This document shows, one piece after another, positions 1 to 64,000 of a DNA stretch of 64,000 bases. The DNA is from Acidimicrobiales bacterium. Its GTDB lineage: Bacteria > Actinomycetota > Acidimicrobiia > Acidimicrobiales > SHLQ01. The stretch covers positions 62,001-126,000 of the forward strand of contig JAHDEJ010000003.1 in assembly GCA_020628865.1 (NCBI GenBank). Direction: 5' to 3'. The notes beneath the pieces were generated by a model, which did not search any database, was not told where the DNA came from, and worked only from the letters and a program-made list of their open reading frames with translations. The position numbers and the translations under genes are program-made. How positions within the stretch are numbered: the stretch's first letter is position 1; every line of letters begins with the position of its first letter.

Positions 1-312
1 ACGCTCGGCGAGGCGTTCAACCTCGGCGGCAAGCGAGCCAAGATCGTCGTCACCAACCTGCACTCGACCGCCGAGGGTTCCGTGGACGTCCCGGCGATCA
101 TGCTCACGATGTTCGAAAAGCAGCTCATCGGTTCACTTTTCGGCTCAGCAAACATCCGCAAGGACATCCCGAAGCTGTTCGAGCTGTACATCGAAGGGCA
201 GCTCAACCTCGACGACCTGGTGACCAAGACCTACACGTTGGACCAGATCAACGAGGGCTACGACGCCATGCGTGCCGGCGAGAACGTGCGCGGCGTCATC
301 CTGTTCGACTGA
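1..312 (+). CDS. NDMA-dependent alcohol dehydrogenase, C-terminal part
   Basis: This is the last 103 codons of a zinc-type (MDR) alcohol dehydrogenase whose start lies before the window. The remaining part holds the end of the NAD-binding fold and the C-terminal catalytic lobe, ending in the pattern YTLDQINEGYDAM followed by GVILFD. That ending is typical of the class III-like dehydrogenases, and within them it reads most like the actinobacterial NDMA-dependent group, whose members keep their nicotinamide tightly bound and are often linked to mycofactocin. The subgroup is judged from memory of the family, since the zinc-binding and cofactor residues lie outside the window. The gene runs toward pyrC, with a strong hairpin between them. 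Confidence 0.8.
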   Translation, partial: TLGEAFNLGGKRAKIVVTNLHSTAEGSVDVPAIMLTMFEKQLIGSLFGSANIRKDIPKLFELYIEGQLNLDDLVTKTYTLDQINEGYDAMRAGENVRGVILFD

Positions 313-318
313 GTGATC

Positions 319-342
319 GCCGGCCGGGGCGCCCCGGCCGGC
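319..342. terminator. Perfect 12-bp inverted repeat between convergent genes
   Basis: Two perfectly complementary 12-base arms (319-330 and 331-342) lie between the convergent alcohol dehydrogenase and pyrC stop codons. They are almost pure G+C and have no spacer, so the innermost bases must form the loop. No clear T-run follows on the plus strand. It probably acts as a bidirectional terminator. Confidence 0.6.
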
Positions 343-348
343 CACCGG

Positions 349-1410
349 TCATCCTTTTGGGTCGGCCTCGCGTACGGTCCATTGCATGGCTTCTTCGACG
401 CCGAACAACACCACTTCATCGCCGGCCGAGGTCGTGAACTGGGTCGCCAGTTCGGAATCGACCGGTTCGCGCACCAACGTGATGTGATCGCTCGGGGCGT
501 CGACCCCGTAGATCGCACACCCGTTGTGCGACGCGAACGCGGGCAATGCGTCGAGCGAGCCGTGGCTGTGAAAGGTCTCCGCAACCACTTCGAGGCCGTA
601 GGCGGCGTTGAAGACGCCGGCCTTCGCCTTGGGCCCGTACTTGGCAGTGGTGGGGTGCGGGGCCGAGTCGGTGCCCAGACAGAACGCGGGATCCCCGCTC
701 GTCGCAGCTTCGACGAGCCGAACACGGTCGGCTTCGGAGTTGATCACCGGCTTGCAATAGAGGTCGGGGCGCATGCCGTCTGCCAGCAGGTCGCTGCGCT
801 CGCGTGCGAGATGATGGGGCGTGATGGTGGCCGCGGTCCCCGGACGGTCCCGCACGAGTTCCACGCCCGCCGCCGTGGACACGTGTTCCACGGTCACGAG
901 CAGTTCTGGCATCTCGTCCATCAACGGAGCCAGCTGGTTCTCGAGGAAGTGGGCTTCACGGTCGAAGATGTCGACGGTCGGGTCGGTAGATTCTGCGTGG
1001 ACGAGCAGTCGCGTCCCGGTGTCGGCGAGCACCTCGTACAGCGGCATCAGGTCGCGCATGGAGGCTGCGCCGGCTTCGGAGTTTGTCGTGGCTCCGGCCG
1101 GGTAGTACTTCACGGCTGCGACGACGCCGTCGGCGATCCCCGTTCGCAGGTCGTCCAGATCGACCTCGGGCGAGGCGTAGAGGGCCATCACGGGCCGGAA
1201 GTCGCCGGAATCGGCCGGAGCCGATGCGAGGATCTTGTCTCGATAGGCCACCGCCGCGGCCACGCTCGTGAGCGGCGGGATCAGGTTTGGCATGACCATG
1301 GCGAACCGGAACCGTCGGGCCGTGTAGCCGACGACTGCATCCAGCATTGCGTCGTCGCGAAGGTGGACGTGCCAGTCGTCGGGGCGGGGGATCGTGATGG
1401 TCGACGTCAT
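349..1410 (-). CDS. pyrC: Dihydroorotase, homodimeric (class II) type
   Basis: It catalyses the reversible ring closure of N-carbamoyl-aspartate to dihydroorotate, the third step of pyrimidine synthesis, in the cytosol. At 353 residues it matches the E. coli-type PyrC rather than the longer PyrC found in most actinobacterial pyr operons. Visible active-site elements are the metal-binding HVHLRD at residues 14-19, the lysine that becomes carboxylated (K101, in KYYPAGATTNS), the HAES histidine, EHVST, and the GTDSAPH loop with the catalytic Asp. The ATG at 1410 follows a TACGCT -10 box by 7 nt, which implies a leaderless transcript. No other pyr gene is nearby. Confidence 0.93.
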   Translation of the reverse strand: MTSTITIPRPDDWHVHLRDDAMLDAVVGYTARRFRFAMVMPNLIPPLTSVAAAVAYRDKILASAPADSGDFRPVMALYASPEVDLDDLRTGIADGVVAAVKYYPAGATTNSEAGAASMRDLMPLYEVLADTGTRLLVHAESTDPTVDIFDREAHFLENQLAPLMDEMPELLVTVEHVSTAAGVELVRDRPGTAATITPHHLARERSDLLADGMRPDLYCKPVINSEADRVRLVEAATSGDPAFCLGTDSAPHPTTAKYGPKAKAGVFNAAYGLEVVAETFHSHGSLDALPAFASHNGCAIYGVDAPSDHITLVREPVDSELATQFTTSAGDEVVLFGVEEAMQWTVREADPKG

Positions 1411-1417
1411 GCGACGC

Positions 1418-1423
1418 AGCGTA
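1418..1423 (-). promoter_or_regulatory. -10 box of pyrC (leaderless)
   Basis: Read on the minus strand this is TACGCT, ending 7 nt before the pyrC ATG. There is no ribosome binding site between them, so transcription should begin at or next to the start codon. I see no clear -35 box. Confidence 0.5.
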
Positions 1424-1539
1424 GTCGCCGACCTTCCGCCGTCCGTAGGTGGATCTGCAATGATGGGCCGAGGAATGCGGGGCACTTCACGAGGGTTCCG
1501 TGGTCGAACGCCCAGACCGGGCGAGATGGGGGACACACC

Positions 1540-3504
1540 GTGACGGACGAGCGCTCGGACGAGACACTCGAGTGGCACAAGATTCTTGAGCCCGGCGAGC
1601 TCGATGAAGGTCGCGTCAAGACCGTCGCGGTGGGAACCCGGACGTTCGCCGTCAGCCACCATGAGGGCCAGTTCGGCTGCATCGACAACGCCTGTCCGCA
1701 TCAGGGCGGACCACTCGGCGAAGGTTCGATCGAGAACGGATGGCTCCGATGCCCGTGGCACGGATACGACTACTCGCCGCTGACCGGCCAGCCGCCCTCC
1801 GGTTTCAGCGACGCACCGGCATGTTTCACCACCGATGTACGCGACGACGGCGTCTGGGTGGCGCTGCCCGGCGAGAAGCCGGTCGTGCGAACGGTCTCCG
1901 ACGTGATGGTCGAGACCATGGTCAACTGGGGTCTTTCCCATGTGTTCGGCATGGTGGGTCACTCCAACCTCGGATTCGCCGATGCGATGCGCAAGGCCGA
2001 GGAACGCGGCGATCTCACCTTCATCGGCGTCCGTCATGAAGGCGCAGCCGCCTTCGCCGCAACAGCCTTCGGCAAGCTGACCGGCCGCGCCGCCGGCTGC
2101 TTCGGCATCGCCGGCCCCGGGTCCACGAACCTGCTGACCGGCCTCTACGACGCGAAAGAGGACCGTGCTCCGGTCCTCGCGCTCAGCGGGCAGGTGCCCT
2201 CCAGCGTCAAGGGTCGGGGAGCGTTCCAGGACACGGATCTCGAGGCGGCTTTCAGCGGCGTGGCCCGGTTCAGCGAAACCGTGCACGCGGCGTCGAATCA
2301 TGCCGAGTTGGCGTCGCTGGCGATGAAGACGGCCATCGTCGAGCGGGATGTGGCCCACCTGATCTTTCCCGACGAGATTCAGCACATGCCGGTCGACGAC
2401 GGCGCCGCAGCACAATCGCCCGACGGGCGCAGCGGCTCCAACGAGATCGCTCCACCAGCGGCCGCCCTTGATGCTGCGGTTGCGCTGCTCTCCGCTGCGA
2501 GCCGCCCGATGATCATCGTGGGCAACGGCGCCCGCGGTCAGATGGACGACGTGATCGCACTCGCAGATCGGCTCGGCACGCCCATCGCCACCACATTCAA
2601 GGGCAAGGGCCTCATCGGCGATGACCACCCGCTCGGCTGCGGTGTCATGGGACGATCCGGAACGCCGGTGGCGAGCTGGTTCATGAACGAAAGCGACGCC
2701 CTTCTGGTCTTCGGCGCAAGCTTCGCCAACCACACCGGGATCGCCGACTACAAACCAACGGTGCAGGTCGACACCGATCCGATGGCGCTGGGCCGGTTCC
2801 ATCCGGTCGATGTTCCCGTCCAGGGTCACGTTGGCGTCACCGCCCGTCAGCTCCTCGCATCGCTGCCGAGCGAGGTCGCGTGCAGCGATCTCCGGGGCGA
2901 ACTCGAAGACCGCTGGAGCATCTGGCGAAGCGAGAAGGCCCGCCGTGTCGAGGATGACGCCGGCCACGGCATCGGTGCCGCTGCGGTGATGGCCGAGCTT
3001 GGCGCGGCCATCGACCCCAACGCGGCGATCGCGGTGGATGTCGGCAACAACACGTATTCCTTCGGGCGCTACTTCGAGGTCTCCGGCGGCCATGACGTCC
3101 TCATGTCGGGCTATCTCGGATCGATCGGCTTCGCCCTCCCGGCGGCGATGGGGGCCTGGGCGGCCGTCGGCAATGACCGGCAGGTCGTCAGCGTGAGCGG
3201 AGACGGCGGCCTCGGGCAGTACGCCATGGAACTCACCACACTCGCGAAGTACGACATGAACATCACGCACGTGGTCTTGAACAACAGCGAGCTCGGCAAG
3301 ATCTCCAAGGAACAGCGAGCGGCCGAATGGCAGGTCTGGCAGACCTCGCTGCACAACCCGGACTTCTCGAAGATGGCCGAGCTCTGCGGTGTTCGGGGCT
3401 TCCGGGTGACCACGCTCGAAGAGCTTCGCCCGGCCATCGACGCTGCCCTCGCCCACGACGGTCCCGCTCTGGTGGACATCGTCACCGATGCACTCTTGGT
3501 CTGA
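1540..3504 (+). CDS. Rieske [2Fe-2S] domain fused to a ThDP-dependent enzyme (pyruvate oxidase/acetolactate synthase-like)
   Basis: A 654-residue fusion. Residues about 10-112 form a Rieske ferredoxin-like domain with ligands C52, H54, C71 and H74 (CPHQGGPLGEG and CPWHGYDY). From about residue 115 there is a complete ThDP enzyme: N-terminal PYR domain with the RHEGAAAFAA glutamate, a central Rossmann-like domain, and a PP domain with the GDGG...NN cofactor motif. The ThDP part is closest in style to PoxB and acetolactate-synthase relatives; the substrate is unknown. The cluster could take electrons from the hydroxyethyl-ThDP intermediate (inference). Start: GTG at 1540, 6 nt after GGGGGA; the open frame runs much further upstream but overlaps pyrC there. 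Confidence 0.85.
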   Translation: MTDERSDETLEWHKILEPGELDEGRVKTVAVGTRTFAVSHHEGQFGCIDNACPHQGGPLGEGSIENGWLRCPWHGYDYSPLTGQPPSGFSDAPACFTTDVRDDGVWVALPGEKPVVRTVSDVMVETMVNWGLSHVFGMVGHSNLGFADAMRKAEERGDLTFIGVRHEGAAAFAATAFGKLTGRAAGCFGIAGPGSTNLLTGLYDAKEDRAPVLALSGQVPSSVKGRGAFQDTDLEAAFSGVARFSETVHAASNHAELASLAMKTAIVERDVAHLIFPDEIQHMPVDDGAAAQSPDGRSGSNEIAPPAAALDAAVALLSAASRPMIIVGNGARGQMDDVIALADRLGTPIATTFKGKGLIGDDHPLGCGVMGRSGTPVASWFMNESDALLVFGASFANHTGIADYKPTVQVDTDPMALGRFHPVDVPVQGHVGVTARQLLASLPSEVACSDLRGELEDRWSIWRSEKARRVEDDAGHGIGAAAVMAELGAAIDPNAAIAVDVGNNTYSFGRYFEVSGGHDVLMSGYLGSIGFALPAAMGAWAAVGNDRQVVSVSGDGGLGQYAMELTTLAKYDMNITHVVLNNSELGKISKEQRAAEWQVWQTSLHNPDFSKMAELCGVRGFRVTTLEELRPAIDAALAHDGPALVDIVTDALLV

Positions 3505-3514
3505 GGAGGCCCAC

Positions 3515-4231
3515 ATGCAACCACTCACCCCACCACCGGCAAACCTGATTCCCACGCGTATCGCGCTCCACCGTCTCGCGACCTACGTGATCGCACCCGT
3601 TCGCCACGCGGCCACCGGCCGCTTCGGGCTCCGAGCGGCCCCGAACGGCTTTGGTACCCCCGAGTTCGATGGTCGACGCATTCGTGTCGAGGGTGCGACC
3701 ATCATCGACGAACGGCCCGATGGCACCCGGCAAGCGTCGATCACCAGCTTGTCGGCCGCGGCGTCCTTCCTCGAGACCGAGATCGATGCTGAGACGGCAG
3801 CGGAGCACGATTCTCCGGCCGTTGGTGACGTCGATGCCGACCTCGGTATCGACGCAGCTGCATCGCTCTGGTTGGGTGACTGGTTCTCGATGGCGTTCGA
3901 CGCGCTCGCCCAGGTGCGCGCCGACGAGGCCTCCGTGGACGGCTCGGAACCGCAGCTCTGGCCGGGCCATTTCGACCCGGCGATCGAGGTCGGCGACGAA
4001 GACCACCGTGGCAGTTACGGGGCGTCTCCGGGCGATGACGGAATCGACGAGCCGTATCTGTATCTCAGCATCTGGTGGCCGGATCGGGTTGGTGTCGACA
4101 CCGCAGACCCTGCATGGAACGCGCCATCGTTCGTCGGTTCCGTGCTGAAGGTCTCCGATTTTCCTGCGGACGAGGACCCGGTATCGGTCGCCGTCAACTT
4201 CTGGCGAGCCAGCCGCGACCGACTCGGCTAA
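3515..4231 (+). CDS. Conserved hypothetical protein, 238 aa
   Basis: I do not recognise this protein. The ATG at 3515 has a strong GAGGAGG ribosome binding site overlapping the stop of the preceding Rieske-ThDP gene, so the two are co-transcribed. It has no signal peptide, membrane segment or obvious catalytic motif. The middle is acidic, and aromatic residues cluster near the C-terminus (YLYLSIWWPD, VNFWRASRD). It is probably a soluble cytosolic protein. It may serve the upstream enzyme, but only the shared operon supports that. The stop lies one base from that of the convergent VWA gene. Confidence 0.65.
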   Translation: MQPLTPPPANLIPTRIALHRLATYVIAPVRHAATGRFGLRAAPNGFGTPEFDGRRIRVEGATIIDERPDGTRQASITSLSAAASFLETEIDAETAAEHDSPAVGDVDADLGIDAAASLWLGDWFSMAFDALAQVRADEASVDGSEPQLWPGHFDPAIEVGDEDHRGSYGASPGDDGIDEPYLYLSIWWPDRVGVDTADPAWNAPSFVGSVLKVSDFPADEDPVSVAVNFWRASRDRLG

Positions 4232-4232
4232 G

Positions 4233-5297
4233 TCAGTCCAACCGGTTCCACAACGTGGCGAGGCCGATGGACAGGATCGCCAGCAGCGATCCTCCGAGCA
4301 CAAACCAATTGCCGATCTCTCGCTCGGTCTCCTGAAGTTCGATGCGGGTCGGCAGGCTCGCAAAGACATCCGTGAGCGCGCTCGCGTCCTTCGCCCGGAA
4401 GTACTCGCCGCCGGTGAGCTGGGCGATCGTGGTGAGGGTCGCCTCGTCCAGCACGAGGAACGGTCGGAGTTCCTCCAGGTCGGCCTGACTGAAGCCACCG
4501 CCGCCGAACAGCGCACTCATCTCTGGGTCGAAAGCGTCGCTGCCGAGCTGCTCGATGGAACAGACCATGTCCGCGATCTGATTCGTGCCGAAGCCGATCG
4601 TGTAGACGCGAATGCCGCGTGCTGCTGCCTCCTGGGCGGCAACGATCGGATCGACGCCTGAGGAGTTCGCACCGTCGGTGAGCAGCACGATGATGTCGGG
4701 TACCGGCTCGTCGCTCTCACGCTCGATGAGGGTGTCGCCGATTCTGGAGACCTCCGGGTTGGTGGCCGCGATGGCGTCGACCGCCTTGAGCGTTGCGCTG
4801 CCGATGGCGGTTCCCAATGAGGTCGTGAGGGTGTCGAGCGATGACGTGAGCTGTGTGCGGTCCTCGGTGGGCGCCACGTTGATCTCCGCCGATCCGCCGA
4901 AGGTCACGATGCCGAGCTGCGTGCCATCATCCTGGGACTCCACGAACTGCTGAGCCGCATCCTGGGCCACGCTGAGCCGGTTCGGATCGACATCGATCGA
5001 ACACATCGAGCGGGAGACGTCGAGTGCAAGAACGATCGAGGTGCGGCTCAGCGGCACCTCGACGATGGCCTGCGGGCGAGCCGCCGCAACCGTGAGCGCG
5101 GCGAGTGCGGCCATGAGCAGCGCAAACGGCAGGTGCTGGCGCCAGCGCGATCTCCGTGGGATCACGTCGCGAATCAGCGAGAGGCTGGCAAACGAAACCG
5201 GGTACTTGCGCCGGCGTCGCAGCAGCCACGCGTAGAGGAGCACGAGCAGCGGGATGGCCGCGAGGGCGAGAAGCGCCAGGGGCCAGGCGAACGTCAT
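4233..5297 (-). CDS. VWA-domain membrane protein (BatA-like)
   Basis: A 354-residue von Willebrand factor A protein anchored by two N-terminal membrane segments (about residues 4-25 and 56-73) and one near the C-terminus. The metal-ion-dependent adhesion site is intact: D93-x-S95-x-S97 (DVSRS) and a later LLTDGAN. The ATG at 5297 overlaps the stop of the next VWA gene by 4 bp. It is the last gene of a protease-MoxR-DUF58-VWA-VWA cluster. Such MoxR/VWA modules (Bat operons) usually act as ATP-driven chaperones for metal insertion or complex assembly at the membrane; the client here is unknown. A start 6 codons upstream is possible but would extend the overlap. Confidence 0.85.
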   Translation of the reverse strand: MTFAWPLALLALAAIPLLVLLYAWLLRRRRKYPVSFASLSLIRDVIPRRSRWRQHLPFALLMAALAALTVAAARPQAIVEVPLSRTSIVLALDVSRSMCSIDVDPNRLSVAQDAAQQFVESQDDGTQLGIVTFGGSAEINVAPTEDRTQLTSSLDTLTTSLGTAIGSATLKAVDAIAATNPEVSRIGDTLIERESDEPVPDIIVLLTDGANSSGVDPIVAAQEAAARGIRVYTIGFGTNQIADMVCSIEQLGSDAFDPEMSALFGGGGFSQADLEELRPFLVLDEATLTTIAQLTGGEYFRAKDASALTDVFASLPTRIELQETEREIGNWFVLGGSLLAILSIGLATLWNRLD

Positions 5298-6271
5298 GGC
5301 ATCCGTCCCAGCCAACGCATCGAGGCGAGTCCGCTGACGAGCAGCAGGACGGCGCCCACGGCGGCGAACAGGCCCGTCAGCTCGACCGACTCGCCCCGGA
5401 CCGTGAGCTCGAGGTCGATGGTGTCGTAGATCTCCGTGAGATCGGCCTCGGTTGTCGCACGCAGGTACTGGCCGCCGGTGGCGTCCGCAATGGCGCTCAG
5501 CGATTCCTCGTCGAGCGCCGTGGCGATGTTGAACCCGTCGAGCTCGATCACGGTGCCTTCTGGACTGCCCACGCCGACGGTCGTGATCCGCACCCCAGCG
5601 TTCGCCGCGAGCTGCGTGACCGCGCTCGGATCGTTCATCTCGGTCTGTTCACCGTCGGACAGCAGCACGATCACTCCGGAGCCGAAGTAGCCGATGTCGG
5701 CGGTGGCGAGGTCTTCGAGGCCGCCGTCCGGAATCTGGATCGATTCCTCGGCGATGGCGTTCAATGACGTGAAGATTCCTTGGGGGAGTGCGGTACCGCC
5801 GTCGGGGGCCAGGCGGTCGACGGCGGCGTGGAGCGCGGCCTTGTCGTCGGTCGGTGTCTGCGTGATCACACCGCCGTCGTTGAATGCGACGATGCCGACG
5901 CGGACGGTGGACGGCTGGTTGTCGATGAACACATGCGCCGCCGCCTGTGCCGCTTCGATTCGCGTGGGTTCGAGGTCGTCGGCCAACATGCTGTTCGAGA
6001 CGTCGAAGGCAAGAATTGCCGTTCCCTCGACACGGGGGAGGTCGATGTCTGCTTCAGGCCGGGCGAAGCCGGTCAACAGCACGGTGAGCGCGAGGAGTTG
6101 CAGGATGACGGGCAGGTGACGTCGCCGTCCGGGCCCGTCGTCGACCGGTCGGGCGAGGGCGCCAGCGGTCTCGATGACCGTGGAACGGCGGCGACGGTGG
6201 AGAACGTAGGCGATTGCCACCACAGGGACGAGCACGAGGGCGACGAGCAGCTCTGGTTGCAGGAAGCGCAC
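5294..6271 (-). CDS. VWA-domain membrane protein, second paralogue
   Basis: This 325-residue protein has the same plan as its downstream neighbour: membrane segments at about 5-24 and 54-70, a VWA domain with the complete D90-x-S92-x-S94 motif (DVSNS) and VLLSDGEQ, and a C-terminal membrane helix. The start is GTG at 6271, directly after the stop of the DUF58 gene, so the genes are translationally coupled. Paired VWA proteins are typical of Bat-type operons, where they are thought to work as a heteromer with MoxR (family knowledge). The two share the overall layout but differ in their loops. Confidence 0.85.
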   Translation of the reverse strand: MRFLQPELLVALVLVPVVAIAYVLHRRRRSTVIETAGALARPVDDGPGRRRHLPVILQLLALTVLLTGFARPEADIDLPRVEGTAILAFDVSNSMLADDLEPTRIEAAQAAAHVFIDNQPSTVRVGIVAFNDGGVITQTPTDDKAALHAAVDRLAPDGGTALPQGIFTSLNAIAEESIQIPDGGLEDLATADIGYFGSGVIVLLSDGEQTEMNDPSAVTQLAANAGVRITTVGVGSPEGTVIELDGFNIATALDEESLSAIADATGGQYLRATTEADLTEIYDTIDLELTVRGESVELTGLFAAVGAVLLLVSGLASMRWLGRMP

Positions 6272-7171
6272 TCAGTGCCTCCGCTTCCGACGGTGCCGGG
6301 CCAGTCGGATCAGGGCGTCGGCCAGATCCTCGTCCGTCGACAACTCGAACACATCGGCGCCGGCATCCTGGATCGTGCGATGCAGTTCTTCCGCACGAGT
6401 TGTGGCAGCAACCTCGTATCGACGGCGAAGCTCTGGGTCGCCGGTGTTCACGGTCATCTGTTCACCGGTCTCGGCATCCTGCAGGACCACGGTTCCTGCG
6501 TTGGGCAGCGACCGTTCGCTGGGATCGGTGACCCGAATCGCGAGGACCTCGTGGCGTCGGCTCAGAAGCGCCAGCGGTCGCTCCCATCCGGGCTCGCTGA
6601 TGAAGTCTGAGACGACGATGATGAGCGAGCGCTTTCGCACAGTGAGGAGCGCCTCGCCGAGCAATGTCCCCAGGGCTGTCGTGCGATCGGAGGCGGTCGG
6701 GGGACGCAGCAGCTCGCGGGCCAGGAGCAACACCTGATTTCGCGTGCTGCGCGGCGGGATCGACCGTTGGTTGGTGTTGTCGAAGAGGAGTGCTCCGACG
6801 CGGTCCCCGTCTCGAGTGATCAGGCGGGCCAGCGTCGCCACCAACTCGGCCAGGGCCACTTCCTTGGGACGATCCGGCGTGCCGAACGCCATCGACGGCG
6901 ACCGGTCGACGAGAAAGTACGCCGTGAGCTCCCGGTCCTCCAGGAACTGGCGGACATGGGGCGTGTTCGTTCGTGCCGTCACATTCCAATCGATGTGGCG
7001 GACATCATCCTCGGGCTGGTACTCGCGTAGGTCGTTGAAGTCGGTTCCGACACCGGTGAACAACGTGCGGTGGTTCCCCTGCAACACACCATCCAGGCGA
7101 CGGAGAATCCGCCACTCGATGCGTTGGAGGATGCGCTCAGGCGTGGGCGGTGCGGACGTTGGCGCGGTCAT
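6272..7171 (-). CDS. DUF58 family protein
   Basis: A 299-residue soluble protein with the DUF58 signature: GVGTDFNDLREYQPEDDVRHIDW near residues 40-62, then a VWA-like fold with the VDRSPSM metal-site motif and VVSDF. DUF58 proteins accompany MoxR ATPases and VWA proteins in this gene order. The ATG at 7171 lies 35 bp inside the end of the MoxR gene; no later in-frame start keeps the conserved N-terminus. Its exact role is unknown; it is probably an adaptor between the ATPase and the membrane VWA proteins (inference). Confidence 0.88.
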   Translation of the reverse strand: MTAPTSAPPTPERILQRIEWRILRRLDGVLQGNHRTLFTGVGTDFNDLREYQPEDDVRHIDWNVTARTNTPHVRQFLEDRELTAYFLVDRSPSMAFGTPDRPKEVALAELVATLARLITRDGDRVGALLFDNTNQRSIPPRSTRNQVLLLARELLRPPTASDRTTALGTLLGEALLTVRKRSLIIVVSDFISEPGWERPLALLSRRHEVLAIRVTDPSERSLPNAGTVVLQDAETGEQMTVNTGDPELRRRYEVAATTRAEELHRTIQDAGADVFELSTDEDLADALIRLARHRRKRRH

Positions 7172-8171
7172 TGAGTGGGACTTCAGGAACGGGGACGACG
7201 GACAGGATCTGGCCGAGGATCTGATCGGCGGACACATCGTCGGCCAGGGCTTCGTACGACAGGACCAGGCGATGCCGCATCACGTCGAGCGCAAGATCCC
7301 GAACGTCCTGAGGCAGCGCATAGTCCCGACCACGAACGTGGGCGAGGGCCTTTGCAGTCAGGATGAGGTTGATCGACGCTCTCGGCGACGCACCATGCGT
7401 GATGTAGGGCGCCAGCTGCGGCTGCCCGATCGATCCCGGGTTTCGCGTGGCGCCAACCAGGCGAACGGCGTAGTCGATGAGCGCAGGATCCACGTAGGTG
7501 GCATCCACCGTGGCCTGCAGGGCGGCGAGCGTCTCGACCGTGATCACCTTTTGCACCGCCTCGACCGCCGTGGTCATGCGCTCGACGATCACGAACTCCT
7601 CGGTCGGCGAGGGGTAGCCGACGAGCACCTTCATCATGAACCGGTCGAGTTGTGCCTCCGGAAGCGGGTACGTGCCTTCGGATTCGATCGGGTTCTGCGT
7701 GGCCATCACGAGGAACGGAGCCGGGACCGCATGCGTGGTGGTCCCGATCGTGACCTGTCGTTCCTGCATCACCTCGAGCAGTGCGCTCTGCACCTTGGCC
7801 GGGGCACGGTTGATCTCGTCCGCGAGCAGCAGGTTCGTGAACACCGGCCCGAGCGATGTCTCGAACTCACCCGTCTTCTGGTTGTAGATGCGGGTTCCGG
7901 TGAGGTCGGCGGGAACCAGGTCGGGCGTGAACGAAATGCGTTGGAAGCGGCCACCGATGGCGTCCGCCAGGGTTTTTACCGCCATCGTCTTCGCCAGGCC
8001 GGGAACACCCTCGACCAGGACATGGCCGCGGGCGAGCAGCGCCACGATGAGCTGTTCGAGGAGGAGGTCCTGGCCGACGATGACCTTCTTCACCTCATAG
8101 AGGACCTGCTCCATCGGCTTGGTCGGCGGTGCAAGTGGTTCCATGCGCAGAGTCCTGTCTTTCGGGGTCAC
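7137..8171 (-). CDS. MoxR family AAA+ ATPase
   Basis: A 344-residue AAA+ ATPase. Walker A is GVPGLAKT (residues 55-62), Walker B is LLLADEINRAP (around 113-123), followed by the MoxR-specific LLEVMQERQVT and the sensor TQNPIE. It is thought to act as a chaperone with the DUF58 and VWA proteins downstream. The start is GTG at 8171, overlapping the stop of the protease gene by 4 bp (GTGA); an ATG nine codons later is the alternative. The gene end overlaps the DUF58 start, so the block is one operon. Confidence 0.93.
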   Translation of the reverse strand: MTPKDRTLRMEPLAPPTKPMEQVLYEVKKVIVGQDLLLEQLIVALLARGHVLVEGVPGLAKTMAVKTLADAIGGRFQRISFTPDLVPADLTGTRIYNQKTGEFETSLGPVFTNLLLADEINRAPAKVQSALLEVMQERQVTIGTTTHAVPAPFLVMATQNPIESEGTYPLPEAQLDRFMMKVLVGYPSPTEEFVIVERMTTAVEAVQKVITVETLAALQATVDATYVDPALIDYAVRLVGATRNPGSIGQPQLAPYITHGASPRASINLILTAKALAHVRGRDYALPQDVRDLALDVMRHRLVLSYEALADDVSADQILGQILSVVPVPEVPLNDRANVRTAHA

Positions 8172-9007
8172 TGGGGTGGCGCGCCGGCTCCGCCGGCGGC
8201 AGCTTGGATGGGAATGGCGAAGCCGATGCCCGTGAAGGAGTCTTCTCCGTCCGGGTTGACGAGTGCGGTGACGATGCCCACGACTCGAGCGTTGCGGTCG
8301 AGCAGCGGCCCACCCGAGGACCCGGGGTTGACGGCAGCGTCGAACTGGATGAGGTCTTCGAGTATCAGGCCGTCCTCGCCGACCGGCAGCGCGCGTCCGA
8401 GCCCACTGATGACCCCGGCCGACATGGATCCGGTCAGGCCGAGCGGATTGCCAAGGGCAAAGGTGTCGTCGCCGATCGACACGCCGCCGCCGAGCACGGC
8501 CGGGACGAGGATCGACGGATTCTGATCGGCGACCAGCACGGCAATGTCTCGTTCCGGCTCGGCCGAAGCGATCTGTGCTGACGACGAGGAGCCGTCGGAG
8601 AAGTTCACCGTGATCTCGACGGCTTCCTCCACCACGTGGAGCGCCGTGAGGATCTGGCCATCGTCACTCACCACCACGCCGGAGCCCACGCTGAATCCGC
8701 CCTCGCCACCTCCCACGGTTTCGATGAACACGAGTGATGGGACGGCGGCGGCGTAGACGGCTTCGGCCAGCGGCGGTGGTGCCGAAGTGGTCGCGAACGC
8801 CGATTCCAACGCTTGTTCCAGATCGGGAGCGGTGAGCGGTGGCTCGACCTCTTCGGTGTTACGGAACGAGCCGTAGAGCACCAGGCCGAGGACGACGCAT
8901 GCCGTTCCCACGACGATCGCGGGCACCACCCATCGGGGGCGCGACGACTCCGGAGCAGCGACCTCTGGCGTTGGCAGAGGCGGAGGAGGTGGAATCGGCT
9001 CGTACAT
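8168..9007 (-). CDS. Membrane-anchored trypsin-like serine protease (DegP/HtrA-like, no PDZ)
   Basis: A 279-residue S1C-type protease. A proline-rich cytosolic N-terminus leads to one membrane segment (about residues 27-46), so the protease domain faces outside. The triad is visible: His in LTALHVV, Asp in ERDIAVL, Ser in NPGSSGGPLLD. The chain ends shortly after the protease fold (GIGFAIPI), so there is no PDZ domain, unlike classical HtrA. It is the first gene of the MoxR/VWA operon, so it may process or quality-control proteins handled by that system (inference). The ATG at 9007 lacks a good ribosome binding site; TACTCC ends 6 nt upstream and may be a leaderless -10 box. Confidence 0.85.
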   Translation of the reverse strand: MYEPIPPPPPLPTPEVAAPESSRPRWVVPAIVVGTACVVLGLVLYGSFRNTEEVEPPLTAPDLEQALESAFATTSAPPPLAEAVYAAAVPSLVFIETVGGGEGGFSVGSGVVVSDDGQILTALHVVEEAVEITVNFSDGSSSSAQIASAEPERDIAVLVADQNPSILVPAVLGGGVSIGDDTFALGNPLGLTGSMSAGVISGLGRALPVGEDGLILEDLIQFDAAVNPGSSGGPLLDRNARVVGIVTALVNPDGEDSFTGIGFAIPIQAAAGGAGAPPQ

Positions 9008-9189
9008 CGTGGGGGAGTACCCACGGTACTTGAGCGCCCCGGCGCCCTCTTCGGATACGGACGGGAATTACCTGATTCTCAGACTGCCCGGCAGGGAATG
9101 TCCTGACGGGTCGTGCGGTTTCGAGACCGACCTTCACCGCTCCCGTCTGCATGGAAAGCTGGAGCCGGAACAAGGATGGGGAGCGAACC

Positions 9190-9792
9190 ATGAAGTCGAG
9201 ATTGACCGCGGCGATCGCTGTGACGGCGTTGTTGCTCAGCGCATGCGGGTCGGACGGAGACGACGCTGCTGCCGCGTCGAGCACGACGGTGGTGGCCTCG
9301 ACGACCTCGCTCGACCCGACGACGACCGTCACCCCGGCAGAATCCTCCACGACCGCAGCACCGGAGGAAAGCACCACGACGGTTGCCTCCGAGGAAACCA
9401 CGACGACTGCTCCGCCCACCTCCACGACGACGACGACCGCTCCGCCAACCACCACCGAGGTCGCAACGACGACGGCCGAGTCGACGACAACAGCGCCCTC
9501 GACCAGCACGACGACCACCACGAGCACCACGACGACGACAACGACGAGCAGCACGACGACCACGGCCGCACCGGTCGCCGTCGACGGAGCGACCGTCTAC
9601 GCGGGCCGTTGTGCGTCGTGCCACGCCGCCGACGGCAGTGGCGGCCGCGGACCGAGCCTTCAGGGCAGCGGCGACCGCGCCGCGTGGATCGCACAGGTCA
9701 CCAACGGCGGAAACGGGATGCCTTCGTTTGGTGGCGGTCGCCTGACACCCGCCGAAATCGAAGCGGTCGTCGATCACGCACTCGCGCTCTGA
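9190..9792 (+). CDS. Lipoprotein with Thr/Ser-rich stalk and C-terminal cytochrome c domain
   Basis: A 200-residue exported lipoprotein. Residues 1-19 are a lipoprotein signal ending in LLSAC (lipidated C19). Next comes a stalk of about 110 residues made almost only of Thr, Ser, Ala, Pro and Glu. The C-terminal 70 residues are a small cytochrome c: haem site CASCH and a likely Met ligand in GNGMPSFGG. It probably shuttles electrons on the outer face of the membrane, held away from it by the stalk. The ATG at 9190 follows a GGATGGGGAG ribosome binding site. The redox partner is not evident here; the neighbours are an unrelated protease operon and a convergent aldolase. Confidence 0.82.
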   Translation: MKSRLTAAIAVTALLLSACGSDGDDAAAASSTTVVASTTSLDPTTTVTPAESSTTAAPEESTTTVASEETTTTAPPTSTTTTTAPPTTTEVATTTAESTTTAPSTSTTTTTSTTTTTTTSSTTTTAAPVAVDGATVYAGRCASCHAADGSGGRGPSLQGSGDRAAWIAQVTNGGNGMPSFGGGRLTPAEIEAVVDHALAL

Positions 9793-9811
9793 GCGCGGCC
9801 GACGGACCCGG

Positions 9812-10588
9812 CTACTGGCGGTAACTCGGGTCGATCTGATCCAGCAGACGCTTGAGCGCCGGCCACTCGTACTTGCCGAGCGGGAAGTGGTCGTACTGGC
9901 GCTTGGACAGCTCCCAGATGTCGGTGGGGCCCGCATCGAGCTCCTGGCCGGTGGCGTGGGCCTGCAGGAAGGCACGGCAACCCCGGATGAAGTAGTGCAT
10001 GACCATGAAGGCCTCGCCCGGCGTTTCGCCGACGGTCAGGAACCCGTGGTTCCGCATGATGAGCACCCGGTTCCCATCCATGTTCTTGGCCAGCCGTTCC
10101 CGTTCCTCCAACGTGAGCGACAGCCCCTCCCAGTCGTGATAGCCGATCTCGCCGTACAGCATCGACGTGTCCTGCACGAGGTGCTGGAACCCGTCCTTCA
10201 TCGCTGTGATGGCGAGCGCCTCGGGCACGTGGGCATGAAAGACGACCTTCCACTTGGGAAAGTCGTTGTGGATCGCAGAGTGGATCACGAAGCCGGCGGT
10301 GTTCACGTCGGCCGGGCCCTCGAGAACCGTGCCATCGCTGTCGACCTTGATCAGGTTCGAGGCCGTCACCTCGTTGTACAGCAGCCCGAACTTGTTCAAG
10401 AAGAAGTCGTGGTCGCTTCCCGGAACCCGCATGGTGATGTGGTTCCAGATCGTGTCGTCGTACCCGAAATGGGCGGAGAGCCGGTACATCGCGGCGAGGT
10501 CGACGCGCGCCTCCCACTCCTCACCGGTGAAACTCCCGGCGTTCGCTGCGGTGAAATCGTCTGCGGTGACTTCCCGGTTCTCCGACAT
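9812..10588 (-). CDS. Class II aldolase/adducin-family protein
   Basis: This 258-residue protein has the class II aldolase fold: the zinc-binding histidines in VVFHAHVPEA and the distal one in IMRNHGFLTVG. Members cleave or epimerise sugar phosphates or decarboxylate acid sugars using a divalent metal; others are non-catalytic adducin-like. It is the last gene of an operon with an oxygenase and a 3-hydroxyisobutyrate-dehydrogenase-like enzyme. A dehydrogenase plus class II aldolase recalls C4 acid-sugar (threonate/erythronate) pathways, but the sugar kinase of those pathways is absent. The ATG at 10588 follows AGGAGAGAACACG, a good ribosome binding site. Two 39-bp hairpin repeats separate it from the upstream gene. 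Confidence 0.82.
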   Translation of the reverse strand: MSENREVTADDFTAANAGSFTGEEWEARVDLAAMYRLSAHFGYDDTIWNHITMRVPGSDHDFFLNKFGLLYNEVTASNLIKVDSDGTVLEGPADVNTAGFVIHSAIHNDFPKWKVVFHAHVPEALAITAMKDGFQHLVQDTSMLYGEIGYHDWEGLSLTLEERERLAKNMDGNRVLIMRNHGFLTVGETPGEAFMVMHYFIRGCRAFLQAHATGQELDAGPTDIWELSKRQYDHFPLGKYEWPALKRLLDQIDPSYRQ

Positions 10589-10606
10589 CGTGTTCTCTCC
10601 TGTATC

Positions 10607-10645
10607 TCGCTCGACACTTCCGGTCGAGATCCGTGGTTGCGTTCT
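10607..10645. repeat. 39-bp hairpin repeat, copy A1
   Basis: First of two identical 39-base copies. Each begins with a small hairpin, CTCGAC-ACTTCCG-GTCGAG, followed by ATCCGTGGTTGCGTTCT. It lies between the aldolase and dehydrogenase genes of one operon. The same hairpin with compensating base changes recurs at 12515, 12575 and 12634. Confidence 0.75.
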
Positions 10646-10664
10646 GGTGGCGTTCGTCTTGTCG

Positions 10665-10703
10665 TCGCTCGACACTTCCGGTCGAGATCCGTGGTTGCGT
10701 TCT
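10665..10703. repeat. 39-bp hairpin repeat, copy A2
   Basis: Identical to the copy at 10607-10645, offset by 58 bases. It ends 2 bases before the stop codon of the dehydrogenase gene, so both copies sit in the intercistronic stretch and would be transcribed with the operon. Confidence 0.75.
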
Positions 10704-10705
10704 TG

Positions 10706-11605
10706 TCAGGTCATCTCGTGGAGCACGAGATCGTTGGCCCGTTCGATGAGTTGTGCGGCGAGCAGGTGCGCAGCGGTCGGACCGTAGTCCGCCTCCGTCT
10801 GCTCGTAGAGATCGGCGACCCTCGCCATGATCGGCAGATCGGCGCCGACCGTGCGGGCGAGTTCCATCGCCAAGCGCATGTCCTTGGCTGCATGACTGAT
10901 CGGGAAGGACGCATCGTAGGTTCCGGCAAGGATCTCCGGACCGTAGGCGTCGGCACAGTAGCTGGAGCCTGCGCTGTTCTGGATGAGGTCCAGCATCTTT
11001 GCCGGCTGCACCCCGCCTTTCACACCCAACAACAGCGCTTCGATGAGGGTGACCGTCTGCGTGTAGCAGAGCGTGACCTGGGCGATTTTCGCGACGATGC
11101 CTGCGCCATGCGGACCGAGATGATCGATCTTGGCCCCCATCACGTCGAGCAGCGGCATGACGCCGCCAACCGCATCGGCATCTCCGCCGACGAAGATCGA
11201 CAGCGTGCCGGCGGCAGCGCCTTCGGGTCCTCCGGAAACGGGAGCGTCAATGAGGTGGATGTCTGCGGTCTTCGCTGCAGCAGCAAGTCGGCGCGCCGTG
11301 TCCAGATCGTTGGTCGACAGCTCCACCCACGTGGACCCCGGGGTCATCGCCGACAGGATGCCGCTCGTGTCACCGTCGCCCACGCCAAGGGTCTCGATGT
11401 ACTTCGGGCCCGGGAGTGACGTGAACACGACCTCGGCGCCCTGAACGGCGTCGACCGCCGACTCGGCCGGCGTTGCCCCGAGCGCGACGATGGCGTCCAC
11501 CTTGGCCGGATCGAGATCGAGAACCTGCAGATCGTGGCCCGCACGAGCGAGGTTCGCTGCGGCCCCGCCACCAATGTTGCCGAGGCCGATGAATCCGATA
11601 CGCAC
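10706..11605 (-). CDS. 3-hydroxyisobutyrate dehydrogenase-family oxidoreductase
   Basis: A 299-residue NAD(P)-dependent beta-hydroxyacid dehydrogenase. It has an N-terminal Rossmann fold (IGFIGLGNIGGG), the substrate-binding DAPVSGGPEGA near residue 120, and the catalytic lysine in GAGIVAKIAQ. The position three after the lysine, normally Asn in this family, is Gln here, which may alter substrate choice. Family members oxidise 3-hydroxyisobutyrate, tartronate semialdehyde, L-threonate or similar acids. The start is GTG at 11605, 6 bp after the oxygenase stop, so the genes are co-transcribed. The exact substrate is unknown. Confidence 0.87.
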   Translation of the reverse strand: MRIGFIGLGNIGGGAAANLARAGHDLQVLDLDPAKVDAIVALGATPAESAVDAVQGAEVVFTSLPGPKYIETLGVGDGDTSGILSAMTPGSTWVELSTNDLDTARRLAAAAKTADIHLIDAPVSGGPEGAAAGTLSIFVGGDADAVGGVMPLLDVMGAKIDHLGPHGAGIVAKIAQVTLCYTQTVTLIEALLLGVKGGVQPAKMLDLIQNSAGSSYCADAYGPEILAGTYDASFPISHAAKDMRLAMELARTVGADLPIMARVADLYEQTEADYGPTAAHLLAAQLIERANDLVLHEMT

Positions 11606-11611
11606 GACGGC

Positions 11612-12472
11612 TCAGTCCACGAGTCCGTCGACGAGCACCTGTTCGCGGGCTCGGTGCAGGTCGGTGGAGCGCCCGTAATAGACCTCGGCGTGGTGCGGCC
11701 GGTTCATCCGCCACGGGTCGTAGACGTACGTCGGCAGCGCGATGTAGCGGGTCTTCGGCCCGACGATGCGGGTGACCCGATGCATCGAGAAGCGGCCCTT
11801 GAACAACTGCAGGTCGCCGGGCTGCAGGTCCAGTTCCCGGACGCCCTCGCGTCCGCCCTGGAGGATCGCCTGCACGCGTTCAAAGTTCTCCGAATCCGGC
11901 GTGCGGATGTCTGGCACGTACTCGAATACGCCGCCCTCCTCGGCCTTCTGGACCAGGATGCTGACGGTGAACTCGTTCCCATCGAAGTGCCAGGGGAAGT
12001 AATGGTCGGTCTCCATGACGCCGTACGGGTTGCGCCCCAGCGGGTCCGCCCACTGGTAGATCGGGCGCTCCACTCCGAGGCAATCCCAGATGAAATGCGT
12101 CATCACGTTTGAGTCGTAGATCTGGTTCAGCAGCGATGCACCCGGCAGGATGTCGCTGTTGATGAAACCGCTCATCCGGTACTGGTACGTGTTGATCGGA
12201 TGATCGTCCGGGAACTCCGGGTTCTTCGGCGAGGCATACGGATTGTGTTCCTGCGCCGCCCAGAAGGTCTGGTCGTGCAACGACGTCGCCTCAGCGAGCA
12301 TCGTCTCGACGGCGTCCGGGCGGATGAAGTCCGAGATGCGGAAGCACCCGAAAGCGTCCATTTCGTCCCGCGTGGTCGCGACCAGGTCGCTGCGGGCGCT
12401 GCTGTCCAGACGGTGAATCGGATAGCGGTCGAGGTCGACGACCGGTTCGAGTGCATCAAGAGCGTGCTGCAT
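11612..12472 (-). CDS. Fe(II)/2-oxoglutarate dioxygenase, PhyH-like
   Basis: This 286-residue protein is a double-stranded beta-helix oxygenase. The iron ligands are visible as HFDGNEF (H-x-D) and the distal His in FKGRFSMHRVTRI, with a following arginine positioned to bind 2-oxoglutarate. Such enzymes hydroxylate or demethylate small molecules; the substrate is unknown. It heads an operon with the dehydrogenase and aldolase. Start: ATG at 12472, preceded at 6 nt by TACACT on the minus strand, so it is probably leaderless. A TetR-type dyad (12491-12508) overlaps its -35 box, and the same site occurs at the dmdA-like gene. Confidence 0.85.
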   Translation of the reverse strand: MQHALDALEPVVDLDRYPIHRLDSSARSDLVATTRDEMDAFGCFRISDFIRPDAVETMLAEATSLHDQTFWAAQEHNPYASPKNPEFPDDHPINTYQYRMSGFINSDILPGASLLNQIYDSNVMTHFIWDCLGVERPIYQWADPLGRNPYGVMETDHYFPWHFDGNEFTVSILVQKAEEGGVFEYVPDIRTPDSENFERVQAILQGGREGVRELDLQPGDLQLFKGRFSMHRVTRIVGPKTRYIALPTYVYDPWRMNRPHHAEVYYGRSTDLHRAREQVLVDGLVD

Positions 12473-12478
12473 TCCGCC

Positions 12479-12506
12479 AGTGTAAACGAAACTGAACGAT
12501 CGTCCA
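12479..12506 (-). promoter_or_regulatory. Promoter of the oxygenase-dehydrogenase-aldolase operon
   Basis: On the minus strand: -35 TGGACG (12501-12506), 16-bp spacer, -10 TACACT (12479-12484), then 6 nt to the ATG. The -35 lies inside the operator, so a bound repressor would block RNA polymerase. Confidence 0.6.
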
Positions 12507-12508
12507 GT
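12491..12508. promoter_or_regulatory. TetR-type operator, site 1
   Basis: ACTGAACGATCGTCCAGT is an 18-bp dyad centred on ACGATCGT with only one mismatched pair. The sequence AACTGAACGATCGTCCA recurs exactly at 62590-62606 before the dmdA-like gene. The TetR-family gene at 13134 is the nearest candidate regulator (inference). Confidence 0.65.
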
Positions 12509-12514
12509 AACTCG

Positions 12515-12652
12515 CTCGGCACTTCCGGCCGAGATCCCCGGAACGCCATCCGGTGGGCTCCTGCGCTTGTTCCGCTCGGCACTTCCGGCCGAGATCCCCG
12601 AACGTCATCCGGTGAGCTCATGCGCTTGTTCCGCTCGGCACTTCCGGCCGAG
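12515..12652. repeat. Three hairpin repeats (family B) in near-tandem
   Basis: Hairpins CTCGGC-ACTTCCG-GCCGAG occur at 12515-12533, 12575-12593 and 12634-12652, each followed by ATCCCC. The spacing is 60 and 59 bases, and the DNA between them is also repeated with about five substitutions. Compared with copies A1/A2 both arms change together (GAC/GTC to GGC/GCC), so the stem is preserved. Confidence 0.75.
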
Positions 12653-12668
12653 ATCCCCTTGCTGCTGG

Positions 12669-13079
12669 CTAGGGGAGCGTGTCGGGGTCGAGGCCGTCTC
12701 GATACATCCAGTGGCCGTCGACGCGTTCGAAGGTGCTGAACTCGTGCAGTTCGAGCTTCGCTCCGCCGCGTTCGAACCGGGCCCGAAACTCCACCGCGCC
12801 CATCGAATCCAGCGCGCCGCCGCGTTCGGTCCGAACGACCTCGAGGCCATGCCACGCAACGTCGGTGGAGAACTCGACGGACGCCGGTCGGGTGTCCGGA
12901 TGCCACGACGAAAGCACGAACGCGCCGAGTTCAAGGACATAGGCGCTGTACCGCGCCCGCATGAGCGCCTCGGCCGTCACACCCAATCCTGCACCATTGG
13001 CATGCACTGGCCCGCAGCAGCGGCCGTACGCCCGACCCGCTCCGCAAGGACAGGTCTCCATGTCGGCGATGTGTCGCAT
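12669..13079 (-). CDS. YchJ/UPF0225-family SEC-C-like protein
   Basis: A 136-residue cytosolic protein. It opens with a zinc-binding SEC-C-like motif (CPCGAG...GRCCGP, residues 10-22) followed by LMRARYSAYVLELGAFVLSSWH, the core of the YchJ family, an NTF2-like fold of unknown function. I chose ATG 13079 because a TAGCGT -10 box ends 7 nt before it on the minus strand, fitting leaderless transcription; ATG 13061, six codons later, would also keep the Cys motif. It is divergent from the TetR gene, and nothing links it to the flanking pathways. Confidence 0.85.
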   Translation of the reverse strand: MRHIADMETCPCGAGRAYGRCCGPVHANGAGLGVTAEALMRARYSAYVLELGAFVLSSWHPDTRPASVEFSTDVAWHGLEVVRTERGGALDSMGAVEFRARFERGGAKLELHEFSTFERVDGHWMYRDGLDPDTLP

Positions 13080-13086
13080 GTCCGGC

Positions 13087-13092
13087 ACGCTA
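13087..13092 (-). promoter_or_regulatory. -10 box of the YchJ-like gene
   Basis: Minus-strand TAGCGT, 7 nt before ATG 13079, with no ribosome binding site between; this decides the start. Confidence 0.45.
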
Positions 13093-13118
13093 CCGCCGGG
13101 TCCGCATGGTGGGGCTGG

Positions 13119-13124
13119 TACGGT
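13119..13124 (+). promoter_or_regulatory. -10 box of the TetR-family gene
   Basis: TACGGT, 9 nt before ATG 13134; probably leaderless. The divergent -10 box of the YchJ-like gene lies 26 bp away. I see no copy of the ACGATCGT operator here, so autoregulation is not supported. Confidence 0.45.
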
Positions 13125-13133
13125 CGATTCGTC

Positions 13134-13697
13134 ATGGCGCGTACGGAAACACAGGATCAGATCCTCGATGCGGTGCAATCGGTCATCGTCCGAGATGGCG
13201 TTCGCGGCGCGAGCATGCGCCAGGTCGCACAGGAAGCCGACGTCTCGCTCGGCCTCCTCAGCTACCACTTCGACGACAAGGATTCCCTGATCCTTGCGGC
13301 GTTCGTGCGGGCCGCCACCGACATCCTCCAGACCTGCACCGCAGCCGCAGAGGCCGTCGAAGACCCGGCCGACCGTGTCCGGGCCTACCTCCGGGGCGCC
13401 TTCACCGACGACTTCCTCGATGGCGACTACCTGCGCCTCCGCGTCTCGCTCTGGGCCGTGGCGCTCACCGACCCCGACATCTCGAAACTCGACGACGAGC
13501 ACTACACCAAATACGCCAGCGGCATGCGTGACCTGCTGGCGCTGGCCCGCCCGGATCTGGATTCGACCGAGGTTCGCGAACGCGTCGCCGACGTCATCGC
13601 GACCTCGAACGGGATGTGGCTGGACTGGGCCCGCTGGCAGAACGACGCCCGCCTCGAACGCGGCCTGTCGCTGTGCGAGCGCATCGCGCTCGATTGA
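13134..13697 (+). CDS. TetR-family transcriptional regulator (BetI-like)
   Basis: A 187-residue regulator. The N-terminal helix-turn-helix reads ASMRQVAQEADVSLGLLSYHF at about residues 27-47, a BetI/AcrR-type arrangement. The C-terminal ligand domain (to residue 187) contains a Trp-rich stretch, GMWLDWARW, that could line an inducer pocket. It lies between the oxygenase operon, whose promoter has a TetR-type dyad, and the amidohydrolase operon. It is the only TetR gene in the window, so it is the best candidate to bind that dyad and its copies near the dmdA-like gene, but no direct evidence ties them together. Confidence 0.88.
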   Translation: MARTETQDQILDAVQSVIVRDGVRGASMRQVAQEADVSLGLLSYHFDDKDSLILAAFVRAATDILQTCTAAAEAVEDPADRVRAYLRGAFTDDFLDGDYLRLRVSLWAVALTDPDISKLDDEHYTKYASGMRDLLALARPDLDSTEVRERVADVIATSNGMWLDWARWQNDARLERGLSLCERIALD

Positions 13698-13719
13698 CGA
13701 CCGCCCCGTTCCCCGGGCC

Positions 13720-13725
13720 TACACT
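13720..13725 (+). promoter_or_regulatory. -10 box of the amidohydrolase operon
   Basis: TACACT, 6 nt before ATG 13732; leaderless pattern. TTGACG at 13694-13699 is a possible -35, but the 20-bp spacer is long. Confidence 0.45.
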
Positions 13726-13731
13726 CCGGCC

Positions 13732-15552
13732 ATGGGGGAACAAGACAACGCACGGACACGCATCCTCGTGGCGTCCGAGATCGTCACGATGCATGCCGGA
13801 TGTCCCTCGGCGACGGCCGTCGCCGTCCGTGATGATCGGATCGTTGCCATCGGCGACCTCACACAGGTACGAGCAGCGGTTGGCGACGACGTGCCGGTCG
13901 ACCGGACCCACGAAGCGGACGTCCTGCTCCCCGGGCTGATCGACCAACACCTGCATCCGGTGCTCGGCGCCGGCACGCTCACGATGGAGGTGATCGCGAC
14001 CGAGGACTGGATCCTCCCAGATCGAACGTTCCCCGCCGCCCACAGCCACGAGGAGTACGTCCGACTGCTTCAGGAGGCGGAGGCCCGCACGCCGGAGGGC
14101 GAGTGGTTGCTGTCCTGGGGCTGGCACCGGCTCTGGCATGGGCAGGTCGACCGCCCGCTGCTGGACTCGATCTCGTCCACCCGGCCGATCGCGATCTGGC
14201 AACGGTCGTGCCACGAGTTCGTGCTCAACACCGTGGCGCTCGACGAACTCGGCATCGACGAGGACCTGCTGGCCACCGACCCTGACGCGGGCGCCATGGT
14301 GGATCTCCCCGCCGGTCACTTCTGGGAGAAGGGCGCCTTCGTGCTGCTCTTCGGCCGCCTGACGCCGATCATCTTCAGCCCGGAGCGGTTCACCCGCGGG
14401 CTGCATCAGATGGTTCGCTACCTCCACCTCAACGGCGTGACCGCATTCAACGAACCCGGCGCGATCCTGCCGCCGGGTGCATGGGAGCTGTACGAGGCCA
14501 TCCTCGGCCATGAGGACACGCCGTTCACGAGCACCTTCGTGACCGATGGTCGGGCCCTCGCACAAGCCGGCGTCCCGCACGACAAGACGCTCGAGTTGGC
14601 CGAGCGAGACCTCGCCCGAGCGCCGAGTGGGAAGGTCCGGTTCTTCCCGAAACAGGTGAAGCTCTTCGCCGACGGGGCGATCATCAGTCAGCTGATGCAG
14701 ATGAAGGAGCCGTACCTCGACGCCGACGGCAACCCGAACCCGGAGCATCACGGCGAGTGGATCCTCACGCCGGATGTGCTCGAGGAGCGAACCAAGCTCT
14801 ATTGGGACGCCGGGTTTCAGATCCACATCCACGTCAACGGCGATCTCGGCCTCGAGGTCGTGCTCGACACGATCGAACGGCGCATGGCCGAGCATCCGCG
14901 ACCCGACCACCGGACCGTGATCGTACACTTTGCGAACTCGACCGAGGAACAGGTCGACCGGATCGCACGGCTCGGGGCCATCGTCTCCTCGAATCCGTAC
15001 TATCCGGTTGGGTTCGCCGACAAGTACGGCGAGATCGGTCTCGGACCGGAGCGGGCGGACGTGATGACGCGAAACGGTTCTGTGGTGGAGCGTTCGATTC
15101 CCCTCTCGTTCCACTCCGACCTGCCCATGGGACGAAGCGACCCCATCGGAATGATGGACTGCGCCGTCAACCGGAGGACCGTGACGGGGCGGGTGGCCGG
15201 GCCCGAACAACGAATCAGCGTGGAGGCAGCGCTGCGCGCCGTCACGATCGACGCCGCCCACTCCTGGCGCCAGGAACACGAACTCGGGAGCATCGAGCCC
15301 GGGAAGAAGGCCAACTTCACCGTCGTCGACCGGAGCCCCCTCACCATCGACCCCGAACGGCTCGACGATCTTCGCGTGATCGGCACCGTCTTCGAAGGGC
15401 GATGGTTCCCGGTGCCCGCCGGAGCAAAGGGGCGCGGCACGGCGCTCGCGAAGGTCGTTCCCGGACCCGGCTGCGACGACGACCACCGAGGCTGCATCTG
15501 CAGCGCAGCCCGAGACCTTGCCGCACACATCGACCTCACTGGAGCAGCATGA
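13732..15552 (+). CDS. Amidohydrolase family 3 protein (YtcJ-like), first copy
   Basis: A 606-residue metal-dependent hydrolase of the YtcJ type: an N-terminal beta-sandwich strand, the metal-binding H-x-H in IDQHLHP, a candidate bridging lysine in KQVKLFADG, histidines in FQIHIHVNGD and VIVHFAN, and the catalytic Asp in FHSDLPMG. Family members remove acyl or formyl groups from amides and amino acids; the substrate is unknown. It heads a 4-gene operon with 4-bp overlaps. It differs from its neighbour by a C-terminal tail rich in Cys, Asp and His (GCDDDHRGCIC, about residues 582-592) that could bind metal. The ATG at 13732 is leaderless. Confidence 0.85.
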   Translation: MGEQDNARTRILVASEIVTMHAGCPSATAVAVRDDRIVAIGDLTQVRAAVGDDVPVDRTHEADVLLPGLIDQHLHPVLGAGTLTMEVIATEDWILPDRTFPAAHSHEEYVRLLQEAEARTPEGEWLLSWGWHRLWHGQVDRPLLDSISSTRPIAIWQRSCHEFVLNTVALDELGIDEDLLATDPDAGAMVDLPAGHFWEKGAFVLLFGRLTPIIFSPERFTRGLHQMVRYLHLNGVTAFNEPGAILPPGAWELYEAILGHEDTPFTSTFVTDGRALAQAGVPHDKTLELAERDLARAPSGKVRFFPKQVKLFADGAIISQLMQMKEPYLDADGNPNPEHHGEWILTPDVLEERTKLYWDAGFQIHIHVNGDLGLEVVLDTIERRMAEHPRPDHRTVIVHFANSTEEQVDRIARLGAIVSSNPYYPVGFADKYGEIGLGPERADVMTRNGSVVERSIPLSFHSDLPMGRSDPIGMMDCAVNRRTVTGRVAGPEQRISVEAALRAVTIDAAHSWRQEHELGSIEPGKKANFTVVDRSPLTIDPERLDDLRVIGTVFEGRWFPVPAGAKGRGTALAKVVPGPGCDDDHRGCICSAARDLAAHIDLTGAA

Positions 15553-17213
15553 GCACGACCATCTACCCCGCTCGACGGGTGATCACCATGAACCCGTCCA
15601 CGCCGGACGCCCCCGCCGTGGCGGTCCGTGATGGACGCGTGCTCGCAGTTGGCGCAGTCGACGACTTGCAACGCTGGGGCGACGCAAGGGTCGACGATCG
15701 CTTCCGGGATCATGTGCTCACCCCCGGGTTCGTCGAGGCACACACGCACGTCATGGCCGGGGGCGTCTGGCAATACCCGTACGTGGGCTTCTTCGACCGT
15801 GCGGACCCGCAGGGCAAGGTCTGGGCGGGGTGCCGGAGCATCGAAGAGGTTCTCGACCGACTCATCCAGCAGGAATCCACGATGACGGATCCCGCAGCAC
15901 CGCTCATGGCATGGGGCCTCGATCCGCTCTATTTCCCCGGTGAGCGGCTGGTCGCCAAACACCTGGATCGCGTGTCCGAGCATCGACCGATCTTCGTGTA
16001 TCACGCATCCGGCCACCTGGCGACGGTGAACACGGCGATGCTGCACAAGTCGGAAATCAACGCGAACACGCCGACGCCGGGGGTGGCACGCAACGCCGAT
16101 GGGACGCCGAACGGCGAACTGCAGGAGCCGGCAGCGATGAGCCTCGCAGTCGGAATCATGGAGATGATGCAGGCGGCGTTCGCCGCCGACGACTCGAAGT
16201 GGAACTACGCGTGGGAGGCACGCAACGCCGGCCACACGCTCGTCACCGACCTCGGCACCACGAACGTCGGCAGCGAAGAACGTCTGGCTTCGTGGCGACG
16301 CGTCACCGACGACCCGACCTACCCCTCGCGGGTCATGGTGGCCGGCTCCGGGATGTTCGGTGGACCCGCCGACCCGGCAGAACTGGCCCAGATCGTCCGC
16401 CGACTGCGCGACGAGTCGTGCACCGACAAACTCAAGTTCGGCATCATCAAGATCGTGCTCGACGGTTCGATCCAGGGCTACACGGCTCGCGTCGGCTTTC
16501 CCGGCTACTACGACCCGCCGGCCGAACATCCGGGCAACGGCCTGTGGCTCGTTCCACCGGAACAGATGGTCGACATGGTGTCGATCCATCACGAGGCCGG
16601 GCTGACCGTGCACTGCCATTGCAACGGCGACCAGGCGTCGCAGGTGTTCATCGACGCGGTCGAGGCCGCACTCGAGCGGCACCCGCGCTGGGATCATCGC
16701 CACACGGTCCAACACTGCCAGATGACCCGTCCCGCCCAGTACCGGCAGATGGCTGCGCTCGGAATGAGCGCAAACATCTTCTCGAACCACATCTTCCACT
16801 GGGGGGACCAACATCGGGACTCCACCCTCGGACCCGAGCGGGCCGCCGGAATGGATGCATGCGCCACTGCGCTTCGCGAGGGTGTGCGTTTCTCGATCCA
16901 TTCGGACACGCCGATCACGCCGATGGGCCACCTCCATGTGATGTGGTGCGCCGTCAACCGCCTGACGGCCTCGGGCGACGTGCTTGGGCCTGAGGAGCGC
17001 ATCTCGGTCATGGCGGCGCTGGAAGCAGCCACGCTCGGCGGCGCCCACCAGCTCAAGCTGGACCACGAGATCGGCTCCATCGAAGCAGGCAAGTGGGCCG
17101 ACTTCGCCGTGCTCGAGGACGACCCGTTCGCCGTCGACCCGACCGACCTCAAGTCGATCCCGGTGTGGGGCACCGTTCTCGGCGGAACCCCCTTCGAGGC
17201 CACTCGCGGGTGA
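15549..17213 (+). CDS. Amidohydrolase family 3 protein (YtcJ-like), second copy
   Basis: A 554-residue paralogue of the upstream gene. It shows the same landmarks: VEAHTHV, a lysine in GIIKIVLDGSIQG, LTVHCHCNGDQ, HTVQHCQM, and the Asp in IHSDTPITPMG. The ATG at 15549 overlaps the previous stop by 4 bp, so the pair is translated together. Two divergent copies in tandem suggest related amide or ester substrates, or successive steps. It lacks the Cys-rich tail of the first copy. A downstream CobW-type GTPase may supply the metal and an amidase may act on the same compound (inference from operon structure). Confidence 0.85.
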   Translation: MSTTIYPARRVITMNPSTPDAPAVAVRDGRVLAVGAVDDLQRWGDARVDDRFRDHVLTPGFVEAHTHVMAGGVWQYPYVGFFDRADPQGKVWAGCRSIEEVLDRLIQQESTMTDPAAPLMAWGLDPLYFPGERLVAKHLDRVSEHRPIFVYHASGHLATVNTAMLHKSEINANTPTPGVARNADGTPNGELQEPAAMSLAVGIMEMMQAAFAADDSKWNYAWEARNAGHTLVTDLGTTNVGSEERLASWRRVTDDPTYPSRVMVAGSGMFGGPADPAELAQIVRRLRDESCTDKLKFGIIKIVLDGSIQGYTARVGFPGYYDPPAEHPGNGLWLVPPEQMVDMVSIHHEAGLTVHCHCNGDQASQVFIDAVEAALERHPRWDHRHTVQHCQMTRPAQYRQMAALGMSANIFSNHIFHWGDQHRDSTLGPERAAGMDACATALREGVRFSIHSDTPITPMGHLHVMWCAVNRLTASGDVLGPEERISVMAALEAATLGGAHQLKLDHEIGSIEAGKWADFAVLEDDPFAVDPTDLKSIPVWGTVLGGTPFEATRG

Positions 17214-18127
17214 ACGACATCCCGGTCACGGTCCTCGGGGGCTACCTCGGCTCGGGAAAAACGACGCTGCTCAACCATCTGCTCACCACGGCGACCGAGC
17301 GCATCGCCGTGCTCGTCAACGACTTCGGGGCGATCAACGTGGACGCAGCCCTGCTCAAGTCGGCCGACGACGACACGATCTCCCTGACCAATGGCTGCAT
17401 CTGCTGCTCGCTCACCGATGGATTCGCCGCGGCCCTGGACCAGGTGCGAGCGCTCGCCACGCGACCCGACCGGCTGATCATCGAAGCAAGTGGCGTCGCC
17501 GACCCGGCGGCCGTTGCGGCGTGGGGACATGGCCCGGGATTCCGGCTCGACGGCGTCATCGTCCTCGTCGATGCCGAGCAGTTCCCCTGGTCGATCCGAA
17601 ACGAGTACGTGGGCGATGTGGTTGTCGGTCAGGTGGGTTCTGCCGATCTCGTCGTCCTCAACAAGATCGACCTCGTGGACGATGAGCGGCTGTCGGCCGT
17701 CCGAGCGCTCGTCGACGAACGAAGTGACGCACCCATCATTCCGGCACAGCGGGCACAGGTGGACCCGGCGATTCTCCTCGGTGCGTTCCATGATGCTCGG
17801 TCGGGCAGCGCCGCCGAGAGCAGCGGAGTCGGGTCCAGTTCACAAGCCGAATCCACCCACACACCATGGAGCCACACGTTTGCGTCGCCGCCGACGGTGG
17901 AGGAACTCGCCGAGTTCCTCGCCTCGCTCAGCAGCGAGACCGTTCGCGTGAAGGGCATCCTCGGCCCTGAACCGGGTGGAACGGGACGACGCGTCGTCCA
18001 TCGCGTCGGCTCCCGCACGACCGTCGTCGACCACCCCGAACCGCACAACGGCCCGTCGATCCTCGTCGGAATCGACGTCGGTTCATGGCAGGACCGAATC
18101 ATCACGAAGGCAGGAGAAGGCACATGA
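17210..18127 (+). CDS. CobW/COG0523-family metal-chaperone GTPase
   Basis: A 305-residue G3E GTPase. The Walker A is GYLGSGKT (residues 11-18), the metal-binding CxCC motif is C63-I-C65-C66, the switch region has IIEASGVADP, and the base-specificity motif is NKID. The C-terminal CobW domain is present (VRVKGIL). Such proteins load zinc, cobalt or iron into client enzymes. The GTG at 17210 overlaps the amidohydrolase stop (GTGA) and the end overlaps the amidase start, so the metal-dependent amidohydrolases are likely clients. No Zur-like operator is visible, so zinc-starvation control is not supported. Confidence 0.88.
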   Translation: MNDIPVTVLGGYLGSGKTTLLNHLLTTATERIAVLVNDFGAINVDAALLKSADDDTISLTNGCICCSLTDGFAAALDQVRALATRPDRLIIEASGVADPAAVAAWGHGPGFRLDGVIVLVDAEQFPWSIRNEYVGDVVVGQVGSADLVVLNKIDLVDDERLSAVRALVDERSDAPIIPAQRAQVDPAILLGAFHDARSGSAAESSGVGSSSQAESTHTPWSHTFASPPTVEELAEFLASLSSETVRVKGILGPEPGGTGRRVVHRVGSRTTVVDHPEPHNGPSILVGIDVGSWQDRIITKAGEGT

Positions 18128-19524
18128 CCGAACTGTGGCAACTGGGGGCGCTCGAGATCGGCCGTCGCATCGCAGAAGGCGAGTCCTCGGCCGTCGAGGT
18201 TCTCGGGGCACATCTCGCACGAGTCGAGGAGATCAACCCGCAGGTCAACGCCATCACGGCCGTTCACCCGGAGCGGTCGAGGGCCGCCGCAGCCGCTGCC
18301 GACGAGCGGCGACGTCAGGGCCGGGCCCTGAGCACACTCGATGGTGTTCCGTTCTCGACCAAGGAGAACCTGGATTGTGTGGGAGCTGCCACCACCGAAG
18401 GTGTGCGGGCGCTGGCCGACAACGTCGTGGGCATCGACGCACCGGTTGTCGAGCGGCTCCGGTCCGCCGGTGCCATTCCGTTCGCTCGGACCAACATGCC
18501 GGACTTCGGTCTCCGCATCCACACCGACAACGAACTGCACGGGCCGACGCTCAACCCCTGGAATCGTGACCGCACCAGCGGCGGGTCCAGCGGGGGAGAG
18601 GGCGTCGCTCTCGCAACCGGCATGAGCCCGATGGGCGTGGGCAACGACATCGGCGGCTCGGTACGAAATCCTGCGTACTGCGCAGGCGTCGTCTCCCACA
18701 AGCCGACGCCCCACCGTCTGCCTCGAGCGTCGGTGACCCCACCCACATCGTGGGGCCCGGCGAAACAGCTGATGAGCGTGAATGGGCCGATGGCCCGACG
18801 CGTGGGCGATCTTCAGGTCATGTTCTCGCTCATGCACGGTCGTCACCGACGAGATCCATGGTCGGTGAGCGCCCCGTTCCAGCCCCGCCAGCAGCCAGGG
18901 AGGATTCGCGTCGTGGCGAACGTGCCCGGAGGTACGACGGATCCGCACATCGCCGCGGGGGTGTGGGCCGCAGCGGGCGCACTCAGCGACGCCGGCTGGC
19001 AGGTTGAGGAAGCCGAGCCACCCGTACTCGAGGAAGCAGCCGATGCGTGGCTGCGTTGGCTTGGTGGCGAGATCGCCCTCCGGCGGGAGCGGATCGAGGG
19101 GGTCATGGGTCACGATGCCCGTACGTTCCTCGACCATGCGCAAGTCCTGTCCGGCGAGCCCGATCTCGGTGTCACCATCGACGCCCTGACGGTGCGCCAC
19201 GGCGCTGCGGCCCAGTGGCACAACTTCCTGGCGGACGGTGCTGTGCTGCTCGGACCGGTCTGGACCGAGGGTCCGTTCCCGGTCGGATTCGACGTGGAAA
19301 CGCTGGACTGCGCGCGCTCGGTGATGCACCGGCTTCGCCTCATCGTTGTTGCGAACGTGCTCGGTCTACCCGCGACGAGTGTGCCAGTCGGGGTGGGGGC
19401 AGACGGCCTGCCGCTCGGCGTGCAGCTGATCGGCAGCCAATACGCAGACGACCGAACCCTGGCCGCCGCAGCTGCCGTGGAGTCGGCCTTTGGCGTCCTG
19501 ACACCCATCGATCCTCATTTCTGA
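18124..19524 (+). CDS. Amidase signature-family hydrolase
   Basis: A 466-residue amidase with the Ser-Ser-Lys triad: Lys in FSTKENLD, the first Ser in TSGGSSGGEG, and the nucleophile Ser in GNDIGGSVRNPA. This family hydrolyses amides and includes GatA, fatty-acid amide hydrolase and allophanate hydrolase. No gatB or gatC is present, so a catabolic amidase is more likely than the tRNA amidotransferase. The ATG at 18124 overlaps the CobW-type gene by 4 bp. It is the last gene of the operon and is followed within 100 bp by a peptide-type importer, suggesting uptake and hydrolysis of an amide-containing nutrient (inference). Confidence 0.87.
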   Translation: MTELWQLGALEIGRRIAEGESSAVEVLGAHLARVEEINPQVNAITAVHPERSRAAAAAADERRRQGRALSTLDGVPFSTKENLDCVGAATTEGVRALADNVVGIDAPVVERLRSAGAIPFARTNMPDFGLRIHTDNELHGPTLNPWNRDRTSGGSSGGEGVALATGMSPMGVGNDIGGSVRNPAYCAGVVSHKPTPHRLPRASVTPPTSWGPAKQLMSVNGPMARRVGDLQVMFSLMHGRHRRDPWSVSAPFQPRQQPGRIRVVANVPGGTTDPHIAAGVWAAAGALSDAGWQVEEAEPPVLEEAADAWLRWLGGEIALRRERIEGVMGHDARTFLDHAQVLSGEPDLGVTIDALTVRHGAAAQWHNFLADGAVLLGPVWTEGPFPVGFDVETLDCARSVMHRLRLIVVANVLGLPATSVPVGVGADGLPLGVQLIGSQYADDRTLAAAAAVESAFGVLTPIDPHF

Positions 19525-19543
19525 CAGAGATTCAGATATTGAG

Positions 19544-19573
19544 GTGACATGTGCCATAGCGGGCGGCTACTGT
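19544..19573 (+). promoter_or_regulatory. Putative promoter of the peptide-transporter operon
   Basis: GTGACA (19544-19549) and TACTGT (19568-19573) are separated by 18 bp in the only sizeable gap of this cluster. They would give a 5' leader of about 40 nt that includes the GAGGGGGA ribosome binding site. Confidence 0.4.
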
Positions 19574-19619
19574 CGGCAAATTCCCGGTGTCCGCCGGGAC
19601 GAATGAGGGGGAAATGCAG

Positions 19620-21359
19620 ATGCGACGATTCCGAGGTCTACTCGCGTTGCTGTTGGCCTTTGCCATGCTGGCAGCGGCGTGCGGCGGCAGCGACGACAGC
19701 AGTGGGGACACGGCGAGCGACGACTCGCCGACGACCACACAGGCGGAGGAGCCGGAAGAGATTCCGGCAACGATCGCCGATACTGCGGCACCGGAAGTGG
19801 AAGAAGAGGAAGAGCCTGAGGAAGAGGATGTCGATTCCGGGCCCGTCTCCGGCGGCACGGTCGTGCTGGCCACCCAGGTGCAGGCGACGTCGATCAACAG
19901 CAACATCCAGTCCGGCAACGCCAGCGGCTCACCGTCCTCGCAGTTGTTCGCCAGCCCCATCCTGTTCGATGGTGACTACAACCCCGAGCCCTACCTGGCC
20001 GAATCCTGGTCCTTCTCCGACGACGGTCTGCAGTTCACGCTGAACCTCGTCGAGGGCGCGACCTTCCACGATGGCGAACCCATCAAGGCATCCGATGTGG
20101 CGTTCTCCATCAACATGAACAAGGAATTCCACCCGTTCAAGCCGATGTTCGGGCCGGTCGAGTCGATCGACACACCCGACGATCAGACCGTCGTCCTGAA
20201 CCTCTCACAGCCGCACCCGGCGATCCTGATCGCCATGTCGCCGGCGCTGCTCCCGGTCATGCCGGAGCACGTCTACGGCGAGGCCGTGGCCGACGGGACG
20301 ATCCGTGAGTTCGCCGGCAACACCGACCCCGATGTCTTCGTCGGTTCCGGTCCGTTCAAGCTGGACGAGTTCGACCCGTCCAACGGCATCATCCGCATGT
20401 CGCGCTACGACGACTTCTTCCTCGGAGCGCCGTACATCGAGGAGCTCGTCATTCAGACGATCCAGGATCCGAACACGACGATCATCGCCCTTGAGAACGG
20501 CGAGGTGCACTCGGCCAACCTGCAGGGCGTCGCCGACGTGGAGCGGGCCCAGGGTCTGGACGGAATCGTCGTCACGCCCGAAGGAACCGAAGGCATCGGC
20601 GCCGTGGTCTCCATGGAGTACAACCTCGAAGACGAGGTCCTCTCGGACGTGCGTGTCCGTCAGGCGATCGCCTACTCGCTGGACAAGGACTTCATCGTGA
20701 ACACGCTCCATGGTGGGCTGCCGTTCCGGGCCAAGTCGCCGATCCACCCGGGTTCGCCGTTCTACGACGACAGCATGGAGGGCTACGACTTCGATCAGGC
20801 CCGTGCCGCCGAACTGTTCGACGAGGCCGGTTACCCGGCCGACGGCGACGGCAACCGTGGCATCAGCCTCACGATCGACTTCATCCCCGGTGTGCCCGAC
20901 TATCAGAAGAACGTGGCCGAGTACATCAAGTCGGCACTCTCGGAGGTCGGCGTCGAGATCGAGATTCGGTCCTCGCCCGATATCGGCACCTGGATCGGCT
21001 ACCTCGCACCTCGCGACTACGACCTCACGATGAACATCCTGTTCATGTGGGCAGATCCCGTGATCGGTGTGCACCGTTCGTTCCTCGAAGCGAACATCCA
21101 GCCCATTCCGTTCGCCAACAACAGCGCGTACATCAACGCTGACCTCGAGGCGAAGCTGTCCGAAGCGGCTGTGGAACTCGACGTGGCCGCTCGTACCGCG
21201 CTCTACGCCGAGATCCAGGCCACCCTGGCGGAGGACCTCCCGTTCCACTGGATCGAGACCCTGCCGACGCACTCCGTCTACTCGGAGTCGTTGCAGAACC
21301 CGCCGCTCACCATCTGGGGAGCCATGAGCCCGATGCACGAGGCATGGCTGTCTGAATGA
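19620..21359 (+). CDS. ABC transporter substrate-binding lipoprotein, family 5 (Dpp/Opp type)
   Basis: A 579-residue SBP_bac_5 protein that captures peptides or similar solutes outside the cell. The signal ends in the lipobox LAAAC (lipidated C21), followed by an acidic linker (about residues 22-75) with long Glu runs. Family landmarks are LAESWSFSDDGLQFTLNL and VGSGPFKLDEF. ATG 19620 is chosen over 19614 because it lies 7 nt after GAGGGGGA and puts Arg-Arg at the start of the signal peptide. It heads an overlapping five-gene transporter operon. The ligand is not predictable from sequence. Confidence 0.9.
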   Translation: MRRFRGLLALLLAFAMLAAACGGSDDSSGDTASDDSPTTTQAEEPEEIPATIADTAAPEVEEEEEPEEEDVDSGPVSGGTVVLATQVQATSINSNIQSGNASGSPSSQLFASPILFDGDYNPEPYLAESWSFSDDGLQFTLNLVEGATFHDGEPIKASDVAFSINMNKEFHPFKPMFGPVESIDTPDDQTVVLNLSQPHPAILIAMSPALLPVMPEHVYGEAVADGTIREFAGNTDPDVFVGSGPFKLDEFDPSNGIIRMSRYDDFFLGAPYIEELVIQTIQDPNTTIIALENGEVHSANLQGVADVERAQGLDGIVVTPEGTEGIGAVVSMEYNLEDEVLSDVRVRQAIAYSLDKDFIVNTLHGGLPFRAKSPIHPGSPFYDDSMEGYDFDQARAAELFDEAGYPADGDGNRGISLTIDFIPGVPDYQKNVAEYIKSALSEVGVEIEIRSSPDIGTWIGYLAPRDYDLTMNILFMWADPVIGVHRSFLEANIQPIPFANNSAYINADLEAKLSEAAVELDVAARTALYAEIQATLAEDLPFHWIETLPTHSVYSESLQNPPLTIWGAMSPMHEAWLSE

Positions 21360-22372
21360 CCGAGGGCCCGTCTCCACGGGCAAAGACGCTGCAGCGCCTG
21401 GGGCGGATGTTCGTCATCCGCCTCGGGCACGCAGTGTTTCTTCTGCTCGCGGTCACCATCTTCACCTTCACCCTGCTGCATCTGGCACCGGGTGACGCTG
21501 CCCAGGTTTGGGCGGGCGCACAGGGCGGCGCGTCTGCGGAGCAGATCGAGCAGATTCGCGTCGAATACGGCCTGGACCGCCCGTTTCCCCAACAGCTCGC
21601 GTCATATGTGGGCAACGCCGCGACCGGCGACTTCGGGGACTCGTTCTTCTTCCGTCAGCCGGTGAGCGAGCTCGTGCTGGCACGCGTGTGGCCGACGATC
21701 CTGCTGGTGCTGACGTCGTTGGGCATCGCCATTCTCGGCGGCGTCATCCTGGGGGTGTGGACGGCACGTCGACCCACGGCTCCGTCGAGCCACGTGATCA
21801 CCGCCGTGGCGCTCTTCGGCTTCAGCGCGCCGATCTTTTGGACCGGCATCATGTTGCTGCTGATCTTCTCCTCGTGGCTGAACCTTCTCCCAAGCCATGG
21901 CATGAACTCGGTGACGGTCGGCGACGGCTTCTTCGAGCAGGCTTGGGACACCTTTCTGCACCTGATCCTGCCGGCCAGCACGCTTGGCTTCTTCTACATG
22001 GCCCAATACAGCCGGATCTCACGCGTCTCGATGCTCGAAGTCCTCGGCAGCGACTACGTCCGCACCGCCCGAGCGAAGGGCCTCAAGGAACGATCCGTCA
22101 TCTGGAAGCACGCCCTTCGCAACGCAGTCATCCCGGTCGTGACGATCGCCGGGTTCCAGGTCGGAGCGCTGCTCTCCGGCGGCATTCTCGTCGAGACCGT
22201 CTTCGAATGGCCGGGGATGGGCCGACTCGCGTTCGAAGCCGTGCTCCGACGCGACACGCCAATCCTGATGGGCATGCTCATCATCTCCACGTTCATCGTG
22301 ATCGTCGCCAATCTGCTCACCGATGTCGCGTACCGGGTCATCGACCCCCGAATCAGGTTCGCCAAACCATGA
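21356..22372 (+). CDS. ABC transporter permease, DppB/OppB type
   Basis: A 338-residue inner-membrane permease with six predicted helices. It shows the N-terminal FLLLAVTIFTFTLLHLAPGD segment and the EAA-loop pattern GSDYVRTARAKGLKE...RNAVIPVV that docks with the ATPase. It pairs with the next permease to form the channel. The ATG overlaps the SBP stop by 4 bp. Confidence 0.93.
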   Translation: MTEGPSPRAKTLQRLGRMFVIRLGHAVFLLLAVTIFTFTLLHLAPGDAAQVWAGAQGGASAEQIEQIRVEYGLDRPFPQQLASYVGNAATGDFGDSFFFRQPVSELVLARVWPTILLVLTSLGIAILGGVILGVWTARRPTAPSSHVITAVALFGFSAPIFWTGIMLLLIFSSWLNLLPSHGMNSVTVGDGFFEQAWDTFLHLILPASTLGFFYMAQYSRISRVSMLEVLGSDYVRTARAKGLKERSVIWKHALRNAVIPVVTIAGFQVGALLSGGILVETVFEWPGMGRLAFEAVLRRDTPILMGMLIISTFIVIVANLLTDVAYRVIDPRIRFAKP

Positions 22373-23268
22373 GTTCCGAACACGATCCCGCAGTGCTCAT
22401 CGACGCCGTCGACGAGGATGCCCGCGCTCGAAGCCCGCTGGGCGAAGCCTGGTTCATGTTCCGTCGGAACCGGGCGGCGCTCTTCGGTCTCATCCTGCTG
22501 GTCGCCATCTTTCTGCTCACCATCTTCGGGCCGATGCTGTATGAGAACGAGCCGTTCCGGATCGTGGCCCGGCCGCGTACCTCTCCGAGCGAGGGCGACC
22601 TGTTGCTCGGCTCCGACTACCTCGGTCGCGACACGCTGGCCGGTCTGCTCACCGGCGGGCGGGTGACGCTGTTGATCGCCGTGTTTGCCGGCACCATGAC
22701 CGTGCTGATCGGCCTGCTCATCGGTGGACCCGCCGGCTACTTCGGTGGCCGGGTGGAATCGGTGCTCATGCGCCTCACCGAACTCTTCCAGGTACCGCCA
22801 GCAATCCTGCTCGCCATGCTGGTGCTGGTGCTCTGGGGCCCGACGGTCATCAACCTCGTGCTCGCGATCTCGCTGGTGGCGTGGCCACAGACGGCACGGT
22901 TGTCCCGCGGCGAGTTCCTCCGGCTCCGCAACGTCGAATTCGTCCGTGCTGCAAAGGCTGCGGGCGCAAGCGACCTCCGGATCCTGACCCGCATCATCCT
23001 GCCGAATGCGCTGCCGCCGCTCATCGTCAACGCCACGCTCATCATCGGCGGTGCGATCCTCTTCGAAGCGGGGCTGAGCTTCCTCGGGCTCGGCGACCCC
23101 AACGTGATGACCTGGGGCCTGATGCTCGGTTCCAGCCGCCCGTACGTGTTCGACACCTGGTGGGCCGTCACCTTCCCCGGCCTGGCGATCTTCTTCACGG
23201 TGCTCGCCATCAGCCTCGTCGGTGACGGCATCAATGACGCCTTCAACCCGAAGTTGCGCGAACGATGA
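22369..23268 (+). CDS. ABC transporter permease, DppC/OppC type
   Basis: A 299-residue permease with the DppC N-terminal segment (one helix after a cytosolic Arg-rich start), then five helices and the EAA loop VRAAKAAGASDLRILTRIILPN. The motif GLSFLGLGDPN is characteristic of DppC-type permeases. The ATG overlaps the preceding stop by 4 bp; it forms a heterodimer with the upstream permease. Confidence 0.93.
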   Translation: MSSEHDPAVLIDAVDEDARARSPLGEAWFMFRRNRAALFGLILLVAIFLLTIFGPMLYENEPFRIVARPRTSPSEGDLLLGSDYLGRDTLAGLLTGGRVTLLIAVFAGTMTVLIGLLIGGPAGYFGGRVESVLMRLTELFQVPPAILLAMLVLVLWGPTVINLVLAISLVAWPQTARLSRGEFLRLRNVEFVRAAKAAGASDLRILTRIILPNALPPLIVNATLIIGGAILFEAGLSFLGLGDPNVMTWGLMLGSSRPYVFDTWWAVTFPGLAIFFTVLAISLVGDGINDAFNPKLRER

Positions 23269-24119
23269 GCAACCATCTCCTCGAGGTCAACAACCTGAGC
23301 GTGTCCTTCGGGTCGTTCACAGCGGTCGACGACGTCTCGTTCCATCTCGATGCCGGTGAGACCCTGGCGATCGTCGGCGAGTCGGGTTCCGGCAAGACGG
23401 TCACGGCGCTGTCGATCATGCGGCTGCTCGAGCAGAGCTCCCGCGGCCGGATCACGAGCGGCGAGATCCTCCTGAACCCGCCCAACGACACCGTGATGGA
23501 TCTCGCCGACCTGCCGGAGGAGCGTCTCCGACAGGTGCGAGGGAACTTCGTGTCGATGATTTTCCAGGAACCGCTCACGGCACTGAACCCCGTCTTCTCC
23601 GTGCAAAGCCAGTTGATCGAAGCCATCCGCTCGCACCGTCCGGTGGCGAAGGAAACGGCGCGTGAGATGGCGTTGGAGATGATGGCAAAGGTTCGGATCC
23701 CCGAGCCCGCAGAACGGCTCAAGCAACACCCACACGAGTTGAGCGGCGGCATGCGCCAGCGCGTGATGATTGCCCAGGCACTCGCCCTGAACCCCCAGAT
23801 CCTGATCGCCGACGAGCCCACCACGGCACTCGACGTGACGATTCAGGCGCAGGTCCTCGGGTTGATCAAAGATCTGCAGGAGGAGATGGGCTCCGCCGTC
23901 ATCATGATCACCCACGACATGGGCGTCGTGGCCCAAATTGCCGACCGAGTCGTCGTCATGCGCAACTCCAAAGTGGTCGAGACCGGCGCGGTCGAGCAGA
24001 TCTTCGGCGCACCAGAACATCCGTACACGAAAGCGCTGTTGGCGGCCGTCCCGAAGCTCGGATCCATGAACCACACCGACAAACCGGAGAAGTTCCCACT
24101 CGTGGAGCAGACCACATGA
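23265..24119 (+). CDS. ABC transporter ATPase, DppD/OppD type
   Basis: A 284-residue nucleotide-binding subunit: Walker A GESGSGKT, signature LSGGMRQR, Walker B LIADEPTTALDV and the H-loop in MITHDMGV. The C-terminal oligopeptide-type extension (PYTKALLAAVP) is present but short, so it is about 40 residues shorter than E. coli DppD. It powers import together with the next ATPase. The ATG overlaps the permease stop by 4 bp. Confidence 0.92.
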   Translation: MSNHLLEVNNLSVSFGSFTAVDDVSFHLDAGETLAIVGESGSGKTVTALSIMRLLEQSSRGRITSGEILLNPPNDTVMDLADLPEERLRQVRGNFVSMIFQEPLTALNPVFSVQSQLIEAIRSHRPVAKETAREMALEMMAKVRIPEPAERLKQHPHELSGGMRQRVMIAQALALNPQILIADEPTTALDVTIQAQVLGLIKDLQEEMGSAVIMITHDMGVVAQIADRVVVMRNSKVVETGAVEQIFGAPEHPYTKALLAAVPKLGSMNHTDKPEKFPLVEQTT

Positions 24120-25021
24120 GCGATGCACCCCTCGTCGAGTGCATCGACCTGCACAAGCGATTCTCTGCGCCGGAGGGCGCCCAGGTCCACGCCGTGGTAG
24201 GCGTGAACCTTCACATCGATCGAGGCGAAACGCTCGCGGTCGTCGGCGAGTCCGGTTGTGGCAAATCGACCCTCGCCAACACCGTGATCCGGTTGGAGGA
24301 ACCGTCAGACGGCCAGGTGCTGCTCGACGGCGTGGACATCTCGCACATGGGGCGAAAGGAACTCCGCTCCCACCGCCGGAAGATGCAGATCATCTTCCAG
24401 GATCCCTTCGCGAGTCTTGATCCCCGCCGCCAGGTCGGTGACGCAGTTGCCGAGCCGCTGCTGATCCACGGCATCACCCCGGAAGGCGGCCGCGAAGCGC
24501 TCGTTGCGGAACTCTTCGACAAGGTCTCGCTGCCGCGATCCGTCATGCGCAACTACCCGCACCAGTTCTCTGGCGGCCAGCGCCAACGGATCTGCATCGC
24601 CCGAGCCCTGGCCAGCCGCCCCGAGCTGGTCATCGCCGACGAAGCCGTCTCTGCGCTCGATGTCTCGGTTCAGGCGCAGGTGATCAACCTCATGATGGAC
24701 CTGCAAGAGGAGATGGGGCTCTCCTACCTGTTCATCTCCCACGACCTCGCTGTCGTCGAGCGAGTCGCCCATCGGGTTGCGGTCATGTACCTGGGCCAAG
24801 TGGTCGAGTTGGGGCCGCGGCGAGCCGTGTTCAGCAACCCGCAGCATCCGTACACCCAGCGGCTGCTCGACGCCGTCCCGATTGCCGACCCGACCCGCCG
24901 TGCGGAACGAGTTCGGCTGGAGGGCGAGATCCCCAGCCCGATCTGGGCCAAGGGCACTGCGCCGGTCCTGGTATCGCACCGAGAGGTCGCGCCCGGCCAT
25001 TTCGTGGCAGAGTCCGACTGA
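24116..25021 (+). CDS. ABC transporter ATPase, DppF/OppF type
   Basis: A 301-residue ATPase subunit with Walker A GESGCGKS, signature FSGGQRQR and Walker B VIADEAVSALDV (Glu then Ala-Val instead of the usual Pro-Thr), and the C-terminal PYTQRLLDAVPIADP segment. Together with the DppD-type subunit it drives the peptide transporter. The ATG overlaps the previous stop by 4 bp. It closes the transporter block; the SDR follows 21 bp later. Confidence 0.92.
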   Translation: MSDAPLVECIDLHKRFSAPEGAQVHAVVGVNLHIDRGETLAVVGESGCGKSTLANTVIRLEEPSDGQVLLDGVDISHMGRKELRSHRRKMQIIFQDPFASLDPRRQVGDAVAEPLLIHGITPEGGREALVAELFDKVSLPRSVMRNYPHQFSGGQRQRICIARALASRPELVIADEAVSALDVSVQAQVINLMMDLQEEMGLSYLFISHDLAVVERVAHRVAVMYLGQVVELGPRRAVFSNPQHPYTQRLLDAVPIADPTRRAERVRLEGEIPSPIWAKGTAPVLVSHREVAPGHFVAESD

Positions 25022-25042
25022 CACCATCGTCCGGGAGCATGC

Positions 25043-25795
25043 ATGGGACAACTGAAGGACCTGTCGATCGTCGTAACCGGGGCCAGCAGCGGCATCGGCG
25101 AGTCGATCGCCCGTCGGTTCTGGGAGGAAGGCGCGCGGCTCACCCTGGGCAGCCGCCACGAGCCTGAGCACGCCGGGGCGGGGGCACGTTGGGTGCAGAC
25201 CGATGTGAGCGACCCAGTCGCAGCGCAGGCACTGATCGACAGCGCGGTCGAGGCCAACGGTCGACTCGACGTCCTGGTGAACAACGCAGGCGTGCAGATC
25301 GAGAAGTCGATCGCCGACACCAGCGATGACGAGTTTGATCTCGTCATGGGCGTCAACGTCAAGGGCGTCTTCAACTGCGCACGCGCAGCCGTGCGGCAGA
25401 TGCGCGAGCAGGGGAACGGTGGCTCGATCATCAACATCGGATCGATCGCCGGCAACAACGCCGATCACGGGATGGCCGTGTACAACGCGTCGAAGGGTGC
25501 GGTGCATGCGCTGACCCGGGCGATTGCCACCGATCACGGCCGGGATGGCATCCGCTGCAACTCGATCGCCCCCGGCTGGATCGCAACGGCGCTCGCCGAC
25601 GCCGCGTTCGACCTGGCCGACGATCCCGACGCAGCCCGCGACGCCGCCATCTCGAAGCATCCGGTGGGCCGGCTCGGTTTGCCCGAAGACATCGCCAACC
25701 TTGCCGTCTGGCTGGCTGGCTCGGAATCCACATTCGCGTCTGGGTCGGTGTTCACGGTGGATGGCGGACTCACCGCCCAGAGCCCAATCGGCTGA
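25043..25795 (+). CDS. Short-chain dehydrogenase/reductase (FabG-like)
   Basis: A 250-residue classical SDR: cofactor motif TGASSGIGES near residue 14, NNAG, catalytic Ser in NIGSIAG, Tyr and Lys in YNASKGA, and an SVFTVDGG ending typical of the FabG subgroup. It interconverts an alcohol and a ketone with NAD(P)H. It sits between the peptide transporter and a metallo-hydrolase at short spacing, suggesting a catabolic step on the imported compound. Substrate unknown. Confidence 0.87.
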   Translation: MGQLKDLSIVVTGASSGIGESIARRFWEEGARLTLGSRHEPEHAGAGARWVQTDVSDPVAAQALIDSAVEANGRLDVLVNNAGVQIEKSIADTSDDEFDLVMGVNVKGVFNCARAAVRQMREQGNGGSIINIGSIAGNNADHGMAVYNASKGAVHALTRAIATDHGRDGIRCNSIAPGWIATALADAAFDLADDPDAARDAAISKHPVGRLGLPEDIANLAVWLAGSESTFASGSVFTVDGGLTAQSPIG

Positions 25796-25816
25796 CGAAC
25801 CTCTGAAGGAGACGAC

Positions 25817-27136
25817 GTGATCGGCAAGCTGCAGAAGCGACCACCCATTGAGACGGCCGATCCGGTCGAACTCTCCAGCCGAACGATCGACGACGGTGCC
25901 ACGCACGAGCTGACGAATCGCGTCATTCAGAAACTCTCGGTGCTCGATGACGACATTGCGATCGTCGAGTCCTTCAGCCACGTGATCGCCTTCCGTACCG
26001 AGGGTGGACTCGTGTGTTTCGACGCGAGCGGCAGCCACACCGGCGAGCGCGTGGTGGAAGCGCTCCGAACCTGGTCGACGGACCCCGTCGACACACTGGT
26101 CTACACACACGGCCACCTCGATCACGTCGGAGGCAGTGGCGCGCTGGCGGCCGACGCGGCCCAGCGGGGCCAGCGGCGTCCGACCGTGGTTGCCCATGAG
26201 CGACTTCGTCCGCGACTGGACCGCTACCGGCTCACGAACGACTGGAGCGTCGCGATCAACGCACGCCAGTTCGGTGGCATCAGCCGGTCGTCGGAGATCG
26301 GTGTCGGTCGCACCCAGAACTTCGTTCCCGACGACGTGTTGGAACCCGACGTCGAATTCGGGCTGCACAGCACGCTCGAGCCCGGCGGGCTCCAGGTCGA
26401 GCTGCACCATGATCTCGGCGAGACGGACGACCACGCGTGGGCGTGGATCCCCGAGCATCGGGCCTTGTGCGTCGGGGACTTCGTCACGTGGGTGTTTCCC
26501 AACTGCGGCAACCCGCAGAAGGTGCAGCGGTATCCGCGCGAGTGGGCGAACGCGCTGCGGACGATGATGACGTACGAGGCGGAGTGGCTGTTCGGTGCTC
26601 ACGGGCTGCCCGTGCGTGGAGCCGAGCGCGTCCATCGCGTGCTCGACGATCTGGCGACGGCCCTCGAGACGCTCGTTGACGAAACGCTGCGGATGATGAA
26701 CGCCGGCGCAGCGCTCAACGACATTCTGCATTCGGTGTCGCTTCCGTCCGACGATCTGTCCCGACCGTGGATGATGCCGATCTACGACGAGCCCGAGTTC
26801 GTGGTCCGCAACATCTGGCGCCTCTACGGTGGCTGGTGGGACCAGAACCCCGCCAACCTGAAGCCCGCCACAGACGCGGCGCTCGGCGCCGAGGTCGCCG
26901 CACTGGCCGGGGGAGCGGTCGCGTTGGCCGAGCGTGCGCTGGCCCTGACCGAAGCCGGGGATCACCGGCTTGCCGGTCACCTCATCGAAATGGCCGCTGC
27001 GGCAGCCTCAGACGACACGGCGGTGCACGCCATCCGGGCGGAGGTGTGGCAGGCCCGACGCGACGCCGAACTCAGCCTGATGAGCAAAGGCATCTACGCC
27101 GCCGCCGCCAACGATTCCAAAACCCACCTCGACTGA
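25817..27136 (+). CDS. Metallo-beta-lactamase-fold hydrolase, alkylsulfatase (SdsA1/BDS1)-like
   Basis: This 439-residue enzyme has the dinuclear zinc motif THGHLDHVGG near residue 97 (H-x-H-x-D-H), further ligands in HHDLGETDDHAW, and FGAHG. The region after about residue 280 (RNIWRLYGGWWDQNPANL) matches the alkylsulfatase dimerisation domain. SdsA1-type enzymes cleave alkyl sulfate esters by C-O hydrolysis. It lacks a signal peptide and is shorter than SdsA1, with no clear C-terminal SCP-2-like domain, so another ester is possible. The GTG at 25817 follows GAAGGAGA. It is the last gene of its strand before the convergent arylsulfatase. Confidence 0.78.
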   Translation: MIGKLQKRPPIETADPVELSSRTIDDGATHELTNRVIQKLSVLDDDIAIVESFSHVIAFRTEGGLVCFDASGSHTGERVVEALRTWSTDPVDTLVYTHGHLDHVGGSGALAADAAQRGQRRPTVVAHERLRPRLDRYRLTNDWSVAINARQFGGISRSSEIGVGRTQNFVPDDVLEPDVEFGLHSTLEPGGLQVELHHDLGETDDHAWAWIPEHRALCVGDFVTWVFPNCGNPQKVQRYPREWANALRTMMTYEAEWLFGAHGLPVRGAERVHRVLDDLATALETLVDETLRMMNAGAALNDILHSVSLPSDDLSRPWMMPIYDEPEFVVRNIWRLYGGWWDQNPANLKPATDAALGAEVAALAGGAVALAERALALTEAGDHRLAGHLIEMAAAAASDDTAVHAIRAEVWQARRDAELSLMSKGIYAAAANDSKTHLD

Positions 27137-27168
27137 CCACGGCGCCACGCACCGGTACCCACGCACCT

Positions 27169-27186
27169 GTACCTGGTACCGATGTG
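27169..27186. repeat. 18-bp direct repeat, copy 1
   Basis: GTACCTGGTACCGATGTG occurs here and again at 27308-27325, in the gap between the convergent alkylsulfatase-like and arylsulfatase genes. This copy also pairs CGGTACC upstream with GGTACCG. Confidence 0.65.
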
Positions 27187-27290
27187 AACACAAGGTCACG
27201 CAGGGTGGCTGCTTCTCGACCGAACCGCCCCACCTCCAGGCGATTCTGGGCCGCGCAGTTCGGATCGGAGCGTGAACGCCACTCCGAGCG

Positions 27291-27335
27291 ACCGCTCCAC
27301 CACATGGGTACCTGGTACCGATGTGGTGGTGCGGT
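27291..27335. terminator. 45-bp near-perfect palindrome between convergent genes
   Basis: Arms of 22 bases around a central T at 27313 pair at all but two positions: outer ACCGC/GCGGT, then CCACCACAT/ATGTGGTGG, then GGTACC/GGTACC. Its last base is the first base of the arylsulfatase stop codon. Likely bidirectional terminator; no T-run is seen. Confidence 0.6.
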
Positions 27336-29668
27336 CACTGCATGTAGCGGGCGATCCGTGCCTCGGCCTCGGGGTCGACGTGTTCGGGGCCCTTGGCGTT
27401 CAGCGTGACCTCGACGATCTGGCCGGTGAACGTGAACGGCGCGGTGTAGGTCGGGTGCACGGGCGAACCGCCGTCACTCCCGATCTCGAGCCCTTCGCCC
27501 ACCGCATAGAGCACGGGATTCGTCGCCGGCACGTGCATGCGGCCCATGGGCGCACCGTCGACGAAGAGCTCGGCGTCTCCGGCGAACTCGGCGGTCTTGG
27601 TCCACCGCAGCGAAACGTCAACCTCAGCACCCGTCGGAATCGGCTCGGCGCTGCGAAGCAGTGAATGCGTCCGTCCGAGCAGGTTGGACGCATAGAGGAC
27701 ATGCCCGTCTTGGACGAACAGGCTGTACCCGCCCTGCATGCCGCCGTTCGAGATGATCACGCCCTCCGCGCCCTGCTCCGGAACGATGATTCGTGCGCCG
27801 AGATGATGGCTTCTGTTGATGACGCTCGGTGAGGTGGCGCGGGTCAGACGGACCCGGGTGCGAAAGCGGTATCTGGCCTTCTTGCGAACGACTCGTGGAC
27901 GAGGCTCCATGCTGCGGGCGATGACCCGATCGTCCAACGGGAACACGTGGTACCGCTCGGCGTCCTCCTCCCACATCGCCTTCAGCTCTTCCAGCTTGTC
28001 GGGATGCACACCCGCAAGATCGTGGGCCTCGCTGAAGTCCTCCGCGAGGTGGTACAGCTCCCAGACGTCGCCGTCGAAGTCGCCCATGCGAACCTCGAAG
28101 TCCGGGTCGCCGATGCGCAGAGCCGCGTTCTGGCTGTGATGTAACGTGACGGCCTTCCAACCGTCGGCCCAGAGCGCTCGATGCGCAAACATCTCGAAGT
28201 ACTGACGCCGCTTGCCCGTGTCCGCCGAGCCGTCAGCCAACGATGCAGCAAAGCTCGTGCCCTCCAGCGGACGCTGGGGCACACCATCGAACATGTCAGG
28301 CGGCTCCATACCGAGCAGGTCGTAGACGGTCGCGGCGAGGTCGACGGCGTGGACGAACTGATCGCGGACGGCGCCCGCTTCCAGCCCTCTCGCCGGCCAA
28401 CGGACCACGAGCGGATCGCGGGTGCCGCCTTCGTGGGCCATCGACTTGTACCAACGGTTCGGGGTGTTGCCGAGCCACGCCCACCCATTTGCGTAGTGCG
28501 GGTACGTCTCGGGCCCTCCCCACACGTCGAGCAGCCCGACCATGTCGTCGAGCGATTCCGTCAGACCGTTGAAGTAGATGATCTCGGAACTCAGCCCATT
28601 GCGCCCGCCCTCGGCAGACGCGCCGTTGTCGGACAGCAGGACGACCAGCGTGTCGTCCGCCCGCTCCAGCGTCTCAATGTGATCGAGCACGCGCCCGATC
28701 TCGTGATCGGTCTGGGTGACGAATGCCGCGTACACCTCCATCTGCCGGGCGTACACGCGGCGCTCATCGTCGCTGAGCGCGGCCCAAGGCCGGATGCCGG
28801 GGTTGCGCGGAGGCAGCGTCGTGCCTTCAGGGACCACCCCGAGGCGAACCTGTGCCTCGAACGTCTCGCTGCGGATGACGTCCCAGCCGTCATCGAACAC
28901 GCCCGTGTACGCGTCGATCCACTCGCGTCCCACGTGGTGTGGTGAGTGCGGTGCGCCCAGCGCGAAGTGGAGAAAGAACGGCCGTTGGTCGTCGACGGTC
29001 TCGTGTTCGCTCATCCAGGCGATGGCGTGGTCGGCCAGGTCGGTCGTCAGGTGGTAACCGTCCACGTCGGGTGCGTCGACCCGCCGATTGTCCTCCCACA
29101 GATCGGGGGACCAGTGATCGGTTTCACCGGGGAGAAAGCCGTAGAACCGGTTGAACCCCTGTGCGAGCGGCCACCGGTCGAAGGGACCGGTGGGGCCGTT
29201 GTGCTCGTCCGGGGTGAGGTGCCACTTGCCGATGCACCAGGTGTTCCATCCCTGACGCGACAACACCGCAGGAAGCATCGCTGAATCCTTCGGGATGCGG
29301 GCGTGATAGCCCGGGAACCCGGTCGCTCGCTCGACGATGGTGCCGACCCCAACGCTGTGATGGTTCCGACCGGTGAGCAGCGCCGCACGCGTCGGGGAGC
29401 AGAGCGATGTCGTGTGGAAGTTCCGATACCGAAGTCCGGCATCGGCGAGTCGGTCGATGTTCGGCGTTCGGAGTCGACCGCCCAAACCGCCGTAGCAGCC
29501 CAGCTGGGCGAACCCGAGATCGTCGAGCACGATGAACACGATGTTGGGGGCGTTCTCCGGCGGTGTCGGTGCGACGGGCCAGGATGGTTCCGCATCGTCT
29601 CTGGTGCGGGCGATCCGGCCGGGAAACGGCGTGCCGTCGGGGTGACTCTCGTATCGGCGCGTGGACAT
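27335..29668 (-). CDS. Type I arylsulfatase (AtsA/AtsD-like)
   Basis: A 777-residue sulfatase. The formylglycine motif is CSPTRAALLTGR (about residues 90-101), preceded by the metal-binding VLDDLGF and followed by KWHL, PHSPHH and the DNGAS metal site. The last 200 residues form a beta-rich, LamG-like domain. Length and layout match the mycobacterial AtsA/AtsD group. It hydrolyses sulfate esters but needs a formylglycine-generating enzyme, not in this window. No signal peptide is seen, so it probably acts in the cytosol. ATG 29668 follows a TAACGT -10 box by 6 nt (leaderless). A LacI-type operator lies about 60 bp upstream. Confidence 0.9.
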   Translation of the reverse strand: MSTRRYESHPDGTPFPGRIARTRDDAEPSWPVAPTPPENAPNIVFIVLDDLGFAQLGCYGGLGGRLRTPNIDRLADAGLRYRNFHTTSLCSPTRAALLTGRNHHSVGVGTIVERATGFPGYHARIPKDSAMLPAVLSRQGWNTWCIGKWHLTPDEHNGPTGPFDRWPLAQGFNRFYGFLPGETDHWSPDLWEDNRRVDAPDVDGYHLTTDLADHAIAWMSEHETVDDQRPFFLHFALGAPHSPHHVGREWIDAYTGVFDDGWDVIRSETFEAQVRLGVVPEGTTLPPRNPGIRPWAALSDDERRVYARQMEVYAAFVTQTDHEIGRVLDHIETLERADDTLVVLLSDNGASAEGGRNGLSSEIIYFNGLTESLDDMVGLLDVWGGPETYPHYANGWAWLGNTPNRWYKSMAHEGGTRDPLVVRWPARGLEAGAVRDQFVHAVDLAATVYDLLGMEPPDMFDGVPQRPLEGTSFAASLADGSADTGKRRQYFEMFAHRALWADGWKAVTLHHSQNAALRIGDPDFEVRMGDFDGDVWELYHLAEDFSEAHDLAGVHPDKLEELKAMWEEDAERYHVFPLDDRVIARSMEPRPRVVRKKARYRFRTRVRLTRATSPSVINRSHHLGARIIVPEQGAEGVIISNGGMQGGYSLFVQDGHVLYASNLLGRTHSLLRSAEPIPTGAEVDVSLRWTKTAEFAGDAELFVDGAPMGRMHVPATNPVLYAVGEGLEIGSDGGSPVHPTYTAPFTFTGQIVEVTLNAKGPEHVDPEAEARIARYMQ

Positions 29669-29674
29669 GGCGGG

Positions 29675-29680
29675 ACGTTA
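29675..29680 (-). promoter_or_regulatory. -10 box of the arylsulfatase gene
   Basis: Minus-strand TAACGT, 6 nt before ATG 29668. It lies about 50 bp from the LacI-type operator of the divergent gene, so the repressor could affect both. Confidence 0.45.
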
Positions 29681-29719
29681 GCACCGGGCGCGCATCGGCC
29701 CTTCGGCGATCCGCGGTCC

Positions 29720-29748
29720 TTGACGGCATGAGTACGTATTCATACGCT
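29720..29748 (+). promoter_or_regulatory. Promoter of the first SnoaL-like gene, with embedded LacI operator
   Basis: -35 TTGACG (29720-29725), 17-bp spacer, -10 TACGCT (29743-29748), then 6 nt to ATG 29755. The spacer holds the perfect dyad ATGAGTACGTATTCAT (29728-29743). The same layout is repeated before the lacI-type gene. Confidence 0.7.
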
Positions 29749-29754
29749 GCGGCC

Positions 29755-30723
29755 ATGCAGGGCTTCGATCCGAAATTTCGTGACCTTCCCGACTACATCC
29801 TCGGTATCACCAAGGAGATCTGGGAGGACCGTGGGCTCGACACGCTGCACGACTACTACACGCCGACGATCCCGGTCCGGTCTCCGGCTGGCGTCGTGGT
29901 CGGCAACGAAGGCGTGATCGCTGCCACGATGGCCACGCTGGCCGAGTTTCCCGATCGGCAGCTGCTCGGTGAGGACGTGATCTGGTCCGGAGACGAGACC
30001 GATGGCTTCCTGTCGTCGCACCGCATCCTGTCGACCGCCACCCACCTCGGAGACGGTCTCTACGGGCCGGCGTCCGGCACACGGTTCCAGTACCGGATCA
30101 TTGCGGACTGTGCGGCGAAGGACAATCAGATCTACGACGAGTGGCTGATCCGGGATCAGGCTGCGATCGTGCACCAGCTCGGGCTGGATTGCCGCACGTA
30201 CGCTCAGCAACAGATCGAGAAGGAGGGTGGCGTCGCGCAGGCGAGTCGCCCGTACACACCAGATCAGGAGCCGGGGCTGGTCTACACGGGCACGGGCAAC
30301 GGCGACGAACACGGTGAGCGCTACGCCGGTCTCCTCACGGACATCATGGCGGCCCGAGTGTCCTCGATCACCACGGAGTACGACCGCGCGGTTCACCTCG
30401 AGCTTCCCGGTGGCAGCAGCGGCCACGGGTGGGCGGCCGCTGACCGGTACTGGCTGGGGCTGCGCAGTTCGTTCCCGGACGCCACGTTCGCCGTGCATCA
30501 CACGATCGGGCGAAGCGATTCGGGTCGGCCACCTCGGGCGGCGCTGCGGTGGTCGCTCCACGGGTCCCACTCCGGCTGGGGCGCGTTCGGCGAGCCGAGC
30601 GGAGCGGATGTCTACGTGATGGGCATCAGCCACGCCGAGTTCGGCCCGAGCGGCGTGCACCGCGAATGGATCATGGTCGACGACACGGCGATCTGGAAGC
30701 AGATCCTGCTTCACCTGGGCTGA
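29755..30723 (+). CDS. SnoaL/NTF2-like two-domain protein
   Basis: A 322-residue protein with two NTF2-like halves: residues 1-150 (Trp-Glu-Asp opening helix, DYYTPTIPVRSP, YRIIADCAAKDNQIYDEWLIRDQ) and a second half ending in HREWIMVDDTAIWKQIL. SnoaL-like proteins are small barrels acting as cyclases, isomerases, dehydratases or ligand binders. It is the first of five in this locus. ATG 29755 is preferred over 29728, because the latter lies inside the operator and upstream of the -10 box; 29755 fits a leaderless transcript. It is controlled by the adjacent LacI-type regulator (inference from the shared operator). Confidence 0.72.
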   Translation: MQGFDPKFRDLPDYILGITKEIWEDRGLDTLHDYYTPTIPVRSPAGVVVGNEGVIAATMATLAEFPDRQLLGEDVIWSGDETDGFLSSHRILSTATHLGDGLYGPASGTRFQYRIIADCAAKDNQIYDEWLIRDQAAIVHQLGLDCRTYAQQQIEKEGGVAQASRPYTPDQEPGLVYTGTGNGDEHGERYAGLLTDIMAARVSSITTEYDRAVHLELPGGSSGHGWAAADRYWLGLRSSFPDATFAVHHTIGRSDSGRPPRAALRWSLHGSHSGWGAFGEPSGADVYVMGISHAEFGPSGVHREWIMVDDTAIWKQILLHLG

Positions 30724-30756
30724 TGCAGCTGTGCAGAACGTGCCCAAGCAAGATGC

Positions 30757-30786
30757 TTGACGGCAATGACTACGTATTCATAGAGT
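30757..30786 (+). promoter_or_regulatory. Promoter of the lacI-type gene, with embedded operator
   Basis: -35 TTGACG (30757-30762), 18-bp spacer, -10 TAGAGT (30781-30786), then 7 nt to ATG 30794. The dyad ATGACTACGTATTCAT (30766-30781) fills the spacer and matches the first operator at 15 of 16 positions. The regulator therefore likely represses itself. Confidence 0.7.
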
Positions 30787-30793
30787 GAGCGTG

Positions 30794-31846
30794 ATGACGG
30801 AGGCAGGGGGCCCCTCAACGGGGGACGACATCGACACCACAAGCGGCGACCGCCCGCGCAAACGTGTCACGTCCGTCGATGTGGCGGCCGAGAGTGGCTT
30901 CTCCCAGGCAACCGTCGCCCGGGCGTTCTCCTCGCCGCATCTCGTGTCCGACACCACCCGCGAACGGATCGCCGAGGTGGCCGAGGCGCTCGGATACGTG
31001 CCCAACGCGATCGCCCGGAGCCTCAAGTCCCAGCGGACGAACATCGTCGGCGCCGTGGTACCGGCCCGCGGCGAGTACTGGCAGCACGCCCTGACGGCGT
31101 TCTCCCGCCAGCTCGTGGAACGTGGACGCCAGCTGCTTCTGTTCAGCTTCGACGACGAACCGGACGACGCCGTGTTCACGGCGGTCGATCAGTACCGGCT
31201 GGATGGCCTGATCATGGCGTCCGCCCGGATCGGACAGCGCCACCTCGCACGGGGGCACGGCAGCGACACACCGGTCGTGGCCTTCAACCACCCGGCAGCA
31301 TCGGGCATCGTGCCATCGGTATCGGTCGACAACGAAGCGGGCACGGCCGCCCTGGCCGCCCATCTTCTCCACCAGGGCGTGGACTCGGTCCTGTTCGTCG
31401 GCGGTGTCGCAAGCACCTCCACCGATCAACAGCGATACCGGGGTGCAGCTCAGACGCTCGGTGCACACGGTGTTGCGGTCCCGTACCTCGAGGCGGGTTC
31501 CTTCTCGTACGACGCCGGTTACAAGGCGGCCGCCCACATTGCGGATCTCGACGACCGTCCTGCGGCCGTCATGGTCTCGGGCGACGAGCTCGCCTTCGGG
31601 GTGGTCGACGGGCTTCGCTCCAGCGGTCTTGACGTGCCGAGCGACCTGCTCGTCACCGGCTTCGACGGTCTTCCGCAGGCCAGTTGGGCCGGCTACGACC
31701 TGACCACGCTCGTCCAGAGCGTCGACGTCCTCGTCGAGCGCTCGATCGACATCCTGCTCGACGGCGAACACGCCCAAACCCCTCGCACGATCGTCGAACC
31801 CGGCACCGTCCGGATCGGCCGCACCACACGGAGAAGCAATGGCTGA
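30794..31846 (+). CDS. LacI-family transcriptional regulator
   Basis: A 350-residue regulator. The helix-turn-helix is [21 protein letters not shown] (about residues 25-45), followed by the hinge [14 protein letters not shown] and a periplasmic-binding-protein-like sensor domain ([22 protein letters not shown]). It senses a small molecule, normally a sugar or polyol, and releases DNA on binding. ATG 30794 fits the leaderless promoter better than GTG 30785. The perfect dyads at 29728 and 30766, with a central CG as in LacI sites, are its probable operators. The downstream hisD-like gene overlaps it by 8 bp, so it is co-transcribed with the catabolic genes. Confidence 0.9.
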
Positions 31847-33119
31847 AGTACTGAAGGACGCAAAGGCGAAAGCCAAGCATGGCGCGAACACGGAGCTGAC
31901 CGACAACGTCCGTGCGATCATCGCCGACATCGAGACACGCGGCGACGCCGCCGTTCGGGAGCTGAGCGAGAAGTTCGACTCCTGGAGTCCGGAGAGCTTC
32001 AAGCTGTCGGAAGAGCAGGTCGCCGACATCGTCGCTGGCGTCGACCCGCAGACGATCGACGACATCCGTTTCGCTCAGACCCAGATCCGTCGATTCGCCG
32101 AGGCTCAGCTGGCCACGCTGAGCGACGTCGAGATCGAAACGCTGCCGGGGGTCGTTCTCGGCCACCGCAACATTCCGGTGTCGAGCGTTGGGTGTTATGT
32201 GCCCGGCGGCCGCTACCCGATGGTGGCGTCGGCCCACATGTCCGTCCTCACGGCCAAGGTCGCCGGCGTGCCCCGAGTGATCGCCATGACCCCGCCGATC
32301 GCCGGCGAGATCCCGGCCGAGACGGTCACGGCCATGCACCTCGCCGGCGCCGATGAGATTCACATCCTTGGCGGCATCCAAGCGGTGGCCTCGCTCGCCA
32401 TCGGCACGGAGACGATCGCCCCTGTCGACTTCATCGTCGGGCCCGGCAACGCCTACGTGGCGGAAGCCAAGCGGCTGCTCTTCGGTCGCGTCGGCATCGA
32501 TCTTCTGGCCGGGCCGACGGAAACCCTGGTCGTCGCCGACGACACGGTCGACGCCGAAATGTGTGCCACCGACCTGCTCGGCCAGGCCGAACACGGACCC
32601 ACCTCACCAGCGGTGATGCTCACGACCTCACGGTCCCTCGGCGAGGCGACCATCGCCGAAGTCCATCGTCAGTTGGAGACGCTGGCGACTGCCGACATCG
32701 CCTCGGTCAGCTGGGCCGACTACGGCCGGGTGATTCTCTGCGAGGACAACGCCGAGATGCTCAAGATCGCCGAGGAACTCGCCTTCGAGCACGTCCAGAT
32801 CATGACCAACGACGACGACTACTTCTTCGACAACATGGTCAACTATGGAGCGCTGTTCCTCGGCCCGATGACCAACGTGTCGTACGGCGACAAGGTCATC
32901 GGCACCAACCACACGCTGCCGACGCAGGGAGCGGCCCGGTACACGGGCGGCCTGTGGGTCGGGAAGTTCATCAAGACGGTCACGCACCAGCGGGTGACCA
33001 ACGCCGAGTCCAGCGTGACGATCGGGGAGTACTGCAGCCGACTGTGTGCCATCGAGAACTTCGCCGGGCACCAGGCGCAAGCCGACATCCGGGTTCGCCG
33101 TTACAGCGAGAGCGTCTGA
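31839..33119 (+). CDS. HisD-family dehydrogenase, HpsN (sulfopropanediol dehydrogenase)-like
   Basis: A 426-residue zinc-dependent alcohol-to-acid dehydrogenase. Family marks are [39 protein letters not shown] (zinc ligands) and [27 protein letters not shown] and HQRVTNAE read much more like HpsN, which oxidises 2,3-dihydroxypropane-1-sulfonate to sulfolactate, than like biosynthetic HisD (judged from memory). There are no his genes around it, supporting a catabolic role. ATG 31839 has GGAGAAGCA before it and overlaps the regulator gene by 8 bp. A non-sulfonated polyol is equally possible. Confidence 0.82.
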
Positions 33120-33860
33120 ATGGCCGGCATCGCACTCGTGACCGGTGGAAGCGGCGGCATCGGCAGTGCCATCTGCCGGCGTCTCGCTGCGGACGGCTTC
33201 ACCGTCGTCGTCGGCTACAACTCGGCCGCCGACCGGGCTGAAGCCCTCGTCGCCGACCTGCCGGGCGACGATCATGTTGCGCTCCGAGTCCCGGTCACCG
33301 ACAGCGATGGCCTCGCCGCCGCAGCTGCAGCCGTGAGCGACCGGCATCCGGCTCTCGATGTGCTCGTGAACTGTGCAGGTGTCACCCGTCCCGTGGCCCA
33401 CGATGATCTCGACGGCTTGGACGACGAGACGTTCGATTGGATCCTGCAGACCAACGTCCGCGGCCCGTTCGCCACGGTTCGGGCCTTCCGCCGGCTCCTC
33501 GAGGCAGCTGCCGCACCCGTCGTCGTCAACATCTCGTCGGTCGCCGCAGTGACCGGGCAGGGTTCCAATGTCGCCTACTGTGCGTCCAAGGCCGCAGTCG
33601 ACAGCCTCACCCGATCGTTGGCTCGTGCACTCGGTCCGGCGATTCGCATGGTCTCGGTCGCACCCGGCTGGGTTGTGGGCGAATACGCCGATCGCATGGA
33701 TCCGGGGATGCTTGCAACACAGCGGGCGGAGACGCCCCTCGGTCGCCTGGCCACTCCGGCCGACGTCGGCGCAGCCGTCAGTGCCGCCGTAGTCGATCTT
33801 CCGTTCACCACTGGCGCAATCATCAGCGTCGACGGCGGCCGACCGCTGGGAGCGGCATGA
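33120..33860 (+). CDS. Short-chain dehydrogenase/reductase (FabG-like)
   Basis: A 246-residue SDR: cofactor site VTGGSGGIGSA at residues 8-18, NCAG, Ser in NISSVAA, Tyr-Lys in YCASKAA, and the ISVDGG ending. The ATG directly follows the stop of the HpsN-like gene, so the two act in one operon. Known hps gene clusters also pair HpsN with SDR-type dehydrogenases that interconvert the stereoisomers of the substrate, and this could be the equivalent (inference). Confidence 0.87.
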   Translation: MAGIALVTGGSGGIGSAICRRLAADGFTVVVGYNSAADRAEALVADLPGDDHVALRVPVTDSDGLAAAAAAVSDRHPALDVLVNCAGVTRPVAHDDLDGLDDETFDWILQTNVRGPFATVRAFRRLLEAAAAPVVVNISSVAAVTGQGSNVAYCASKAAVDSLTRSLARALGPAIRMVSVAPGWVVGEYADRMDPGMLATQRAETPLGRLATPADVGAAVSAAVVDLPFTTGAIISVDGGRPLGAA

Positions 33861-35008
33861 GTTCAGAATCCCTCCACCTGTCCGACTCCCAGCCGCCGGC
33901 CGACCGCACTGCGGCAATCGACGAGCGAATCATCGAACCGTGCGACTTCGTCGCCGACACCGAGGCGTTCGTGGATGTTCGCATTCCCCACTCGAAGGGG
34001 AAGGCCAGCTACTCGTTCATCGGTCCGGGCGTTTCTCAGAACGCCGACCAGAAGATCAATCTCACGATTCCGCACGGGTTCAATGTCGGGGCGGCCACCC
34101 TCCCGCATGGCGCCGTCAACAATCCGCACCTGCACTTCACTGCCGAAGTGTTCGTCTGCACCCGAGGCGAGTTCAGGATCACCGTGGGGGAGCACAGCGA
34201 CCAGCACATCGACATCGGTCCGGGCACCATCTTCTCGGCCCCCACGTGGGTCTTCCGAGGGTTCGAGAACCTCGGTGCTGACGACGGCTGGATGTTCGCG
34301 GTGCTCGGTGGCGACGACACGGGCGGAATCCTCTGGGCACCCCACGTACTCGAAGCGGCGGCCGGCACCGGCCTCTACCTTGCTCCCGACTACTCCGTGC
34401 TCGACGCAACGGCGGGCGACGACGTCAGCAACGTCATCGAACCGCTGGCGCCCGAAGAGCTCTCGTGGGTCCAGCGCTACACCGACGACGCCCTCCTCGA
34501 CCGCCGCGTCACCCCTGATGACCTGGCCTGGAGCGATCAGGCGCTGCTGTCCGCGACGATCGCCAGCCCAGCAGTCGAACTCGCTCCCGTGCTCGGCCAC
34601 GGCATGACCGAGGACCGTCAGCACGAGCGTCCCATCGCCAATCCGCACGGTTTCTCCATCGAGTGGATGCGGCTGCGACCCGGGGCCAGTACCGGCGAGC
34701 ACCGCATCGACGACACGCAGGTTCTCCTGATCGCGCAGGGTTCGATCGAGGTGGCGTTCGGCGCCGGCGATCTCGCCGATCGGCGACGCCCGGCAGACGG
34801 TTCCGTCGTCTCGGTTCCCGAGGGCATGTGGCGCACCTTCACGAATGTCGGTGACGACGATGCCCTGGTGGCAGTCGTGTGCGGCGGTGAAGCGCCGAGC
34901 CGAATCGAATGGTCTACGTCCATCGTTTCGCTTGCGCGCGACGCCGGATGGAGCCGCGACCACTCCGGCTACATCGCTCCCGCAAGACTCGTGGGGGACG
35001 GCACATGA
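33857..35008 (+). CDS. Bicupin protein
   Basis: A 383-residue protein with two cupin barrels. The first has the metal motif NNPHLHFTAEVF (H-x-H-x4-E) near residue 93, followed by GEFRITVGEH. The second, around residue 280, has TGEHRIDDTQVLL with one clear His and ends in a VPEGMWRTFTN turn. Bicupins include dioxygenases, isomerases and decarboxylases; this one resembles none closely enough for me to name. The ATG overlaps the SDR stop by 4 bp. It is presumed to act on an intermediate of the locus. Confidence 0.8.
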   Translation: MSSESLHLSDSQPPADRTAAIDERIIEPCDFVADTEAFVDVRIPHSKGKASYSFIGPGVSQNADQKINLTIPHGFNVGAATLPHGAVNNPHLHFTAEVFVCTRGEFRITVGEHSDQHIDIGPGTIFSAPTWVFRGFENLGADDGWMFAVLGGDDTGGILWAPHVLEAAAGTGLYLAPDYSVLDATAGDDVSNVIEPLAPEELSWVQRYTDDALLDRRVTPDDLAWSDQALLSATIASPAVELAPVLGHGMTEDRQHERPIANPHGFSIEWMRLRPGASTGEHRIDDTQVLLIAQGSIEVAFGAGDLADRRRPADGSVVSVPEGMWRTFTNVGDDDALVAVVCGGEAPSRIEWSTSIVSLARDAGWSRDHSGYIAPARLVGDGT

Positions 35009-35130
35009 CCGTCCGCCCAACCCGTCGCCGCAGCGACAACACCCGATCGACGTCGAAGGAGTGGGCCGCGATGCGTGGACCGCTCGACTCGAACACAGCA
35101 ATACCAACCAACACCCTAGGAGGGGTTCAC

Positions 35131-36603
35131 ATGAGCAAGTACAGGCACAAGGGGTGGCGTCTACTCGCCATGTTCCTTGCAATCGGACTCGTCGCCGCCG
35201 CATGCGGCAGCGACGCATCCGACGTTGTCGACAGCGCAACCGACGCCGTCGAAGAGGCAGCAGACGACGCAGCAGAAGCTGTTGACGACGCGATGGAAGA
35301 TGACGCCATGGAGGAGGAGGAACACTCCGAGGACGCCATGGAAGAAGACGACGCGATGGAAGATGACGCCATGGAAGAGGTCGCAATGATCTCTGACGAG
35401 TGCAACATCCCCAACCCGGCTGAAGAGGTCGAGATCGACGTGATGGGTTGGGAATTCCCGATCATCACCCAGTACGCCGAGGAGCTCGAGGAGTGCGAGG
35501 ACGGCAACTACTCATTCAACGTGCAGTTCCTTGACTCGTCCGAGGCCCAGGACGCCATGCGTCTCGACGGTGCGACCGGCTCTCCGGAGTTCGAGATCTA
35601 CCAAGGCTCCAACAGCTTCATCATCGAGCTGGCCAACTCCGGCGCACTCATGCCGCTGAACGACCTCATCGACAAGTACGGCGCCGAGTACGGCCTCGAC
35701 CAGATCGACCAGGCCTTCTTCGACTTCGCCTCCAAGGACGGCGACATCTACGCCATCCCGATGGTGTCGAACACGATGCACGTGTTCTACAACGAGCCGA
35801 AGCTCGCCGAGATCGGTGTCGACGTTCCGACGACCTTCGAAGAGGCGCTCGCCGCATGCCCGGACATTCAGGCAGCCGGCTACGACACGGGCTTCCTCTA
35901 CATGCTCTCCGCCGGTTGGGCCTGGAGCATCGAGTTCAGCAGCGTGCTGGGATCGCTCGGCGTTCGCTTCGTCGACGAGACGACCGGCCAGCCGAACTTC
36001 AACAGCCCGGAAGGCATCGAAGCCGCCAACATCCTGGTGGACATGCTCGAGACCTGCGGCGGCACCGCTGCCGGCACGTACAGCACCGATGACATCCAGG
36101 CTGCGTTCCAGACGGGCGAGATCATCCTCGGCCACACCTGGGCATCGCGTGCTGCGGCAATGGACGACCCCGAGGCGTCGACCGAGGTGGGCAACATCCA
36201 GTTCGCCCCGGCGCTGAGCAGCGGTGGCGACATCCTCGCCTCCCCGGCGTACATCGACGGCTACGGCATTCCCGTTGGCGTCGATCCCGAGATCGTCGAC
36301 GAGATCTTCCTTGCGATCCTCGCCGCATCGGACGCCGAGAGCCAGGAAGCTGCAGCCGAGTTCGGTCTCGTGACCCGGTCGGGCGTGACCAACGCAAACG
36401 GCCCCCGTGACGGCGCCGCTGCCGAGGCCAGCCTCGTGAACGGCCGTGGCCCGGATCTTCCGACCGCCGCTGCCGCGATCGCCCGCGCCAAGATCGGTGA
36501 CGCGCTGATCACGATCCTCGACGGCACCTCCGTCGAGGACGCACTGGCCGCTGCCGAAGCTGCGTACCTCGAAGAGGCCGAAGCCCAGGGGCTCCTGAGC
36601 TAA
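35131..36603 (+). CDS. Sugar-type (CUT1) ABC transporter substrate-binding lipoprotein
   Basis: A 490-residue family 1 binding protein. The lipobox is VAAAC (C25). Residues about 28-88 are an extremely acidic linker built from repeats of DAMEDDAMEE. The binding domain follows, with two conserved Cys near its start (SDECNIPN, ECEDGNYS) and a Trp-rich ligand region (GWAWSIEFSS). It delivers the solute to the permeases downstream. ATG 35131 has a strong CTAGGAGGGG site; an in-frame ATG at 35005 would add 42 residues before the signal peptide and is rejected. The LacI-type control and gene content suggest a polyol or sugar-like solute. Confidence 0.88.
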   Translation: MSKYRHKGWRLLAMFLAIGLVAAACGSDASDVVDSATDAVEEAADDAAEAVDDAMEDDAMEEEEHSEDAMEEDDAMEDDAMEEVAMISDECNIPNPAEEVEIDVMGWEFPIITQYAEELEECEDGNYSFNVQFLDSSEAQDAMRLDGATGSPEFEIYQGSNSFIIELANSGALMPLNDLIDKYGAEYGLDQIDQAFFDFASKDGDIYAIPMVSNTMHVFYNEPKLAEIGVDVPTTFEEALAACPDIQAAGYDTGFLYMLSAGWAWSIEFSSVLGSLGVRFVDETTGQPNFNSPEGIEAANILVDMLETCGGTAAGTYSTDDIQAAFQTGEIILGHTWASRAAAMDDPEASTEVGNIQFAPALSSGGDILASPAYIDGYGIPVGVDPEIVDEIFLAILAASDAESQEAAAEFGLVTRSGVTNANGPRDGAAAEASLVNGRGPDLPTAAAAIARAKIGDALITILDGTSVEDALAAAEAAYLEEAEAQGLLS

Positions 36604-36615
36604 TCGAAACCATTC

Positions 36616-36678
36616 ACCCGGTGATCGCCGGGTACTTGCTCCACGACCGGGTGGGCTGCGTCAGCGGTCCACCCGGTC
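36616..36678 (+). other. Two intercistronic hairpins between binding protein and permeases
   Basis: A short hairpin (36616-36633, 6-bp stem ACCCGG/CCGGGT) is followed by a stronger one, GACCGGGTGG at 36645-36654 pairing perfectly with CCACCCGGTC at 36669-36678 over a 14-nt loop. No T-run follows. Such hairpins after a binding-protein gene commonly protect its mRNA or attenuate read-through into the permeases. Confidence 0.55.
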
Positions 36679-36706
36679 AGGGGCCGACCGTGGGGGGATA
36701 TTTCTC

Positions 36707-37573
36707 GTGACACGACGAACGTTCTGGGGTTTCACGATCCCGAGCGTGATCATCATGCTCGTCTTGATGGTGGTCCCGCTGGTGACGACCATCTGGTTGT
36801 CCTTCAACGAGCTGTTCCTCCGGGACATCAACAACCCGACGTGGATCGGGTTCGACAACTACCGCGAAGTCCTCGGCGACGAGGAGTTCTGGGCGGCCGT
36901 GCGGTTCACGTTGCTCTTCGTGGCCGTCACCGTGCCGATCAACATGATCTTCGGCCTCGGCGTGGCCCTTCTCCTCGACAAGGTCGGGCGCGGACGCTCG
37001 ATCTACCTCGCCGCACTGCTGCTGCCGTTCATCGTCACGCCGGTGGTCGGTACCCTCATCTACAAGGACCTCTTCGACCGGGGCGGACTGCTCGCCTGGC
37101 TGTGGGAGGTCGCCACCGATGAGCCCTTCCTCATCACGTCTGGCAACGTGAAATGGCTCATCATCGTCCAGGCGATCTGGCATGTGATGCCGTTCGCCAT
37201 GATCACCTTCTTCGCCGGGCTCCAGACGCTGCCCGAGGACCGCGTCGAGGCCGCTTCCATCGACGGCGCCGGCTACTGGCGACAGCTCTGGCACGTGACG
37301 CTTCCACACCTGCGGGTGCTCATCCTTTTTGTCGCCCTGATCTCCATCATGGACGCCTACCGCGTGTACGACAGCGTGTTCGTGTTCGCCGGTGACCGGT
37401 TCACCGATGCGCACACCCTGCAGGTGTACACGGTCGAGGTCGCCGTCGATCCGCAGATCGGGCGGGTCGGCAAGGGCAACGCCATCGGCGTCCTCAACGT
37501 CATCGGCATCTTCGTGGTGCTGATCCCCTTCCTGGTCATCAGCTACCGGGACCAGATCCGGGAGCGCACCTGA
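36707..37573 (+). CDS. Sugar ABC transporter permease (MalF/UgpA type)
   Basis: A 288-residue permease with six helices and the EAA-loop AASIDGAGYWRQLWHVTLPHLR. It forms the channel with the next gene. The start is GTG at 36707, 8 nt after a GGGGGGA ribosome binding site. It is separated from the binding-protein gene by two hairpins, consistent with lower expression of the permeases. Confidence 0.92.
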   Translation: MTRRTFWGFTIPSVIIMLVLMVVPLVTTIWLSFNELFLRDINNPTWIGFDNYREVLGDEEFWAAVRFTLLFVAVTVPINMIFGLGVALLLDKVGRGRSIYLAALLLPFIVTPVVGTLIYKDLFDRGGLLAWLWEVATDEPFLITSGNVKWLIIVQAIWHVMPFAMITFFAGLQTLPEDRVEAASIDGAGYWRQLWHVTLPHLRVLILFVALISIMDAYRVYDSVFVFAGDRFTDAHTLQVYTVEVAVDPQIGRVGKGNAIGVLNVIGIFVVLIPFLVISYRDQIRERT

Positions 37574-38649
37574 TGAACGAGCAGACTCTCCGAAGCCGAA
37601 TCGGCGTCCACGGCACGCTGCTGATCCTCGTCGTGTGGAGCGTTGTGCCGTTCCTGTGGGCATTCCAGACGTCCATCAAGTTCACTCGCGACGTCGCGTC
37701 GAAGACACCCGTGCTCTGGGGTTACGAGACGACGGCGAGCGCCTACAACTCGTTCTGGATGAAGGACGACGACATCCAGATGTGGAACGTGGCCGCCTAC
37801 ATCGCCGTGATCGCTGCGGTGGCGGCCTTCTTCGGCTGGTCCGGCCGTCGGCTGGAGAACGGGCGGGCCTTCTTCTTCGCTGCAGCCGGCGTCATCGCCT
37901 TGGGTCTCTGGCAGTTCCCGAACATCTGGCGAGCCGAGGACGAATACGACTTCCTCATCAACAGCATCATCGTGACCGTGCTGACCATGCTGATCTCGTT
38001 GTCGATCGGCCTTCTGGCCGGCTACGGGCTCGCCCGATACACGGGTATCTCCGGCGCCGTGATCCTGATCATTGCCCTCGGGTTCCGGGCTCTGCCCCGT
38101 TCGGCCTTCGTGCTGCCGTACTTCTTCGGCGCCACCCGGATCGATCAGTGGCTCGAGGATCGCGGTATCGCCGAGTGGGACTTTCCCCTGATCGATGTGC
38201 CGTTCATCGACGAGTTCGGGGTGCTCGACTCGAAGATTGCCATCGTCATGGCCCTCGTGGCGGTCAACCAGCCGTTCACGATCTGGATGTTCCGCTCGTT
38301 CTTCATGGACGTGCCCAAGGAGATCGAGGAGGCCGCCATGATGGACGGGGCCACCCGGATCCAGGCGTTCCGCAAGGTCATCATTCCGATCATGTGGCCG
38401 GCCATCATCGCAACGGGGCTGTTCACGCTGTTGCTCGCGTACAACGAGTACCTCTTCGTTCGTGTGCTCGCACCGACCGAGTGGACGCTTCCGGTCGCCA
38501 TCGTCTCGCTGACGGGCGGCGAAAGCTCGAGGACGATCACCGAGGGCGCGGCCGCCTCCGTCTCGATCACACTTCCGATCGTGATCGTGATCATCCTCTT
38601 CCAGAAGCATCTCGTGAAGGGCCTCGGGGCCGGAGCGGTGAAGGGATGA
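37573..38649 (+). CDS. Sugar ABC transporter permease (MalG/UgpE type) with extra membrane insertion
   Basis: A 358-residue permease, about 80 residues longer than usual. After the first helix and the IKFTRDV segment there is an insertion (about residues 72-115) with two further hydrophobic stretches (NVAAYIAVIAAVAAFFGW and FFFAAAGVIALGLW). The normal core follows, with the EAA loop EEAAMMDGATRIQAFRKVIIP. The ATG overlaps the previous stop by one base (TGATG). The insertion could bind an accessory subunit or change topology. The reading frame is intact. Confidence 0.9.
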   Translation: MNEQTLRSRIGVHGTLLILVVWSVVPFLWAFQTSIKFTRDVASKTPVLWGYETTASAYNSFWMKDDDIQMWNVAAYIAVIAAVAAFFGWSGRRLENGRAFFFAAAGVIALGLWQFPNIWRAEDEYDFLINSIIVTVLTMLISLSIGLLAGYGLARYTGISGAVILIIALGFRALPRSAFVLPYFFGATRIDQWLEDRGIAEWDFPLIDVPFIDEFGVLDSKIAIVMALVAVNQPFTIWMFRSFFMDVPKEIEEAAMMDGATRIQAFRKVIIPIMWPAIIATGLFTLLLAYNEYLFVRVLAPTEWTLPVAIVSLTGGESSRTITEGAAASVSITLPIVIVIILFQKHLVKGLGAGAVKG

Positions 38650-39680
38650 CCGACCGCCTCCAGGCCGCCAAGGACGCAGTTCTCGCCTACAAGGCGGCGC
38701 TCGACGCCGCCGCGCCCGAGGCCCTGTCCATGGTGTTGTCGGACCACCTGGCGTCCGATCATCTGTGGCGGGGCGTCCGTCCGTTCTATGAGCTCACCGG
38801 CGTCGACGCGCTCGTCGAGGAGTTCTGGAGACCGTTGCGGGCGGCGTTCACGCCGGTGCAGCGCCGAGCGGACGTGTTCTTCGCCGGCGACAACGTGGTC
38901 GACGACGGAGCCTCGGTCTGGGTCTGCGAGATGGGGCACCTGCTCGGGCTCTTCGACCGGCCTTGGCTCGACATCCCGCCGACGGGTCGAATGTGTTTTC
39001 TGCGCTATGCCGAATTCAATCGGGTCGTCGACGGCGTCATCACCGAGTCCTCCATGTTCATGGACATCATCAGCGTGATGCGACAGGCCGGGCACTACCC
39101 GCTGCCGCCGCAGACGGGTTCGTCCCACATCCATCCGGGCCCCATGACGCACGACGGCCTGCTCCACGGAGCGAGCGACCCGGACGAGGGCACGACCACC
39201 ATGGATCTGGTGCATCGGATGGTGGCCGACCTCAGCGCCGCCAACGACGTCGCCAACGCCACCGGCGACAACCGGGTGCACCCGGACGTGCTCCGTGCAA
39301 CCTGGCACGACGACATGATCTGGTCGGGACCCGAAGGCATCGGCGCCACGTACACCGTCGGGCGATACCAGCAGCAACACCAGTATCCGTTCCGGTTCAA
39401 CCTGTCGGGCAAGACCTTCAATGGCCACGTGGCCCGCTTCGCCGAGGGCAACTACGCGGCGTTCTTCGGCTGGCCCAACCTGACGAACGTCGCCGAAGGC
39501 GGCTTCCTCGGCATGACCGGTGGAGGAACACCGGCCGACATGCGCGTCGTCGATGTCTACCGACGCGATGGGGAGAAGCTGGCCGAGAACTGGGTCTTCA
39601 TCGACCTGCCGCACTGGCTGGCGCAGCAGGGGCTCGATGTGCTCGAACGAATGCGACAACTCAACGGAGAGGCCTTCTGA
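38646..39680 (+). CDS. SnoaL/NTF2-like two-domain protein
   Basis: A 344-residue protein with two NTF2-like halves. The first contains PWLDIPPTGRMCFLRYAEFN; the second contains WSGPEGIGATYTVGRYQQQHQ and ends ENWVFIDLPHWLAQQGLDVLERM. These motifs recur in the other SnoaL-like proteins of the locus. Conserved Asp, His and Trp residues could form an acid-base site, but no reaction can be assigned. The ATG overlaps the permease stop by 4 bp, so an enzyme or binding protein is translated directly with the transporter. Confidence 0.78.
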   Translation: MTDRLQAAKDAVLAYKAALDAAAPEALSMVLSDHLASDHLWRGVRPFYELTGVDALVEEFWRPLRAAFTPVQRRADVFFAGDNVVDDGASVWVCEMGHLLGLFDRPWLDIPPTGRMCFLRYAEFNRVVDGVITESSMFMDIISVMRQAGHYPLPPQTGSSHIHPGPMTHDGLLHGASDPDEGTTTMDLVHRMVADLSAANDVANATGDNRVHPDVLRATWHDDMIWSGPEGIGATYTVGRYQQQHQYPFRFNLSGKTFNGHVARFAEGNYAAFFGWPNLTNVAEGGFLGMTGGGTPADMRVVDVYRRDGEKLAENWVFIDLPHWLAQQGLDVLERMRQLNGEAF

Positions 39681-40219
39681 TGACAGGCGCACGGCCGGAA
39701 CAGGCAGCACTCACCCGGGACACCGACCTCTCCAAGACCGACGCCACGCGTGCGGTCATCGAGGGAATGGTCGATGGACTGAACGACCACCGGATCGGGG
39801 ACATCGGCGAGTTCTTCGCCGAGACGTTCCGCTGGATGGGCAACGAGGGGTGCGGCACGAAGAACGGGCTGACGGAGTTTCAGGACAACTGGCAGAAGCC
39901 GTTCCAAGCGGCGTTCCACGACAAGGTGTGTGTTGACGAGGCCCGCTTGTTCATGGGGGAGTGGGCGGCAGCGTTCGGACGGCAGGAGGCCACCCATGGC
40001 GGTGTGTTCATGGGCATCGAGCCGACCGGAAAACGGATCGAGATTCGCTACATGGACTTCTGGAAGGTCGTCGATGGCCGGATCGAGGACAACTGGGTGA
40101 TGGTCGACTTTCCGCATGTGCTTGCGCAGCTGGGGGTCGACGTGTTCGACGGTGAGGGCTGGGAGGCCTTCGACCGGGGTGATCGGGTGCCACCGGCACC
40201 GGAACGGAGTGGGAAATGA
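39680..40219 (+). CDS. SnoaL/NTF2-like single-domain protein
   Basis: A 179-residue protein with one NTF2-like domain: FFAETFRWMGNEGCGTKNG, GIEPTGKRIEIRYMDFWKVVDGRI and DNWVMVDFPHVLAQLGVDVFDG. It is the single-domain member of the five in this locus and overlaps the previous gene by 1 bp. Its last five codons and stop lie inside the first copy of a 59-bp tandem repeat, so the C-terminal tail (ERSGK) may be a product of repeat insertion. Confidence 0.78.
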   Translation: MTGARPEQAALTRDTDLSKTDATRAVIEGMVDGLNDHRIGDIGEFFAETFRWMGNEGCGTKNGLTEFQDNWQKPFQAAFHDKVCVDEARLFMGEWAAAFGRQEATHGGVFMGIEPTGKRIEIRYMDFWKVVDGRIEDNWVMVDFPHVLAQLGVDVFDGEGWEAFDRGDRVPPAPERSGK

Positions 40220-40333
40220 TCCGCAGAGCAGACCGAGCGCAGCGAATCTGCGAGTGCCGGGAACGGAGTGGGAAATGATCCGCAGAGCAGACCGAGCGCA
40301 GCGAATCTGCGAGTGCCGGGAACGGAGTGGGAA
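40201..40333. repeat. 59-bp tandem repeat, two copies plus 15 bp
   Basis: Copies start at 40201 and 40260 and are identical over 59 bases; a third begins at 40319 and matches for 15 bases before the transporter ATPase gene. Each contains an inverted pair CGCAGA/TCTGCG. The first copy includes a stop codon. The copies add about 118 bases between the SnoaL-like gene and the ATPase gene. Confidence 0.8.
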
Positions 40334-40336
40334 GTA

Positions 40337-41506
<1,170 letters not shown>

Positions 41507-41517
41507 ACGGAATCTCC

Positions 41518-42663
41518 ATGCAGCGCAGCACCGAACGCATCCTCACCACGCATGTCGGCAGCCTGCCGCGGTCCCAAGCAGTGACCGACGGCATCTTCGC
41601 CATCGAGCGCGGCGAGGCCATCGATGTCGAGGCCCATTGCCGGACGGTCGCCGCAGCGGTTGGCGATGTGGTGGCCCGCCAGGTCGCCGTTGGCGTCGAC
41701 GTCGTCAGCGATGGAGAGATGAGCAAGCTCAGCTACGCGACCTACATCAAGGATCGCATCACGGGCTTCGAGGGCGACAGCCCCCGACGCGCACCACAAG
41801 ACCTCGAGGAGTATCCCTCGTTCCTCGAGCGACAGGCGAAGACCGGGGGCACCCCCACCTACGCTCGCCCGCAGTGCGTCGGGCCGATCGAGGTCAAGGA
41901 CACGCGCCCGTGTGAGGAGGATCTCGAGAACTTCCGCGAGGCCGTCGATGCGCACGGACCGGCCGAGGGGTTCATGAACGCAGCGTCGCCGGGAGTGATC
42001 GCGCTGTTCCAGCCGAACACCCACTATCTCGACCACCAGACCTACCTGGAGGCCCTCGCGGAGGCGATGCGCGTCGAGTACGAAGCGATCGTCGAGGCCG
42101 GCTTCATTCTCCAGCTCGATTCTCCCGATCTCGGGCTGGGCCGGCACATGATGTTCAAGGGCCAGCCGGACGAGGAGTACGAGCGGCTCGCGAACATCCA
42201 CGTCGAAGCGCTCAACCATGCGGTGCGCAACATCCCGGCCGAGAAGATGCGCATGCACATCTGCTGGGGCAACTACGAAGGCCCGCACACGTGCGACGCC
42301 CCGATGTCGCAGGTCCTCCCCATCGCGCTTCGAGCGAAGCCGCAAGGCCTCCTGTTCGAGTCGTCCAACCCTCGTCACGCGCACGAATGGAAGGACTTCG
42401 CTGCTGCGGACATCCCGGACGACAAGGTGCTGATTCCCGGCGTCATCGACTCGACGACCCACTTCGTAGAGCACCCCGAACTCGTGGCCCAACGGATCGA
42501 GCGCTTTGCCGACATCGTTGGACGCGAACGCGTCATCGCCGGCACCGACTGCGGTTTCTCGACGTTTGCGGGGTACGCGGGCATCGACCCGGAGATCGCC
42601 TACGCGAAGTTGGCGGCGATGGCCGAGGGCGCGGCGATTGCGTCCTCGCGTCTGTGGGCCTGA
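41518..42663 (+). CDS. MetE C-domain-like zinc thiol methyl/alkyltransferase
   Basis: A 381-residue protein with the fold of the catalytic half of cobalamin-independent methionine synthase. Zinc ligands are visible as H and C in MRMHICWGNYEG, Glu in LLFESSNPR and Cys in AGTDCGFSTF. N-terminal THVGSLPR is a family mark. It lacks the N-terminal half of MetE, so it is not a full methionine synthase; small relatives include YxjG/YxjH-type enzymes and epoxyalkane:coenzyme M transferase (similar length). It probably moves a methyl or alkyl group to or from a thiol. It starts 11 bp after the transporter ATPase gene, within the LacI locus. Confidence 0.82.
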   Translation: MQRSTERILTTHVGSLPRSQAVTDGIFAIERGEAIDVEAHCRTVAAAVGDVVARQVAVGVDVVSDGEMSKLSYATYIKDRITGFEGDSPRRAPQDLEEYPSFLERQAKTGGTPTYARPQCVGPIEVKDTRPCEEDLENFREAVDAHGPAEGFMNAASPGVIALFQPNTHYLDHQTYLEALAEAMRVEYEAIVEAGFILQLDSPDLGLGRHMMFKGQPDEEYERLANIHVEALNHAVRNIPAEKMRMHICWGNYEGPHTCDAPMSQVLPIALRAKPQGLLFESSNPRHAHEWKDFAAADIPDDKVLIPGVIDSTTHFVEHPELVAQRIERFADIVGRERVIAGTDCGFSTFAGYAGIDPEIAYAKLAAMAEGAAIASSRLWA

Positions 42664-42674
42664 GCGCCGGCAGC

Positions 42675-43655
42675 GTGGGGGACGCAGCACTCGTCTCGGC
42701 CAAAGCGGCGCTGATCGAGTCGCCGTTTCCGTCGGCGGAACGCCGCAACGCCGACATGAGGTTGTATGCCGGCTCGCCCGTTGGGGAGCACCGGGGTGCC
42801 GACGCGGTGGACGAGCATCTCGTTGCGCCCGTTGATGCCGCGCTCCAATCACCGGCATGGGAACCGGACGTGGTGCTCGCCGGAGCATCGGTGACGAGCG
42901 GTGCACCTGAGCGTTGGGTCGCAGCTCACGGTCACCTCGTGGGCAGGATGCGTCGGCCGCTCTGGGGCGTCCCGGCGGCGTCCGCTGATGAGGCCACCCT
43001 GCGAATCGGCGTTTTCCATCGTGTGGTCGGTCGAGGCGATGCGTGGGAGATCGACGAGAGCCGCGTCCTCTTCGATCTGCCCGCGTTGGCCGCGCAGGCG
43101 GGAATCGACCTGTTCCCACCATTCGCCGGACGCCCGGGTCGCCCCGCCGCACCAGCCAGCGGTCCCGCCGCCGCACCGGCACTCGGGCCGGCCGACGCCA
43201 CGGCCGCAACGCTTCAGTTGGTCGAGGACATGTTGGGCGGCTGCAACCGGCTCGTCGACGGCTCGCTGGAATCCATGGGGATGTCGGCGTACTGGCACGA
43301 CGAGATGCGATGGCATGGTCCCCACGGAATCGGTTCGACCCACGGGTTCGACGAGTTCCAGCGGGACGCCCAGGGGCCATCCGTTGCCAGCTTCCCGAAC
43401 CGGCGGGGCGGGCATCATCGAGCACGCTTCGCCGACGGCCATCTGGCCGCATTCACCGGCTGGCCCTCGCTGCGCGGCACCTTCGATGGCGTTGCGTTTC
43501 GCGGGATCGAGCCCACGGGCGGTCCCATCGGCCAGAACATCATGGATTTCTACGTGCGCAGAGACACCCATCTGCTCGAAAACTGGGTACTCATCGACCT
43601 CATCGACTTCGCATCCCAGTGCGGCGTCGACCTTCTGGAAGGACTGCTCCCATGA
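42675..43655 (+). CDS. SnoaL/NTF2-like two-domain protein
   Basis: A 326-residue protein. The second half has the locus motifs WHGPHGIGSTHGFDEFQ, GIEPTGGPIGQNIMDFY and ENWVLIDLIDFASQCGVDLLEG. The first half is more degenerate and is joined by an Ala-Pro-Gly-rich linker (about residues 148-172). The start is uncertain: GTG 42675 is used here, GTG 42654 would overlap the MetE-like gene by 10 bp, and neither has a convincing ribosome binding site. Confidence 0.72.
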   Translation: MGDAALVSAKAALIESPFPSAERRNADMRLYAGSPVGEHRGADAVDEHLVAPVDAALQSPAWEPDVVLAGASVTSGAPERWVAAHGHLVGRMRRPLWGVPAASADEATLRIGVFHRVVGRGDAWEIDESRVLFDLPALAAQAGIDLFPPFAGRPGRPAAPASGPAAAPALGPADATAATLQLVEDMLGGCNRLVDGSLESMGMSAYWHDEMRWHGPHGIGSTHGFDEFQRDAQGPSVASFPNRRGGHHRARFADGHLAAFTGWPSLRGTFDGVAFRGIEPTGGPIGQNIMDFYVRRDTHLLENWVLIDLIDFASQCGVDLLEGLLP

Positions 43656-44698
43656 CCGTTGATCACGCCGCGCTGCGCGAGGTGCTCACGCCGATCCGGT
43701 CGGCGATGTACGACTGGACCCCGGACGGGGTTCGTCAGGCCGTGCTTTCGAGCTGCACGCCCGATGCCCTCTTCCAGCTCGCCCATCCGTTCAACACGCT
43801 TGGAGGACCGGACGCGTTCGTCCAGGAGGCGCTCGACGTCCTGCATCACGCCTGGCCCGACGTGGAGCGTCGGGACTACATCGTCACGGCAGGGCCCGAC
43901 TCCTATGGCGGTCACTGGGTCGGATGCGCGGGTGACTACACCGGAACTTTCACCCGGCCATTTCTTGACATCCCACCAACCGGACATCAGACGTCGATGC
44001 GATTTCACGAGTTCTACCGCATCGAAGACGGCCGCATCACGGAGATGCAGGCGTTGTGGGACATCGCCGAGGTCATGATTCAGGCCGGCGCCTGGCCGAT
44101 GGGTCCCAGCCTCGGCCGCGACTGGCGGGCGCCAGCGCCGGCGACCATGGACGGCATCCGCACCGGACCGCGCGACGACGCACTGTCAGAGCGGAACAAA
44201 GCCCACGTGATCGACATGCTGACCGACATGGTCAAACACCCCGCCGAGCCGGTGGAGGCGATGCGCCTGGAGCACTGGTGGCACGAGAAGTTCTCCTGGT
44301 ACGGGCCCGGAGGCATCGGTACCGCACGGGGAATTTCCGGCTTTCGCCATTGGCACCAGATCCCGTTCCTTCGCGGCATGCCCGATCGTTCGGGCGGGTA
44401 CCTGGGGGAGACCTACTTCTTCGGCGACGGGCCGTACGTTGGCGAAACCGCGTGGCCCGGCATGACGATGCACCTTTCCGGCGACGGCTTCCTCGGCATC
44501 GTGCCCACCGACACCCATGTGACGGGGCGCAGCCTCGACTTCTGGCGAGTCGAAGACACGCCAGACGGCCCCAAGATCCGCGAGAACTGGGTGCTCTTCG
44601 ACGTGCTCCACGTCTGGGACCAGCTCGGGGTGAACGTGTTGGACCGGATGCGTGAGTTCACATCGGCCCGACGCGTCGCCACGGAGGCGCTGACCTAG
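43652..44698 (+). CDS. SnoaL/NTF2-like two-domain protein
   Basis: A 348-residue protein, fifth of its kind in the locus. The first half carries PFLDIPPTGHQTSMRFHEFY, the second WYGPGGIGTARGISGFRHWHQ, GIVPTDTHVTGRSLDFWRVED and ENWVLFDVLHVWDQLGVNVLD. It aligns end to end with the protein at 38646. The ATG overlaps the previous stop by 4 bp. It is the last gene of the locus; its stop codon shares the bases CTAG with the stop of the convergent aminotransferase. Confidence 0.78.
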   Translation: MTVDHAALREVLTPIRSAMYDWTPDGVRQAVLSSCTPDALFQLAHPFNTLGGPDAFVQEALDVLHHAWPDVERRDYIVTAGPDSYGGHWVGCAGDYTGTFTRPFLDIPPTGHQTSMRFHEFYRIEDGRITEMQALWDIAEVMIQAGAWPMGPSLGRDWRAPAPATMDGIRTGPRDDALSERNKAHVIDMLTDMVKHPAEPVEAMRLEHWWHEKFSWYGPGGIGTARGISGFRHWHQIPFLRGMPDRSGGYLGETYFFGDGPYVGETAWPGMTMHLSGDGFLGIVPTDTHVTGRSLDFWRVEDTPDGPKIRENWVLFDVLHVWDQLGVNVLDRMREFTSARRVATEALT

Positions 44699-45849
44699 GC
44701 CAGGTTGCGGGCCGCCAGATGGTCGTCGAGCGCACCGAGGCACTCGGGGACGTTGGATCGCCCGATGCCGATCCGGAAATGGTCCATCGGTACGGCCGCC
44801 AACGTCGACTCGTAGACGAAACTCGGGAGCAGTAGCACGCCGTCCTGCTCGACCGCGGTGGTGCAGAAGTCGGCGGCGGTGCCGGGACCGAGCCAGCGTG
44901 GGAACGCAACGCAGCCACCGTCAGGCGATGCGTAGTCGAACAAGCCGTCATGTCGGTCCATGAACTCCCGAACCACGACATCGTTCGCCGCACAGATCGA
45001 CCGGTTCCGATCGAGGATGGCCGCGCTGTTGCGAAGCGCAACAGTGGCGAGCACTTCGCTCGGCCCGGCGTTGCAGATGCTCGTGTAGTGCTTGGCTCGT
45101 TCGAGGCGAGCCAGCGCGTCGCGGTCCTTCGAGGCCACCCAGCCCACACGCAAACCCGGGAGACCCCACGCCTTCGACATGACCGAGATGCTCAGCGCCC
45201 GATCGCTCAGCTCGGCGGCCGCCGGCAGCGTGGCGTCCGGGTCGAGCTCGACACCCCGGTACACCTCGTCGCTGACGACACGAACGCCTCGTGCATCGCA
45301 GAGTTCCAGGAACGATCGCCAGGTCTGCTGATCGGGAACGAACCCGGTTGGGTTGTTCGGAAAGTTGACCGACACGAGCGACGTCTCCGGGCGCAGCATC
45401 GCCTCGAATCGATCGAGGTCGAGAGTCCAGGTCCTGCGCCCTCCAGCGTCCGACCACAGCGGCAGGCCCTCGACGTCGACTCCCGCTGCGACCGGCACCG
45501 ATTCGATCGATTGGTAGTTGGGGACGTTCACGATCACGTGGTCGCCCGGTTCGGCGAAGAGTTGCATGGCCCAGAACAGCGGCTCGCCGGCGCCGGCGAA
45601 TGCCAACGTGTCCTCCATGTCCACGCCGTCGTAGAGGCCGGCGATGGCGTCCCGCAGCGGCTCGGTTCCCCACGTTGGCGTGTAGCCGAGGTGCACGTCG
45701 TCAAGATCCGGCGGGTTCTCGTCCAGCGCCAGCAGGTCCCGGACGGTCATCGACTCTGCGTCGGAGGCGGTCAGATGCCACTCAGCCGAGAACTCCCACT
45801 TCGAGAAGTAGGTCTCCAACGCAAAATCTGGCAGAACGAGCCGGCTCAT
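44695..45849 (-). CDS. Class I/II PLP-dependent aminotransferase
   Basis: A 384-residue fold-type I enzyme. The PLP lysine is in ISVMSKAWGLPGLRVGW, with the NFPNNPTG and SDEVYRG motifs of the family. The N-terminus ETYFSKWEFSAEWHL recalls the capreomycidine-synthase/arginine-type subgroup, though the substrate cannot be fixed. ATG 45849 follows a strong GGAGGAACC site; the frame extends 12 codons upstream without support. It is divergent from an esterase gene, and its stop overlaps that of the SnoaL-like gene. Confidence 0.87.
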   Translation of the reverse strand: MSRLVLPDFALETYFSKWEFSAEWHLTASDAESMTVRDLLALDENPPDLDDVHLGYTPTWGTEPLRDAIAGLYDGVDMEDTLAFAGAGEPLFWAMQLFAEPGDHVIVNVPNYQSIESVPVAAGVDVEGLPLWSDAGGRRTWTLDLDRFEAMLRPETSLVSVNFPNNPTGFVPDQQTWRSFLELCDARGVRVVSDEVYRGVELDPDATLPAAAELSDRALSISVMSKAWGLPGLRVGWVASKDRDALARLERAKHYTSICNAGPSEVLATVALRNSAAILDRNRSICAANDVVVREFMDRHDGLFDYASPDGGCVAFPRWLGPGTAADFCTTAVEQDGVLLLPSFVYESTLAAVPMDHFRIGIGRSNVPECLGALDDHLAARNLA

Positions 45850-45905
45850 GGGTTCCTCCGGGGCGGGTTGCGTCAGTGTACGCATGGGAGCGAGTCGTCA
45901 GCGGC

Positions 45906-45911
45906 TACTGT
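45906..45911 (+). promoter_or_regulatory. -10 box of the esterase gene
   Basis: TACTGT, 6 nt before ATG 45918, without a ribosome binding site; leaderless pattern. Confidence 0.45.
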
Positions 45912-45917
45912 CCGCTC

Positions 45918-46844
45918 ATGACCGAGCTGCTCCCTGAAGTGCAAGCGGTGTTGGACGCGAACGCGGCCGCCAGGCTTCCCGACTTCTCCACGCTGTCAGC
46001 GGACGAGGCGCGAACACTGTTTCTCGAACTCCGCCTCGCTCCGCCGGAGATCGTCCCCGTCGCCGAGGTGCAGGATCGCACCATCCGGGGTCCCGGGGGC
46101 GACCTCGCCGTACGCATCTACCGACCGAACCCCGACGATCGTTCCGCCCCCGTCCTCGTCTGGTTTCACGGCGGTGGCTGGGTGCTGGGCGACCTCGACT
46201 CGGGCGACCTGCCCGGGCGACATCTCGCAGCGAAGGGCGACTGCGTCGTGGTGTCGGTCGACTACCGGCTGGCACCCGAACATCCCTTCCCCGCTGCGTT
46301 CGACGATTGCATGGCGGCGACCGAGTGGACCATCGCCAACGCCGATGCACTCGGGATCGACCCTTCGCGGGTCGCGGTCGGGGGTGACTCCGCCGGGGGC
46401 AACCTTGCCGCATGTGTGGCCGTGCAAGCTGCCACTCGCGGGATCGTGCTCGCCCATCAACTGTTGATCTATCCCGTCATCGCCGCCGAGTTCGACACCC
46501 CGAGCTACGACGCCTTCGCCGAGGGGTTCTTTCTGAGCCGCGCAGGAATGCAGTGGTTCTGGGACCACTACACGGATGCCGCCGAACGAGAAGACCCGCG
46601 AGTCAACCCGCGGTTCAGAACGCTCGCCGGACTCCCGTCCGCCTGGGTGTACACGGCGAGTTGCGATCCGCTGTGCAGCGAGGGGCGAGCGTATGCCGAC
46701 GAGCTCGAGGCAGCCGGCGTGTCGGTCGAGCGCATGGAGGTCGACGGCGCCATCCACGGTGTCTTCTCGATGACGCTCGACTGCGGAACCGAAGCCCGGG
46801 ACGCTGCGGCTGCGTCCCTTCGGGCGGCCTTCGCCATCCGCTGA
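45918..46844 (+). CDS. Alpha/beta hydrolase, hormone-sensitive lipase (HSL) family esterase
   Basis: A 308-residue carboxylesterase. The oxyanion motif is WFHGGGWVLGD (about residues 84-94), the nucleophile is Ser in VGGDSAGGNLA, the Asp is in SCDPLCSEG and the His in DGAIHGVFSM: the full HSL-family set. No signal peptide, so it is cytosolic. It hydrolyses short-chain esters; the natural substrate is unknown. It stands alone between an aminotransferase and a convergent oxygenase. Confidence 0.9.
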   Translation: MTELLPEVQAVLDANAAARLPDFSTLSADEARTLFLELRLAPPEIVPVAEVQDRTIRGPGGDLAVRIYRPNPDDRSAPVLVWFHGGGWVLGDLDSGDLPGRHLAAKGDCVVVSVDYRLAPEHPFPAAFDDCMAATEWTIANADALGIDPSRVAVGGDSAGGNLAACVAVQAATRGIVLAHQLLIYPVIAAEFDTPSYDAFAEGFFLSRAGMQWFWDHYTDAAEREDPRVNPRFRTLAGLPSAWVYTASCDPLCSEGRAYADELEAAGVSVERMEVDGAIHGVFSMTLDCGTEARDAAAASLRAAFAIR

Positions 46845-46858
46845 CGGTTCGTGTCTGG

Positions 46859-47803
46859 TCAGCGATCGAGCGTGCCGAGATCGTGGCCCGCAGCCGTTGG
46901 CTGCTCATCGGGCCAGTTCGTTCGCCACACCTCTGCGGAGAGTTCGCCGACTGGCATCGGTGCACGAGCGAACCCGTCGATCGGGGGAAGCAACGCACGC
47001 ACGGTGACTGCGTGATTCGGCACGAGGAACCACGGAAACGAGTACCGCTCCGCCCCGGACGGGTTGAGGACCCGATGCGGCGTGGCCGGCATGCGGCCGC
47101 CGGACCAGAGCTCGAGCATCTCGCCCGTGTTGACGAGGAGCGCATGCTCGGGGACGTCGGGCTCGATCCAGCTGCCATCGGACGCCCGGACCTGCAAGCC
47201 GCCCACCGGGTCCGGGTGCAGAAAGGTGAGGACGTTCGTGTCCTTGTGTGGGTGGATGCCGACCGAGCCGTCTGCCGGGCGTTCCGGGTAGTGGAGCAGC
47301 GTCATGTTGGTCAGTGGATCCGCATGAAGGGAGCGCAACTCGGCCGTGGTGAGGCCGAGGCTCGGCGCGAGAGTGTCCAGGAGCATGCCTGCGAGGCGAT
47401 CGCACGCGTCCCAGTACTCGAGCACCGTCGGCTTCATCTGCGGGAGTTGCTCCACCCAACGGTTCGGTCCGTACAGCGCACAATCCGATCTGCCCTCGGC
47501 GCACTCCCAGTGGAGCTTGAAGCCCTCATACAGATCGGGGGTCGCTCCGTTGGCCTCGATCCGATTCGGCGTGAAGAACCCGAGCGGGATGTACCCGCGG
47601 TAGTTGTCCCGGGTGATGCGAGCCGATCGTTTCGCGGCTTCCGGTTGCGCGAAAACCTCGGCACAGAGCGTTCGCATGGCCTCGAACTGTTCAACGGCGA
47701 TGCCATGGTCGACCACGGCGAAGAAGCCGATCCGTCGGCAGGCGTCGAGCATCGCCTCGGCGAAGTCGGGGGCGTCGACGGAGAGCACGGGAATCTCTGA
47801 CAT
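46859..47803 (-). CDS. Isopenicillin N synthase-like Fe(II)/2OG oxygenase
   Basis: A 314-residue oxygenase. The N-terminal DIOX_N region includes GFFAVVDHGI. The iron site is IHPHKDTNVLTFL (H-x-D) with the distal His in ATPHRVLNPSG, followed by the RYSFPWF (R-x-S) motif that binds 2-oxoglutarate. It probably hydroxylates or desaturates a small molecule; there are no beta-lactam genes nearby. ATG 47803 lies 6 nt after a minus-strand TAGCGT box, so it is leaderless and transcribed apart from the DMT gene upstream. Confidence 0.88.
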   Translation of the reverse strand: MSEIPVLSVDAPDFAEAMLDACRRIGFFAVVDHGIAVEQFEAMRTLCAEVFAQPEAAKRSARITRDNYRGYIPLGFFTPNRIEANGATPDLYEGFKLHWECAEGRSDCALYGPNRWVEQLPQMKPTVLEYWDACDRLAGMLLDTLAPSLGLTTAELRSLHADPLTNMTLLHYPERPADGSVGIHPHKDTNVLTFLHPDPVGGLQVRASDGSWIEPDVPEHALLVNTGEMLELWSGGRMPATPHRVLNPSGAERYSFPWFLVPNHAVTVRALLPPIDGFARAPMPVGELSAEVWRTNWPDEQPTAAGHDLGTLDR

Positions 47804-47809
47804 CGCCGA

Positions 47810-47815
47810 ACGCTA
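47810..47815 (-). promoter_or_regulatory. -10 box of the IPNS-like oxygenase gene
   Basis: Minus-strand TAGCGT, 6 nt before ATG 47803. It lies in the 33-bp gap after the DMT transporter gene. Confidence 0.45.
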
Positions 47816-47836
47816 GCCCTTGGCAGGCGATCGGGG

Positions 47837-48712
47837 TCACCGCGGGACGGGCTGCATCCGTTCGCGGGTGAAGGCGTAGAGACCGGCGCCGACAACGATT
47901 GCGCTTCCCAGGAACGTGGCGGCGTCAGGTACCTCGTTGAACACGATGATCTGCAGAAGGATCGCGAAGATCATGACGGTGTAGCGAAACGGGGCGCTGA
48001 AGCTCAGGTCGCCCGTGCGAACCGTGATGATGCTGGCCATGTAGCCGATCGTCAGGAAGAGGCCGGCCAGGCCGAGGATGAAGACCTCGCGTGTGTCCAC
48101 GGCACCCCAACCCTGGAACAGCGAGACAACGCCGCCCATCGTGGTGATGGAAATCGCCGTTCCGAGCGCGATCACCAGCGACGGCACGTCGGACGGAATG
48201 TCCTTCGTGGCCAACTCCCGAATCACGACGAGCACGACCGCGACCAGACCGGCCAGGAACCACGGGCTGAAAGCCTCCGACCAGGGGCGCAGGATCACGA
48301 GGACCCCGAGGAAGCCGACCACGACGGCACCGACGCGATGGATGCTCACCGGCTCACGCAACAAGCGGGCCGCAGCGAAGGTCACCGCAATCGGGACGAT
48401 CTGGAGCACGGCGGTGATGCCCGCCAACGGCAGATTGGTGAGCGCCAGCAGGAAGAAGACCGTTCCGATCGTCTCCATCGCGAAGCGGATGATCATCGGA
48501 CGATTCAGCCGGGAAACGAGCATCGGGAGTTCACCCCGCGCCGCCGTCGCCATGCCCAGGATTGCGGTCACGATGCACCCGCGAATGAAGACGGCCTGAA
48601 ACAGCGGCACGTTCTCTGCCGCCAGCTTGATGGCCGTGTCGTTCAGGACGTAGCCCGCCATGCCGAGCGTCATCCACGCCGCGCCCCGCAGGTTCTCCGA
48701 CGTCGATGTCAC
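47837..48712 (-). CDS. EamA-family (DMT) transporter
   Basis: A 291-residue membrane protein with about ten helices in two EamA repeats; the first contains TNLPLAGITAVLQIVPIAV and the second ends AIVVGAGLYAFTRER. DMT proteins export metabolites or amino acids. The start is GTG at 48712, overlapping the ABC-F stop by 4 bp (GTGA), so it is translationally coupled to that gene. Confidence 0.88.
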   Translation of the reverse strand: MTSTSENLRGAAWMTLGMAGYVLNDTAIKLAAENVPLFQAVFIRGCIVTAILGMATAARGELPMLVSRLNRPMIIRFAMETIGTVFFLLALTNLPLAGITAVLQIVPIAVTFAAARLLREPVSIHRVGAVVVGFLGVLVILRPWSEAFSPWFLAGLVAVVLVVIRELATKDIPSDVPSLVIALGTAISITTMGGVVSLFQGWGAVDTREVFILGLAGLFLTIGYMASIITVRTGDLSFSAPFRYTVMIFAILLQIIVFNEVPDAATFLGSAIVVGAGLYAFTRERMQPVPR

Positions 48713-50349
48713 CCGTCGTGCAGCGATCGAGCGAGGCGGAGATCCGTGACCCGGTCGGGCTCTTCGAGCGCAGCCAGCGCAAGTGGCCAATCCGGAAGTT
48801 CGTGCACCGCGCCGTCGTCTCCGATCATGACGAACCGATCGAGGGTCTCCAGGAAGGCTCGGTCGTGGCTGACGGCGACGACGGTACCGACGAATCCGTC
48901 CAGGGCCTGCTCGAGTGCTTCCGACGACTCGATGTCCAGGTTGTCCGTCGGCTCGTCCAGGAGGAGGACGTTGTGGCCTTCAAGCTCGAGGCAGAGGATC
49001 TCCAGTCGCGCCTTCTGACCGCCGCTCAGGGTCTCGAACGCCTGCCGGTAGTGCCGGGCCAGGCCGTAGCGGGCCAGCGCCTTCATCGCCTTCTCCTCGT
49101 CCGGTACGCGTTCGCGGACGATGTCGAGCAACTCGCGGCCGAGAAAGTCCGGACGGTCGTTGATCTGGGTGAAGGTGCCGACCGACGTCCGGGGACCGAG
49201 CCCGATGGTGCCATCGTCCGGCGAAGACTCGCCGGCGAGTGCCCGCATCAGGTGCGTCTTGCCGGTGCCGTTCGGGCCGATGAGGCCCACCCGCTCGCCG
49301 AAGTGGATCTCGTCGCTGAACGGGAGGAACAGGTTATCGATTCCGACCTGGCGCAGGTCCAGCACCCGACGGGCCGAGTCGGCGCCGCGAAGTCCGACGT
49401 GGATCTGCTGATCCGCAACCGGTGGGGGAGGCGGCCCGGCGGCCACGAACTTCTCCCATCGGGTTTCGGCCGCATTCGCCTTGGTCGCGTTCTTGAAGTT
49501 CTGCGCCGCCCGGGCCTTCATCACCTTCATGTGGGCGTGGAGCCGTCGCTCTTCCTCGTTCCAGCGTTTGAGCGCATCACCGAGCTGCGCTTGTCGCTGC
49601 TCGCGTGCGGCCGGGAACGTTCCGTACGACCCACCGTGGACCCAACATCCCGAGCCCTCGAGCACGACGATCTTCGTGGCCACGCGCTCGAGCAGGGCCC
49701 GATCGTGGCTGATCATCAGGATGGTCGTGGGACAATCGACCAGACGTTCCTCGAGCCACAGCCGTGTCGGTATGTCGAGGTAGTTGTCCGGTTCGTCCAG
49801 GAGCAGCACGTCTGCGCCGGAGTCGAGCAGCAGGTCGAGCACGAGCCGTTTCCGCTCGCCACCGGACAGGTCGCCCACGCGGCGCGTCGCCAGATCCTCA
49901 ACCGTCGACTTCACGCTGCGTTCGACCGCGGCCGCCCACTGCGATTCCAGCTCGTAGCCTCCGAGGTCTCCCCAAGCAGTGATCGCTTCGGCGTATGCCA
50001 TGCCGTCGTCCGTCCCGTCGAGCATCGATCGCTCGGCGGCGAACAGCGTGCGGCCCGCCTCGCGGAGCTCAGGCAGGGCAACGTCGAGCAGCATCTCGCG
50101 CAGCGGCCGATCGGGGTCGCCCATGCCGACCTCCTGCGTCATCGTGAGCACCGAGCCGTGCGCCACTGCCTCGCCGCCATCGGCGTCGAGTTCGCCCGAG
50201 AGGATTCGCATGATCGTGCTCTTGCCACCGCCATTCGGGCCGACGATCGCCGCGTGTTCACCGGGGCTCACCCCGAAGCTCACGTCGAAGAAGAGCGAGT
50301 CGCCGCCCGGGGGTGCGTAGTCAAGGTCGGAGACGACGATGCTGGTCAC
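48709..50349 (-). CDS. ABC-F family ATPase
   Basis: A 546-residue soluble protein with two ABC domains and no membrane region. Domain 1: Walker A GPNGGGKS, signature LSGGERKR, Walker B LLLDEPDNYLD. Domain 2: GPNGTGKT, LSGGQKAR, LLLDEPTDNLD. Between them is a charged linker of about 80 residues (RWNEEERRLHAHMKVMKARA), the P-site tRNA-interaction motif of ABC-F proteins. Such proteins act on the ribosome, as translation factors or in antibiotic protection; this one is not closely recognisable as EttA or a known resistance type. The start is GTG at 50349. Confidence 0.9.
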   Translation of the reverse strand: MTSIVVSDLDYAPPGGDSLFFDVSFGVSPGEHAAIVGPNGGGKSTIMRILSGELDADGGEAVAHGSVLTMTQEVGMGDPDRPLREMLLDVALPELREAGRTLFAAERSMLDGTDDGMAYAEAITAWGDLGGYELESQWAAAVERSVKSTVEDLATRRVGDLSGGERKRLVLDLLLDSGADVLLLDEPDNYLDIPTRLWLEERLVDCPTTILMISHDRALLERVATKIVVLEGSGCWVHGGSYGTFPAAREQRQAQLGDALKRWNEEERRLHAHMKVMKARAAQNFKNATKANAAETRWEKFVAAGPPPPPVADQQIHVGLRGADSARRVLDLRQVGIDNLFLPFSDEIHFGERVGLIGPNGTGKTHLMRALAGESSPDDGTIGLGPRTSVGTFTQINDRPDFLGRELLDIVRERVPDEEKAMKALARYGLARHYRQAFETLSGGQKARLEILCLELEGHNVLLLDEPTDNLDIESSEALEQALDGFVGTVVAVSHDRAFLETLDRFVMIGDDGAVHELPDWPLALAALEEPDRVTDLRLARSLHDG

Positions 50350-50394
50350 CCGCTCATCCTGCCGGATGTCATCCCGGTTGGCTCACTCGATTGG

Positions 50395-50400
50395 TAATAC
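50395..50400 (+). promoter_or_regulatory. -10 box of the GGDEF gene
   Basis: TAATAC, 9 nt before GTG 50410; no -35 or ribosome binding site seen. Probably leaderless. Confidence 0.4.
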
Positions 50401-50409
50401 ACTCGTCAT

Positions 50410-52011
50410 GTGACTGGGTCGGTTGCAGACAAGGCGAGCTTGCGCGTGCGCGAGCCGGATTCGCCCGAGGTGGCGGAGGTCATGCGCGCGTGCGTCGAGC
50501 GCTTCGTGCCCGGACCCGAGCTGATGGCCACGCTCGACCGGCTCGTCGAGGAGCCGAGCCTCACGAACCGTGACCGTGCCCGCGTGATGGCCACGCGAGT
50601 GTCTCGGCTGCAGGGCGAGATCCCGCCGAAGGAAATGGCGGCCCGAATCGATCAGATGCTGCCGTTCCTCGAGGCCCATGCGGATCCGGACGTGCTCGGC
50701 TCGACACTCGGCATCGCTGCCACGATCGCCGCCATCGAGGGCGACATGGACACTTGCATCCTCCATGCGCACGCCCTCGAGACACTTCGACGGAACCACC
50801 CAGAGGTGTCCGGCACCGCCGCGGCGAACAACCTCGGGATCGCCTTTCTGGCCATCGGAGCGTATGAACTCGCGGCCACGCAGTTCGGCGGAAGCCTGCG
50901 GCTCGCCCCGGTCGAGAACTCTGCTCGGGCAACCGTGGCCGCGTCCACGAACATCGCGCTCGCCGTCTCCCGGGCCAAGCTGCTTCGCGGACCGCGCGTT
51001 GTGCACCAGTTCCGCCCCGAACTCGATCTGGCCGAGGCATCGCTGCGTTCGCTGCGTGCGCGTGATGCCAACCCGGAAACCGAGTGTTTCGTGGCGGCGG
51101 CGTTGGCGAGTATCGCCATGATCGAAAACGACATGCAGGCCGCGAGCGCCGAGTGGGGGGAGATGGATGCGTTCGCCGCGCACACTGCGGAGGCGTTCAT
51201 CCGCTACTTCAGCGTCGTCGAACTCCCCATCGCCGTCCATCGGGGCGACAACATGCGCGCCGTCGCACTCGCCAACCGGTGTCTGGCTCCCTTCGACGAC
51301 CATGACCTCGTCCCGCTTCGTCGCGTGGAGGCCCTTCGGTGGCGTTCGATCGCCCACGAGCGACTGGGTGACGTGTCCGGAGCGTTGGAAGACGCACGCC
51401 TGGCCGCAGATGCCGCGCTCGAAGACGGTCCGGGCGAGGCGGACATCCTGATTCGGCTCGTCGGCGACCGGGCCGACCTCGAACACCGCCAACAGCGCCT
51501 GTTGGATCGCACCAGCGAACTTCGTGAGCAGGCCCTGATCGACGAGCTCTCGCGTGTCGGCAACCGACGAGCCTTCGACCGCCACCTCGAATCGCTCAGC
51601 GTTGGCCCTGCGATCCCGGTTGCCATCCTGGTCATCGACCTCGACCACTTCAAAGCGATCAACGATCGCCACGGCCACCCCACCGGCGATCGTGTCATCG
51701 CCCGGGCAGCAGCCATCTGCACACAGGCCGGGCGTGCATCCGACCGGGTCTTCCGAATCGGCGGCGATGAATTCGTCGTGGTTGCCGAGACGGACTCGCT
51801 CCAGCACGCTCGGATCCTGGCCGACCGCATCCGCGCCGGATTCCTCGCCGAACCGTGGACGCTCGAAGGCATCGACACCGCAGTCACCTGCAGCATCGGC
51901 GTCGGCATCGGTTCGACCGACGACCTCGCACCAATCCTGCCCTCAGCCGACGCGCACCTCTACGGAGCAAAGCAGGCCGGCCGAAACCGGGTGCATCCCG
52001 AGTCCGTCTGA
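50410..52011 (+). CDS. Diguanylate cyclase with TPR-like N-terminal sensor region
   Basis: A 533-residue cytosolic protein. Residues about 20-350 are all-helical, TPR-like repeats (NNLGIAFLAIGAYELAATQF, LGDVSGALEDARLAAD). A short helix leads to a GGDEF domain at about 375-530: RVGNRRAFD, DLDHFKAINDRHGH and RIGGDEFVVV. The active site is intact and the inhibitory I-site RxxD (RASD) lies exactly five residues before GGDEF, so product inhibition is likely. It makes cyclic di-GMP from two GTP. The helical part probably binds a protein partner. The start is GTG at 50410. Confidence 0.92.
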   Translation: MTGSVADKASLRVREPDSPEVAEVMRACVERFVPGPELMATLDRLVEEPSLTNRDRARVMATRVSRLQGEIPPKEMAARIDQMLPFLEAHADPDVLGSTLGIAATIAAIEGDMDTCILHAHALETLRRNHPEVSGTAAANNLGIAFLAIGAYELAATQFGGSLRLAPVENSARATVAASTNIALAVSRAKLLRGPRVVHQFRPELDLAEASLRSLRARDANPETECFVAAALASIAMIENDMQAASAEWGEMDAFAAHTAEAFIRYFSVVELPIAVHRGDNMRAVALANRCLAPFDDHDLVPLRRVEALRWRSIAHERLGDVSGALEDARLAADAALEDGPGEADILIRLVGDRADLEHRQQRLLDRTSELREQALIDELSRVGNRRAFDRHLESLSVGPAIPVAILVIDLDHFKAINDRHGHPTGDRVIARAAAICTQAGRASDRVFRIGGDEFVVVAETDSLQHARILADRIRAGFLAEPWTLEGIDTAVTCSIGVGIGSTDDLAPILPSADAHLYGAKQAGRNRVHPESV

Positions 52012-52019
52012 GGCCTCAG

Positions 52020-52895
52020 TCAGCGGGCGGCCAGCCATCCGGCAAGAGCTTCGCCGATCTCTGCGGCGCTGTCCTCCTGGATGAAGTGGCTGCCGGCCAC
52101 CGTGACCTCGGTCTGGTTCGGCCAGCTCCGACAGAACTCCCGCTGCTCGCCGGTGAGGATCGTGCCCGGGTCGGCGTTGACGAAGAGCTTCGGCAGCTCG
52201 GCCGCGGACAGCCAGTCCGCATAGTCCTGCACGATCTCGACGACGTCGGCCGGTTCGCCCTCGATCGGAATCTGACGCGGCCAGGTAAGGGTCGGCCGAC
52301 GATCCTCGCCCGCGTTGCGGAACGGCCGTCGGTACTCGTCCATCTCCTCGTCGGTCAGGTCGCGCAGGATGGACGCCGGAAGGATCGCTTCCACGAAGAG
52401 GTTTCGGTTCAGCACCATGTCCTCGCCCTTCTCCGATCGAAGGGATTGGAAGATTCCACGGGCTGCTTCCGGCCACTGGTCCCAGCTGACGGGCATGACG
52501 ATCGCCTCCATGTAGGCGATGCCCGACACACGGTCGCGGTGGCGGTTGGCCCAATCGAAGCCGAGCGCAGAACCCCAGTCGTGAATCACGAAGGTGATGT
52601 CGTCGCCGAGGTCGAGCTGGTCCAGCAGACCGTCGAGGTAGTTGCGGTGCTCGGCAAAGGTGTACGAATCCGGGCCGCTCTGGTCCAGCTTGTCGGAATC
52701 GCCATGTCCGATGAGGTCGGGCACCACGCACCGATGCGTGGACGCCACGTGCGGGACGACATTGCGCCACAGGTACGACGACGTCGGGTTCCCATGGAGA
52801 AACACGACGGGATCGCCGGCGCCTCCGTCGTGCACCGCCATCTGCTTGCCGTGAACGGTCAGGTGGCGCTTGGAAAGGGGTGCAGTGCTCGACAT
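52020..52895 (-). CDS. Haloalkane dehalogenase (HLD-II, LinB/DhaA-like)
   Basis: A 291-residue alpha/beta hydrolase. The active site matches subfamily II at every visible position: halide-binding N36 in HGNPTSS, nucleophile D106 and halide-binding W107 in [10 protein letters not shown], acid E130 in YMEAIVMP, and base His in AGSHFIQED. Numbering is two less than LinB (N38, D108, W109, E132). It hydrolyses carbon-halogen bonds to alcohols. ATG 52895 is preferred to GTG 52916 by comparison with LinB length. No other dehalogenation gene is near. Confidence 0.92.
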
Positions 52896-53002
52896 TCGCC
52901 AAGTCTGTGAGGTCACGATTGGGCGGTCAAACGATTCGAGCCGCCTGAACTCCAGACCGCGGTGGAGAATGCCGAACGATCAGACACGCTGGTTCCTGCC
53001 GA

Positions 53003-54622
53003 ATGCACCACGATCTCGCCGCCGCTGCAGGCTTCGACCTGATTGGTCCGCCCCTCCGAGGCGGCTCCGGAGTCGTCTACCGCGCACGCGAACGCCGGTC
53101 GGGCGACGAGGTCGCGCTGAAAGTCCTGTTGCCGGGCGTGGACATCGACCGACTCGAACGGGAGGCGTCCATTCTCCAACGCGTCGATCACTCGAACCTT
53201 GCCCGGTTTCGATCACTCATCCAGCTCGGAGGCGAGCCGGCGCTGGTGACCGACTGGGTGGAGGGCCGCTCGCTCCGAGAGCTGCTGCACGACGGCCCGC
53301 TGAGCCGGGATCGCGCCCACAGGATCTTTGCGCAGATCGCCGCCGCCCTCACCGCCCTGCATGCGTCCGGCATCGTTCACGGAGACATCACGCCCAACAA
53401 CGTCCTGCTGCGGCCAGATGACGTAATCGCGTTGATCGACTTCGGGGTCAGCCGTTCCGAGGACTCTGCGACCGTGACCGTCGATGGTTCGATGGTCGGC
53501 ACGCCCCGATACCTGGCCCCAGAGGTGATCGAAGGCGCACCACGGACGCCCGGAAGCGATCAGTACGCGGCAGGCCTGCTCCTGCACGAGATGGTGAGTG
53601 GCGACTGGCCATTCCCTCCCGGTGATTCGGTCGCAACCGCGTTGCACCACCAGCTGCACAGCGAGCCGGTTCCACTCGGCGAGCTCGACGCATCCACGCC
53701 ACCGTCGTGGACGGACGCCGTGCTCCGCTCGCTGGAGAAGGACCCCGAACGACGCTTCGGGTCCGTCGATGCGTTCCTCCATGCGCTGACCGCCACAACG
53801 AACGTCTCCACCCTCAACCGGGGCCGGCGGCTGAGTTTCGCGTCGCTCGTCTTCCGCGTTGGCCTGCCGTTGGTCCTCGTGGCGGCCCTGGTCGTTCCTG
53901 CACTTCGGGAGGATGGCTCCGCCGAAGGCACCCCCGGCCCCACAACCACGACAGTCGCACCGACCAGCACGACCATCGCCGAGACGAACGAGGAGGCTGC
54001 TCCGACCACCATCCATGACCGCAGCGCCGAGCCGGCGACGACGGAGGCACCCCTGGAGACGGTTGCCCCGACCACGACGGACGGCGCCGACCGAATCGCG
54101 GTCGCCCCGTGGGAGTCCGGCGTCGCCGAGTCCCTTGCCTGCAATCTCCTCACCGAGGCGGACTTCGAAACCGATGAGCTGCCCGCCAACTGGTTCCAGG
54201 ATGGCGACGACCCCGACCGAGAACAGGTGCGGGTGCTCGCCACCGGGGGAGTGGGAGGCTCGGGAGTCCTGCAGATCGGAGAACCGAACCTGTACGGCAT
54301 CTGGGGCGAGGTCGTACCCGTCGAGGCGGGACGCCGCTACCTGTTCAGCGCAAACGTTCGTGTCGAAGGCAGCGTCTTCAGCTCGGAGATGACCGTGGAC
54401 TGGGTCGACGCCGACTTCGCCCAGTTCGGCTCGTCGCCGCCCCTCGACGTGATCGCTGCCGCGCCGGGCCAGGTCACGCTCATCACGCCGCCGGCGCCCG
54501 AAGAAGCCGCCTGGGCGGTGCCGCGAACGTTCAAGGACAACGGCGAAGGACTCGTCTTCCTCGACGAAATGGTCTTCGCCGTCGAAGGCAGCGACTGTGA
54601 CCCGTTGCTTCGCGCTGAGTGA
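53003..54622 (+). CDS. Membrane Ser/Thr protein kinase with CBM-like extracellular domain
   Basis: A 539-residue sensor kinase. The kinase domain (residues 10-270) has a Gly-rich loop (LRGGSGVVYRA), K40, catalytic D128 in HGDITPNN (Gly replaces the usual Arg, so it is a non-RD kinase), D146 in DFG, and TPRYLAPEV. One membrane helix follows at about 277-300, then a Thr/Pro/Glu stalk (about 305-370). The outer domain (about 378-539; NLLTEADFETDELPANWF, VSAGRRYLFSAN-like strands, VDWVDADF) resembles CBM4/9 jelly rolls, so it may sense a sugar. An FHA regulator and a GH44 glycosidase follow directly. Confidence 0.87.
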   Translation: MHHDLAAAAGFDLIGPPLRGGSGVVYRARERRSGDEVALKVLLPGVDIDRLEREASILQRVDHSNLARFRSLIQLGGEPALVTDWVEGRSLRELLHDGPLSRDRAHRIFAQIAAALTALHASGIVHGDITPNNVLLRPDDVIALIDFGVSRSEDSATVTVDGSMVGTPRYLAPEVIEGAPRTPGSDQYAAGLLLHEMVSGDWPFPPGDSVATALHHQLHSEPVPLGELDASTPPSWTDAVLRSLEKDPERRFGSVDAFLHALTATTNVSTLNRGRRLSFASLVFRVGLPLVLVAALVVPALREDGSAEGTPGPTTTTVAPTSTTIAETNEEAAPTTIHDRSAEPATTEAPLETVAPTTTDGADRIAVAPWESGVAESLACNLLTEADFETDELPANWFQDGDDPDREQVRVLATGGVGGSGVLQIGEPNLYGIWGEVVPVEAGRRYLFSANVRVEGSVFSSEMTVDWVDADFAQFGSSPPLDVIAAAPGQVTLITPPAPEEAAWAVPRTFKDNGEGLVFLDEMVFAVEGSDCDPLLRAE

Positions 54623-54645
54623 TCAGCCGAAAGGCCCACGAGCAC

Positions 54646-54651
54646 TACGAT
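54646..54651 (+). promoter_or_regulatory. -10 box of the FHA/winged-helix gene
   Basis: TACGAT, 7 nt before ATG 54659; leaderless pattern. Confidence 0.45.
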
Positions 54652-54658
54652 CGAAACG

Positions 54659-55303
54659 ATGACCGCAGCGGTACTCGAACTCGTTGACCCGGACGACCCG
54701 CAGGGAACGTCACGGCGGTGGGACATCGACGACGTGTGCATCATCGGGCGAGGTGGCGAGGCCGCCATCGTTCTCGATGTTCCGGCCGTGTCGCGCCACC
54801 ACCTGCAACTCGTGCCCCGGCCCCAGGGATGGTTCGTTTCCGACCTCGACAGCCGAAACGGCACCTTCCTCGACGGCGAGCCCCTCGGGGCCGATCCCGT
54901 GCCGATTCACGACGGTGCGTTGCTCGCCCTCGCAGGATCGCTGACGCTCCGGTTCCGCGACCCGCTCGCCACCCCGATCGCCCCAGCGATCGGCAGATTG
55001 ATCGGCGTCTGGATCGACCCGGAAACGGCGGCGGTGTGGGTCGACGCCCGGCGGGTCGAACCCCCGCTTTCCGGACGACAGTTGCGACTGCTGCAGTGCC
55101 TCTACTCCGCCGAGGGTGAGATCGTGACTCGTCTTGCTGCCATCGAAGCCGCCTGGGACGACGCACATGCCGAAGGCGTCAGCGACGATGCGCTCTCCGC
55201 ACTGCTCAAGCGGCTCCGCAAGCGGCTGGCGGACTTCGAGAACGGCGATCCGTGGGTGGAGATCATTCGCCACCGCGGGGTCCGGCTGAGAAACGTCGAC
55301 TGA
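54659..55303 (+). CDS. FHA-domain/winged-helix regulator (EmbR-like logic)
   Basis: A 214-residue protein. Residues 20-100 form an FHA domain with the phospho-threonine-binding marks IIGRGGE, VSRHHLQLV and DLDSRNGTFLDG. Residues about 130-214 form an OmpR/PhoB-type winged helix (LSGRQLRLLQCLY, ALSALLKRLRKRL, IIRHRGVRL). FHA plus winged helix recalls EmbR, which a membrane kinase phosphorylates (PknH). The adjacent upstream kinase is the obvious partner and the secreted glycosidase downstream an obvious target (inference). It has no AfsR-type BTAD domain. Confidence 0.87.
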   Translation: MTAAVLELVDPDDPQGTSRRWDIDDVCIIGRGGEAAIVLDVPAVSRHHLQLVPRPQGWFVSDLDSRNGTFLDGEPLGADPVPIHDGALLALAGSLTLRFRDPLATPIAPAIGRLIGVWIDPETAAVWVDARRVEPPLSGRQLRLLQCLYSAEGEIVTRLAAIEAAWDDAHAEGVSDDALSALLKRLRKRLADFENGDPWVEIIRHRGVRLRNVD

Positions 55304-55342
55304 TCGTCCGGTTGGCGTCCGGTTGCCATCTCGACGTCTTCG

Positions 55343-55348
55343 TACGTT
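55343..55348 (+). promoter_or_regulatory. -10 box of the GH44 gene
   Basis: TACGTT, 7 nt before ATG 55356; leaderless pattern, no clear -35. A weak -35 would fit dependence on an activator such as the preceding regulator. Confidence 0.45.
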
Positions 55349-55355
55349 CAGAGGC

Positions 55356-58097
55356 ATGAGTAGCCAACTGGAATCTGAACCGTTCGACCAGCTCGCCGAG
55401 CCGGGACCACGTCGGCGTGTGGTGGTCGGCGTCTTTGCCGTGTTCGCCGTCGTCGCGACGCTCCTGCTTCGCGTGGCGGGTCCCGCCGCCGCGGCTCCCG
55501 GCGACACCTGGACGCTCTTCGACGACCAGATCGCCGACGACTTCGGCGACTGGTCCTGGGCGCAGGTCGACACCACGAGCACCGCCGAAGTGGCCAGTGG
55601 CAGCGTCGCCGCAGCGGTCGATGCCGGGCCGTGGGAAGCGTTCTACATCGGAAGCAACAGCAGCCATGCGCTGCCCCTCACCGGTCGGCTCGAGTTCGAG
55701 GTCCACGGGGGTGGCTCCGCCAGCGAGATCGGCGCTCGTCTGCTGTCATCCGGTCTCGACCTCGCGTCGGTTCCGGTCACGCCTCTGCCGAACGAGTGGA
55801 CGACGGTATCGATCCCGCTCGTCGACCTCGGCGGCCCGGCAACCATGAGCGGCGTCTGGTTCGACAATCTCAGCGCAGACACCCGTGTCACGTTCCACAT
55901 CGACAACGTCCGAATCGTCGAAGGCGCTCCGCCTCCCGCACAGGACGGCCCGGCGCTGACCGTCGACCTGACCGGTGGCGTGCTCAATCGCACCGTGGTC
56001 GACCCCGCCACCGGCGAGTCGTCCGTGAGCACGATCACGTTTCCCCACGCCATCAGCGACGACATCTACGGCATGAACTTCGTGACGGACGAGGTTCGCG
56101 AGGAACTCGATGTTCCCGTGAACCGCTGGGGCGGCAACAGCACGGAACGCTTCAATCACACGATCGGAGCGACGAACCTCGGCAACGACTGGTTCTTCAT
56201 GAACTCTCCGGACCACGACCCCGGCGCCGATCACCGGTTCGAGGAGGCCAACCAGGCCGACGGCACGGACACCATCCTGACGCTGCCGATGCTCGGCTGG
56301 GTGGCGAAGGACGAATCCGGTACCTGCAGCTTTCCGACGAACGACGCGCTCGGCGCGACGCATCGAGTCGATGGACAGGACGCATCCGAACCCCACTATC
56401 TCGATACGGCCGTGCAGTGCGGAAACGGCTTCATCGCCGGCGAACGCGTTGCCGGTGGAGCGGATCCGACGCTCACGAGCGTCGCTGTCGACGAACGGTT
56501 CGCAGCCGATTGGGTGCGAGAACTCGTCGATCAGCACGGCACGGCTGCAGCCGGTGGTGTGGAATCCTATGCGCTCGGCAACGAACCGGGCCTCTGGTAC
56601 GGAACGCATGCCGACGTCCGGCCGGACCCCATCGGCCGCGACGAACTAATCGACCGAAACCAGACCTGGGCGAGCGCCGTGAAGGCAATCGACCCCACCG
56701 CAAACGTGATCGGTCCGGTCCTCTGGAGCGGCTGGAGCTACTACGTCACGGGCGACGAGGTCGAGGCCGGGCTCCGCCCCGGCGATGTTCCCACCTTCAC
56801 CGCCGAATACCTCCGAGGCATGGCAGACGCGAGCGAGGCCGCAGGGGAGCGGTTGCTCGACAAGCTGGCGATCAACTTCTACGACGATCGTGTGTACGGC
56901 GGCGGCACCGATGACCTGCGGCTCGAGTCCACTCGGAACCTGTGGGACCCGACCTACGCCCCGCAGGACTGGTGGGTCACCCGTGACTTCACGTTGGGGA
57001 ACGGGTCGGCCGTCATCCCTCGCATGCAGACACTGATCGATCAGCACTATCCCGGCACCGGGCTGGCGATCACCGAATACAACTTCGGTGGCAACGACAC
57101 GATTGCCGGCGGCCTCGCCCAGGCGGACGCACTCGGCATCTTCGGTCGAGAAGGGCTGGATGTGGCCACGATCTGGGACCCCTGGGCAGAGTGGACGGGG
57201 TTGACGCCCGCCGAATGGGCAGATCGACCGGTCATCGATGCCTTCCGGCTCTTCCGGAACTACGACGGCAACGGTGCACGATTCGGCGATCAGGCCCAGT
57301 TCGCCACATCCAGCGACGAAGGCGCCGTGTCCGTCCATGCGGCCACCCGCTCGACCGACGGTGCGCTCACCGTCCTCATCATCAACAAGGCTCGAACGGA
57401 CCAGAACGTCCCACTCACCCTCGTCGGTGCGACAGGCGACGCCGAGCGTTGGGACTGGTCTGCTGCGACCGACATGGATATCCGTCAGTCCGGCACCGTC
57501 ACGCTCGGCGACGCGGAAGAGCCGCTTGCGCTTGCGGCTCGCTCAGCGACGCTGCTCGTGCTCGTGGACGTCGACGACTCGGAAGACCCCGGCGATCCCA
57601 ACCAGGACCCGCAGAACACTGCTCCGACGGTCTCCGGCCACGCTCGGCTGATCGAACCGGTCTCGCTGCTCGATGGCGGCCCGCACGAGGGTCGGCACCT
57701 GAACGTCGTCCAAGAGGCCGGCCCGACGACGCTCGACAGTCGGCTTCGGGTCGATCGGACCGAGGACGGCTGGTTCAACGGCCGGGCGAAGGACCGGGCG
57801 TTCATCGCCGCAGGCACGGATGTCTGCTCCTGGTACGTCCACGCAGACTCCGACCGTCGACGCATCCGTGGCACCGTCAGCTTCGGTGACGCAGAGGTGC
57901 TCGGTGTGATCGTCCGCAATCGACAGCTCGGACGCAGCGCTGATCTTGCGGTCGCCGGGGTCGACTACGACGGCGATGGGGCCGAACGCCACGACCGCTT
58001 CCGGTTGACCCGCTCATCCGAGGGCACATCGCTCTGGATGAACCTCCGAGCCGATCGAAACGTCGACGGCATCCGCATCATCACCGACTGCGGCTGA
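55356..58097 (+). CDS. Secreted GH44-type glycoside hydrolase (endoglucanase/xyloglucanase-like)
   Basis: A 913-residue exported enzyme. Residues 1-48 are a signal peptide (Arg-rich, hydrophobic, ending GPAAAAPG). Residues about 50-190 form a jelly-roll CBM-like domain. The GH44 catalytic domain (about 200-720) shows VNRWGGNSTERFNHTIG, the acid/base E410 in LGNEPGLW and the nucleophile E574 in ITEYNFGG. A C-terminal beta-rich domain follows a short linker (about 745-913). GH44 enzymes cut beta-1,4-glucans such as cellulose, xyloglucan or carboxymethyl-cellulose. ATG 55356 fits the leaderless promoter. No LPXTG anchor is seen. Confidence 0.87.
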   Translation: MSSQLESEPFDQLAEPGPRRRVVVGVFAVFAVVATLLLRVAGPAAAAPGDTWTLFDDQIADDFGDWSWAQVDTTSTAEVASGSVAAAVDAGPWEAFYIGSNSSHALPLTGRLEFEVHGGGSASEIGARLLSSGLDLASVPVTPLPNEWTTVSIPLVDLGGPATMSGVWFDNLSADTRVTFHIDNVRIVEGAPPPAQDGPALTVDLTGGVLNRTVVDPATGESSVSTITFPHAISDDIYGMNFVTDEVREELDVPVNRWGGNSTERFNHTIGATNLGNDWFFMNSPDHDPGADHRFEEANQADGTDTILTLPMLGWVAKDESGTCSFPTNDALGATHRVDGQDASEPHYLDTAVQCGNGFIAGERVAGGADPTLTSVAVDERFAADWVRELVDQHGTAAAGGVESYALGNEPGLWYGTHADVRPDPIGRDELIDRNQTWASAVKAIDPTANVIGPVLWSGWSYYVTGDEVEAGLRPGDVPTFTAEYLRGMADASEAAGERLLDKLAINFYDDRVYGGGTDDLRLESTRNLWDPTYAPQDWWVTRDFTLGNGSAVIPRMQTLIDQHYPGTGLAITEYNFGGNDTIAGGLAQADALGIFGREGLDVATIWDPWAEWTGLTPAEWADRPVIDAFRLFRNYDGNGARFGDQAQFATSSDEGAVSVHAATRSTDGALTVLIINKARTDQNVPLTLVGATGDAERWDWSAATDMDIRQSGTVTLGDAEEPLALAARSATLLVLVDVDDSEDPGDPNQDPQNTAPTVSGHARLIEPVSLLDGGPHEGRHLNVVQEAGPTTLDSRLRVDRTEDGWFNGRAKDRAFIAAGTDVCSWYVHADSDRRRIRGTVSFGDAEVLGVIVRNRQLGRSADLAVAGVDYDGDGAERHDRFRLTRSSEGTSLWMNLRADRNVDGIRIITDCG

Positions 58098-58104
58098 GGA
58101 CTGA

Positions 58105-58136
58105 CTCGTGTGGCCGGGACCTCCCGGCCACACGAG
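58105..58136 (+). terminator. Perfect 15-bp-stem hairpin after the GH44 gene
   Basis: Arms 58105-58119 and 58122-58136 are perfectly complementary around a 2-nt centre. It starts 7 bp after the stop. No T-run follows, as is common in high-GC actinobacteria. Confidence 0.75.
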
Positions 58137-58193
58137 CGCGTCCGAAGTGGCATGGCGTGGTTCCCTCCTGCAAGGCTCGCCGGCGGAGGCCAC

Positions 58194-58994
58194 ATGCACA
58201 CGACGACTGGCACGACGAACGCCGGAACACACTGGTCCCGAAGCGGGACGACGGGAACCACACCCGTCGTCCTCATTCATGGACTCGGCCTTTCGATGGC
58301 GACGTGGGACCGCCACGTGCCAGCGCTGGCGGAGAAACACGACGTGCTGCGATACGACCTCCTCGGCCACGGCCAGAGCGGACCGCAACCCGCCGATCTC
58401 TCGTTGACCACCTTCGGCGCTCAGCTCGTCGACCTCCTCACCGAGCTTGCGATCGACCAGGCGCACCTCGTCGGTTTCTCGCTCGGCGGCATGATCAACC
58501 GTCGTGTCGCCATCGACCACCCGGACCGGGTCGCCTCGCTGTGCATCCTCAATTCACCGCATGCCCGCGGCGCGGAGGCACAGCGCCTCGTCGAGCAGCG
58601 AGCGATCGACAGCGCAGCCGGAGGGCCCGCGGCCACGATCGATGCCACCCTCGAGCGGTGGTTCACACCCGGCTTCCGACACGCGAACAGCGCCGTCGTC
58701 GACTGGGTTCGAGAGGTCGTTCTGGCAAACGACCTGCACCAGTACGCGGCTGCTCGCTGGGTCCTGGCCAACGGCGTCACAGAACTGATCGAACCGGACC
58801 CGGCGCTGACGCATCCGACACTGGTGATGACCTGCGAAAACGACTCTGGATCAACCCCGGTGATGAGCGAGACAATCTGCGCGGAGATCCGAAACTCGCA
58901 CCTGGACATCGTCGCCGACCTCCAGCACCTCGGCCTGCTTGAGGACCCCGACCGATTCACCCGCAGCATCCTCGATTTCCTCGCCACGGCCTGA
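58194..58994 (+). CDS. Alpha/beta hydrolase (3-oxoadipate enol-lactonase-like)
   Basis: A 266-residue hydrolase. It has the oxyanion motif LIHGLGLSMATWD, the nucleophile Ser in LVGFSLGGMIN, and an acid/His pair near the C-terminus (ENDSGSTP and LQHLGLLEDP). The usual G-x-S-x-G is GFSLG. The style is that of PcaD-type lactonases and C-C hydrolases, but no aromatic-degradation genes are nearby. ATG 58194 follows a GGCGGAGGC site. Confidence 0.85.
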   Translation: MHTTTGTTNAGTHWSRSGTTGTTPVVLIHGLGLSMATWDRHVPALAEKHDVLRYDLLGHGQSGPQPADLSLTTFGAQLVDLLTELAIDQAHLVGFSLGGMINRRVAIDHPDRVASLCILNSPHARGAEAQRLVEQRAIDSAAGGPAATIDATLERWFTPGFRHANSAVVDWVREVVLANDLHQYAAARWVLANGVTELIEPDPALTHPTLVMTCENDSGSTPVMSETICAEIRNSHLDIVADLQHLGLLEDPDRFTRSILDFLATA

Positions 58995-59032
58995 CCGCCG
59001 AACGATCGGTACAGTCGACTCGGGAGGCTCGC

Positions 59033-59659
59033 ATGCTGGCAAAGACGAAGAAGCTCTGGGCGGAACAGGACCGGCACCCGGGTGACCGACAGCGCCTCTT
59101 CACGGCCGTGGTCGATGCGACGGCCGCAGAGTCTGCGCTGTATCCCGGCTCATTCGTCGACATCGCCGCCTCATTCGTGCTCCCCGAGGTGGTGTACGTG
59201 GACACGGACAAGCGGGCGGCCGCATTCTTCGCCGATGAGGACGGCGTCCGCGAACTCATCGCCGAACACGGCGATGTTCCCGACGCCTCGTTCTCGTTCC
59301 TGCACGCCGACTACACGGCTGCGCTCAAGCTTCCGAAGAAGACGACCTTCGATCTGCTCATCTCGCTCTACGCCGGCTTCGTGTCGGAGCACTGCACCGA
59401 TCGCCTCAAGATCGGTGGCACGCTCTTGGTGCATCCGAGCCATGGCGACGTGGCCATGTCTTCGCTCGACGAGCGGTATGTGCTGGCCGGCGTCGTCACA
59501 GCTCGCAACGGCGAATACCGGGTCGAGCGAACGAACCTCGACGGGTATCTGTGGCCACGAAAGCCCGTCGAGATCACCGTCGATTCCTTGCACGAACTCG
59601 GGCGGGGCATCGGCTACACCAAGTCGCCCTTCGCCTACCTCTTCGAACGGATCAAGTAA
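59033..59659 (+). CDS. Conserved hypothetical protein, 208 aa
   Basis: I do not recognise a named family. The order YPGSFVDIAASFVLPEVVYVD, then a central DLLISLYAGFVSEHC and a GGTLLVHPSHGD strand-turn, resembles a Rossmann-like methyltransferase layout, but the glycine-rich SAM loop is not clear. It is cytosolic with no signal. The ATG at 59033 has a GGGAGG site, with TACAGT as a plausible -10 box upstream. The PhyH-like gene starts 5 bp later, so the two form an operon. Confidence 0.7.
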   Translation: MLAKTKKLWAEQDRHPGDRQRLFTAVVDATAAESALYPGSFVDIAASFVLPEVVYVDTDKRAAAFFADEDGVRELIAEHGDVPDASFSFLHADYTAALKLPKKTTFDLLISLYAGFVSEHCTDRLKIGGTLLVHPSHGDVAMSSLDERYVLAGVVTARNGEYRVERTNLDGYLWPRKPVEITVDSLHELGRGIGYTKSPFAYLFERIK

Positions 59660-59664
59660 CAGCC

Positions 59665-60573
59665 ATGGTGAATCGCGCTAATCCCACCGCCGACGTCGCC
59701 CGTGCGTGCGCCGATCTCGATCGAGCCGGCTACTGCATCCTCACCGACGTCTTGACGCCCGACGATGCCGACGCACTTCGCACTCGGGTGCTCCAACAGG
59801 CCGCCGCGGAGCGGGCCCGAGCGCTCGACCACGGCTATCCGGCAGAGGCCGACGGCGACGACGTCAACCAGTGGGTCTACACCCTCATCAACAAGGGCGC
59901 CGCCATCCGCGAACTGCCCGTACATCCGGCGGCACAGCGGCTCGCCACGCACGTGCTCGGCGAGTCGCATCTGCTCTCCTCGCTCGACGCACACATCACG
60001 TACCCGGGCAACATGGAGATGCCGCTGCATGCCGATCAGTGGTGGATGCCGCCGCCCGTGCGTCCCGGCGAAGCACTCGTCCGCCAAGGCGACCTCACCC
60101 GCTCGACCGTGCCGACCGGCCCACCCGAACCAGCCACGACCCCCATCATCGGGCCGCTGATCCTGAACATCATGTGGATGCTCACCGATTTCACGACGGA
60201 CAACGGCGCAACACGGCTCGTTCCCGGAAGCCACCTCTCGGGGGTGAGTCCGGACCCGTCCACGAGCCATGCGGCGCATCAGGTCGAGGGACCCGCTGGA
60301 TCGATCGTCGCTTGGGACGGCCGTACCTGGCACGCATCGGGCAAGAACACCTCGGATGGGCCACGTGTCGGTCTCACCACGTACTTCTGCGGCCCAATGA
60401 TCCGCCAGCTCACGAACGGGGTCCACGGTCTTCGTTCCGACGTGAAGGCCGAACTCGACGACGAGTACCTTGCGCTGCTCGGTTTCAAGCCGTGGGCGTC
60501 CTACGGCATGACGGACGACCCCACGTGTGCTGTCGCCGCCGCCGGAGACGACACCGTCGGCGAGCTGAGGTGA
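59665..60573 (+). CDS. Phytanoyl-CoA dioxygenase (PhyH)-family oxygenase
   Basis: A 302-residue Fe(II)/2OG oxygenase. Iron ligands are H and D in MPLHADQWW and the distal His in GRTWHASGKN, with an Arg (GPRVGLTTYF) for 2-oxoglutarate. It differs from the PhyH-like enzyme at 11612 in all loops, so they are not recent duplicates. The next gene, a DMT transporter, overlaps its stop by 4 bp. A product exported by that transporter is conceivable. Confidence 0.87.
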   Translation: MVNRANPTADVARACADLDRAGYCILTDVLTPDDADALRTRVLQQAAAERARALDHGYPAEADGDDVNQWVYTLINKGAAIRELPVHPAAQRLATHVLGESHLLSSLDAHITYPGNMEMPLHADQWWMPPPVRPGEALVRQGDLTRSTVPTGPPEPATTPIIGPLILNIMWMLTDFTTDNGATRLVPGSHLSGVSPDPSTSHAAHQVEGPAGSIVAWDGRTWHASGKNTSDGPRVGLTTYFCGPMIRQLTNGVHGLRSDVKAELDDEYLALLGFKPWASYGMTDDPTCAVAAAGDDTVGELR

Positions 60574-61466
60574 CGCACCAACAGAAGGTTCTCGGCCTCA
60601 TCGTCCTCACGGCGGCGCTGATCGGGGGCAACTTCACGGTGCTGAAGTTCACGCTCGATCACACGACGCCGATCCTGCTCGCCGCCATGCGCACCGTGAT
60701 CGGCGGGACGTTCCTGCTTGCGCTCGCCCTCATTCGCGGCGAACGGCTGCCACGCCGACGCGACGACCTGGGCAACATCTTCGTCGTCTCCTTTGCCATC
60801 ACGACCGTGTCCAGCGCCCTGCTCGTGTTCGGCGTCAGCCGCGTCCCGGCAGGTCTGGCGTCGCTCATGGCCAGCACGATGCCGCTCTTCACCGCCGTGC
60901 TCTCGTGGGCCCTGCTGCGAAGCCGGACCACGCAGTCGGGCCAGGTCGGGCTGCTCATCGGGTTCGCCGGAACGGCTGTGCTGGCTGCGCCAACGCTGTC
61001 GGGCGAAGCCGGAGCGCTCGGCGTGGTCTCGCTGGTTCTGTCTGCGCTCGCCTGGGCGTACGGGACGGTCCACATGAAGTGGAAGGACTTCTCCCGGGTG
61101 TCGCCCGGCGTCCTCGTCGGCGTCCAGCTGTACATGTCCGCTGCCGTGCTCCTGCCATTCGCGTTGGTGGTGGAGGGCACCGCCGAGACCGACTGGTCCT
61201 TGGGGCTGCTCGTCCCGCTGTTGTACAACGCCATCCCCGCCAACGCGATCACGTTCTCGCTCATGGCGCTGATCGTGAAGATGGCGACGCCGACCCAGGC
61301 GGCGTCGACCGCCTATCTCATCCCGTTGTTCGGCGTCTTCTTCGGCTGGTTGTTCCGCGACGAACGGCTCGGCGCCGTCGAGGGGCTCGGCGCACTGCTC
61401 GTACTCAGCGGTGTCTACCTGGTGGTCAACGCCACCGCCCGACAGGCGGCAGCCGCCGTCAGATGA
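60570..61466 (+). CDS. EamA-family (DMT) transporter
   Basis: A 298-residue membrane protein with ten predicted helices in two EamA repeats (SRVPAGLASLMASTMPLFTA in the first and TPTQAASTAYLIPLFGVFFG in the second). It is a metabolite exporter of unknown substrate. The start is GTG at 60570, overlapping the PhyH stop by 4 bp. It ends 8 bp inside the end of the convergent dmdA-like gene. Confidence 0.88.
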   Translation: MTHQQKVLGLIVLTAALIGGNFTVLKFTLDHTTPILLAAMRTVIGGTFLLALALIRGERLPRRRDDLGNIFVVSFAITTVSSALLVFGVSRVPAGLASLMASTMPLFTAVLSWALLRSRTTQSGQVGLLIGFAGTAVLAAPTLSGEAGALGVVSLVLSALAWAYGTVHMKWKDFSRVSPGVLVGVQLYMSAAVLLPFALVVEGTAETDWSLGLLVPLLYNAIPANAITFSLMALIVKMATPTQAASTAYLIPLFGVFFGWLFRDERLGAVEGLGALLVLSGVYLVVNATARQAAAAVR

Positions 61467-62571
61467 AGGGGAGCTCGGTGATCGTCGCCACGTTGCGGCC
61501 ACCGGGGCCTTCGACCTCGACCGACTCACCGGCTTCGACGACCGTCCGATTGACCTGCGCAAGACCGATCGTCTGCTGGAGGCGATGGGAGAAGACGACG
61601 GCGCTCATGGTGCCGACGACCTCACCGTTCTGCCGAACCGGCGTGCGCTCGGGCAGGGGCCAGCTGTCGGCGATGTCGGATTCGATCGTCAGGCCGACGA
61701 AGAGCCGTTCCGGGCCGCCGTTGGCCATGACGTCCTGGAGCGCAGCCTTCCCGATGTAGTCGGGCTCGCAGTCGATGTCGACGTAGCGGGCCATTCCCGC
61801 CTCGAGCGGGTTCGAATCCGGCGTCGTGTCGCCACCCCAGGAGAGCAGGCCGCTTTCGACCCGCTCCACGTGGTTGGGGGCGCCCGGTCCGATCTCGTAC
61901 TTCTCGCCGGCGACCATCACCTTGCCGTAGAGCTCGTCGCCGCGGCTGCCGTCCTGCAGGAACAGCTCGAAGCCGCCCTGCTTGCTCCATCCACTGCGAC
62001 ACAACACCAGCGGGATGCCATCCAGTTCGGTCTCGACGAACCAGAAGTACTTCAGCGCCCGGACGTCCTCGCCAAAGAGTTCGGCGATGAGATCCTCGGC
62101 CTTGGGCCCCTGCACGGCGAGCGGCGACACGTCCGGCTCGTGCACCGTGACGTCGAAACCCTTCTCGGCTGCGATCGCCCGGCACCAGAGCAGCATGTCG
62201 TTGTCGGCGAGGGAGAACCAGTAGCGATCACCGGAGAGCTTCATGAGCACCGGATCGTTGAGGATGCGACCTTCGTGGTCGCACATGGCCACGTACTTGC
62301 CCTGGCCTTCCTTCATGTTGGTGAGGTCGCGGGCGGTCAGGTACTGGGCGCAGGCGTGGGCATCCGGACCGACGATCTCGACCTGCCGCTCGACCGAAAC
62401 GTCCCAGATTGCGACGCCTTCGATGAGCCGGCGGTACTCGGCCTGCAGGTCGCCGTAGGAGGTCGGCATGACCATCTTGTTGTAGACGGAGATGTCCGTC
62501 AGGCCGGCAGCGACGATCGATTTGAAGTACGGCGTCTTTCGAATCCGGGGGCTCAGCGTGATGCGATTCAT
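61459..62571 (-). CDS. DmdA-like (DMSP demethylase/GcvT family) protein
   Basis: A 370-residue GcvT-fold protein. Several stretches match the marine DMSP demethylase DmdA as I recall it: WDVSVERQVEI, EPDVSPLAVQGPK, RSGWSKQGGFE and a C-terminal LPFI, and the length is nearly that of Pelagibacter DmdA (369). DmdA moves a methyl group from DMSP to tetrahydrofolate. Other relatives use different methyl donors, so the substrate should be treated as unproven. ATG 62571 matches DmdA length. Two TetR-type dyads precede it, one over the -35 box. No dmdB, dmdC or dmdD is in the window. Confidence 0.8.
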   Translation of the reverse strand: MNRITLSPRIRKTPYFKSIVAAGLTDISVYNKMVMPTSYGDLQAEYRRLIEGVAIWDVSVERQVEIVGPDAHACAQYLTARDLTNMKEGQGKYVAMCDHEGRILNDPVLMKLSGDRYWFSLADNDMLLWCRAIAAEKGFDVTVHEPDVSPLAVQGPKAEDLIAELFGEDVRALKYFWFVETELDGIPLVLCRSGWSKQGGFELFLQDGSRGDELYGKVMVAGEKYEIGPGAPNHVERVESGLLSWGGDTTPDSNPLEAGMARYVDIDCEPDYIGKAALQDVMANGGPERLFVGLTIESDIADSWPLPERTPVRQNGEVVGTMSAVVFSHRLQQTIGLAQVNRTVVEAGESVEVEGPGGRNVATITELPFI

Positions 62572-62578
62572 GGGCGTC

Positions 62579-62606
62579 AGCTTGCCAGAAACTGAACGAT
62601 CGTCCA
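62579..62606 (-). promoter_or_regulatory. Promoter of the dmdA-like gene
   Basis: On the minus strand: -35 TGGACG (62601-62606), 16-bp spacer, weak -10 CAAGCT (62579-62584), 7 nt to the ATG. The layout equals that of the 12472 promoter. Confidence 0.5.
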
Positions 62607-62608
62607 AG
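62591..62608. promoter_or_regulatory. TetR-type operator, site 2
   Basis: ACTGAACGATCGTCCAAG, the same core as at 12491-12508 with 16 of 18 bases identical; it overlaps the -35 box of the dmdA-like gene. Confidence 0.65.
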
Positions 62609-62613
62609 CACGA

Positions 62614-62631
62614 ACTGAACATTTGTCCAAT
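62614..62631. promoter_or_regulatory. TetR-type operator, site 3 (degenerate)
   Basis: ACTGAACATTTGTCCAAT keeps both outer half-sites but not the ACGATCGT centre. It starts 23 bp from site 2, about two helical turns, suggesting cooperative binding. Confidence 0.5.
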
Positions 62632-62693
62632 GCCGCTTCCGCGGTCGGTTTCCGTGTTGAATGGAGCCCGACCGCTGCACGTGGAGGACCGTC

Positions 62694-63977
62694 GTGAACC
62701 AGGAATTGCTGAACCGTTATCGAAACGCCCTGCCGTCTTTTCTGAACCCGTACTACAGCGCTCCGATTGCGCTCGACCATGGAGAAGGCAGCTGGGTCTT
62801 CGACGACGAAGGCAACAAGTACCTCGACTTCTTCGGCGGGGTGCTCACCACGATGATCGGGCACAACAACCCCGATGTGACCGCAGCGGTGCAGGCACAG
62901 GCTGCGAAGGTCATGCACACCTCCAGCCTCTACCTCAGCGAGCCGATGATCGCGCTCGCCGAGAAGATCGCTGCGCTCTCCGGCATCCCCAACGCACGCG
63001 TCTTCATGACGCCGTCCGGCACCGAAGCGAACGACACGGCAATCCTGCTGGCCACGAGCTTTCGCAAGAGCAACCAGATTCTCGCGATGCGCAACAGCTA
63101 CCACGGCCGCAGCTTCACCACGCAGGCCATCACCTCACACAGCTCGTGGTCCTCGACGAGCCTGTCCGGTCTTCAAGTCACCTTCGTTCAGGGTCCGTAT
63201 TCGCTGCGCAGCCCGCACCGCCACCTCGACGCCGACGACTATACGATGGCGTGCGTCGACGACCTCGTGCAGCTCGTCGACATGACCTCCGCCGGTGACG
63301 TCGCCGGAATGATCGCCGAACCGATCCAGGGCGTGGGCGGCTTCGCCACGCCGCCCGACGGATTCTTCGCATCGATGAAGAAGGAGCTCGACAACCGTGG
63401 AATCCTCTTCATCTCCGACGAGGTCCAGACCGGTTGGGGTCGGACGGGGGAGCATTTCTGGGGCTATCAGGCCCACGGAATCGTGCCGGACATGCTCACG
63501 TTCGCGAAGGGCGTCGGAAACGGCATCACCCTCGCCGGCATCGTCGCTCGTGCCGAGATCTTCGACACCATCGATGTCCTGAACTTCTCGACCTTCGGCG
63601 GCAACCCGCTGTCTGCTGCCGGCGGCCTCGCAACCATCGACCACGTGCTCGATCACGACCTCCAGGGCAACGCAAAGCGGATGGGCGATCGTTTCCGCGC
63701 CGGGCTCGACGCGCTTGCCGCCGAAACGCCATGGATCGAGGAGGCTCGGGGCAAGGGACTCATGCAGGCGCTGGAAACCGTCCAGCCCGGCAGCATCGAG
63801 CCGTCGCCGGAGCGGACGGTCCAGTTGCACGAGGCCGCCAAGGACCAGGGCCTGCTCGTCGGCAAGGGTGGGCTCTACGGCAACGTGGTGCGCATGGCTC
63901 CCATGCTGAATGTCACCGCAGACGAGATCGACACCGGGCTCGACGCCCTGCGCACGGCAGCTGCCCAGATCAACTGA
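62694..63977 (+). CDS. Class III PLP-dependent aminotransferase
   Basis: A 427-residue aminotransferase. It shows the PLP lysine in LTFAKGVGNGI, the cofactor Asp in FISDEVQTGWGR, and SGTEAND. The style is that of the AGXT2/GABA-aminotransferase group, with an omega-amino or alanine-glyoxylate type substrate. The start is GTG 62694 with a GTGGAGGACC site; the frame continues 11 codons upstream to an ATG without support. It is divergent from the dmdA-like gene, so the TetR-type operators between them may control both. Confidence 0.88.
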   Translation: MNQELLNRYRNALPSFLNPYYSAPIALDHGEGSWVFDDEGNKYLDFFGGVLTTMIGHNNPDVTAAVQAQAAKVMHTSSLYLSEPMIALAEKIAALSGIPNARVFMTPSGTEANDTAILLATSFRKSNQILAMRNSYHGRSFTTQAITSHSSWSSTSLSGLQVTFVQGPYSLRSPHRHLDADDYTMACVDDLVQLVDMTSAGDVAGMIAEPIQGVGGFATPPDGFFASMKKELDNRGILFISDEVQTGWGRTGEHFWGYQAHGIVPDMLTFAKGVGNGITLAGIVARAEIFDTIDVLNFSTFGGNPLSAAGGLATIDHVLDHDLQGNAKRMGDRFRAGLDALAAETPWIEEARGKGLMQALETVQPGSIEPSPERTVQLHEAAKDQGLLVGKGGLYGNVVRMAPMLNVTADEIDTGLDALRTAAAQIN

Positions 63978-64000
63978 CCGGCCACGGGGCCGTTCGGCCC

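What the first reader, a model, noticed from the sequence alone, without database searches (positions are those of the whole stretch)
29755..44698. A catabolic locus with five SnoaL/NTF2-like proteins, a CUT1 importer and an HpsN-like dehydrogenase
Five genes (29755, 38646, 39680, 42675, 43652) encode about nine NTF2-like domains. Four share GPxGIG and/or PPTG/EPTG motifs and an E/D-N-W-V-x-x-D...QxG(V/L)(D/N)(V/L) ending. They alternate with transporter, HisD-like, SDR, bicupin and MetE-like genes in one direction with 1-4 bp overlaps. SnoaL-like proteins usually occur singly. Such an array co-translated with an importer suggests several successive cyclase, isomerase or dehydratase steps on one imported compound, or a multi-subunit enzyme. 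I know of no described pathway with this set.
Basis: partly seen in the sequence, partly recalled or inferred. Interest (0 to 1): 0.78.

Follow-up and report, generated by a model that had tools for sequence, protein, structure and literature searches.

The report
Gene cluster with repeated SnoaL-like enzymes
A bacterium carries a self-contained set of food-processing genes built around several copies of an enzyme type best known from antibiotic synthesis; distantly related bacteria share the set under one genetic switch, but what compound it digests has yet to be shown.

Summary
Window 29755-44698 holds 14 same-strand genes; five encode SnoaL/NTF2-like proteins (nine domains), beside a LacI regulator, HpsN-type HisD dehydrogenase, SDR, bicupin, MetE-like protein and CUT1 importer. 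It is not a collage: a scan with the tandem SnoaL protein S2 found 337 relatives, and 45 of the best 80 loci hold three or more of six core families, in shuffled order, in several bacterial classes. New here is a LacI-type operator. The window has a 16-bp near-palindrome before S1 and before lacI. In Proteobacteria TTGCATTCGAATGCAA and variants precede S2, S5, hisD, metE, cupin, hydrolase, symporter, TonB-receptor and serine-dehydratase genes; of 28 sites in 19 S2-bearing genomes, 27 lie beside pathway genes and the last precedes another SnoaL gene.
Best reading: a dedicated LacI-controlled catabolic pathway for a small sugar- or cyclitol-like, perhaps methylated compound, the SnoaL-like proteins doing lyase, isomerase or hydratase steps. 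Substrate and reactions are inferred. Six open-access full-text searches aimed at the gene set showed no description; most subscription journals are not covered.

The parts
29728..29743 (.). Putative LacI-family operator ATGAGTACGTATTCAT (near-palindrome, one mismatched pair), 11 bp before the S1 start codon
   Evidence: the pattern was taken from this site, so it matches by construction; a second site turned up (mean 0.09 matches in 100 shuffles, none with 2). Same motif in 7 fetched loci, 8 sites
29755..30723 (+). S1: two-domain SnoaL-like protein, distant from S2-S5
   Evidence: S1-type in 48 of 80 loci
30766..30781 (.). Second operator ATGACTACGTATTCAT (near-palindrome), 3 bp before the lacI start codon
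30785..31846 (+). LacI-family repressor
31839..33119 (+). HisD-superfamily dehydrogenase of the HpsN (sulfopropanediol/DHPS dehydrogenase) side
   Evidence: PF00815; best solved: (R)-DHPS dehydrogenase 8wwe, E 1.3e-109
33120..33860 (+). SDR dehydrogenase
33857..35008 (+). Bicupin; metal-type residues H89, H91, E95 invariant (numbered from 33863)
35131..36603 (+). Solute-binding protein (SBP_bac_1)
   Evidence: start by reading the frame
36707..37573 (+). ABC permease, MalF-like
37573..38649 (+). ABC permease, MalG-like
38646..39680 (+). S2: tandem SnoaL/NTF2-like protein, the query of the genome scan
39680..40219 (+). S3: single C-type SnoaL domain
40268..41506 (+). ABC ATPase, MalK-like (start may be ATG 40337)
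41518..42663 (+). MetE-like (Meth_synt_2) protein with conserved H247-x-C249 and C345
42675..43655 (+). S4: tandem SnoaL-like protein, rare (2 of 80 loci)
43652..44698 (+). S5: tandem SnoaL-like protein

Best explanation
The locus is a dedicated catabolic operon repressed by its own LacI protein. A small polyhydroxylated compound (sugar- or cyclitol-like, probably carrying a methyl group) enters through the CUT1 importer, or in relatives through a sodium symporter, often with a TonB receptor. The SDR oxidises an alcohol; the HpsN-type dehydrogenase takes a primary alcohol to a carboxylate in two NAD steps; the MetE-like zinc-type protein moves a methyl or alkyl group to a thiol; the SnoaL-like proteins carry out the C-O lyase, isomerase or hydratase steps that in known sugar-acid routes belong to IlvD- or enolase-family dehydratases; the bicupin is a metal-dependent isomerase or oxygenase. 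In relatives a lactonase-type hydrolase (amidohydrolase-2 or SMP-30) and a pyruvate aldolase (HpcH/HpaI or RraA-like) complete it. Shown: the gene set, its recurrence, the shared operator sequence, predicted folds of S2 and the bicupin. Inferred: repression, every reaction, the order of steps and the substrate class.
For: Recurrence in 80 loci: HisD 40, MetE 39, cupin 38, LacI 39, SDR 41, S1 48, S3 21, S5 30; full or nearly full sets on plasmids of Ruegeria, Octadecabacter, Marinovum (no SDR annotated) and Paracoccus (no MetE-like gene) and a divergent one in the archaeon Halobellus limi. Orthology is tight: of 40 loci besides its own that match the Ruegeria S3, 25 do so at 66-93% identity; HisD 63% window to Ruegeria. 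One regulon: near-palindromes before S1 and lacI; in Proteobacteria the other operator before S2, S5, hisD, metE, SSS, TBDR, cupin, SDR, ABH and lacI. Specificity: in 19 S2-bearing genomes the operator (<=1 mismatch) occurs 28 times in 15 genomes, the reversed control pattern never; 27 of 28 sites have a pathway-gene homologue starting within 350 bp and the 28th precedes another SnoaL gene. Replacement of one type by another: CUT1 22, SSS 13, both 0, neither 10 of 45 loci; amidohydrolase 17, SMP-30 5, both 0; HpcH 13, RraA 10, both 1. Amidohydrolase is nearest the solved 4dlf and HpcH nearest aldolases that include sugar-acid ones. SBP nearest acarbose/maltose, sorbitol and other sugar-binding proteins.
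Against: Lineage confounds the replacement counts: loci titled Acidimicrobiia/Acidimicrobiales among the 45 are all CUT1. The window genome has no close copy of the hydrolase (best match 24% identity) and only a 32% HpcH match, so its lower pathway is not accounted for. S2 stands without any of six core families in 20 of 80 loci, and 17 of 45 loci with full flanks lack both HisD and MetE. An MR_MLE-type dehydratase (cis-3-hydroxyproline dehydratase-like) does sit in one cluster, L074. The proteobacterial operator was not found in 10 of 12 Vibrio, Bacteroidetes-titled, Roseobacter and other loci tested, and its kinship with the window's motif is inference. No substrate, activity or expression data. 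The 80 loci are the closest relatives only.
Confidence: 0.58

Rival explanations
1. The SnoaL proteins are subunits of one hetero-oligomeric enzyme, not successive enzymes: the C-type single-domain S3 and the N/C tandem proteins S2 and S5 assemble into one active site.
For: S2, S4 and S5 are paralogues domain by domain and S3 is a free C-type domain; S2/S3 and S4/S5 overlap by 1 and 4 bp in the window.
Against: S2 occurs with no S1, S3 or S5 in the fetched stretch in 20 of 80 loci, and a Vibrio europaeus plasmid stretch has S2 as its only tandem SnoaL beside transporters; partners elsewhere in those genomes were not looked for.
Confidence: 0.17
2. A sulfonate pathway: the HpsN-type enzyme oxidises dihydroxypropanesulfonate or cysteinolate.
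For: Best solved relatives of the HisD protein are DHPS and sulfopropanediol dehydrogenases. TRAP transporter genes lie in the flanks of two plasmid loci, L102 and L103, outside the set.
Against: Importer is CUT1 with a sugar-type binding protein, and the lower pathway looks like lactonase plus pyruvate aldolase; no sulfolyase is named in the annotated plasmid loci, though I did not search for one by profile.
Confidence: 0.08
3. Assembly of unrelated genes: SnoaL genes are common and their neighbours are chance.
For: 22 SnoaL_2 matches in the own genome; order differs between groups.
Against: Joint recurrence across classes and one shared operator.
Confidence: 0.03
4. The substrate is an amino-acid-bearing cyclitol, a mycosporine-like amino acid or gadusol.
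For: Serine ammonia-lyase shares a divergent operator with the hydrolase gene in two Hyphomonadaceae-type loci, L046/L107 and L049, follows S2 in the Bacteroidetes-titled L036 and lies two genes from S2 in Vibrio europaeus. A glycine-transporter-family gene (Pfam in L046 and L049; the L037 copy by 44% identity) shares the operator with the hydrolase in L037. The chemistry (methoxy group, CH2OH, released glycine or serine) would use MetE-like and HpsN-like enzymes; this fit is from recall.
Against: Serine dehydratase is in a minority of loci (4 of 94 compared). RraA matched only two solved chains, weakly, neither a named carboxy-hydroxy-oxoadipate aldolase. No direct evidence.
Confidence: 0.1

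Closest known systems
SnoaL/DnrD methyl ester cyclases of anthracycline synthesis
   Same: NTF2-like fold; the SnoaL-like chain 3kkg aligns to the S2 N-domain at Z 12.0, rmsd 2.6 over 140 residues
   Different: Single-domain and biosynthetic (recalled); NCBIfam SnoaL_meth_ester cut-off 200 bits is missed (S3 34.4, S2 16.2); here tandem, multicopy and in a catabolic-looking locus
Polyether epoxide hydrolases MonB and Lsd19 (two NTF2-like domains)
   Same: Best Foldseek hits of S2, aligned over nearly the whole chain (best E 6e-10)
   Different: Whole-length superposition is poor (TM 0.29-0.33, rmsd about 16-17 A), 13-15% identity, different context
HpsN sulfopropanediol 3-dehydrogenase
   Same: Nearest solved relatives of the locus dehydrogenase (E 1.3e-109 to 1.1e-104)
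   Different: Sits with SnoaL, cupin and MetE-like genes and a CUT1 or sodium symporter; TRAP genes only in the flanks of two plasmid loci, no sulfolyase named in the annotated loci
Non-phosphorylative sugar-acid pathways (dehydrogenase, lactonase, dehydratase, pyruvate aldolase; recalled)
   Same: SDR, lactonase-family and HpcH/HpaI genes with a LacI regulator
Cobalamin-independent methionine synthase (MetE) and epoxyalkane:CoM transferase (recalled)
   Same: Meth_synt_2 family, conserved HxC...C
   Different: 381 aa only; far under every NCBIfam MetE cut-off listed (best 99.8 of 406 bits)

Membership tests
SnoaL/NTF2-like superfamily | Pfam SnoaL or SnoaL_2 above gathering score | tested here: met
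   Met for S1, S2, S3, S5; S4 just below (27.3 of 28.4, 26.8 of 27 bits) but similar to S2/S5 domain by domain
SnoaL/DnrD polyketide methyl ester cyclase | NCBIfam NF033407 cut-off 200 bits | tested here: not met
   S3 34.4 bits, S2 16.2, the other three no match at E<=0.01
HisD superfamily | PF00815 and TIGR00069 cut-offs | tested here: met
   448.7 and 439 bits; two further hisD-like genes in the genome
HpsN (DHPS dehydrogenase) | Closest solved relatives are DHPS dehydrogenases | tested here: met
   370 bits against 259 for the best histidinol dehydrogenase
HpsN (DHPS dehydrogenase) | Activity on DHPS; sulfonate-binding residues | not tested
   No assay possible; binding residues not looked up (paper search found nothing, one search was rejected)
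CUT1 sugar importer | SBP_bac_1, two BPD permeases, MalK-type ATPase with OB domain | tested here: met
Methionine synthase MetE | NCBIfam equivalog cut-offs | tested here: not met
   Best 99.8 bits of 406
LacI-regulated operon | Palindromic operator before operon and regulator gene | tested here: met
   Near-palindromes before S1 and lacI
LacI-regulated operon | Repressor binds the operator | not testable with these tools
   Needs a binding experiment
Two-domain polyether epoxide hydrolase (MonB/Lsd19) | Same whole-chain arrangement | tested here: inconclusive
   Best Foldseek E 6e-10 but TM 0.29-0.33 and rmsd about 17 A

The most novel reading that the evidence does not exclude
The cluster is the first complete catabolic pathway for mycosporine-like amino acids or gadusols, the methoxylated cyclohexenone sunscreens of marine life: SnoaL-like enzymes cleave the amino-acid arm and dehydrate the ring, the MetE-like protein removes the methoxy methyl, the HpsN-like enzyme oxidises the hydroxymethyl group, the hydrolase opens the ring and an aldolase releases pyruvate, with released serine and glycine handled by co-regulated genes.
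Probability: 0.1. Interest if true: 0.88.

Novelty: new variant of a known kind. Interest (0 to 1): 0.66.

Why it matters
It marks out a whole regulon, not only a gene: four orthologous SnoaL-like families, a dehydrogenase, a cupin and a MetE-like protein that travel together between bacterial classes and in part on plasmids, with a 16-bp operator as a search handle. SnoaL-like proteins are mostly known from biosynthesis (recalled); a catabolic array of them would be a new use of the fold, and the operator makes carriers easy to find and the inducer easy to screen. Named carriers come from coral, seawater, a saltern, aquaculture and also soil, so the substrate is likely a widespread compound, common in the sea but not confined to it.

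Tried and rejected
Gallate/PDC-type aromatic ring cleavage: considered because RraA and amidohydrolase-2 proteins occur in it (recall); dropped as first choice because the amidohydrolase is nearest 4dlf (recalled as an L-fucono-lactonase) and RraA matched only two chains weakly. DMSP link: SBP56 genes lie near the Marinovum and Phaeobacter piscinae sets, 2 of 94 loci compared; a DmdA-like gene in Marinovum, with weaker matches in L022 (41%) and L074 (26%). Glycoside link: ADP-ribosylglycohydrolase next to S5 in L128 and, with an MGH1-like hydrolase, galK and galT, upstream of the cluster in L124; among all loci held then, only in those two Hyphomonadaceae genomes. Operator in other groups: of 12 Vibrio, Bacteroidetes-titled, Roseobacter and other loci tested, 10 had no like-site (one each in Ruegeria L090 at 16864 and Marinovum L102 at 17812). 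Wider operator scans: 7 of 105 Hyphomonadaceae, 2 of 369 Gamma and 5 of 385 Alpha genomes had a site (a few genomes were in more than one scan); of those 14 genomes 11 show pathway genes there, G758 (L137, a 3.8-kb contig) only transporter genes, G642 and G331 (L136, L139; imperfect variants) nothing related. Co-occurrence in the window's own class rests on two genomes: S2 in 2 of 148, the own one and one with HisD at 76% and MetE at 78% identity on the same contig. Record titles can mislead: L043 is titled Acidobacteria, but its genome G158 is listed in the family of the Hyphomonadaceae genome G154. Papers: ten searches counted. Six aimed at the gene set (searches returned none; one search listed 20 of 1,150 loosely matching papers, none describing it as far as titles and abstract starts show). 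One search (HpsN structure) returned none; (mycosporines) listed 20 of 513 and 15 of 958, (roseobacters) 10 of 558; titles and abstract starts only. I opened one paper, PMC9040609, with a term look-up only: 0 occurrences in its main text, although the listing counted one. NCBIfam names for the neighbour enzymes were not obtained (one search failed; Pfam names came).
Full report
What is there. Five frames without internal stops encode SnoaL-like proteins S1 (29755), S2 (38646), S3 (39680), S4 (42675) and S5 (43652); Pfam SnoaL or SnoaL_2 matches all, S4 just below both cut-offs. S1, S2, S4 and S5 are two-domain proteins and S3 has one domain: nine in all, the S4 N-half by similarity to S2 and S5. 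S2, S4 and S5 resemble each other N-domain to N-domain and C-domain to C-domain, S3 is C-type, and S1 stands apart with only a looser form of the ending motif. Between them lie lacI, an HpsN-side hisD, an SDR, a bicupin, a solute-binding protein, two permeases, an ATPase and a metE-like gene. The array starts after a divergent sulfatase gene and ends against a convergent aminotransferase gene. Overlaps of 1-4 bp occur at 5 of 13 junctions.

Is it a unit? The genome-contig scan with S2 found 337 relatives and kept the best 80. In those 80 loci HisD (>=50% identity) occurs in 40, MetE-like in 39, cupin in 38, LacI in 39, SDR in 41, S1 in 48, S5 in 30, S3 in 21, MalF in 27 and S4 in 2. Forty-five of 80 hold three or more of six core families (S1, S3, S5, HisD, MetE, cupin), 15 hold one or two and 20 hold none; some of the last are short contigs. 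Of 45 loci with at least 8 kb on both sides, 19 have both HisD and MetE, 9 one of them and 17 neither. The base rate is low: the own genome has one HisD match at E<=1e-100 and one MetE match at E<=1e-60. Record titles name Acidimicrobiales, Granulosicoccaceae, Woeseiaceae, Hyphomonadaceae, Sphingomonads, SAR324, Bacteroidetes and a planctomycete; titles can mislead, as L043 shows. Plasmid records of named isolates show the set, full or nearly so (Paracoccus lacks the MetE-like gene, Marinovum an annotated SDR), a reduced one, and a divergent one in the haloarchaeon Halobellus limi. Within the window's own class only 2 of 148 sampled genomes have S2, both with HisD and MetE on the same contig, which fits patchy transfer. 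Order is shuffled, so this is a conserved set, not a conserved string.

Regulation. In the window ATGAGTACGTATTCAT lies at 29728 before S1 and ATGACTACGTATTCAT at 30766 before lacI, each a palindrome but for one pair. The search pattern was taken from the first site; with up to 3 mismatches only these two match, against a mean of 0.09 in shuffles. Seven other loci, five of them titled Acidimicrobiales, carry the motif at eight sites between S1 and lacI or before S1. In Proteobacteria another palindrome, TTGCATTCGAATGCAA or its GTCAA variant, precedes hisD, metE, S2, S5, the symporter, TonB receptor, hydrolase, cupin and SDR, and a one-base variant lacI. Over 19 whole S2-bearing genomes with one mismatch allowed it gives 28 sites in 15 genomes and none for the reversed control. 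All 28 were placed: 27 have a homologue of a pathway gene starting within 350 bp; the 28th precedes another SnoaL gene. In wider scans the degenerate motif occurs in 7 of 105 Hyphomonadaceae, 2 of 369 Gamma and 5 of 385 Alpha genomes; of those 14, 11 show pathway genes at the site, one only transporter genes on a 3.8-kb contig, two nothing related. Ten of 12 loci of Vibrio, Bacteroidetes title, Roseobacters and others showed no like-site. That the window's and the other palindrome belong to one LacI lineage is inference.

Parts that replace each other. Among the 45 core loci, CUT1 genes occur in 22, the sodium symporter in 13, both in none, neither in 10; amidohydrolase-2 in 17, SMP-30 in 5, both in none; HpcH/HpaI in 13, RraA-like in 10, both in one (the neighbour types counted by sequence cluster). 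Such replacement suggests import, lactone hydrolysis and aldol cleavage as steps; relatedness of the loci weakens the statistics, I ran no test, and only the transporter contrast looks far from chance. The amidohydrolase is nearest 4dlf; the HpcH protein's best solved relatives are HpcH/HpaI aldolases, dehydro-deoxy-glucarate aldolase among them.

Structures. The S2 model (pLDDT 95.7) shows two NTF2-like domains; single SnoaL-like chains align at Z up to 12.0 with rmsd 2.6 over 140 residues, and two-domain polyether epoxide hydrolases are the best Foldseek hits but superpose poorly over the whole chain. The bicupin model (pLDDT 90.9) aligns with oxalate decarboxylases at Z 23.2 (rmsd 6.1, 280 residues) and with the dioxygenase YxaG at Z 22.1 (rmsd 2.3, 234 residues), among many seed globulins; H89, H91 and E95 are invariant in 37 sequences. 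A shared fold does not fix the reaction.

How it probably works. My reading is a dedicated pathway for a sugar- or cyclitol-like compound, probably methylated because a MetE-like protein with HxC and C conserved is a core member; the SnoaL-like proteins fill the place of lyases and isomerases. The serine branch is the best substrate clue: serine ammonia-lyase shares the operator with the hydrolase in L046/L107 and L049, follows S2 in L036 and lies two genes from it in Vibrio europaeus; 4 of 94 loci have it. This is why I keep mycosporine-like amino acids as the boldest reading, at 0.1.

What speaks against it. The window genome has no close hydrolase and only a weak HpcH relative; S2 is often without the core set; an MR_MLE-type dehydratase sits in one cluster; no activity is known. 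Known-ness: six full-text searches aimed at this set in an open-access library showed no description; that library lacks most subscription papers and all preprints.

Noticed in passing
window 27335-29668 (-) and 25817-27136 (+): A 777-aa sulfatase divergent from S1 and an alkyl-sulfatase-like metallo-beta-lactamase protein upstream; no sign that they belong to the array.
   Followed up: no
window 21508-25795 (+): Oligopeptide-type ABC transporter genes and an SDR next to the sulfatase genes.
   Followed up: no
window 44695-48790 (-): Convergent aminotransferase, 2OG-Fe(II) oxygenase and EamA transporter genes after S5.
   Followed up: no
L036:3523-9242: In a Bacteroidetes-titled MAG S2 is followed by a serine dehydratase and a protein with AprA methyltransferase-2-like domains, then a further SnoaL protein; the methyltransferase-like protein may stand in for the MetE-like one.
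   Followed up: partly
L133:7072-7523: In Microbulbifer a one-mismatch operator lies 22 bp before a lone single-domain SnoaL gene away from the cluster.
   Followed up: partly
L124:4456-9364, L128:89-1582: galT, galK, ADP-ribosylglycohydrolase and an MGH1-like glycosidase border the cluster in a Hyphomonadaceae genome, and the ADP-ribosylglycohydrolase follows S5 in another.
   Followed up: partly
G000:C52:126196-126834 and C70:15315-16001: Two further places in the own genome with two SnoaL_2 matches in a row in one open frame; the S2 search at E<=1e-20 did not report them.
   Followed up: no
L091:15863-22256: The archaeon Halobellus limi carries five 'ester cyclase' genes in a row, four long and one short, with a MetE-like gene, importer and aldehyde dehydrogenase on a plasmid.
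   Followed up: no
L043 / G158: A MAG titled uncultured Acidobacteria is listed in the family of a Hyphomonadaceae genome, so its title is probably wrong.
   Followed up: no
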